DNA of 27,986 nt from a virus. The position numbers and the translations under genes are program-made. This document shows, piece after piece, positions 1 through 27,986 of this stretch. The stretch is taken from positions 1-27,986 of IMG/VR virus record IMGVR_UViG_3300020428_001196; one strand, written 5' to 3'. Below the pieces are notes generated by a model. The model was given only the letters and a program-made list of their open reading frames with translations. It did no database searches and was not told where the DNA came from. Positions within the stretch are counted from its first letter, which is position 1. Each line of letters opens with the position of its first letter.

Positions 1-145
1 CTGTTGCAGTAAATTCAAATTGTGATTGTTCTAGGATTTCTTGATTTAGTTGGGGGAGTTGATTTCTGTCGTAGTAGAGGTAGGGATTTGCTATGGCCAG
101 AGTTGGACAAATGAATAATAATATGATCATCAGAAACTTTTTCAT
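1..145 (-). CDS. secreted protein, N-terminal part (runs off the window)
   Basis: A minus-strand reading frame opens at ATG 145 and is still open at base 1, giving 48 visible residues. It begins with a textbook Sec signal peptide: MKK, then the hydrophobic stretch FLMIILLFICPTLAIA, with an AxA cleavage site at residues 17-19, followed by NPYLYYDRNQLPQ. An AAGG Shine-Dalgarno-like element lies about 9 bases before the ATG, and a GATAAATA late-promoter-like octamer lies further upstream (188-195). I do not recognise the mature part. The export signal suggests an envelope-directed product. The body of the gene is outside the window, so no function is assigned. Confidence 0.6.
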   Translation of the reverse strand, partial: MKKFLMIILLFICPTLAIANPYLYYDRNQLPQLNQEILEQSQFEFTAT

Positions 146-187
146 GTTTCAATACCTTAGTGCTTGTGAATTAATATTGTATACTTT

Positions 188-195
188 TATTTATC
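188..195 (-). promoter_or_regulatory. T4-type late promoter octamer (GATAAATA), probable
   Basis: The minus strand reads GATAAATA, one mismatch from the T4 late consensus TATAAATA. The predicted start (6 bases after the last A) is near 182, giving a leader of about 37 bases before the ATG at 145. It is arranged divergently with the plus-strand octamer at 285-292. Confidence 0.4.
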
Positions 196-284
196 CACAG
201 CAGTCACTCCAAACGGGTGATTTTTGTTACAGTTCGATGAAGATTGGATTAAGTTTCGATGAATATGGGTGGCTTCCAAACTGT

Positions 285-292
285 TATAAATA
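285..292 (+). promoter_or_regulatory. T4-type late promoter octamer (TATAAATA)
   Basis: Perfect match to the T4 late-promoter consensus, just ahead of the first plus-strand structural gene. By the T4 spacing rule the transcript would begin at about 298, which is the likely ATG of that gene. The same bases can be read as codons if translation starts upstream at 259, so promoter function is inferred. Confidence 0.5.
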
Positions 293-297
293 GTCCC

Positions 298-867
298 ATG
301 GCAAATCCATTTGAGACAATAAGAGCAGATTCTAATCAGGGTAGGAAATCCTACAACTGGTATATGAACCAAGTTAGAAACGTGGCAAGAAACGTGAATA
401 CACCTTCATCTGCCATATCATCTAACATTGGCAAACAGCAGAGCAAAATAGATATTGGGTCAATGTATCTTTTTAGATACGATGCAAAATTTAAAGAAAA
501 ATTGCCTTACTTTGATGCGTTCCCCCTTTGCCTACCATTTGAACCAACCAGTAATGGATTCTGGGGAATCAATCTACACTATTTGCCATACTTGTTAAGA
601 GCAAGACTTCTTGGTAAATTATTAGAAACAAATAACGATGTGGCTATAACATCAGAGACACAACTCAAACTAAGCTGGGCCTTACTTAAAAATGCATCGA
701 ATTTCCCAGAAGTTCAACCATGCGTAAAAAGATACTTGACTTCCCGATTAAAATCTAGATTCTTTGAAATAAATCCAGAGGATTGGAAGGCTGCAATATT
801 TTTACCAGTAGAAGACTTCAACGTGAATAAGGGAACAGTGTTCACAGATTCTAGGAGCATGATCTAA
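298..867 (+). CDS. conserved T4-like phage structural protein, function unknown
   Basis: The product has 189 residues if it starts at ATG 298 (MANPFETIRADSNQ). In-frame ATGs at 259 and 265 would add 11-13 residues. I prefer 298 because a perfect late promoter octamer (285-292) would otherwise lie inside the coding sequence; no start has a good Shine-Dalgarno sequence. The core has a motif I associate with a protein common in marine T4-like phages: LPYFDAFPLCLPFEP, then GINLHYLPYLLR, then a C-terminal PCVKRYL and EDWKAAIFLPVEDF. No enzymatic motif or membrane segment is visible. The stop overlaps the next start (TAATG), so the two are translationally coupled and probably co-expressed late as virion or baseplate parts. 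The family memory is not verified by a search. Confidence 0.75.
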   Translation: MANPFETIRADSNQGRKSYNWYMNQVRNVARNVNTPSSAISSNIGKQQSKIDIGSMYLFRYDAKFKEKLPYFDAFPLCLPFEPTSNGFWGINLHYLPYLLRARLLGKLLETNNDVAITSETQLKLSWALLKNASNFPEVQPCVKRYLTSRLKSRFFEINPEDWKAAIFLPVEDFNVNKGTVFTDSRSMI

Positions 868-1511
868 TGGCGTATTTCAAGTTAAACGATTTTATAGGAC
901 AGATTCAAGGTCAAGACCTAGCAAGAGCAAATCGTTTTGAGATTGTCTTAACAAGTCCACTCAGATTTACGGACGATAGAAAAGTATCTCTATTAGTAGA
1001 AGAGGCACAAGTGCCTGGCCTACAAACCAAATGGACAGCAACACCCATAGGCCCTTGGACAGAAAACAGGGTTCATGGTATAGAGTATTTCGGTGAAACA
1101 GCAGCATTCACTTTTTACTGTGATGATACATGGGATGTGAGAACTTACTTTGAAGAATGGATGGGGCGTATTCAGGCAGACCCAAGGTCAAAAGAAGTAG
1201 CTTTCTATGATGACATGGTGGGACAAATAGACATGCACGCTTTGGATAGAGAAGATAACAGAACAGGTAGGTGGAAATTCTATGACGCCTTTCCAAGACT
1301 TCTTAATATCACACCCATGGCACAGGGTGGAGATGGCATAGTAAGAGTTGCCGTGACATTTGCATTTAGACATTGGGAATCCAGAGTCGTTGGTGGAGAC
1401 CCGAATATATTTGACCTACTGAATTTCAGAAACGGTGGACTCAAAGGCGCTATCAATGGTGCTATCAAAGACAGTATCAACGACAGACTAGACAAAATAT
1501 TTGACACTTAA
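867..1511 (+). CDS. tail-tube / tail-tube initiator protein, gp54/gp19-like
   Basis: 214 residues. The opening FKLNDFIGQIQGQDLARANRFEIVL resembles the start of T4 gp54 and gp19 (an acidic/aliphatic lead, then RxNxF and a beta strand). The C-terminal strand VAVTFAFRHWESR resembles the closing strand of the tube fold (gp19 ends LALDYWE). The roughly 27 residues beyond it (rich in GAINGAIKDSIND) resemble the longer tail of gp54, the protein that starts tube polymerisation on the baseplate. Length lies between gp19 (163 residues) and gp54 (about 320), so I cannot separate the two. The start has an AGGAG element about 10 bases upstream and overlaps the previous stop by one base. Position next to the gp26-like gene supports a baseplate/tube role. 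Confidence 0.7.
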   Translation: MAYFKLNDFIGQIQGQDLARANRFEIVLTSPLRFTDDRKVSLLVEEAQVPGLQTKWTATPIGPWTENRVHGIEYFGETAAFTFYCDDTWDVRTYFEEWMGRIQADPRSKEVAFYDDMVGQIDMHALDREDNRTGRWKFYDAFPRLLNITPMAQGGDGIVRVAVTFAFRHWESRVVGGDPNIFDLLNFRNGGLKGAINGAIKDSINDRLDKIFDT

Positions 1512-1525
1512 TAATGGAGTAAATT

Positions 1526-2233
1526 ATGGCTTTACCAATGACGGAGTATCCGTTAATTGATATCCATGTTCATACATTGAAAGGCGAGTTTCCATTCAGA
1601 CCCTTCCTAGTAAAAGAAGAAAAATTATTAGTATTAGCAGCTGAGTCGGGTGAAGAATCCGACATGATAAAAGCGACTCAACAAATAATTACAAATTGTT
1701 CTTTCGGGAAGGTGGATGGTGAATCACTGCCTATCTTTGACATGCAGAAGGTTTTCATTGAGTTACGAAAAATATCTGTATCAGATAAGATAGCCGCAAG
1801 GTTTAAATGCGGTAATGAGGAATGTGGTAAATCAATTGAAACGGATATCTCACTCGACACGTTTCAATTAAAAACATTTGAGGAACATGACCCGATATGT
1901 AAGATAAACGACAAACTTACTATTGAGATGCGGTATCCCACTGCAAAAGAATTGTCCGAAATCGCTGGTGCAAATAATCAGGCAGAACTCTATAATGTCG
2001 CAGCTCAGTGTATGGAAACTCTTCACATGGCAGATGAAACTGTCTCTGGAGAAGACATATCAATAGAGGACAGAATAGAGTTTATCGACAACATGACCAG
2101 TGGTCAATTTGAAATACTAAAAAGGTTTTTTGAAAGTATGCCAGTTGTGGAAAATGAAATTTCGTTTAAATGTCCACATTGCGAAACCCAGAACCAAATT
2201 TATATGAATGGGTATCTGGATTTTTTCGTATAA
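1526..2233 (+). CDS. 26: baseplate hub / tail assembly protein, gp26-like
   Basis: 235 residues, start supported by a GGAG element 8 bases upstream. The body resembles the T4 gp26-type baseplate family (T4_baseplate, recalled as PF12322): an N-terminal strand region, a long helical C-terminal half (KELSEIAGANNQAELYNVAAQC, then EIEFID-like helices), and two CxxC-type knuckles, C95/C100 and C216/C219, that could form one zinc ribbon. The gene ends in GAT TTT TTC GTA TAA, a canonical -1 slippery heptamer (T TTT TTC) seven codon positions from the stop region, so a fraction of ribosomes may extend into the next ORF (see 2227-2409). The position immediately before a tape-measure-like gene mirrors tail assembly chaperones of siphophages and P2/Mu. 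Confidence 0.8.
   Translation: MALPMTEYPLIDIHVHTLKGEFPFRPFLVKEEKLLVLAAESGEESDMIKATQQIITNCSFGKVDGESLPIFDMQKVFIELRKISVSDKIAARFKCGNEECGKSIETDISLDTFQLKTFEEHDPICKINDKLTIEMRYPTAKELSEIAGANNQAELYNVAAQCMETLHMADETVSGEDISIEDRIEFIDNMTSGQFEILKRFFESMPVVENEISFKCPHCETQNQIYMNGYLDFFV
2221..2227 (+). promoter_or_regulatory. predicted -1 ribosomal frameshift site (T TTT TTC)
   Basis: In the gp26 frame the codons are GAT TTT TTC GTA TAA, so the heptamer is correctly phased as X XXY YYZ. A -1 slip re-pairs both tRNAs on TTT TTT and continues CGT ATA AGC CTC, bypassing the stop at 2231 and joining the frame of the next small gene, which is open back to 2170. The fusion would be 294 residues (234 from gp26 plus 60). 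A short inverted repeat, CATG-AAAA-CATG (2242-2253), follows but is weak as a stimulator. Confidence 0.6.
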
Positions 2234-2250
2234 GCCTCTTCCATGAAAAC

Positions 2251-2409
2251 ATGCAAAATTTTTATAAATCGAACTTTTTAATGATGCAAGAACATAAATA
2301 CAGTTTAACAGAAATAGAAAGTTTGATGCCATGGGAGAGGACGGTATACATTTCAATGCTTATACAACACCTCAAAAAGAAGGCGGATAAGATAAAGGGG
2401 AATCAATAA
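2251..2409 (+). CDS. small tail-assembly ORF; separate gene or frameshift extension of gp26-like
   Basis: Reading from ATG 2251 gives 52 residues (MQNFYKSNFLMMQEHKYSLT and on to ESLMPWERTVYISMLIQHLKKK). The block YSLTEIExxxPWERxxYxxxLxxHL is the conserved part of small ORFs that follow gp26-like genes in T4-like phages, as I recall. There is no Shine-Dalgarno sequence before ATG 2251 or before the alternative ATG at 2281. The open frame extends upstream through the end of the gp26-like gene, so expression by -1 frameshift at 2221-2227 is an attractive alternative to independent initiation. The pair would then parallel lambda G/G-T. It ends at the TAATG that starts the tape-measure-like gene. 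Confidence 0.7.
   Translation: MQNFYKSNFLMMQEHKYSLTEIESLMPWERTVYISMLIQHLKKKADKIKGNQ
2293..2300 (+). promoter_or_regulatory. late-promoter-like octamer (CATAAATA), possible
   Basis: CATAAATA lies inside the small tail-assembly ORF and would start a transcript near 2306, about 100 bases before the tape-measure-like gene. It is inside coding sequence, so chance occurrence is quite possible. Confidence 0.25.
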
Positions 2410-4067
2410 TGGCGTTACCATTACTAAGTTTCGGCGGGCGAATGCTAATGGGAGGCGGGAGAGGCGCCCTACGATTCGGCAAAGGTGCTGCAAAGGGTGT
2501 TGGAGTTGCTGGCCTTGGAGCAATTGGCGGTGGTGCAGCTGGTTTAGCTTCTCAAGGTGGCGGGTCTGGAATTACTATGGGTAACCAAGGCCCTCTTGCA
2601 GCTGCAAGTGGGGGTGCTGGATTTTCTTCTGCTGCCACACCAATGACTTCCGCAGCCGGAGCAACATCCGTATTATCAGATGCAGATAGTTCTGACCCTG
2701 TAGTAAGACAACTTCAAGACATAGAAAGAGTTCTGGTAGATATTAGGGTGAACACTTCCACTTTGGGTACTGGAACTGGTGCATCATCAGCAATGCCCAT
2801 GAACTCTAACGCAATGGAATCCATGTTTGGAAACAATCGACTTGCACCCAAAGCTGCTGGTATAGGATTGGCAGGGGCTGCTCTCTTAGGACTGGCTGGT
2901 TCAGACAAAAAGGAAGGCGAGATTGAGGGCAAAGAGGACAAAGAACCTGGCTGGCTAGAAAAAACTGAAAATGTTTTTGAAGAGTTTGGTGCAGAAATCA
3001 CTGGCGCAATGAAGGGTCTGCAAGAAGCATTAACAAAAAATACAACGGCACTAAAACCCCCAGTAAAACCTACACCAACAGCAAGACCATCAGTTGCGAC
3101 AAAACCTACTATCGATACAACAGGAAGACCATCAGGCGGGCCCCGACCTGTGTTTAATGCAGCTGCAAATCGATATCAAGACATGAATGATCCTAACCGG
3201 CGATTTATGAAGACTGCTGATGCGGAAAAAATTCTCAAGGGCAGTGCAAAACAAGCAACCGCTGAAGTGATTGAAGAAACGACAGAAGCGGGTGCTAGGA
3301 CGTTGGCGCAAAGAACAGGTGATGTGGTAAAAGAGGGAGCAAAAGGAACATTAAAAACAGCCGCTAAAGTAGTGGCCCCAGCAGCTGCTATATACGAGAC
3401 AGGGGCTGATTTCAAAGAAAATGAGGACAAACTTAAAGCTATTGAGGCAGCATTTAAACGAGGAGATATTTCACAAGAGGACTTCGATAAAGCGCAAGAT
3501 GCCATGTTTGCAAACCGAGCTGGGTCTGTTGGAAGAGGTACTGGTGCTTTTCTGGGTGGTCTGGGTGCGGCAAAAGCAACAGCTGCAGCTGCTTCCCCAA
3601 TGTTGGCCGCTGGGCCATTCGGCGTGTTGGCTTATGCATTAACAGTAATTGGCGCTGGTGCAACAGGTAGTATAGTAGGTTCTAAACTAGGTGACTCTGC
3701 CGCCACAAAGGCTACTGAAGAACTAATGAGTTTAGACCCCGAATCACAAGCAATCCTTGACAACCTTGCAGAAGCGTCAGGGTACACTCCAGAGCCGGGA
3801 CTCATAGACAAAGCAATTGATGCTGGTGCTTCCTTGGCAGATAGCGCCTCTCAATTAGTATCGGGTAGCGATGACATAGAAACTGCTACCACGGAAGCTT
3901 CAAAACAAGACCAACCAGCAACGGTCAATAATATTGTTGATAACAGTACAACGACAAATGGCGGCAATAATCAAGGCCAAATTATGCATATTGGGCCCAA
4001 TCAACTTGATGTCATTGAACAAGCGATGATTGGCAGAAACTTTAGAACTACACTAGGGCCGTACTAA
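2409..4067 (+). CDS. virion structural protein, possible tape-measure / baseplate hub protein
   Basis: 552 residues with a strong AAAGGGG ribosome-binding site. Composition is unusual: the first 100 residues are Gly/Ala/Ser-rich (repeated GGG and GA steps), there is an acidic helical stretch near 170-210, a Pro/Thr linker (PVKPTPTARPS), long Ala/Glu/Lys helices near 280-370, and a hydrophobic Gly/Ala segment near 380-430 (MLAAGPFGVLAYALTVIGAG) that could span a membrane. The C-terminus has Asn/Thr-rich low complexity followed by LDVIEQAMIGRNF. Length is close to T4 gp29 (590), the tape measure, and the gene follows a gp26-like/small-ORF pair as tape measures do in long-tailed phages; a membrane-active segment is also typical. 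I see no direct sequence match to gp29, so this stays a positional inference. It overlaps the convergent gene by 20 bases. Confidence 0.5.
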   Translation: MALPLLSFGGRMLMGGGRGALRFGKGAAKGVGVAGLGAIGGGAAGLASQGGGSGITMGNQGPLAAASGGAGFSSAATPMTSAAGATSVLSDADSSDPVVRQLQDIERVLVDIRVNTSTLGTGTGASSAMPMNSNAMESMFGNNRLAPKAAGIGLAGAALLGLAGSDKKEGEIEGKEDKEPGWLEKTENVFEEFGAEITGAMKGLQEALTKNTTALKPPVKPTPTARPSVATKPTIDTTGRPSGGPRPVFNAAANRYQDMNDPNRRFMKTADAEKILKGSAKQATAEVIEETTEAGARTLAQRTGDVVKEGAKGTLKTAAKVVAPAAAIYETGADFKENEDKLKAIEAAFKRGDISQEDFDKAQDAMFANRAGSVGRGTGAFLGGLGAAKATAAAASPMLAAGPFGVLAYALTVIGAGATGSIVGSKLGDSAATKATEELMSLDPESQAILDNLAEASGYTPEPGLIDKAIDAGASLADSASQLVSGSDDIETATTEASKQDQPATVNNIVDNSTTTNGGNNQGQIMHIGPNQLDVIEQAMIGRNFRTTLGPY

Positions 4068-5562
4068 TTTTCTTCTCAATGTAACTATCAATATGATTAA
4101 GAACGTGTTCTGTTCTTCTCTCCATGTGAATCTTATTAGCAAAGTCTTCCCACTTTACATCTGGGTCAATAAAAAACTTGTCATACATAAATGGGTCAAT
4201 AAGATTCTTTGCCTGATATTCACTAAACTCTTCAGCGCAAAACCGCATCACCTCGTGTAATGTGGTGTGTTCGTTTCTCCAGAATAGATAATATCCAGTA
4301 GACTTCACATAATCGTACAACCCTTTGTAATATGGATTCCTACTCTTTGACCAATCAATATCATCCAGTGGAATAATCTCACGGCGATATCCATAATCAA
4401 ACCACCTCTTATCAAACTCAGAATTGTGATTAAGAGTCTCGGTATTCCTTTCCAAATCTTTTATCATCAACACATTCATATGGTAACTGTTTTGATTCCA
4501 ATAGTTAGATAACCATTGGCCAGTTTCTCTCAGTGTATCGATGGTCTCATGTGGGAGGCCTGCTATAAGAGATATGTGTCCCTTATAGAACCCAGCATTC
4601 TTTCTAAAATATTCATCTACTTCCAACAGTCCTTCTTGTATTCTACCACTATCCATGCCTTTGCCAATGGACTTCGCAGATTCATGGTTCATACTTTCAA
4701 CACCATAGAAATGTGAAGTGATGCCCATCTTGATAAGGTTGTCCCAATCTTGTTTCTTACTGGTTATTAAATCAGCACGAATGTAAGCAGTCATCTTAGG
4801 TGTAAAGGGTAATTTTTCTATTGCATTGGCAAACTTCTCAATCTTCTGTGAACTATCATTGAATGTTTCATCTAAGACGATATAGTGTTCTGTACCAAAC
4901 AAATCATAGTTGCGTAACATCTCATCGTAGACACTTTCTGCCGTACGCGAGTAATCACCCTTGACACCAAGGACAGGAAAACTACAGAACTTACATTTGA
5001 ATTTACACCCACGAGCAAACTCAAGTAAAAGTATCTCTCTGGGTTGTATGAAGTCATCTTCTTGATATGAGACAGTCAAATCGTCCTGTGGGAACGATTT
5101 ATAATTAACGTAACAGTTTATCATACGATTCATATGAATCGGTTCTGGCCCCCCTCTAAAGTGGTCTAAGAGGGCTAATATCGCGTTTTCTCCGTATCCG
5201 TAGATATACCAATCCATCTCCAGTTCCATCATGGAATGGTTTTGACTACCAGCAACAAGGGGGATGTGAGGATACCTCTCCTTCAACCATTTACAGAGAG
5301 AAAGAACCGTGGGAGTATTTAGAAAGAACGTGGAACCAAATCCAAAGAATAAACACTTGTCTGTTACTTTAGATTCAATGTACGCTTTTAGTTGTTCTAT
5401 GTCCCACCTGTGAACATAGTCAACGACATCAATATCGTAATCATGTCTTCTAAGAAAAGTGGCAATTTTGTGACCACCAGATGACCTACGAATACTGACT
5501 AGAGATGGGTCAAACTCCAACCCCAGATCTTCAAGCTGTCCACCAAAAATTAAACCATGCAT
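4048..5562 (-). CDS. radical SAM enzyme with N-terminal B12-binding-like domain
   Basis: 504 residues. Residues 1-135 look like a Rossmann-type cobalamin-binding domain: alternating strands and helices, FGFGSTFFLN, IPLVAGSQN and YGYGENAI. The DxHxxG cobalamin motif is absent, so bound B12 is doubtful. The radical SAM cluster motif CKFKCKFC is at C186/C190/C193, preceded by LLLEFARGC as in B12-domain radical SAM proteins. A TIM-barrel region follows (LDETFND, AYIRADLI, YGVESMNHESAKSIGKG, ISLIAGLPHET). It differs from the five other radical SAM proteins here, having no N-terminal cysteine-rich block. It lies downstream of the gp32 terminator and has a CATAAATA octamer 32 bases before its ATG, suggesting late expression. 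Substrate unknown. Confidence 0.85.
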   Translation of the reverse strand: MHGLIFGGQLEDLGLEFDPSLVSIRRSSGGHKIATFLRRHDYDIDVVDYVHRWDIEQLKAYIESKVTDKCLFFGFGSTFFLNTPTVLSLCKWLKERYPHIPLVAGSQNHSMMELEMDWYIYGYGENAILALLDHFRGGPEPIHMNRMINCYVNYKSFPQDDLTVSYQEDDFIQPREILLLEFARGCKFKCKFCSFPVLGVKGDYSRTAESVYDEMLRNYDLFGTEHYIVLDETFNDSSQKIEKFANAIEKLPFTPKMTAYIRADLITSKKQDWDNLIKMGITSHFYGVESMNHESAKSIGKGMDSGRIQEGLLEVDEYFRKNAGFYKGHISLIAGLPHETIDTLRETGQWLSNYWNQNSYHMNVLMIKDLERNTETLNHNSEFDKRWFDYGYRREIIPLDDIDWSKSRNPYYKGLYDYVKSTGYYLFWRNEHTTLHEVMRFCAEEFSEYQAKNLIDPFMYDKFFIDPDVKWEDFANKIHMERRTEHVLNHIDSYIEKKISTALV

Positions 5563-5577
5563 TAAAATACTGTAGAT

Positions 5578-5607
5578 AAAAAAAGGGCGCCACTATTTAT
5601 GGCGCCC
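5578..5607 (-). terminator. rho-independent terminator after gp32
   Basis: Perfect 8-bp stem (GGGCGCCA, bases 5585-5592, with TGGCGCCC, 5600-5607), a 7-base loop, and seven T on the minus strand (5578-5584). It follows the gp32 stop closely. Its loop and adjoining stem base contain the late-promoter-like octamer CATAAATA. Confidence 0.9.
5594..5601 (-). promoter_or_regulatory. late-promoter octamer (CATAAATA) inside the terminator loop
   Basis: The minus strand reads CATAAATA across the loop of the gp32 terminator. By T4 spacing the start would be near 5588, leaving a 26-base leader to the radical SAM ATG at 5562. The position is right for a late promoter that restarts transcription where early/middle transcripts stop. 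Confidence 0.5.
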
Positions 5608-5630
5608 TGAGTATGTAACTGAGTTAGTTA

Positions 5631-6536
5631 CTAATCCTCATCTGCCAACTTGGCAAAATAAGACATGGCATCGCCATCATCAGTTGATGCACCACCAGTG
5701 ATGGTGACTTCTGGAGCAGAAGATGCTTCCTTGACGAAAGCGTCATCTTCCAAGTCATCAGTTTGAGATGATACCGATACAACAGCACCTTTCAGAACCA
5801 AATTGAGTTTTGATTTCAACTCATCATAAGACTTGAATTGGTCTGGTGCAACAATCTCAGCAAGTGAGTGTTGTTGTTCCCAGATTGCTTCAATGCCCTC
5901 GTCAGACTCGGCAACAGCACGAGTCGTACTTGCGAACTTAGACTTATCGTAGTTACGATATCCAGCCACGTTTCTAGCAACGAGTGCAAAGTCAACACCA
6001 TCCCAAAAATCGAAAGGATTTACTGGGTCTTGATTTGGAAACTCAGGTTTAAGTTGATCTTGAACCATATCAAAGATTTTCTTACCATACCTAAACAAGA
6101 AAACTTTACCTTCGTTTTCTGGGTTGGTGGGGTCACTCACAACAAGAATGTTTGAGTAATAAGACAGTCGGCGTTTCTGCTTACGAGCAGTGTCCTTGTC
6201 TGCTTCCGCACCAGTATTCCATAACTGAGTGTTCAGTTCTGAAACTGGGTCAGGTTGGTTAAGAGTGGTCAAAGAATTTTCAATATACCACTTTCCAGTA
6301 GGCCCTTGGAAACCATGAGTCCAAATACGAGACCATGGCATATCCTCTCCCTTGGGAGCGGGCAAAAAACGAATGATGGCAGAACCGTTGCCTGCTTGGT
6401 CAACTTGGAGTTTCCACTCCTTGCCTTCGTCTTTACTTTCGGTGGTAGTAGTAGCAGACATTTTCTCTACTTGTGCAAGTAGTGTATCAATGTTGCCACG
6501 AGATTTTCTAAGATCAGAAATTGAATTAAACGACAT
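5631..6536 (-). CDS. 32: single-stranded DNA-binding protein gp32
   Basis: 301 residues, the same length as T4 gp32 (301). It coats ssDNA during replication, recombination and repair. Visible family features: the N-terminal cooperativity region, the OB-fold segment GSAIIRFLPAPKGEDMPW and IWTHGFQGPTGKWYIEN, the basic KRRLS at 121-125 matching the T4 KRKTS motif, then NILVVSDPTNPENEGKVFLFRYGKKIFD, and an acidic C-terminal tail (DDLEDDAF, STDDGD, LADED) used for protein partners. The protein contains no cysteine at all: the Zn-binding His/Cys knuckle of T4 gp32, which should fall around residues 85-110, is replaced by NSLTTLNQPDPVSELNTQ. The start has a strong AAAGGAG 5-6 bases upstream, overlapping the stop of the preceding small ORF. 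A terminator follows. Confidence 0.97.
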   Translation of the reverse strand: MSFNSISDLRKSRGNIDTLLAQVEKMSATTTTESKDEGKEWKLQVDQAGNGSAIIRFLPAPKGEDMPWSRIWTHGFQGPTGKWYIENSLTTLNQPDPVSELNTQLWNTGAEADKDTARKQKRRLSYYSNILVVSDPTNPENEGKVFLFRYGKKIFDMVQDQLKPEFPNQDPVNPFDFWDGVDFALVARNVAGYRNYDKSKFASTTRAVAESDEGIEAIWEQQHSLAEIVAPDQFKSYDELKSKLNLVLKGAVVSVSSQTDDLEDDAFVKEASSAPEVTITGGASTDDGDAMSYFAKLADED

Positions 6537-6547
6537 ATATTTCTCCT

Positions 6548-6736
6548 TTATACAGTGTCTTTTGGTTTGCGTTGTATTCTACTTTTTGCAGCGAGGTCTT
6601 CTAAGAATTCCTCACTATCATATACATCTTCATTATACACGAGATGTTTGTACTTGTCAAGCCTAGTTCTATCATCACTAGGAACTCTCCTCATACGGCG
6701 TCCTCGATTTTCACGAGAGGCGTTCTTACTACTCAT
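6548..6736 (-). CDS. small basic/acidic hypothetical protein upstream of gp32
   Basis: 62 residues: a strongly basic N-terminal half (ASRENRGRRMRRVPSDDRTR) and an acidic middle (YNEDVYDSEEFLEDLAAK), with no cysteines or membrane segment. A GAAGG element lies about 9 bases before the ATG, and its stop overlaps the gp32 ribosome-binding site, so the two are co-transcribed. I recall small ORFs between gp59 and gp32 in marine T4-like phages but cannot name this one. A DNA- or gp32-associated role would be a guess. Confidence 0.7.
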   Translation of the reverse strand: MSSKNASRENRGRRMRRVPSDDRTRLDKYKHLVYNEDVYDSEEFLEDLAAKSRIQRKPKDTV

Positions 6737-6750
6737 TGATGCATACCTTC

Positions 6751-6758
6751 TATTTATA
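6751..6758 (-). promoter_or_regulatory. T4-type late promoter octamer (TATAAATA)
   Basis: Perfect TATAAATA on the minus strand between gp59 and the small ORF/gp32 pair. The predicted start near 6745 would cut into the GAAGG element of the small ORF, so it would mainly serve gp32 late in infection. Confidence 0.5.
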
Positions 6759-7335
6759 ACACATCGTTAAGTGGGTTTACAACAGATTTCATATTATCTG
6801 TTACTTTTACAAAAGGGCGATATTTCTTGACTAGTAGAACAGTATCATCAAGTAAAATATCATCCAGTTGTTCGCACCAGTTATAAATCTTATCTAAAAT
6901 AACAACTGATTCAATACTTACTATATTACCAAAAAACAACCTAAATGTCAAGGGGTGTTCGCCATTTTTTTCAATAAAAGGATTGGTAATATTTTTGGTT
7001 TCCATTTCTAGAAGTATTTTAGATACATCTTGTTGGAACCTGTATTCTCTTTGATTCTTACGAACCGTCCATTCTTTATATCTACGGGCCGCATCTGTAT
7101 CGAATAGACCACCCCATCTTTCACCAGAGACAAAATTTGCCACTAGGAAATTAACTACCTCTTCTCTATCATAGTCTCTTGCCAACTTTTTGATAGAAAC
7201 CAAATCTTTTCTTTTTTTGTAGGTTTCTTCTTTTATTCTCACTTTGCCACGATACTTTATAATATCATAGTCTTTTTTAGTGAAGTGCAATTTGACTGCG
7301 AGGTATAATTTATAGACCTCAAATGGTTCAATCAT
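6754..7335 (-). CDS. 59: gp59 helicase loader
   Basis: 193 residues, against 217 in T4. gp59 binds fork DNA and gp32 and loads the gp41 replicative helicase. The N-terminal MIEPFEVYKLYLAVKLHF, followed by a basic segment (KYRGKVRIKEETYKKRKD) and FLVANFVSGERWGGLFD, matches what I know of the gp59 family; all-helical character is evident throughout. The start overlaps the gp33 stop (ATATGA) without a Shine-Dalgarno sequence, indicating translational coupling. The order gp33-gp59-gp32 is that of T4, which strongly supports all three calls. Confidence 0.93.
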   Translation of the reverse strand: MIEPFEVYKLYLAVKLHFTKKDYDIIKYRGKVRIKEETYKKRKDLVSIKKLARDYDREEVVNFLVANFVSGERWGGLFDTDAARRYKEWTVRKNQREYRFQQDVSKILLEMETKNITNPFIEKNGEHPLTFRLFFGNIVSIESVVILDKIYNWCEQLDDILLDDTVLLVKKYRPFVKVTDNMKSVVNPLNDVL

Positions 7336-7622
7336 ATTGGCAGTTTAGCGCCTTTCTTTTCTTTCAAGAGATTCAAGTCTTGTGCTTCAACCTTTATCTT
7401 TTCCCTCAGAGATGGGGTGAGAAGTTTTTTAATACTTTCAATCTCAATCTCTTTTCTGGTACAGTAATCCACGAGAACATCAATAAAACCAGCACCATCA
7501 TTAGCTTTCCTTTCTATGAATTGTGAAAATTCAGTAGAAGTAGAAAACTCCTTGGTTATCAAAAATTGGTCTGTCTGTTGTTCTTCAACAGGCATATCAT
7601 TATCTACTATCAATTTTGGCAT
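7332..7622 (-). CDS. 33: gp33 late-transcription co-activator
   Basis: 96 residues (T4: 112). gp33 binds the beta-flap of host RNA polymerase and, with gp55 and the sliding clamp gp45, activates late promoters of the TATAAATA type. Visible features: an acidic N-terminus, a helical middle (FSQFIERKANDGAGFIDVLVDYCTRKEIEIESIKKLL, split here by commas of family-typical spacing), SLREKIKVEAQDLNLL and a C-terminal KLPI, a hydrophobic tail like the clamp-binding end of the family. GAGGAAAG precedes the ATG; the first 23 bases overlap the epimerase gene. It coexists with several NATAAATA octamers in this window, consistent with a working T4-type late system. Confidence 0.9.
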   Translation of the reverse strand: MPKLIVDNDMPVEEQQTDQFLITKEFSTSTEFSQFIERKANDGAGFIDVLVDYCTRKEIEIESIKKLLTPSLREKIKVEAQDLNLLKEKKGAKLPI

Positions 7623-8511
7623 GTCTTTCCTCTATTTCCTTAAATTCTTGCTCAGTTTTTTTCATTGTCTTTTCCAAAAGAAAATTATTCTTCCACTCTT
7701 TACAGTATTGAACAACATCATACTCTGGTTCGATGTAGGGCTCATCACAAATAGTTCTATCTGCCTCACCCCTTCTATCAAATTCGTAAATCACAGGATG
7801 GTCAAAAGCATCAGCGATTTCACTTATACTCCTTGGATCGCCAGAACCCAAATGAATGTCTTGTGGTTTTCTCTTCTCTGTGAGTAGTTTCATAATGCCA
7901 TCTATAACATCAAAAACGTGTGTAAAGTCTCGTTCTTTTTTCCCGCTACCAAATATACGAAGCGGTTCGTTTTTTTCTATGCATTTTTTAAAAGACCTAA
8001 TCACCGTACTATATTGGGAGTAATCCGCTTCTCTAGGGCCATACACGTTATAAAAATGCAACACATGATACTTAATACCATACAGTTTTCTATACAATTC
8101 TAATATATCATCACAAACATCTTTACTAAAAGTGTAAGGATTTTGCATCCTATCAATAAACTGTGTACTAGAAGAGGCAGCAAAAAACAGTGGTATATCC
8201 ATTCTCCTAGCCCATTCACAGACGGCGGTGGTAGAACTAATGTTATTAGATATCGTGTGGTATGGGTGTTCTTGTGACAACCTAATTCTAGGAGTGGCAG
8301 CTAAATGAAAAATAGCATCAAAAGTTCCAGAGGGAATAACCTTCTGAACCTCTTGATGTAAATATTTCACACGTTTATGTTCACAGAGATGTTTGCCTCT
8401 CGACATATCATCAACTACCAAAACATTCTGGTCATGGAGAACTAAAGCCTCAACTAAGTGAGACCCTATGAATCCGCATCCACCAGTAACTATAAAATTG
8501 TGTGTTGACAC
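7600..8511 (-). CDS. NAD-dependent sugar epimerase/dehydratase (extended SDR)
   Basis: 303 residues starting at GTG 8511, which shares its G with the stop of the upstream hydrolase (TAGTG), so translation is coupled. Rossmann nucleotide-binding motif TGGCGFIG at 9-16, the D35/R39 region of NAD-binding SDRs, an HLAATPR strand at 69-75, an SSS catalytic Ser region near 113-116, and the YxxxK pair Y126/K130. The C-terminal part has DFTHVFDVIDGI, a typical substrate-domain motif of UDP-sugar epimerases/dehydratases. A nucleotide sugar is the likely substrate; the exact reaction cannot be read. It sits between the wall hydrolase and gp33, apart from the main sugar island, and resembles an accessory insertion in the core module. 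Confidence 0.88.
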   Translation of the reverse strand: MSTHNFIVTGGCGFIGSHLVEALVLHDQNVLVVDDMSRGKHLCEHKRVKYLHQEVQKVIPSGTFDAIFHLAATPRIRLSQEHPYHTISNNISSTTAVCEWARRMDIPLFFAASSSTQFIDRMQNPYTFSKDVCDDILELYRKLYGIKYHVLHFYNVYGPREADYSQYSTVIRSFKKCIEKNEPLRIFGSGKKERDFTHVFDVIDGIMKLLTEKRKPQDIHLGSGDPRSISEIADAFDHPVIYEFDRRGEADRTICDEPYIEPEYDVVQYCKEWKNNFLLEKTMKKTEQEFKEIEERHAKIDSR

Positions 8512-9041
8512 TAACGCATCCTGTAGAATATGTGTTTATCGTGTATCACCGCAACTGCCATGTGGTTAGACCAATCTGGTTTGACATAATTTGCATGATA
8601 GAATGTCGAACCGCCTGTGTTATCTTTAATATCACCCAACAACACCCTCATAGCGACTTCGGTTATTGCACGATAAGAACGCCAATCGTGTATCTCATCA
8701 GACTTGCCATCACAATACCAAGAGAACTGGCATTTATATCTGACAGGATGCCCACCCCACACTTTTGCTTGATGAACAACGTCACAAATAGTATTCGGGA
8801 AGTTTTTGTGTTCAACTCTGTTCAAGGTGACATGCGCTACCGCAATCTGCCCTTCAGTGTCCTCACCACGAGCTTCAAAATAAATATTCTTGGATAAACA
8901 AGCAACATCACGCTCATCCAAAATTACTCTTTTTTCAGCCTCTACCACAACTTCTTGTAGATGTGGCATCGGATCACTAGTCGTTGGGACTAGTAATAAC
9001 AAACTTCCAATTACATAAGTTAAAATCTCTGGGACATCCAT
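8511..9041 (-). CDS. SleB-type cell wall hydrolase, membrane-anchored
   Basis: 176 residues from ATG 9041, chosen because AAGGAG lies 7 bases upstream; longer in-frame starts would run into the tmRNA. Residues 5-21 (EILTYVIGSLLLLVPTT) form an uncleaved signal anchor or signal peptide. The domain of the Hydrolase_2/SleB family follows: KNIYFEARGE (54-60, with the conserved Glu), QIAVAHVTLNRV, FPNTICDVV and CQFSWYCDGK, ending with GGSTFYHANYVKPDW. Family members cut peptidoglycan (lytic transglycosylase or amidase-type activity). In a phage it could act as an endolysin reaching the periplasm by the Sec route, which the N-terminal segment would allow. No holin is seen nearby. Stop overlaps the epimerase GTG. 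Confidence 0.9.
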   Translation of the reverse strand: MDVPEILTYVIGSLLLLVPTTSDPMPHLQEVVVEAEKRVILDERDVACLSKNIYFEARGEDTEGQIAVAHVTLNRVEHKNFPNTICDVVHQAKVWGGHPVRYKCQFSWYCDGKSDEIHDWRSYRAITEVAMRVLLGDIKDNTGGSTFYHANYVKPDWSNHMAVAVIHDKHIFYRMR

Positions 9042-9060
9042 TCGATTTCTCCTTTCTATT

Positions 9061-9310
9061 GTAAGAGGCCCGTTGGATAACAAGGTGGAACCCATACCCC
9101 GCCTAACTTAAGCAGCTAGGAGATAAACGTCATCGTTTGCGTTTATATTGGTGGCTCTTTGCCAGTCAATCAGTCTCGGTTTGTCCTATACAATCGCAGT
9201 CGAACCTGTTCACCCCCATCATAAAACCACCCACAATGGATGGCCTTATGGTGGAGGTGGGGAGAATCGCACTCCCGTCCTACAACCTTTCAGTCCACTT
9301 CAACGACCGA
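9061..9310 (-). ncRNA. ssrA: circularly permuted (two-piece) tmRNA gene
   Basis: The acceptor piece comes first: T-arm GGGAG-TGCGATT-CTCCC, acceptor strand CACCTCC, then A and an encoded CCA ending at 9249. After a 31-base spacer the coding piece starts at 9217 with GGGGGTG, which pairs with CACCTCC over seven positions including the G3-U70 wobble that marks alanine tRNAs and tmRNA. GAACAGGTTCGACT follows, as at tmRNA 5' ends. The tag frame begins with the resume codon GCA at 9140 and reads ANDDVYLLAA before TAA at 9108-9110, with the helix CCTAGC/GTTAGG around the stop. ACAA(A)CC in the coding piece can pair with GGTTGT of the acceptor piece. The 3' end (near 9061-9090) and 5' end are approximate. 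It rescues stalled ribosomes and tags products for proteolysis. Confidence 0.93.
9108..9140 (-). other. tmRNA tag-peptide reading frame (ANDDVYLLAA)
   Basis: GCA AAC GAT GAC GTT TAT CTC CTA GCT GCT TAA. With the charged Ala the added tag would be AANDDVYLLAA. The start AND and the end LAA are the parts recognised by SspB-like adaptors and by ClpX in known tags, so this tag should direct degradation. Confidence 0.92.
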
Positions 9311-9315
9311 TTATG

Positions 9316-9323
9316 TATTTATA
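9316..9323 (-). promoter_or_regulatory. T4-type late promoter octamer driving the tmRNA
   Basis: Perfect TATAAATA on the minus strand in the gap between the exonuclease stop (9346) and the tmRNA acceptor piece. The predicted start falls at about 9310, matching the beginning of the acceptor-piece structure. Confidence 0.7.
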
Positions 9324-9345
9324 ATACCACACTAGGCAGCAGATG

Positions 9346-10002
9346 TCAATGATGATCTTCATACAAATCTCTACATTCCAGCAAATAATCTGTGTAATTA
9401 TCACGTTTTTCAACAAATAGTTGCGGTTCCTCATCTTGGACACCAATTATAATTACAGTTTGGTCAACAGGAACACCTGTTCTTTCTTCAAACATTACAG
9501 CATAAGCAGAACATTGAGCGAAATAATTCTTAATGTATGATTTTCTTTTGAGTTTAGCGGAAGTTTTGAAATCTATAATCGACAGTCTACCATCAAATTC
9601 AGCGATGCAGTCAACTTGACCAGCCAATCTAAGGTGTTCACTGAACAAGAATTGTTCTAAACAGTGAACATTATCAATCCTATCGATGTAGGTCTTCATC
9701 CGATTGAAGATATTTTCTTCAACAAAGGTAATTTTATCGGTGTTAGACTCTTCATTGTTGATGTAGTCTTCGCAGAGGGTGTGAACTTTAGTCCCACGAA
9801 CAGAAGCCTGGCGGCTTATTTTGTTCGCTGTCTGTTCTCCGACCTTCTTTCGCCATGCTTTTATGGCGGGTTTGGTCTTATATCCCAAAACGGTGGTGAC
9901 AGAGGGGTATCTGTCACCGTTCTCCGTTGTGTAGACTCTTTTCCCCTCGTGAATCTCCCTTTTTAGGTTAGGGAATTCGTGTTTTTCAACATGTGTAAAC
10001 AT
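9346..10002 (-). CDS. PD-(D/E)XK exonuclease, RecB-like
   Basis: 218 residues. The nuclease core is clear: SVRGTKVHTLCEDYI (helix with the conserved H/E positions, 67-81), FLFSEHLRLAGQVDCIAEFDGRL with D131, then IIDFKTS with D144 and K146, and a QxxxY motif, Q163/Y167, in AQCSAYAVMFEERTG. The order D-DxK-QxxxY is that of RecB-family/Cas4-like exonucleases. It probably degrades or processes DNA ends in replication or recombination. Similar small exonucleases are common in T4-like marine phages. A weak AAAAGTAG lies before the ATG; a consensus sigma-70 promoter (10032-10061) sits directly upstream, so this gene likely belongs to an early or middle transcript. Confidence 0.88.
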   Translation of the reverse strand: MFTHVEKHEFPNLKREIHEGKRVYTTENGDRYPSVTTVLGYKTKPAIKAWRKKVGEQTANKISRQASVRGTKVHTLCEDYINNEESNTDKITFVEENIFNRMKTYIDRIDNVHCLEQFLFSEHLRLAGQVDCIAEFDGRLSIIDFKTSAKLKRKSYIKNYFAQCSAYAVMFEERTGVPVDQTVIIIGVQDEEPQLFVEKRDNYTDYLLECRDLYEDHH

Positions 10003-10031
10003 AATATACTACTTTTCTATTTAATACTATA

Positions 10032-10061
10032 ATTATACCCTATTTTTAGGGCTACTGTCAA
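10032..10061 (-). promoter_or_regulatory. consensus sigma-70-type promoter upstream of the exonuclease
   Basis: The minus strand reads TTGACA (10056-10061), an 18-base spacer, and TATAAT (10032-10037), both hexamers perfect. The spacer contains the inverted repeat CCCTA-AAAA-TAGGG (10038-10051). The PhoH stop codon lies inside the -35 box. The predicted start is near 10024, about 20 bases before the ATG. Confidence 0.8.
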
Positions 10062-10810
10062 GCGGCTACAGTGTCCTCATACTGTATTTTTGCCAAAAGA
10101 TACTCTTTTACAAGGTCACCTCTCACGATATCATCAGTTGTGAACTCAATTATCTTAAAAGATGGCATATTTTCAGCAATTACCATGAATTTTTGCAATC
10201 CAGACATATCTCCTCTTTTATACAAGTCTGTTTGCCTAAAGTCTCCGCACAATATGATTTTACTATTATGTCCGACTCTGGTAATGATGGAATTTAGCTC
10301 CATATCGTTCATATTCTGGCACTCATCGACAATAATCAAAGAATTATCAAGTGTAATACCTCTAACAAACGATGTAAGCATGAAAGAAAGGAACTTTTGT
10401 TCGACTAATCTTCCAAATGGATTTTGTTTTTCTGGGAATAGTTCATTGCACATTGAGATATATGGCGACATGTAGACTTCTGACTTGTCAACTTCATCGC
10501 CCGGCAAGTATCCGATATCTCTTGACGGAACTGCCGACCTTACAATGACAACTTTTTGTTTTAATCCCCCTCGTTGGAGTGCTTCTTCTAAGGCCTTGTA
10601 CACCGCAATGAATGTTTTTCCTGTTCCTGCTGCCCCATGCAGTAACATTGCCTGTGCGCCCGAAGAATATTGTGAAAAGAATTGACCCTGTGTTTCGGTC
10701 ATAGCATCTACTGTTATCAAGTCTTCGATTCTCATTTTGCAACCATTTGATACTGGTTTGGATTGAGTTTGTTCGTCCACTAGATGAAGTGCAGATTTTT
10801 TCCTAGGCAT
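10058..10810 (-). CDS. phoH: PhoH-like ATPase
   Basis: 250 residues from ATG 10810 (MPRKKSALHLVDE), chosen for the AAAGGA element about 10 bases upstream; a GTG at 10846 lacks one. Walker A GAAGTGKT at 59-66, Walker B SLIIVDECQN at 157-166, and KIILCGDFRQTD after it, the pattern of the PhoH/helicase-like P-loop family. PhoH proteins are widespread in marine phages and sometimes used as marker genes; biochemical roles proposed include RNA helicase/unwinding activity, but the role in infection is not settled. It lies upstream of the exonuclease with only 55 bases between them, occupied by the sigma-70 promoter. Confidence 0.93.
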   Translation of the reverse strand: MPRKKSALHLVDEQTQSKPVSNGCKMRIEDLITVDAMTETQGQFFSQYSSGAQAMLLHGAAGTGKTFIAVYKALEEALQRGGLKQKVVIVRSAVPSRDIGYLPGDEVDKSEVYMSPYISMCNELFPEKQNPFGRLVEQKFLSFMLTSFVRGITLDNSLIIVDECQNMNDMELNSIITRVGHNSKIILCGDFRQTDLYKRGDMSGLQKFMVIAENMPSFKIIEFTTDDIVRGDLVKEYLLAKIQYEDTVAA

Positions 10811-10876
10811 AGTTTGTTGTCCTTTGGTTAGTGAATGGATAATCACATGACAAATTTCAGGCTATATTGTCTCCCC

Positions 10877-10957
10877 TTATTTTAAAGTGTAGTTGGTTAT
10901 CGTCCACGGAAGAATACCGTGAATATGAAGTAAATTTTCTTCTAAGTGTTTTACCAT
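10877..10957 (-). CDS. possible 26-residue ORF upstream of PhoH
   Basis: An open frame starting with ATG 10957 reads MVKHLEENLLHIHGILPWTI and ends NYTLK. It fills half of a 160-base gap between two real genes. There is no Shine-Dalgarno sequence; GATAAATA (10964-10971) ends 6 bases before the ATG. It overlaps a weak sigma-70-like promoter (10879-10906). It may be a real small gene or chance; I do not recognise it. Confidence 0.3.
   Translation of the reverse strand: MVKHLEENLLHIHGILPWTITNYTLK
10879..10906 (-). promoter_or_regulatory. possible sigma-70-type promoter for phoH
   Basis: TGGACG (4 of 6 matches to the -35 consensus), 16 bases, then TAAAAT (5 of 6), with a GGGGAG tract after it. 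Position ahead of PhoH is suitable, but the match is imperfect. Confidence 0.35.
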
Positions 10958-10970
10958 CACTTTTATTTAT

Positions 10971-11276
10971 CTAAAATGAGGCGTACAAAACAGATAATGG
11001 AAGAACTTCCACAGAAGAAATAATTCGTTTTATTTCCCTCTTAAAAGAATCTGATAGGATAGGACTATCAAGGCATATATCAAGTTTGTTTATTACAAAC
11101 TCTGGTTCTAGTGTTCTCAAATCCTTCCTAATCCACTTCTTATCATCGTCCAAATCATCGGTTAAGTTAAGACAGGTCAGAACCACTAATATGTCTTCCT
11201 CTGTATAGAGGTTTATCCTATATCCAGTTTGTTCTTGTTTTCTCATTTTTTTCGGGAATTTTATCACGTTTCCCAT
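10971..11276 (-). CDS. hypothetical protein, 101 residues
   Basis: The start ATG 11276 has AAGGA 8 bases upstream, and the upstream gene stops just two bases before it, so it is the last gene of the long overlapping island operon. The product has a basic N-terminus (IKFPKKMRKQEQTG), an acidic loop (LTDDLDDDKKW) and a helical C-terminal half with RDLRTLEPEFVINKLDICLD. No cysteine cluster, membrane segment or known motif is visible. I do not recognise it. A GATAAATA octamer overlaps its stop, possibly serving the sequence downstream. Confidence 0.75.
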   Translation of the reverse strand: MGNVIKFPKKMRKQEQTGYRINLYTEEDILVVLTCLNLTDDLDDDKKWIRKDLRTLEPEFVINKLDICLDSPILSDSFKREIKRIISSVEVLPLSVLYASF

Positions 11277-11278
11277 TT

Positions 11279-12064
11279 TTAGTTCCTTAAAATCTCAGAT
11301 ATGTGTTTTCCAAACATTTCATGTACTTTCATGTTGGGATGTCCTCTTGGCATAGGGTCAACATTTATCGTTGGGTCTGCCAAACATGTAGTATCTACAA
11401 TATACTTATCTAATTTCTTCTCTATATATCTTAAATTTTCGACAAATTCATAGGTGTCAATATGTTTTTTAAGAAATTGTATGTCTGGATTATATTTTTT
11501 TCCGTAAAACTTTTCCGTTATAGGAGAAAATGTGTGGTCTAAACTTATGGGTTCCAATGAGGGAACAAACCAAATGGGGATATTTTGTTCGTTTGATATG
11601 AGAAAGATGTCATGTAAAGCATTCCAATAATTGTGTATGAAGTAATATGTATTTTTTAGTTCTGAATATTTGTCAGCAAACTTAGAATTTTTATTCACTC
11701 TGAAGTATCTATGAGCAATATCCTCACTCCAAGAGTCTCCTTTGTTCATATCATTTTTATGTTCCATATGCGGTGGCCACACTGAATGAAAATGCATTTC
11801 TCTCCATATCATAGTAGAACCTATGACAACACCATCTGACGGTTGAAATTCACCATCAACTACATCTCTCAAAAACTGAGACTTCATTCTATCAATACCG
11901 TTACCACCACTAGCTCTGTTTACTAACTTAATACCCAGTTCTTTACATACTGTAGCAGGCCAAGCATGATTTCTGCAAAGTTCTATGTCATCAAACAATT
12001 CCGCACCAGCAGTAAAAGAACAACCATAAAAAAATAATCTCTGTATGCCTTCTACCTTCCACAT
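11279..12064 (-). CDS. SGNH/GDSL hydrolase-like protein
   Basis: 261 residues. The block I nucleophile motif appears as FFYGCSFTAGAE (S16 in GxS), block II/III as NRASGGNGIDRM (G53/N55), and the C-terminal catalytic block as DPMPRGHPN (H242, with D236 in place of the usual Asp three residues before His). This is the fold of GDSL esterases and O-acetyltransferase/-hydrolases acting on glycans and lipids. The ATG lies inside the last codons of the carbamoyltransferase (13-base overlap). It is one of three SGNH-like genes in the island. Esterase or acyltransferase activity on a phage-made glycan is an inference. Confidence 0.72.
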   Translation of the reverse strand: MWKVEGIQRLFFYGCSFTAGAELFDDIELCRNHAWPATVCKELGIKLVNRASGGNGIDRMKSQFLRDVVDGEFQPSDGVVIGSTMIWREMHFHSVWPPHMEHKNDMNKGDSWSEDIAHRYFRVNKNSKFADKYSELKNTYYFIHNYWNALHDIFLISNEQNIPIWFVPSLEPISLDHTFSPITEKFYGKKYNPDIQFLKKHIDTYEFVENLRYIEKKLDKYIVDTTCLADPTINVDPMPRGHPNMKVHEMFGKHISEILRN

Positions 12065-13500
12065 ACCGTGACCCCATACTTCCTTTCAAAATTCAATGCA
12101 TCGTGTCTATCATTGACTATGGGGTTGCCTTTGATATTCAAACTGGTGTTCAATAACATGGGACAACCTGTTTTATCGTACCAAGATGTAAGAAGGTCAT
12201 ATAATCCGATATGTTCAAACTTAGTTACTGTCTGGACTCTGCTAGTGCCATCTTCATGTACGATAGATGGATAGATATTTGGGGTACGGCATTTAACAAC
12301 GTGTTGCATGTAAGGTGAAGCAAAGTCATGTGAAACATCAAAGTATCTTGAAACATCTTCTTGTCTGATAACTGGAGCAAATGGTCTGAACTCCTGACGT
12401 TTCTTAATTTTGTTAACAATATCCTTCATCTTTGGGTTACTAGGGTCTGCGAGTAAACTGCGATTACCCAAAGCACGAGGCCCAAATTCAGCACGGCCAG
12501 AAGCAATACCTACTATACCGTCCTTCAACAAAACTCTAAGAGCTTGTTCCCAAGGATAATGACCTGTTATTTCAAAACCAAGATAGGGGGTTTTCCAATT
12601 TACTTTTTTCCTAGTTTTAGCAACAATAGCACCAAGACTAGACCCAGCATCGCCTGGGTTTGGCATTATCCAATGTGCATCGAAATACTTGTCTATGTGT
12701 CTATTTGCGAGACAATTGAGGGCACACCCACCCATAAAAACTAAATTGTTAGAACTAGTAAGTCTTTTGGTTTTTTCTAACAACCCCTTGAAATGTGTTT
12801 CATAAACTTTCTGTGTAGCGGCAGCAATGTCAAAGTAATCACTTTCTTTAAGATTTGGTTTCCACCACCTACAACCTTTGTGAAAGTTGGAATACGGATA
12901 AACAGACATTTCTAGCAACTCATTATAAAATCTATCTGGGTCACCATAAGCAGACATGCCCATAAGAATGTATTCATCCTCATTTGGTTTCAATCCAACT
13001 CTATCTGTCATGGCAGAATAAAACAATCCCAAAGATGTTGGATAGTTCTCAGACCACAGAAGTTTCATATCTTGCCATATAGAAATTGTCTTCCACTCTC
13101 CAATAGCATCAACAACTAATATAGCAGATTCGTCAAATGGTGAAGTATAGTATCCAGCGGCTGCATGAGATTCGTGGTGATTAGAATATTTGACAGGTAC
13201 ATCAATATCGTAGTTGAGTAGATATTTTTTGGGGTTTAACCAAGGATTAGATTGTCTAGCGTATATTTTTCTCAACCATTTTTTAAATGGACTCTCATAC
13301 CAATGCACTATATCTGGTTTTCCAAATTCTTCAGCGTATGCTAGTAAAGACCAGTTTAGGTCTTTGTCATTTTTCCTGCCACTAAACCGTTCACTGTGAG
13401 AAGCAAACAATATATTATCTCTAAGGGCTGGAATTATATTGTCATCAACTACACACAAAGACGCATCATGTGTTCCAGCACTAATACCCCACCTAATCAT
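12052..13500 (-). CDS. O-carbamoyltransferase, NodU/TobZ/CmcH family
   Basis: 482 residues; bacterial homologues are usually 550-600. The enzyme makes carbamoyl-adenylate and transfers the carbamoyl to a hydroxyl of a sugar, Nod factor or antibiotic. N-terminal Kae1-like domain: GISAGTHDASLCVVDD, the NHHESHAAAGYY histidines (H108, H109, H112), GLFYSAMTDRVGL and MGMSAYGDP; then FMGGCALNCLANR. C-terminal YrdC-like domain: GRAEFGPRALGNRSLLADP, RQEFRPFAPVI, YMQHVV and LLNTSLNIKGNPIV. All signature blocks are intact, so it should be active. The C-terminus is short (FERKYGVTVCGR). It starts within the stop of a 37-residue basic ORF and is flanked by SGNH proteins, pointing to modification of a glycan or secondary metabolite. 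Confidence 0.93.
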   Translation of the reverse strand: MIRWGISAGTHDASLCVVDDNIIPALRDNILFASHSERFSGRKNDKDLNWSLLAYAEEFGKPDIVHWYESPFKKWLRKIYARQSNPWLNPKKYLLNYDIDVPVKYSNHHESHAAAGYYTSPFDESAILVVDAIGEWKTISIWQDMKLLWSENYPTSLGLFYSAMTDRVGLKPNEDEYILMGMSAYGDPDRFYNELLEMSVYPYSNFHKGCRWWKPNLKESDYFDIAAATQKVYETHFKGLLEKTKRLTSSNNLVFMGGCALNCLANRHIDKYFDAHWIMPNPGDAGSSLGAIVAKTRKKVNWKTPYLGFEITGHYPWEQALRVLLKDGIVGIASGRAEFGPRALGNRSLLADPSNPKMKDIVNKIKKRQEFRPFAPVIRQEDVSRYFDVSHDFASPYMQHVVKCRTPNIYPSIVHEDGTSRVQTVTKFEHIGLYDLLTSWYDKTGCPMLLNTSLNIKGNPIVNDRHDALNFERKYGVTVCGR

Positions 13501-13606
13501 ATATGAATGGGTCTCTCTTTTGTATTTCTTTCATTTTCTTTTTGATACGGCGTCTTTCTTTCCAACCATACCATTTCTCTTTTATTTTATTCCAAATTTT
13601 TTTCAT
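13493..13606 (-). CDS. 37-residue highly basic small protein
   Basis: Begins MKKIWNKIKEKWYGWKERRR, continues IKKKMKEIQKR and ends DPFIYD. Over 40 percent of residues are Lys/Arg. Support: AAGG about 8 bases before the ATG, the ATG begins directly after the TTG-started SGNH gene's stop (1 base apart), and the stop overlaps the carbamoyltransferase start (ATGATTAG). It fills the only gap in this part of the operon. An amphipathic basic helix could bind nucleic acid, lipid or a partner enzyme; no function is assigned. Confidence 0.65.
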   Translation of the reverse strand: MKKIWNKIKEKWYGWKERRRIKKKMKEIQKRDPFIYD

Positions 13607-13607
13607 C

Positions 13608-14222
13608 TTAATACCTTGGGTTATCAATCCTTTTATTTATGGCTTCTAAAACTAAATCATTGCCTTCTTCGGTGTAGTGATTTATATCACCACGATGTTT
13701 CTTCCATATAGAACTACTAAAGTCTTCCAAATTATCAAACTTCCATCTACCTATCCATTCCAAATGAGTCATATGAATAATATTCAACCCTCTGCGATTC
13801 ATAAACAATAACTGTTCTATCCTATCACATATCATATCATAGATATCGAGCTGATATTCTAAAGACATGTACTTCTCCATATACTCTTTTAGAGGCAACA
13901 ATGACGAATCAGTCTTGGCGGCATTCTGAATATCTGAATATATTAAATCAGCGTTTCCATGTAACGAATCGCCATCATGTATGGGATGATGTTCAACATA
14001 AACACGATATGGGCTGGTGTGTGAAACAAGGACAGCATCGAAATCAAGAAAAGTCTCTATTGTTTCTAACTGTTTGAGTATTGCATATTGACTACAACCA
14101 GCTTGTGAAAGATTGACCACATTATGTTTATCAGCCAATGTATTCACCCAACCTTTGCGCTCGGGATACTTTACCGTCCAATCAGCAGAAAAACTATCCC
14201 CTACTATTAGAATATCTTTCAA
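13608..14222 (-). CDS. SGNH hydrolase-like protein
   Basis: 204 residues starting at TTG 14222 with GGGAG 10 bases upstream, a good site for a non-ATG start. Classic SGNH blocks: ILIVGDSFSADW (S10), NLSQAGCSQ (G42), LVSHTSPYR for block III and GDINHYTEEGN with the DxxH pair D179/H182. This is the best-formed of the three SGNH proteins here, so catalysis is likely. Substrate unknown; in sugar islands such enzymes remove or transfer acyl groups. It overlaps the upstream SGNH gene by 29 bases. Confidence 0.8.
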   Translation of the reverse strand: MKDILIVGDSFSADWTVKYPERKGWVNTLADKHNVVNLSQAGCSQYAILKQLETIETFLDFDAVLVSHTSPYRVYVEHHPIHDGDSLHGNADLIYSDIQNAAKTDSSLLPLKEYMEKYMSLEYQLDIYDMICDRIEQLLFMNRRGLNIIHMTHLEWIGRWKFDNLEDFSSSIWKKHRGDINHYTEEGNDLVLEAINKRIDNPRY

Positions 14223-14934
14223 GGTTGTGTTCTCCCATCAAATCAAATGCAAGAGCAATGTGTGTATTAACACCCCAGTGTTCTCCATCACGACTAACAT
14301 CTTTATATCTTATATCACTACCAGTTAATTCAATCTTCTTTGGTACTAGATTATTTAAAATCCCTTCATACATCATTCTACGACTTTTATTATAACCCAC
14401 CTCATCGGCTGATGTAAAGAATTGAGTCAAACCACCTATATTAAATTCTTTTTCTTGATTTTCCACCATCATAGCTTGAAGAGGCAAAACAGTATCATCT
14501 TCTAATATAAGAGAATTCCGTGAGTCGAATGTCCATTCCCAAATAACAAATAGAGGTATTCGTCTGGATAAGTACCAGATAAGATTAAATATATTAACAT
14601 CATTTGAGGCGATAGGCAAACTAAGATTATAATAATCCAGCCCCAAATACTGTCCAATAATGTCTGGATACGTTTTTTCAATAGGAACTCCTAATCCAAA
14701 TGTTTGCGAACCACCTATAACTAGAAAGTGGTTTTGTCCTCCAATCAACGCCTCTGAACGATGTCCATACTCATTAAATTGATAATCTACCTCAAATTCA
14801 TAATCGTGATTATACCCTGTCCTATTGAATAGTCCTCGGAAATCTGGATTATCTGAAAAAAGATGTTTAGAAGAAAAATGTGCATCATAACCGATATATC
14901 CATCCTTTATCTTCGGAAAAATCTTTTTAATCAC
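14194..14934 (-). CDS. SGNH hydrolase-like protein, larger form
   Basis: 246 residues from GTG 14934, which lies in the dehydrogenase stop region (8-base overlap). N-terminal 65 residues have no recognised motif (FEVDYQFNEYGHRSE). Then FLVIGGSQTFGLGVP (S76), YYNLSLPIASND for block III-like, WEWTFDSRN and SRDGEHWGVNTH with the DxxH-type pair D216/H219. The pattern is that of the SGNH superfamily as found in phage and lipopolysaccharide clusters. Three such proteins around one carbamoyltransferase suggest several acylation or deacylation steps, or divergent non-catalytic copies. Confidence 0.72.
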   Translation of the reverse strand: MIKKIFPKIKDGYIGYDAHFSSKHLFSDNPDFRGLFNRTGYNHDYEFEVDYQFNEYGHRSEALIGGQNHFLVIGGSQTFGLGVPIEKTYPDIIGQYLGLDYYNLSLPIASNDVNIFNLIWYLSRRIPLFVIWEWTFDSRNSLILEDDTVLPLQAMMVENQEKEFNIGGLTQFFTSADEVGYNKSRRMMYEGILNNLVPKKIELTGSDIRYKDVSRDGEHWGVNTHIALAFDLMGEHNLERYSNSRG

Positions 14935-16093
14935 TTCTACGCCTAGTGTTGCCGTAGTGATACACCTCGTGATTTGAACTTTTATGAGTCCGCCATGGGT
15001 CTATAATCATTCTCTTCTTTTTTAATTTTTCCAAAGCAGATAAATCATCACATTCGTGAACCTTAAATACTACATCTGATTTATTCAATTCTGCCAATTC
15101 TCCACCAAGTTCTAACACATAGTATTGTACCAACAGACTATAGCTACCATTCGTATATTGGACTTTCGGTTTGTATGAATCGGAAGTGAAGTGTATTTTA
15201 TTACCAAACTCTAAAGCTTTCTCGGCGAGGTTTTTTGCTTGAGCCTCGCGTGATGTCATAACTGCATCGAACAAGTCATATCCAAGTTTCAATTCTTTCG
15301 CCATGTACCTAAGAGCAATATTATCTCTTGGGTGACATGCACCACCATCTCCCATACCAGCCTTCATGTAAGAAGGCCCCATAATTCTTTGGGTACTGTC
15401 CTTCAGTGCATCTGTAACGACATCGACATCAATATAACCTTGTTTTTCTGATACGTCTTGTATCATGTTAACAAGACCAATCTTGGTGCTAATGAATGTG
15501 TTGTAAAATACTTTGATACATTCGCACTCATCCCAAGTCCCTATGACATATCTAGGTTTGTTTTCCATGATACCTTCATAAAAATATTGCAACTCAAAAG
15601 CTTCTGCTGACTGTTCACCATCAAAAGTTCCAATCATTACCATCTCAGGATTTACCATATCCCAAGCAACAGTTCCCATGGCAATTAAATAAGGATTATA
15701 TACAAACCTAGTATTCTGAATATCTGGTGCGATATTATATCTGACGGTGCCAGGCAATACGGTGCTAATGAGAACAAGTATCTGATCACGAGTCATGTGT
15801 TTATCACACTCTGCGATGACATCGGTAACAATTTTATAATCAAAATCTCTTGGTTCTAAATGAGAAGTGGGTAATTTCCCATCATATAACTCATCATGTG
15901 GAGTAGGAACAGCTACGAATACAATGTCACTTTCCTTACACACTTCCTCAATACTGAGAACAATTTTTACACTATCACTCTGAACTCTTTTCTTATCGTA
16001 TCCAACAACATCATGTCCCTTTTGTGATATAACTTCGGCACAAGGCATACCTAATTTGCCCAAACCTATAAATCCAATATTAGCGCTTTTCAT
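14927..16093 (-). CDS. UDP-glucose/GDP-mannose dehydrogenase family protein
   Basis: 388 residues (family usually 390-450). NAD-binding motif GFIGLGKLG at 7-15 with VVGYDKK. VAVPTPHDE, STVLPGTV and NPYLIAMGTVAWDMVNPE correspond to the known nucleotide-sugar dehydrogenase blocks. The active-site helix DECECIKVFYNTFISTKIGLVNM keeps Lys194 and Asn198, and the catalytic cysteine is present, C253 in GMGDGGACHPRDN (canonical GGxCxPKD). The C-terminal UDP-binding domain is shorter and divergent. Product would be a UDP- or GDP-uronic acid, a substrate for the glycosyltransferases here. Overlaps the next gene by 14 bases. Confidence 0.9.
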   Translation of the reverse strand: MKSANIGFIGLGKLGMPCAEVISQKGHDVVGYDKKRVQSDSVKIVLSIEEVCKESDIVFVAVPTPHDELYDGKLPTSHLEPRDFDYKIVTDVIAECDKHMTRDQILVLISTVLPGTVRYNIAPDIQNTRFVYNPYLIAMGTVAWDMVNPEMVMIGTFDGEQSAEAFELQYFYEGIMENKPRYVIGTWDECECIKVFYNTFISTKIGLVNMIQDVSEKQGYIDVDVVTDALKDSTQRIMGPSYMKAGMGDGGACHPRDNIALRYMAKELKLGYDLFDAVMTSREAQAKNLAEKALEFGNKIHFTSDSYKPKVQYTNGSYSLLVQYYVLELGGELAELNKSDVVFKVHECDDLSALEKLKKKRMIIDPWRTHKSSNHEVYHYGNTRRRSD

Positions 16094-17120
16094 ATAATTC
16101 CTCTATCCATCTTTCATTATCTGCAAATAAACCCAATACTCTATCTCTATTATGATAGAGTCTACTCTTTAAAGATTCATATAACTTCTCAACCTCTTCT
16201 AAGTTGAGTTCTGCAATGTTATTCAAATCTTCGACTATGTTTTCACATCTCTTCTCATAATCTGGTTCGTCTTTGTTTGAATTTGGAAACACATCTTCAA
16301 ACGTATCAACACCCCAAGTTCTCAATTTTCTATAGATATTCTCATCCCCTATTATAACATAAGGGCGGAGACCAATCAAGGGTTTGAAAGTCTTTTCACT
16401 TATAAACACATCACTGTGGGTGGTTGACTCGGTGACAACATTCACAAAGTGACTGTTCCAGTGAGCGGGGTCTCCCAAAGAGATAATATCATTTGAAATG
16501 TGTTCGTTGGATACCTTTTCCCAATCTTCAAGCATTTTTACATAAACTGGATGCCTCTCTGACAAAATTCTGGGGTGTTCAAAGTTGTATCTATTATCAG
16601 ATTCTATGACTGATATATTGCCTACCCTGTCTAAACCATCATTGAATATCTTATTGAGAAGATAAGCTCTATGGTCATTGCACTTTCTGTTCAGTGACAT
16701 AAAGTGATACTTAAAATCTGGTTTTGTTAGATATTCATCATTAAAGAAGTAATCACGATAAAACTTGATAAACGATATCCAAAAACTAAAGTAGTGGCCA
16801 TCTCCAGTGTTCCCTATGTGTTCCGTATCATAGTGGTCTGATAAAAACTTGTGCATCTCTTTTGTTTGGTCTGTGCATTGTGTGTTTTCCCAATCCATCC
16901 CAGACAACAACCACACCTTCTCATCTGAAATTCTGCCAGTCCATTGTTTCAATCTGCTACAATAACCCTCATCACTAAACCAAGTAGTATTAATAACAAT
17001 ATGTTTGTCTGGTACATGTGCCATCAGTTTATTTGCAAAACGAGACTCAAATTCAGTTATCAAACTACTACCTGTTCTGAGCGGGACACCTACACCATTT
17101 CTTGACCAATAATTTTTCAT
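16080..17120 (-). CDS. glycosyltransferase-like protein (phage EKT family)
   Basis: 346 residues. A first half of weak similarity to anything I know (WLLSGMDWENTQ) is followed by YHFMSLNRKCNDHRAYLLNKI (138-157), then VNVVTESTTHSDVFISEKTFKPLIGLRPYVIIGDE (226-260) and LRTWGVDTFEDVFP. The ES...F(I/V)(S/T)EK..KPL....P block recalls the nucleotide-sugar-binding C-terminal part of GT10-like and GT-B enzymes. The same two blocks recur in the 628-residue protein and, in part, in the 328-residue protein of this window, so they form one phage family. Its overlap with both neighbours (14 and 4 bases) places it in the island operon beside the dehydrogenase. Sugar and acceptor are not readable. Confidence 0.7.
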   Translation of the reverse strand: MKNYWSRNGVGVPLRTGSSLITEFESRFANKLMAHVPDKHIVINTTWFSDEGYCSRLKQWTGRISDEKVWLLSGMDWENTQCTDQTKEMHKFLSDHYDTEHIGNTGDGHYFSFWISFIKFYRDYFFNDEYLTKPDFKYHFMSLNRKCNDHRAYLLNKIFNDGLDRVGNISVIESDNRYNFEHPRILSERHPVYVKMLEDWEKVSNEHISNDIISLGDPAHWNSHFVNVVTESTTHSDVFISEKTFKPLIGLRPYVIIGDENIYRKLRTWGVDTFEDVFPNSNKDEPDYEKRCENIVEDLNNIAELNLEEVEKLYESLKSRLYHNRDRVLGLFADNERWIEELYEKR

Positions 17121-19003
17121 AGTCCGTATGTAGAGGGTCTTACTTGTTTTAAAACATCTAACAACCTATCCCTCCTCCCATCAGTGTCATTTTTAAATTT
17201 TTCGTGATTGTATTTTATAACAGGTAATGCTTCATTGTATCTCTGTTTCTTTTCACTGTCAGTTAGTGCGTGCCATATCTCAAGATTTCTTACAAGAGCG
17301 CCAAACCTCTCTTTTGGGTCTTTTAGTGTGTCGTATCTCTCATCAAACATCATTGGATAAGTTTTATACCCAATAGACCTAAGATACTCCAGAGTTCCAG
17401 CAGAACCCATAACCATGAATGGGTGACAATAGGCCAAAGGTTTGTAAATTTTTTCTGTGAGTTGTATACATTCATTGTCAACAGCAAACAAAGTTTCCGA
17501 TACCAAACTAAAATAGGTTTCCTCATAGTGTTCGACACTCAAAATTCTATCGTCAGCATCGACCATTTCAGAATTCTCGTTTTCTAATTCAATGACATTA
17601 TGTTCATGCCAAAAATCCCAAAAATGTTTTTTCTGTGACCTAAAAGAAAAAATATCAGTAGAGTCATGTGTGACATCGTTCAACCAGTGGTTGACCTCCT
17701 TTATCTTGTTGGGGTCTATATCTCTAAAAATATCATTTTTCCAGTGATAAGTTCCATCGTCATCTATTAGTTGGTCTCGTGCAAGAAAACTAATTCTAGA
17801 ATTAGTATTATCATATCCCAATCTAAAAAGTTCAGAAACCATGGCAGACCTATGGGGTCTTACTCTAGCATTGAGACAAATTAAATCTCTAGTTTTATTT
17901 TCTGCGTTAGGTATACCCTTCAACATCTCCACATGATGAAGCATCTGAGTATTACCATTGATATTAATCTGAGACATTCTTCCTTTCTGCATACTCAAAT
18001 GTCTTGGGGGTATAGGTAGAGGTTTTAATTTTTCTTGGTATTCTTTTGGCATGTTATGAATTTCTATAAAACACTCTGGCCATCTAGAATAGTTATTCAC
18101 ACCAAAAATATCTTTAGTCCACTCTGCTTGTCTCCACTCTCCATTGAACTTTTCGTTTTTGGGATTAAATCTGACACACGTTCTGTTAGTCCATTCTTGA
18201 AAATATAATTGATTGAAGAAATCATATCCCACCACGGCGGTAAACTTAGGATACTCACCAACAGAAGTTTTTTCCTTCTCTGCGTGATACCTATCATAAT
18301 TTATTTCAGCATTTAAATCACCATAGACCATCATAAAAATTCCATTTTGCAGTTCTTCATTTATAATACTCTGGTGAAGAACATCCATCCACTCTTCCAT
18401 CTGTTTCATATTCGATTGTTGTTTATAACTAAACCCCTCGTGTGGAAACCAAAACACACAAGCCATTTGTCTTCTGCGAATAAGGTCTTTTACTTTGGGA
18501 GACATCTTAGCCAAGAACTGATTAAGATAGGAATGAACTTGAGTTACTTCTATGAAATAAAGATTGTCTGTTTTTCGATATTCGTCTTCATCCCAACTGG
18601 CGATTGGCCTAATTTTATATGGGGCGCCAACAATATTATAATTATGAAGAATCTCAGAAGTGCCACCAAATTTATTCAGCCACTTTTCATCGGACTTAGC
18701 ATCTTCTGGGTTGACAACATCATTAGCGTATCCAGACAAATTCTTTTGAGGCCACACAGTTGGATTCTCATAATAATCTCTAGTAGACCCCGCTATATCA
18801 TCATACCACAAAACAGGGGCATGAACGTCAACAAGTTTTAGTTCTTCTTCTTTTGGTGTCGCTAGAATTTTTTTAAGGTATAGAACTTCTTCAAGAACTT
18901 GTTCCAAGGCCGTCCTCTGATTCCGCTTGAGGTATTCAACTTCTTCAAGAACTTGTTCTAATAATATCTTGACGGTTCCAAGGCCGTCCTCTGATTCCGC
19001 CAT
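17117..19003 (-). CDS. large glycosyltransferase-like protein with N-terminal coiled-coil repeat
   Basis: 628 residues. Residues 14-45 carry two copies of an 18-residue unit (LLEQVLEEVEYLK and ALEQVLEEVLYLK), a likely coiled coil encoded by a recent DNA duplication. The region 60-340 is unfamiliar (WFPHEGF at 185-191, PKFTAVVGYDFFNQLYF). The C-terminal part has LICLNARVRPHR (374-385) and ETLFAVDNECIQLTEKIYKPLAYCHPFMVMG (503-533) with YLRSIGYKTYPMMFDERYD, the two blocks shared with the 346- and 328-residue proteins. The start ATG has no clear Shine-Dalgarno site and lies 59 bases inside the end of the preceding radical SAM gene, in a different frame. I infer a two-part transferase, oligomerised through the coil. 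Confidence 0.7.
   Translation of the reverse strand: MAESEDGLGTVKILLEQVLEEVEYLKRNQRTALEQVLEEVLYLKKILATPKEEELKLVDVHAPVLWYDDIAGSTRDYYENPTVWPQKNLSGYANDVVNPEDAKSDEKWLNKFGGTSEILHNYNIVGAPYKIRPIASWDEDEYRKTDNLYFIEVTQVHSYLNQFLAKMSPKVKDLIRRRQMACVFWFPHEGFSYKQQSNMKQMEEWMDVLHQSIINEELQNGIFMMVYGDLNAEINYDRYHAEKEKTSVGEYPKFTAVVGYDFFNQLYFQEWTNRTCVRFNPKNEKFNGEWRQAEWTKDIFGVNNYSRWPECFIEIHNMPKEYQEKLKPLPIPPRHLSMQKGRMSQININGNTQMLHHVEMLKGIPNAENKTRDLICLNARVRPHRSAMVSELFRLGYDNTNSRISFLARDQLIDDDGTYHWKNDIFRDIDPNKIKEVNHWLNDVTHDSTDIFSFRSQKKHFWDFWHEHNVIELENENSEMVDADDRILSVEHYEETYFSLVSETLFAVDNECIQLTEKIYKPLAYCHPFMVMGSAGTLEYLRSIGYKTYPMMFDERYDTLKDPKERFGALVRNLEIWHALTDSEKKQRYNEALPVIKYNHEKFKNDTDGRRDRLLDVLKQVRPSTYGL
18876..19000. repeat. 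two interleaved direct repeats
   Basis: A perfect 26-base repeat occurs at 18901-18926 and 18975-19000 (offset 74, not a multiple of three). A near-perfect 31-base repeat occurs at 18876-18906 and 18930-18960 (offset 54, three mismatches), giving the 18-residue coiled-coil repeat. The 26-base copies are read in different frames. They lie across the overlap between the radical SAM gene end and the transferase start. Confidence 0.95.
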
Positions 19004-20111
19004 TATCTAATATCTCGTACCATTCTGGGAAAGTCTCTTCAAAATTTTCATCCCTAATTTTATCGAATTTCTCAGTCACATTAATAAAACCAAGATCTAA
19101 ACTATGCATCTCCGCATCTTGCATCATAAAGTTTATGATTGATTCAACATCAGAAGTATTTATAATCTTTTTTTGAACCTTCAATTTTACCTCATCTGGC
19201 ATATTGCGAATACAATATTGGCCTGGATAATGAAGTATGTTAAAATACACATGCGTATCATTAAATTTATCCATAAACTCTGGGATATCATACACATTAA
19301 ATATACTCACTGTGTGACATATTTGAATATGTAAGTATTCCTTAGATTTGAAGTAATTAAAGTTATCCCAAACTTCATCCCACTTCGCACCATGTCTTAT
19401 ATATTCAAATTTCTTGAACAACCCATCGATACTGAACATCACTTCACAAAATTTGAACTCTTTCCACAAGTCAAAAACATCTTCTGGTGGTCTATGAGTT
19501 CCATTTGTATTATAGTGTATTGATATATTTTTTGCATGGCCAGATTCAACAACCTTCCTCAACAACTCAAAGTGTTGTTCAATCATAAACGGTTCGCCGC
19601 CAGTAAAGTCCATTTGTTCTACTGTCGGTATTATTTCAAACAACTCATCCCAAATGGTTGGATTCTTTTTAATCCAAAGAGCGTCCTTATCATCAAGAAC
19701 TCTGCCATATGCTTTTATTTCATCACCCTTCCAACTGGAAGAGTTTACACTACCACAACTACGACATTTTAGATTACATAATGTTCCAAACTTCAAGTCC
19801 ATATAAACAGGATTTTCAATAGGGTTCCCCACTCTATCTTTATATGCATCAAATCTTTCTCTATCCTGTAGACGTTTAGACTTGTATCCGGCTTTTTCAT
19901 TCTGCCAACACATGGCACACCCTGACGGTTTTTTACCATCAAGGAAGTCTTGTCTTAACTTTTGATATTTCTCTCCATGCCAGATATCAAGGAAACTCTC
20001 TTCTTTCAAGTTTCCCATTGGTTCACCAGTGTATAAACAACAGGGGTTTGCAGTACCCGCCGTTGAAAATTCACTGTGAACCCAAGGCAATAAACAAATA
20101 GTATCACTCAT
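18945..20111 (-). CDS. radical SAM enzyme with N-terminal SPASM-like block (copy A)
   Basis: 388 residues. N-terminal cysteine block: C6 in CLLPWVH, C24/C25 in NPCC, GNLKEESFLDIW, then C65/C68 in CAMCW. This is a SPASM-like auxiliary-cluster pattern (CxxPW...CC...GNL...IW...CxxC), here before the radical SAM domain rather than after it. Radical SAM motif CNLKCRSC, C112/C116/C119; SAM-binding GGEPF at 171-175; then SIHYNTNGT and FSIDGLFKKFEYIRHGAKWDEV. Ends with KIRDENFEETFPEW. Such enzymes cleave S-adenosylmethionine to start radical chemistry on peptides, sugars or metabolites. First of four consecutive paralogues, overlapping its neighbours by 59 and 8 bases. Confidence 0.93.
   Translation of the reverse strand: MSDTICLLPWVHSEFSTAGTANPCCLYTGEPMGNLKEESFLDIWHGEKYQKLRQDFLDGKKPSGCAMCWQNEKAGYKSKRLQDRERFDAYKDRVGNPIENPVYMDLKFGTLCNLKCRSCGSVNSSSWKGDEIKAYGRVLDDKDALWIKKNPTIWDELFEIIPTVEQMDFTGGEPFMIEQHFELLRKVVESGHAKNISIHYNTNGTHRPPEDVFDLWKEFKFCEVMFSIDGLFKKFEYIRHGAKWDEVWDNFNYFKSKEYLHIQICHTVSIFNVYDIPEFMDKFNDTHVYFNILHYPGQYCIRNMPDEVKLKVQKKIINTSDVESIINFMMQDAEMHSLDLGFINVTEKFDKIRDENFEETFPEWYEILDNGGIRGRPWNRQDIIRTSS
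19157..19164 (-). promoter_or_regulatory. TATAAATA octamer inside radical SAM copy A, possible late promoter
   Basis: Perfect TATAAATA on the minus strand, about 147 bases upstream of the large glycosyltransferase start. It is within coding sequence, where ATA AAT codons can create it by chance. Confidence 0.3.
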
Positions 20112-21357
20112 CTATAATCTCTTGCCAATAATACATGTCACGCAACTCATCAAATACTTCAACAAAATTTTCGTCCCTGAGTTTGTCTAACATTTGCATC
20201 CTGTAAACAAACTCATTCAAGAACCATTCCGTGTCCTCTTTGAAATCTTGTTCCATATGAGTCTTTAAGGACTTAAATCCTTGACTAGCATTTGGAGCTC
20301 TATTTCCACCATCAAGGAAATCTATATGTTGTTGATACTTTTCAGACAACACCCTTTTATATTTTTTTGGCAATATTCTCATATCAAGATGCATGGGTTC
20401 AGTAACAATGTTCACAAAAAACTTATCATAATCATCAATCAACCCTAGTCTAACTAACTCGTGGTGAAATGGTATTATATGAAAAGAATTCTGTATACTG
20501 GTGGTGCAAGAGACATAAAAGTGTGCGTGTGAGTTTTTCTGTTTCATTTTGATTCGGTTTTCAACAAACTGATCCCACTTAAATCCACTGCGAATAAATT
20601 CACCCTGTTCGTGCATACCATCAACACTACAACCAATCTCAATGTTTTTAAATTTGGGCCAAAAATCTAATACGTTCAAATCTTTGTATCTCATTTCACT
20701 GAAATTTGTATTATATCTAATCAGAACATGATGCATACCCAACCTGTCAAGTTCTTTCAATATGCGATAATGTTCTTCCATGATAAGAGGTTCGCCACCA
20801 GCAAAGTATATTTCTTCAACATATTGAAAGTGTGGCAAAACCTGTTCCCACAAGTCATAGTTTCTTTCTTTTGGTATATCATCTGGCAAAAATGATCTCC
20901 CTGTTTCAATGAGAGCAATTTTCTTCGTATCACCATACCAACCACTACTCAACTGCGGCCCACAACTACGGCATTTAAAGTTACATATGTTTGAGAACCT
21001 AAAGTCCCAATATGGCAATTTAAATTCTGGAACAGAACCATCGGGTTGAGTGGTAGCAATTATGTCCTGATAATGACTCCAACTTTTGTTTGCTCTATGA
21101 CGCATAGAGTGACCACCATCATCCTCTTGCTTCCAACACCTAATGCATGATTCGGGTTTCTTGCCGTCAAGCATTTCTAAGCGTAGTTTTTTCTGTTGTT
21201 CTCCGTTGAAAATCTCTTCTAATGTATTCTCATTTAAGTTGCCAGAGATATGTTCCATTGGAGTTAAACAACATGGATATGTGTTACCGTTTGGCCATGT
21301 GTGCAAGTGTACCCACGGCAACATGCACATACTTGGTGATGAACTTGGTCTACTCAT
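20104..21357 (-). CDS. radical SAM enzyme with N-terminal SPASM-like block (copy B)
   Basis: 417 residues, from ATG 21357 overlapping copy C by 8 bases. Cysteine block: C11 (CMLPWVHLHTWPNG), C29/C30 (YPCC), GNLNENTLEEIF, C71/C74 (CIRCW). Radical SAM motif CNFKCRSC at C125/C129/C132; AGGEPL in the SAM-binding strand; IRYNTNFSEM, IGCSVDGMHEQGEFIRSGFKWDQF; ends KLRDENFVEVFDEL. It shares its layout with copy A but carries distinct inserts (FLPDDIPKERNYDLWEQVLPHFQ) and so is probably not a redundant duplicate. Confidence 0.92.
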   Translation of the reverse strand: MSRPSSSPSMCMLPWVHLHTWPNGNTYPCCLTPMEHISGNLNENTLEEIFNGEQQKKLRLEMLDGKKPESCIRCWKQEDDGGHSMRHRANKSWSHYQDIIATTQPDGSVPEFKLPYWDFRFSNICNFKCRSCGPQLSSGWYGDTKKIALIETGRSFLPDDIPKERNYDLWEQVLPHFQYVEEIYFAGGEPLIMEEHYRILKELDRLGMHHVLIRYNTNFSEMRYKDLNVLDFWPKFKNIEIGCSVDGMHEQGEFIRSGFKWDQFVENRIKMKQKNSHAHFYVSCTTSIQNSFHIIPFHHELVRLGLIDDYDKFFVNIVTEPMHLDMRILPKKYKRVLSEKYQQHIDFLDGGNRAPNASQGFKSLKTHMEQDFKEDTEWFLNEFVYRMQMLDKLRDENFVEVFDELRDMYYWQEIIDE

Positions 21358-22618
21358 ACTTTTTTATCAACTCATACAACTCTGGAAAATACTCCTCAAA
21401 TTTTTTCTTGGTGCTTACATCCAAAGCTCTAGTTTTTTGGAAAAAAGTTTCCATGTTTGATTTTTGATAACTGCCCCACTGACCTTCACCACCGTCAAAA
21501 TAATTTTTTATATCATTGTATCCCTGATATCCCTCCAATCTTTTTACTATGATATCTTGCACTTCCTGTGGTAATATCCTACAATCAAAATGCTCTGGGT
21601 CAGTAACAAAGTTATGACTTATATGTAACGAGTCATCTTCGGCGGGATGTCCTACAAGGGGGACTTTATCTTTAAAGAAATCATAGAACTCTGGTATGTA
21701 GTAAACATTGTATGTGGATACAGTTTGAAGTATATTGTAGTCAATGTTTTTATATCGAGCAGACATACTCATCATCCAATCAAGGAATGACAAAACCTTA
21801 GGCCACTTAGTGAATGTTCTTATATATTCATTTCTATCACCAACACAATCGATAGATAACATAAACTGTATGTGTTTAAAATTTTTCCAAACTTCCTCAA
21901 ATTTTTTATTGATAGTGGTGCAGTTGGTAGAGTATACAATTTGAACATTTTTAGCTAAGTCTCTTTCAACAAGGGTAGCAAGAAAGTCCATGTGTTTATC
22001 GACAATGAATGGTTCACCACCGTTAATATACAACACCTTGAGTTTATCACACCGTGTTATAAGTTTGTCCCAAAATCCTTGGTCTAAAGGCCAATTGAAA
22101 TTCTTTTGGGTCAACATCTCTGGGAGAGATGGTCTCTCAGGATAAATTGTGTCCCAATCCTTTAACCACCTAGAAGACGAGTAAGGATTGCAAGTGCGAC
22201 ACTGAACATTACAGTGATTGCCAAGACGTAGTTCCACAAATTCATAGTTGACCTCCTTTAAAGTTCCATCCTTATTAGTGATACTCATTGCGTGGTCAAT
22301 GTCCATAGGAACACGGCGATTTTCATAATACCTTTTACTTTTCATGCCGGCACTTTCTAAGTCCCAACACTTACGGCATTCTTTGGGTTTCTGTCCCTGT
22401 AACATAGCAAGTCGAACTTTACTGAAACTATCAGAGTTGGTTATTTCAGCAAAGTCATCAACATTCTGTAGAGTCACCAGTTTTCTAGTTAATCCTTCAT
22501 CTCCATTAAACGCCTGCGACATTCCTTGGTGTTGCTCAGACTCACAACAAAGTGTGCATACACCGTGTGGATGAGTCGCTAAATGATTCCAAGGTAACGA
22601 ACAGAATGTTTCACTCAT
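21350..22618 (-). CDS. radical SAM enzyme with N-terminal SPASM-like block (copy C)
   Basis: 422 residues. C6 (CSLPWNHLATHPHG), C24/C25 (LCC), a longer insert of about 30 residues than in A and B, then C81/C84 (CRKCW). Radical SAM motif CNVQCRTC at C136/C140/C143; NGGEPF; YSTNCT; MLSIDCVGDRNEYIRTFTKWPKV. The C-terminal FDGGEGQWGSYQKSN and EEYFPELYELI close the fold as in A and B. Starts in the 4-base overlap ATGA with copy D's stop, so translation is coupled. Substrate unknown. Confidence 0.92.
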   Translation of the reverse strand: MSETFCSLPWNHLATHPHGVCTLCCESEQHQGMSQAFNGDEGLTRKLVTLQNVDDFAEITNSDSFSKVRLAMLQGQKPKECRKCWDLESAGMKSKRYYENRRVPMDIDHAMSITNKDGTLKEVNYEFVELRLGNHCNVQCRTCNPYSSSRWLKDWDTIYPERPSLPEMLTQKNFNWPLDQGFWDKLITRCDKLKVLYINGGEPFIVDKHMDFLATLVERDLAKNVQIVYSTNCTTINKKFEEVWKNFKHIQFMLSIDCVGDRNEYIRTFTKWPKVLSFLDWMMSMSARYKNIDYNILQTVSTYNVYYIPEFYDFFKDKVPLVGHPAEDDSLHISHNFVTDPEHFDCRILPQEVQDIIVKRLEGYQGYNDIKNYFDGGEGQWGSYQKSNMETFFQKTRALDVSTKKKFEEYFPELYELIKKYE

Positions 22619-23922
22619 ATTTTATTCCACCACTCTAGAGCATTTCCGTAGAGTGTATCCTCAAAAGTTAATTTTGGTTTTCTTACTTTGTCTAAGAATT
22701 CTTGAAATTCTTTTCCACGTTTGAGAGCATCACTATATGTCTCTGGCCATTCTTCATCGAATGATGGCCTATTTATTAAGTTTTTCAATGAGTCAATATA
22801 TACTTTATTTTTCCAAGTTCTCTTTTCTTCAAAGTAAGATATCATCTCTTCGCATAAAGGTTTTGATACATGCTTCGGCAAACACATAGGACTCATCACT
22901 ACACTGGGGTCAAATGCAAAGGTGAATTTGAAATACGATTTCACATCAAGTTCCCATGCCACATCAAACAAGTCTTTCAAGTGAAGTAAGCCTGGTGTTG
23001 TAAGGGTGACATCAAACACCATTGCATCATCGCCAAACTGGTCTATCAGAAACATACCCGATTTAAAGTTCTCTATCCACTCATCCCACTTCAAACCATC
23101 TCTAATAAACTCTCCCACATCATAAGCACCATCAATACTAGCACATATGTTTACACTTTTAAAATGTGGTAGCATGTCCCAAAGATTATAATTTTTATAT
23201 TTGACCCTACTCAGATTTGTGTTATAACGAATGGTAACATTCTTTGCGTGGCCGTTATCGACAAGTTGTTGCATGACAGTCCAATGTCGTTCAAACATCA
23301 ACGGTTCGCCACCTACCCAATAAATCTCTTCTATAATTTTATCATCAACGGCACGCTGTAATTCTTCCTCCAAAACCTCGTTCTGAAAATTTTTAATCTT
23401 CATTCTGGTTGTGGGTTCTAACCAAGGTTCTTGTTTTACATCAATAAGATTGTATTTCTTTTTTTCTGTCTCCCAACTAGAAGACAACTGTTCACCACAC
23501 ATACGGCACTTGAAGTTACAAAGATTAGATATTCGGTAATCATAAGAAATAGGCATCGGTTCATAATGTCCGTCCTCTCTTGTATTAGCAATTATATCAT
23601 CTACCTTGTGTGGAAACAAAGTCTCTGTAAAATATTTCCTGTATGTGTGTAAGTTTAGTATCTGGTCATTACATACATCACACTGAGAAAGTTTTTCACC
23701 AGACAACATTCTCTTGCGAATGTCTTTCATGTAGTCGCTATTCCAATGTTCTTTTAGAGACTTTGGTTCAAAATTACCCCGAGCACTTCCACTATCAATG
23801 TACTGTTTTTGAAATGATGCTTCCTCTCTGCTCGCACAACAAAGTCTACGTTCTCCTTGAGGTGAAACATATGTGTGAGTCCACGGAGCTGTACAAAAGT
23901 AGGGTCTATCTTTTGGCGACAT
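22615..23922 (-). CDS. radical SAM enzyme with N-terminal SPASM-like block (copy D)
   Basis: 435 residues from ATG 23922 (MSPKDRPYFC), chosen because GGAG lies 5 bases upstream and the frame's longer extension to 23985 has none and would overlap the epimerase by 80 bases. C10 (CTAPWTHTYVSPQG), C28/C29 (LCC), GNFEPKSLKEHW, C81/C84 as CDVCN, where the usual Trp after CxxC is Asn. Radical SAM motif CNFKCRMC at C135/C139/C142; VGGEPL; IRYNTNLS; ASIDGAYDVGEFIRDGLKWDEW. The C-terminal part ends SYFEEKR and EEWPETYSDALKRG. Overlaps the epimerase stop by 17 bases. Confidence 0.92.
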   Translation of the reverse strand: MSPKDRPYFCTAPWTHTYVSPQGERRLCCASREEASFQKQYIDSGSARGNFEPKSLKEHWNSDYMKDIRKRMLSGEKLSQCDVCNDQILNLHTYRKYFTETLFPHKVDDIIANTREDGHYEPMPISYDYRISNLCNFKCRMCGEQLSSSWETEKKKYNLIDVKQEPWLEPTTRMKIKNFQNEVLEEELQRAVDDKIIEEIYWVGGEPLMFERHWTVMQQLVDNGHAKNVTIRYNTNLSRVKYKNYNLWDMLPHFKSVNICASIDGAYDVGEFIRDGLKWDEWIENFKSGMFLIDQFGDDAMVFDVTLTTPGLLHLKDLFDVAWELDVKSYFKFTFAFDPSVVMSPMCLPKHVSKPLCEEMISYFEEKRTWKNKVYIDSLKNLINRPSFDEEWPETYSDALKRGKEFQEFLDKVRKPKLTFEDTLYGNALEWWNKI

Positions 23923-24793
23923 TTCTCCACCACGAGATTGTTCTATCCAAACCATCTGACAAAGATACTTTGGGTTTCCATCCAAGGGTATCTTCTAACA
24001 ACTTGCCGCTACTGTTCAACCAGTAGATTTCGCCAGGCCTGTGGGGTTTTGTATCCCAATTTATTTTTCCTTGCCACTGGAGTTTTTGAGCAATGATGTC
24101 AACGTAGTCTCTAATCTTAATCGGTTCATCTGGGCCTAACGTGAATATCTTGTGGTTACACTTTTCTGGATTGTTGATAATTTTTGTCCATGCTTCTAAC
24201 ATATCATCGATGTATATAAAATTACGATACGGTTCAGCATATCCCAAATTTATTTCTTCTGGGTTCTTTATCATCTGTGATATGATTTGTTCGGTGACAA
24301 AAAAGTCGTTGTCCTTCCTACCATAACAATTGGTTTGCCTTATAATAGTATATGGTAAATTGTAAGACCTACCAGCATACTCCAAATACTTCTCACACCC
24401 ATATTTTGCAACAGCATATGGTGCGTTTGGGTATGGGGTGGTTAGATGGTCACATACTGTGCCTTCTGGTTGTTGCCCATAGACCTCCATCGTACTAGCA
24501 AAAACAAAGTTCTTAAAATTGGGAATCTCTCTTGATATTTCAATAAGGTTTACAGTACCGACATAATTAATTTCACTGAATGTTATCTGTTCATAAAAAC
24601 TTTGTTCTACTTCTGTTCTCGCTCCAAGATGGACGATAATGTCTGGTTGTATTCCCCTTACTTCAAAACGAACAGCAGCATGGTTTCGTAAATCACTGTT
24701 GAGATGATAGATTTGATGTTGACCAGACTGAGGTAGTAGGGGTGAAAGATGTGACCCGATAAACCCAGATGATCCTGTAATTAGTATTTTCAT
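23906..24793 (-). CDS. NAD-dependent epimerase/dehydratase (extended SDR)
   Basis: 295 residues. TGSSGFIG at 6-13, HLGARTEVEQSF (a family signature), FASTMEVYG with the Ser/Thr catalytic position, PYAVAKYGCEK with Y126/K130, and RQTNCYGR followed by RNFIYIDDM, all typical for GDP-mannose dehydratase/UDP-glucose 4-epimerase relatives. The product is a modified nucleotide sugar. The next gene upstream is an HxGH nucleotidyltransferase, which could activate the sugar that this enzyme uses. Starts within the 4-base overlap ATGA. Confidence 0.93.
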   Translation of the reverse strand: MKILITGSSGFIGSHLSPLLPQSGQHQIYHLNSDLRNHAAVRFEVRGIQPDIIVHLGARTEVEQSFYEQITFSEINYVGTVNLIEISREIPNFKNFVFASTMEVYGQQPEGTVCDHLTTPYPNAPYAVAKYGCEKYLEYAGRSYNLPYTIIRQTNCYGRKDNDFFVTEQIISQMIKNPEEINLGYAEPYRNFIYIDDMLEAWTKIINNPEKCNHKIFTLGPDEPIKIRDYVDIIAQKLQWQGKINWDTKPHRPGEIYWLNSSGKLLEDTLGWKPKVSLSDGLDRTISWWRNVAKR

Positions 24794-25140
24794 TTCTGTT
24801 CTTGCCTAATGTTGGTGGCACGGATACCTTCTATATCCGCATCAAGATGTTCCCTTTCTATTTTATATCCTACATCTCGGCCATAAGTAATGTGAGTGAT
24901 ATTTGGGACACTCATAATGTCATAAGACTCTTTTGAATAACCTCGCATCGAAAGATGTCTTTCTATCATACTACACCTCTCAGTAAACGTGTATGGATTT
25001 TCTTCGTCCATCGACATCTCTCTGAGCATAATAATTACTTGACCAGTTTTGGCAACTGCTCGTTCAAATAACTCTGTATGCCCTTTATGCCATGGTTGAA
25101 ATCTTCCAAGGAGCTGCGTAGTTGGTTTAAGTTTATCCAT
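24790..25140 (-). CDS. HxGH nucleotidyltransferase (cytidylyltransferase-like)
   Basis: 116 residues from ATG 25140; a TTG at 25155 would add five residues. GRFQPWHKGH at 12-21 holds the HxGH nucleotide-binding motif (H18/H21). The C-terminal IRATNIRQ matches the ISSTxIR motif of the NMN/ethanolamine-phosphate/glycerol-phosphate nucleotidyltransferases. It transfers a nucleotide (CMP or AMP) to a phosphorylated substrate, activating it. It overlaps the upstream kinase-like gene by 106 bases in another frame, which is long for a real pair; both frames are nonetheless well formed. The short length fits the minimal single-domain family. Confidence 0.85.
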   Translation of the reverse strand: MDKLKPTTQLLGRFQPWHKGHTELFERAVAKTGQVIIMLREMSMDEENPYTFTERCSMIERHLSMRGYSKESYDIMSVPNITHITYGRDVGYKIEREHLDADIEGIRATNIRQEQK

Positions 25141-25469
25141 TCTTTTATCTCGCAATCATACGATAGTGGTGGTTGAAAAAGCCAATTAGTATCTGCGAAT
25201 CTACCTTCACCTATCGTATTCATAAAGATAGTGTAATCAGCATCTACAATTTCTCTAAATTCGCCAACTGGGCAAACAAAATCTAATATACCCCATTCCT
25301 TAGACATACGAATGGCTTGGCGTTTTCTACCTTCGTATGAAAAGTCCCAATCTGTCCACATCTCACGAGATACATCTGCGTTGTGATGTGGTATCAAGAA
25401 GTGATATGCCAACTCTCTAGCAAGGGTGGTTTTACCCGCTCCTGGCAATCCCAAAATAAGTATTTTCAT
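25035..25469 (-). CDS. adenylylsulfate (APS) kinase-like P-loop kinase
   Basis: 144 residues. Walker A GLPGAGKTTLAREL at 7-20, then ADVSREMWTDWDFSYEGRKRQAIRM, matching the DGDxVR...FSxxGRxxQxxRM motif of APS kinases, and TIGEGRFADTNWLFQPP, matching the TIxxGxYxDTNxxFxPP block. Predicted to phosphorylate a small molecule bearing a hydroxyl group, APS in the classical enzyme; in phages relatives may act on other substrates. The last 30 residues (LEDFNHGIKGIQSYLNEQLPK) are encoded in the overlap with the nucleotidyltransferase gene. Confidence 0.85.
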   Translation of the reverse strand: MKILILGLPGAGKTTLARELAYHFLIPHHNADVSREMWTDWDFSYEGRKRQAIRMSKEWGILDFVCPVGEFREIVDADYTIFMNTIGEGRFADTNWLFQPPLSYDCEIKEWINLNQLRSSLEDFNHGIKGIQSYLNEQLPKLVK

Positions 25470-26452
25470 AAAATCTCTTTCAGTTGTTCAGCGGTAGTTT
25501 TCATTTCATACATCTTTTCCCAAATGTCACTGTTCATGGGGACTCCGCTCTGTCTAAACCCCTCAGTCATGGGTAAATCTTTTTCTAGTATTATATCTAA
25601 AACCCATATCAAATTTTTTCGTCTAACCTCAGCCGTTGCACTATCTCTATCTGGTCTAACTTTCAAAGCTAAAACATTTCCCAACAAGGCATCTGCTCTG
25701 GCGTGGTCATCAGCAATAGAATCAAATCCATAGTCTATTTCTGGATGTAAAGTGTATCCAATATCAACCAAATTTTTATAGTAGTCTTTTATACTATAAA
25801 CAAGAGGAATCTTGCCACATATAATAGGTCTGAGTGTTTTCTCCGTCACAAAAAACTTTACATTGTCTGATTCGCACACAAGGTCAATAGATACGTTTGG
25901 ATAAAACTCAGGATAGTGTCTACCATCTTCTCCATCCTTTGGCCAGTAATCATTTCCCAATACATCGTCTTTCCAATACTTGCAGTATTCGGGGTTTCTA
26001 TATGGATATATTTTTTCCCACAATATATCTCTCATATCTTTTTGTTTACCCCAGATAGCACACATATCAATAGTCCTATCCGCTAGATATACTTCATGTC
26101 GAAATCGGGGGAAACTACTCGACCCCATATTCGGATTGTCTCTCATAACCATCCAAAAAGACCAAAAAAAGAAATACCAAGGCCACTCATCTGCTGTTGT
26201 AAACTTAACAGACTTTGCCACAATTTCTTCTTTTTCTATACCAGTAAAACCATTTTCTGTCTTATGTATTACTCTACACTCAGCAGGACAAAATACCACT
26301 ACGTCTTGTTCTGCAAATGTTCCATCAATTAACTGCGTTGTGTGTTTCCAAGGATTTTTCTGCCATTCATACAGAGGTCTAAGTTCACCATCAACTTTTA
26401 TATAACTACCTCGGCCATGAAACTCACTCCAATCGTATTGTTCATAACTCAT
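25466..26452 (-). CDS. glycosyltransferase-like protein (phage EKT family)
   Basis: 328 residues. N-terminal 60 residues form a recognition-like region (GRGSYIKVDGELRPLYEWQKNPW). FFFWSFWMVMR (94-104) is an aromatic hydrophobic stretch, probably buried helix rather than a membrane span. The shared block is IDLVCESDNVKFFVTEKTLRPIICGKIPLVYSIKDYYKNLVDIGYTLHP (189-237), the counterpart of FISEKTFKPLIGLRP and LTEKIYKPLAYCHP in the two other proteins here. The LNxRxxxHR block of those two is not obvious. I infer a divergent member of the same transferase family. It overlaps its neighbours by 11 and 4 bases. Confidence 0.65.
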   Translation of the reverse strand: MSYEQYDWSEFHGRGSYIKVDGELRPLYEWQKNPWKHTTQLIDGTFAEQDVVVFCPAECRVIHKTENGFTGIEKEEIVAKSVKFTTADEWPWYFFFWSFWMVMRDNPNMGSSSFPRFRHEVYLADRTIDMCAIWGKQKDMRDILWEKIYPYRNPEYCKYWKDDVLGNDYWPKDGEDGRHYPEFYPNVSIDLVCESDNVKFFVTEKTLRPIICGKIPLVYSIKDYYKNLVDIGYTLHPEIDYGFDSIADDHARADALLGNVLALKVRPDRDSATAEVRRKNLIWVLDIILEKDLPMTEGFRQSGVPMNSDIWEKMYEMKTTAEQLKEIL

Positions 26453-27950
26453 CGTAATCGCCTAAGGGTTTATCTATATTTTCATTATCGGGTTTCATCA
26501 CCCATCCTTCTTCTTCCGCCACCTTTTTCAAATCTGGATCATTCTCGTATTGTTTTGTACTATCACCATCAACCAAACTGACCGATATTGTTTTTGTTTC
26601 TGGAATGGTATCAACCCAATCGGTCAAGATTTTTGGAAACACACTCAGAGATAAATTTCGTCTTTCATCATACTGTGCATAAAATGTTTTGAAGTCTCTC
26701 CATAAAGTCATCTTGTCACTAGTACGCCTGTGTGGCGCATCAACAGTAATAAGATAATCAATAAGACGTTCAATACTTGCCTTCTCAAAGTCATGCCAAA
26801 GTGGACGGTCTTTTACTTCATTATACCATGTCTCTAGTTTTTCTCGTAAGTAATCTTTTATGTGGTCTGGTAATGCTAACGGTGATTGGAAACTTGGGAA
26901 GCGTAACAAGTTAACACTCACTACAGGAGCCTTTGTCCCTGTATGTATTTTCATTTTATAAACGTCTTCTAGGAATTCGGTAATGCTGAATAAACACAGA
27001 CTATTGATAGTCATCATTATATTCAATCCCTTCAAGTTTGCGTTGCCCATAAGTTTATACATGTTTGACTTCCATGTATCATAATGCAACCCATCACGAA
27101 TATAATCTGCTTGTAGTCCAGTTGCTTCACAAGATGTGTATAGATGAAAATCTGGTACACCTTGACTGCGTTCAATCAGTCTATCAATCAAACCATCTTT
27201 GGCCATCAAGTTTGAATTTATTGCAAATCTCATTTTACTTGGATTCTCGTTGAACCAATCAAACAGTTTCCATACTTGGTCAGACATCAACGGTTCACCA
27301 CCAGTGATTCTCAGTTCTTCTAAACTCTCCGACAATCCTTCGTCCCACCATTCCCAGAAAGCTTTGACATATGGATTCTCTTCATCCTTTCCATAAGGTT
27401 CTGCCCAAGAACCATCCTGTTGAAAAGCAGCAGCACCATCAGACACCATATTCTGATACGCACCCTTTTTTGTTATATCCTTTGCCCAAGTCGTAGAGAA
27501 AGATGCATTACAATAAGAACATGCTAACTGACAGGTTCTATCAAAAGCAATTTCAAATGTTTTTAAATCTACACTCTCGTTATGATCCATATCATAAGCT
27601 TTTTGCAAATCTTTTTCTGAATAGATTATAGATTTAAATACACGGTCAGAAACGGAGTCTTTTCCCATGTCTTCAACTTTCCAACAATACTCACACTCAC
27701 GAGGCCTCTCTCCTCGTTGCATCATCTTACGCATTGCCTTTTTGTGTCTGGTATTATGAATAGCAGATGGGTCTACTTTTATCTCTTCAAGAGGTATTTT
27801 GTGAGCTGGCGGGTGATGACAAGAAGCGGTAGTTCCACTCCCCAACCAAGTGGTTGCATTGTACCACTTAGCACCACAAAAACTTTTCGACTTAGTATCG
27901 AGAATATCATCACGATACTTTATCAAATCGAATTCTTTATTCAATTTCAA
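26442..27950 (-). CDS. radical SAM enzyme, divergent N-terminal block (copy E)
   Basis: 502 residues if it starts at TTG 27950; TTG 27944 (LNKEFDLIKY) is better spaced (7 bases) from the GGAG element. No ATG in this frame is available upstream of the conserved region, so a TTG start is needed. C25 (CGAKWYN), a single C44 in TASCHH where A-D have CC, C86/C89 (CEYCW). Radical SAM motif CQLACSYC at C140/C144/C147, TGGEPL, INSNLMAK, YTSCEATGLQADYIRDGLHYDTW. The C-terminal 60 residues are acidic and lack the FPEW ending of A-D. It appears at the head of the island operon; the upstream part lies outside the window. Confidence 0.9.
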   Translation of the reverse strand: MKLNKEFDLIKYRDDILDTKSKSFCGAKWYNATTWLGSGTTASCHHPPAHKIPLEEIKVDPSAIHNTRHKKAMRKMMQRGERPRECEYCWKVEDMGKDSVSDRVFKSIIYSEKDLQKAYDMDHNESVDLKTFEIAFDRTCQLACSYCNASFSTTWAKDITKKGAYQNMVSDGAAAFQQDGSWAEPYGKDEENPYVKAFWEWWDEGLSESLEELRITGGEPLMSDQVWKLFDWFNENPSKMRFAINSNLMAKDGLIDRLIERSQGVPDFHLYTSCEATGLQADYIRDGLHYDTWKSNMYKLMGNANLKGLNIMMTINSLCLFSITEFLEDVYKMKIHTGTKAPVVSVNLLRFPSFQSPLALPDHIKDYLREKLETWYNEVKDRPLWHDFEKASIERLIDYLITVDAPHRRTSDKMTLWRDFKTFYAQYDERRNLSLSVFPKILTDWVDTIPETKTISVSLVDGDSTKQYENDPDLKKVAEEEGWVMKPDNENIDKPLGDYDEL

Positions 27951-27966
27951 TCTCCGCTTCTGTCAT

Positions 27967-27986
27967 TATAACAACTCTTGCCCCAC
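27967..27986 (-). CDS. possible C-terminal end of an upstream gene
   Basis: On the minus strand from the window edge one frame reads ...GQELL-stop (TAA at about 27967-27969). A 9-codon frame (ATG 27966, MTEAEIEIE) then overlaps the radical SAM start. Too short to identify; it suggests the operon continues upstream. Confidence 0.25.

Follow-up and report, generated by a model that had tools for sequence, protein, structure and literature searches.

Permuted tmRNAs encoded by phages have already been catalogued. Methylophilales phage Melnitz and Pelagibacter phage Mosig carry known examples, and a survey of 18,146 phage genomes classed 53 tmRNAs as two-piece (PMC9004378); the current database holds 79 unique phage tmRNA sequences, all gene forms counted (PMC11915505). 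In the published accounts covered here, expression of these RNAs during infection goes no further than prediction. A first-pass annotation of the viral contig studied here described a phage-encoded, circularly permuted tmRNA with its own T4-type late promoter, under a title that overstated the novelty of the gene, since permuted phage tmRNAs had been published (PMC9004378). What is new at this locus is the fixed position of the tmRNA in every close relative examined, together with a composite promoter.

A permuted tmRNA gene in a T4-like phage contig

We analysed the whole of an IMG/VR viral contig of 27,986 bases, hereafter the window. It comes from a T4-like phage whose group includes known marine phages. 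T4-like genes in the window include those for a gp32-like single-strand DNA-binding protein, a gp59-like helicase loader, a gp33-like late co-activator and PhoH, as well as an exonuclease, a tail tube and a baseplate hub protein.

On the minus strand, positions 9057-9311 are a complete, circularly permuted two-piece tmRNA gene (Table 1), and all of the elements that the first-pass annotation had described were found where it placed them. The Rfam covariance model RF04321 (tmRNA_permuted), which has a gathering score of 47, matches over its full length (1-213) with 101.5 bits and an E value of 5e-19, and ARAGORN also calls a permuted tmRNA with the tag ANDDVYLLAA. Within the older Rfam clan the beta_tmRNA model (RF01850) scores best, but its 81.5 bits fall just below its own gathering score of 84, and the window tmRNA is therefore not classed as a beta tmRNA. 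As in other permuted tmRNAs, the acceptor piece lies 5' of the coding piece and the acceptor strands are complementary, CACCTCC pairing with GGGGGTG in seven pairs that include a G-U wobble. The G3-U70 alanine identity pair and an encoded CCA are present, and the short tag frame has the hydrophobic end in -AA and the stop codon of a tmRNA. The folding z-score is -4.36, and none of 200 shuffled sequences folded as well. The pseudoknots and the 3' end of the coding piece are placed only roughly.

Table 1. Features of the tmRNA locus and its surroundings, by position in the window.
Feature	Position	Strand	Remarks
Acceptor piece	9249..9311	-	5' edge approximate; Rfam match starts at 9308
T-arm GGGAG-TGCGATT-CTCCC	9276-9260	-	in acceptor piece
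Acceptor strand CACCTCC	9259-9253	-	in acceptor piece; followed by discriminator A
Encoded CCA	9251-9249	-	in acceptor piece
Spacer, 31 nt	9218..9248	-	between acceptor and coding pieces
Coding piece	9057..9217	-	3' end approximate; beta_tmRNA model ends at 9060
5' acceptor strand GGGGGTG	9217-9211	-	first bases of coding piece
Tag reading frame GCA...TAA, ANDDVYLLAA	9108..9140	-	from ARAGORN and alignment of relatives
-35 hexamer TTGACA (sigma-70-type)	9344..9349	-	overlaps exonuclease stop codon; TTGACA or TTGACT in relatives, 17-nt spacing
-10 hexamer TATTAT, extended TG	9321..9326	-	17 nt from -35
T4-type late promoter element TATAAATA	9316..9323	-	overlaps -10
Exonuclease (phrog_298)	9346..10002	-	immediately upstream of tmRNA; used as synteny anchor
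Cell-wall hydrolase (Pfam Hydrolase_2; PHROG endolysin)	8511..9041	-	AAGGAG ribosome site directly after tmRNA
gp33-like late-promoter transcription co-activator (phrog_254)	7332..7622	-	two genes beyond hydrolase

Elsewhere in the window, several radical-SAM enzymes are encoded at 18945-23985, 26442-27950 and 4048-5562 (minus), with SPASM domains in two of those tested; related phage contigs have 6-9 radical-SAM matches each. The run adjoins genes of sugar metabolism and large ORFs for which Pfam gives no match. ORFs of 346, 628 and 328 aa without a Pfam match, at 16080-19003 and 25466-26452 (minus), all lie inside this glycan/radical-SAM cluster, and the first two have no PHROG match either.

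Conserved position and base pairing among relatives

To keep the tmRNA sequence from biasing the choice of relatives, these were collected by way of the adjacent exonuclease. In all 34 viral relatives whose exonuclease is at least 73% identical, a permuted tmRNA lies directly after the exonuclease gene. Five of these had appeared to lack a tmRNA, but they were ARAGORN misses, and the covariance model matches all five. The tmRNA also occupies the same place in a clade at about 53% identity (L105-L111, L041), and three clades that have different tags agree in the order exonuclease, tmRNA, cell-wall hydrolase, epimerase, gp33, gp59. No terminator-like site was found between the tmRNA and the hydrolase gene, and the two are therefore probably co-transcribed.

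To follow the pairing we used 58 phage loci, 55 of them anchored on the exonuclease and three from named phage records; another 72 loci, fetched by a tmRNA DNA pattern and thus selected for one version of the stem, were left out as evidence on acceptor pairing. The acceptor stem takes five sequence forms among the 58 loci, every one fully paired, and the third pair is G-U (G3-U70, the alanine-charging signal) in all of them. The acceptor strands of the two separate RNA pieces thus covary among the phage relatives. Together with the covariance-model hit, this goes against both of the outcomes by which the first-pass annotation would have been refuted. T-stem variants likewise all pair, barring one mis-registered case, and the resume region is conserved in the alignment of relatives.

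The 31-nt spacer is predicted to fold into a hairpin that prolongs the acceptor stem, and end-to-end pairing exceeds that of shuffled versions in 39 of 56 distinct phage spacers. This conserved hairpin is suggestive of a precursor from which two mature RNAs would be cut. Some members of the sister clade (L078, L085, L096, L102) have a 120-nt spacer that seemingly contains a small open frame behind AAAGGAG, which resembles a ribosome site.

Overlapping promoter elements at the tmRNA

A promoter feature that had been missed in the first pass lies at 9349-9321, where TTGACA-17-TATTAT matches the sigma-70 consensus at 11 of 12 positions, with the hexamers at a distance inside the 16-18 nt of such promoters and with an extended -10 that overlaps TATAAATA. 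The start predicted from TATAAATA, at about 9310-9313, lies at the acceptor piece's 5' edge. These promoter calls are consensus matches supported by conservation. Two further sigma-70 matches in the window, both perfect (12/12, minus), lie at 10061-10032 upstream of the exonuclease gene and at 6660-6632 upstream of the gp32-like gene.

Taken by itself, the window would allow TATAAATA to be a chance occurrence, with 4 copies against 2.45 expected, and the significance of the element comes only from comparison with relatives, which rules chance out. In a close relative of 161 kb, 29 copies occur, of which 15 stand 8-60 nt ahead of an ORF; such placements average 2.3 over the 56 permutations of the motif's letters, and no other permutation exceeds 5. 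Besides the copy at the tmRNA, one other copy there has a sigma-70 match of 11/12 or better nearby. In Melnitz the motif precedes tail, baseplate, fibre, sheath and other genes of the structural region, with 20 copies in about 90 kb, whereas the first 39 kb have 2. The annotation of Melnitz includes a late sigma factor, and the window has its gp33-like gene. The element at the start of the tmRNA gene is thus of a type enriched upstream of the late genes of this phage group. Prediction of middle and late promoters did not succeed in a study of pelagimyophages (PMC7029224); both Melnitz and a relative of the window phage yield a detectable late-promoter motif.

In the window clade and its sister clade, both elements are kept in position, with a sigma-70 match of 10-11/12 and TATAAATA 34-36 nt before the T-arm. 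TATAAT runs into TATAAATA in L086 and L089, where the two elements can be told apart; a third clade has only CTAAATA at the promoter site; and the L105-L111 clade and L117/L119 have a late-type motif without a good -35. Among 30 divergent phage tmRNA clusters, a late-type motif lies 33-39 nt before the T-arm in 12 and elsewhere in 2, a sigma-70 match of at least 10/12 is found in 12, and both elements are found in 8. The motif is absent from that position in 18 of the 30, and the arrangement is therefore not general to phage tmRNAs.

Because both elements are conserved, we consider that an early and a late promoter probably overlap at the tmRNA, and that expression is probably both early and late. 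The T4-type late promoter of the first-pass annotation therefore stands as a late motif of this phage group, but it was an incomplete account of a site that also holds a conserved sigma-70 promoter. Expression from the late promoter only, as that annotation had it, is unlikely: it fits TATAAATA at a conserved position and the late-type motifs that lack a good -35 in L105-L111 and L117/L119, but leaves unexplained why a near-consensus sigma-70 promoter (10-11/12) that overlaps the late motif is conserved in the window and sister clades at an exact 17-nt spacing while the spacer sequence varies, and why TATAAT and TATAAATA are distinguishable in L086/L089. Expression from the sigma-70 promoter only, with TATAAATA as just part of the -10 region, is similarly improbable. 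The 11/12 match speaks for it, and the tmRNA of Melnitz was put behind an early promoter by its authors (PMC9004378), but the AAATA that follows TATTAT is not needed by sigma-70 and is nevertheless invariant in these clades, the late motif survives the loss of the -35, and elsewhere in these phages TATAAATA is the promoter motif of late genes.

Tag and SmpB

Phage tags mostly start with A-N/E-D/N and nearly all end in -AA. ANDDVYLLAA starts with A-N-D and ends in -LAA, and so ordinary tagging for degradation would be its simplest reading; the suggestion that the phage uses a tag of its own to alter proteolysis finds no support in tags that retain ordinary degron ends. A search of 14 related phage records, whose control worked, turned up no SmpB, and the SmpB used is therefore presumably that of the host.

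An interfering tmRNA, which would titrate SmpB or carry an altered tag so that tagged proteins escape degradation, has precedents in a tag-less phage tmRNA (DS6A) and in a similar molecule that inhibits tmRNA (PMC4131195, PMC11915505), and the window tag does end in LLAA and not in the commoner ALAA. We regard such a decoy as very unlikely, because the tag frame is intact and the resume region conserved, and because the tags of relatives mostly begin with A-N/E-D/N and end in -AA.

Proposed function

The best explanation for the gene, pairing, tag frame, conserved synteny and both promoter motifs seen here appears to be a functional permuted tmRNA of a T4-like phage, with a composite promoter and processing by the host, that rescues ribosomes with ordinary tagging; we give this joint reading a probability of roughly 0.8. 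The composite promoter, whose -10 region would be common to a host sigma-70 promoter and a phage late promoter, would give rise to one precursor. From this the tRNA-processing enzymes of the host would cut out the hairpin spacer, and the acceptor and coding pieces would be joined by base pairing. The phage RNA would be charged with alanine by way of G3-U70 and would bind host SmpB, ribosomes stalled on broken mRNAs would be rescued throughout infection, and unfinished proteins would be tagged for ordinary host proteolysis. From tmRNA biology we infer that the phage would benefit through the recycling of ribosomes. More tentatively, at somewhat less than even odds, the dedicated tmRNA may be a core gene of the phage group that, from its composite early-plus-late promoter and in one operon with the hydrolase and gp33, provides the phage with trans-translation of its own all through infection.

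The tmRNA genes of bacteria are common integration sites. They are discussed as such in PMC9004378, but the idea of a non-functional captured host fragment or integration-site relic can be dismissed, as the gene is complete, compensatory pairing is kept across large divergence, T4-like phages conserve its position and promoters, and the window genes examined include no integrase.

With its fixed position, its presence in every close relative examined and its double promoter, the purpose of a phage tmRNA becomes testable, and the cultured relatives Melnitz and Mosig offer systems for testing phage-controlled ribosome rescue.

Relationship to known tmRNAs

The nearest tmRNAs are those of the window's own phage clade (86-99% identical), and bacterial tmRNAs, among the sample fetched, reach only about 53%. 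On the phylogenetic tree, whose deep branches are weak, the window tmRNA falls with marine phage tmRNAs and apart from the beta group. A betaproteobacterial origin, prompted by the best older Rfam model, is thus supported neither by identity nor by the tree. Replacement by a foreign tmRNA in the window clade was considered because its coding piece is only about 0.61 identical to that of the sister clade, while identity in the exonuclease is 0.76, but common descent was not rejected by the tree (AU p = 0.395 and 0.22), and replacement is not claimed. When genome contigs were scanned for the T-loop variant, the matches were mainly one-piece tmRNAs from Clostridia and Elusimicrobia, which indicates that a TGCRA loop is not unusual, and nothing more. 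Two other phage tmRNAs, L137 and L146 (group L133-L153; tags ANDERYALAA, ANDAFYGEERLAA), cluster with tmRNAs of betaproteobacterial type, a hint of such hosts for those phages.

Among described systems, Melnitz (MZ577095, L002), a marine T4-like phage recorded as Kyanoviridae, likewise has a permuted two-piece tmRNA, preceded by a TTGACA-17-TATAAATA promoter and located upstream of the late transcription co-activator (PMC9004378). Its tmRNA differs from that of the window in its tag (ANDNYVPVDYALAA), its 142-nt spacer and its immediate neighbours; no radical-SAM genes were detected in Melnitz, and the glutamine riboswitch reported there was not found in this window. Mosig (MT647606, L003) also has a permuted tmRNA, flanked by a PD-(D/E)XK nuclease region and by gp33; as in the window, gp59 and gp32 come after gp33. 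Unlike the window's, the Mosig tmRNA has the tag GEDNFALAA, shows no matching promoter pair and is not among the closest matches of the window tmRNA. The permuted tmRNAs of betaproteobacteria (RF01850; L278, L345) share a CACCTCC-type acceptor stem (L278), a 10-residue tag of the ANDERFALAA kind and the best older Rfam model with the window tmRNA, but are only about 53% identical to it and separate in the tree. Those of alphaproteobacteria (RF01849) differ in acceptor stem and tag length but share the two-piece permuted architecture, and RF01849 is the best clan model for the sister-clade phages, whereas for the window the beta model gives the higher score.
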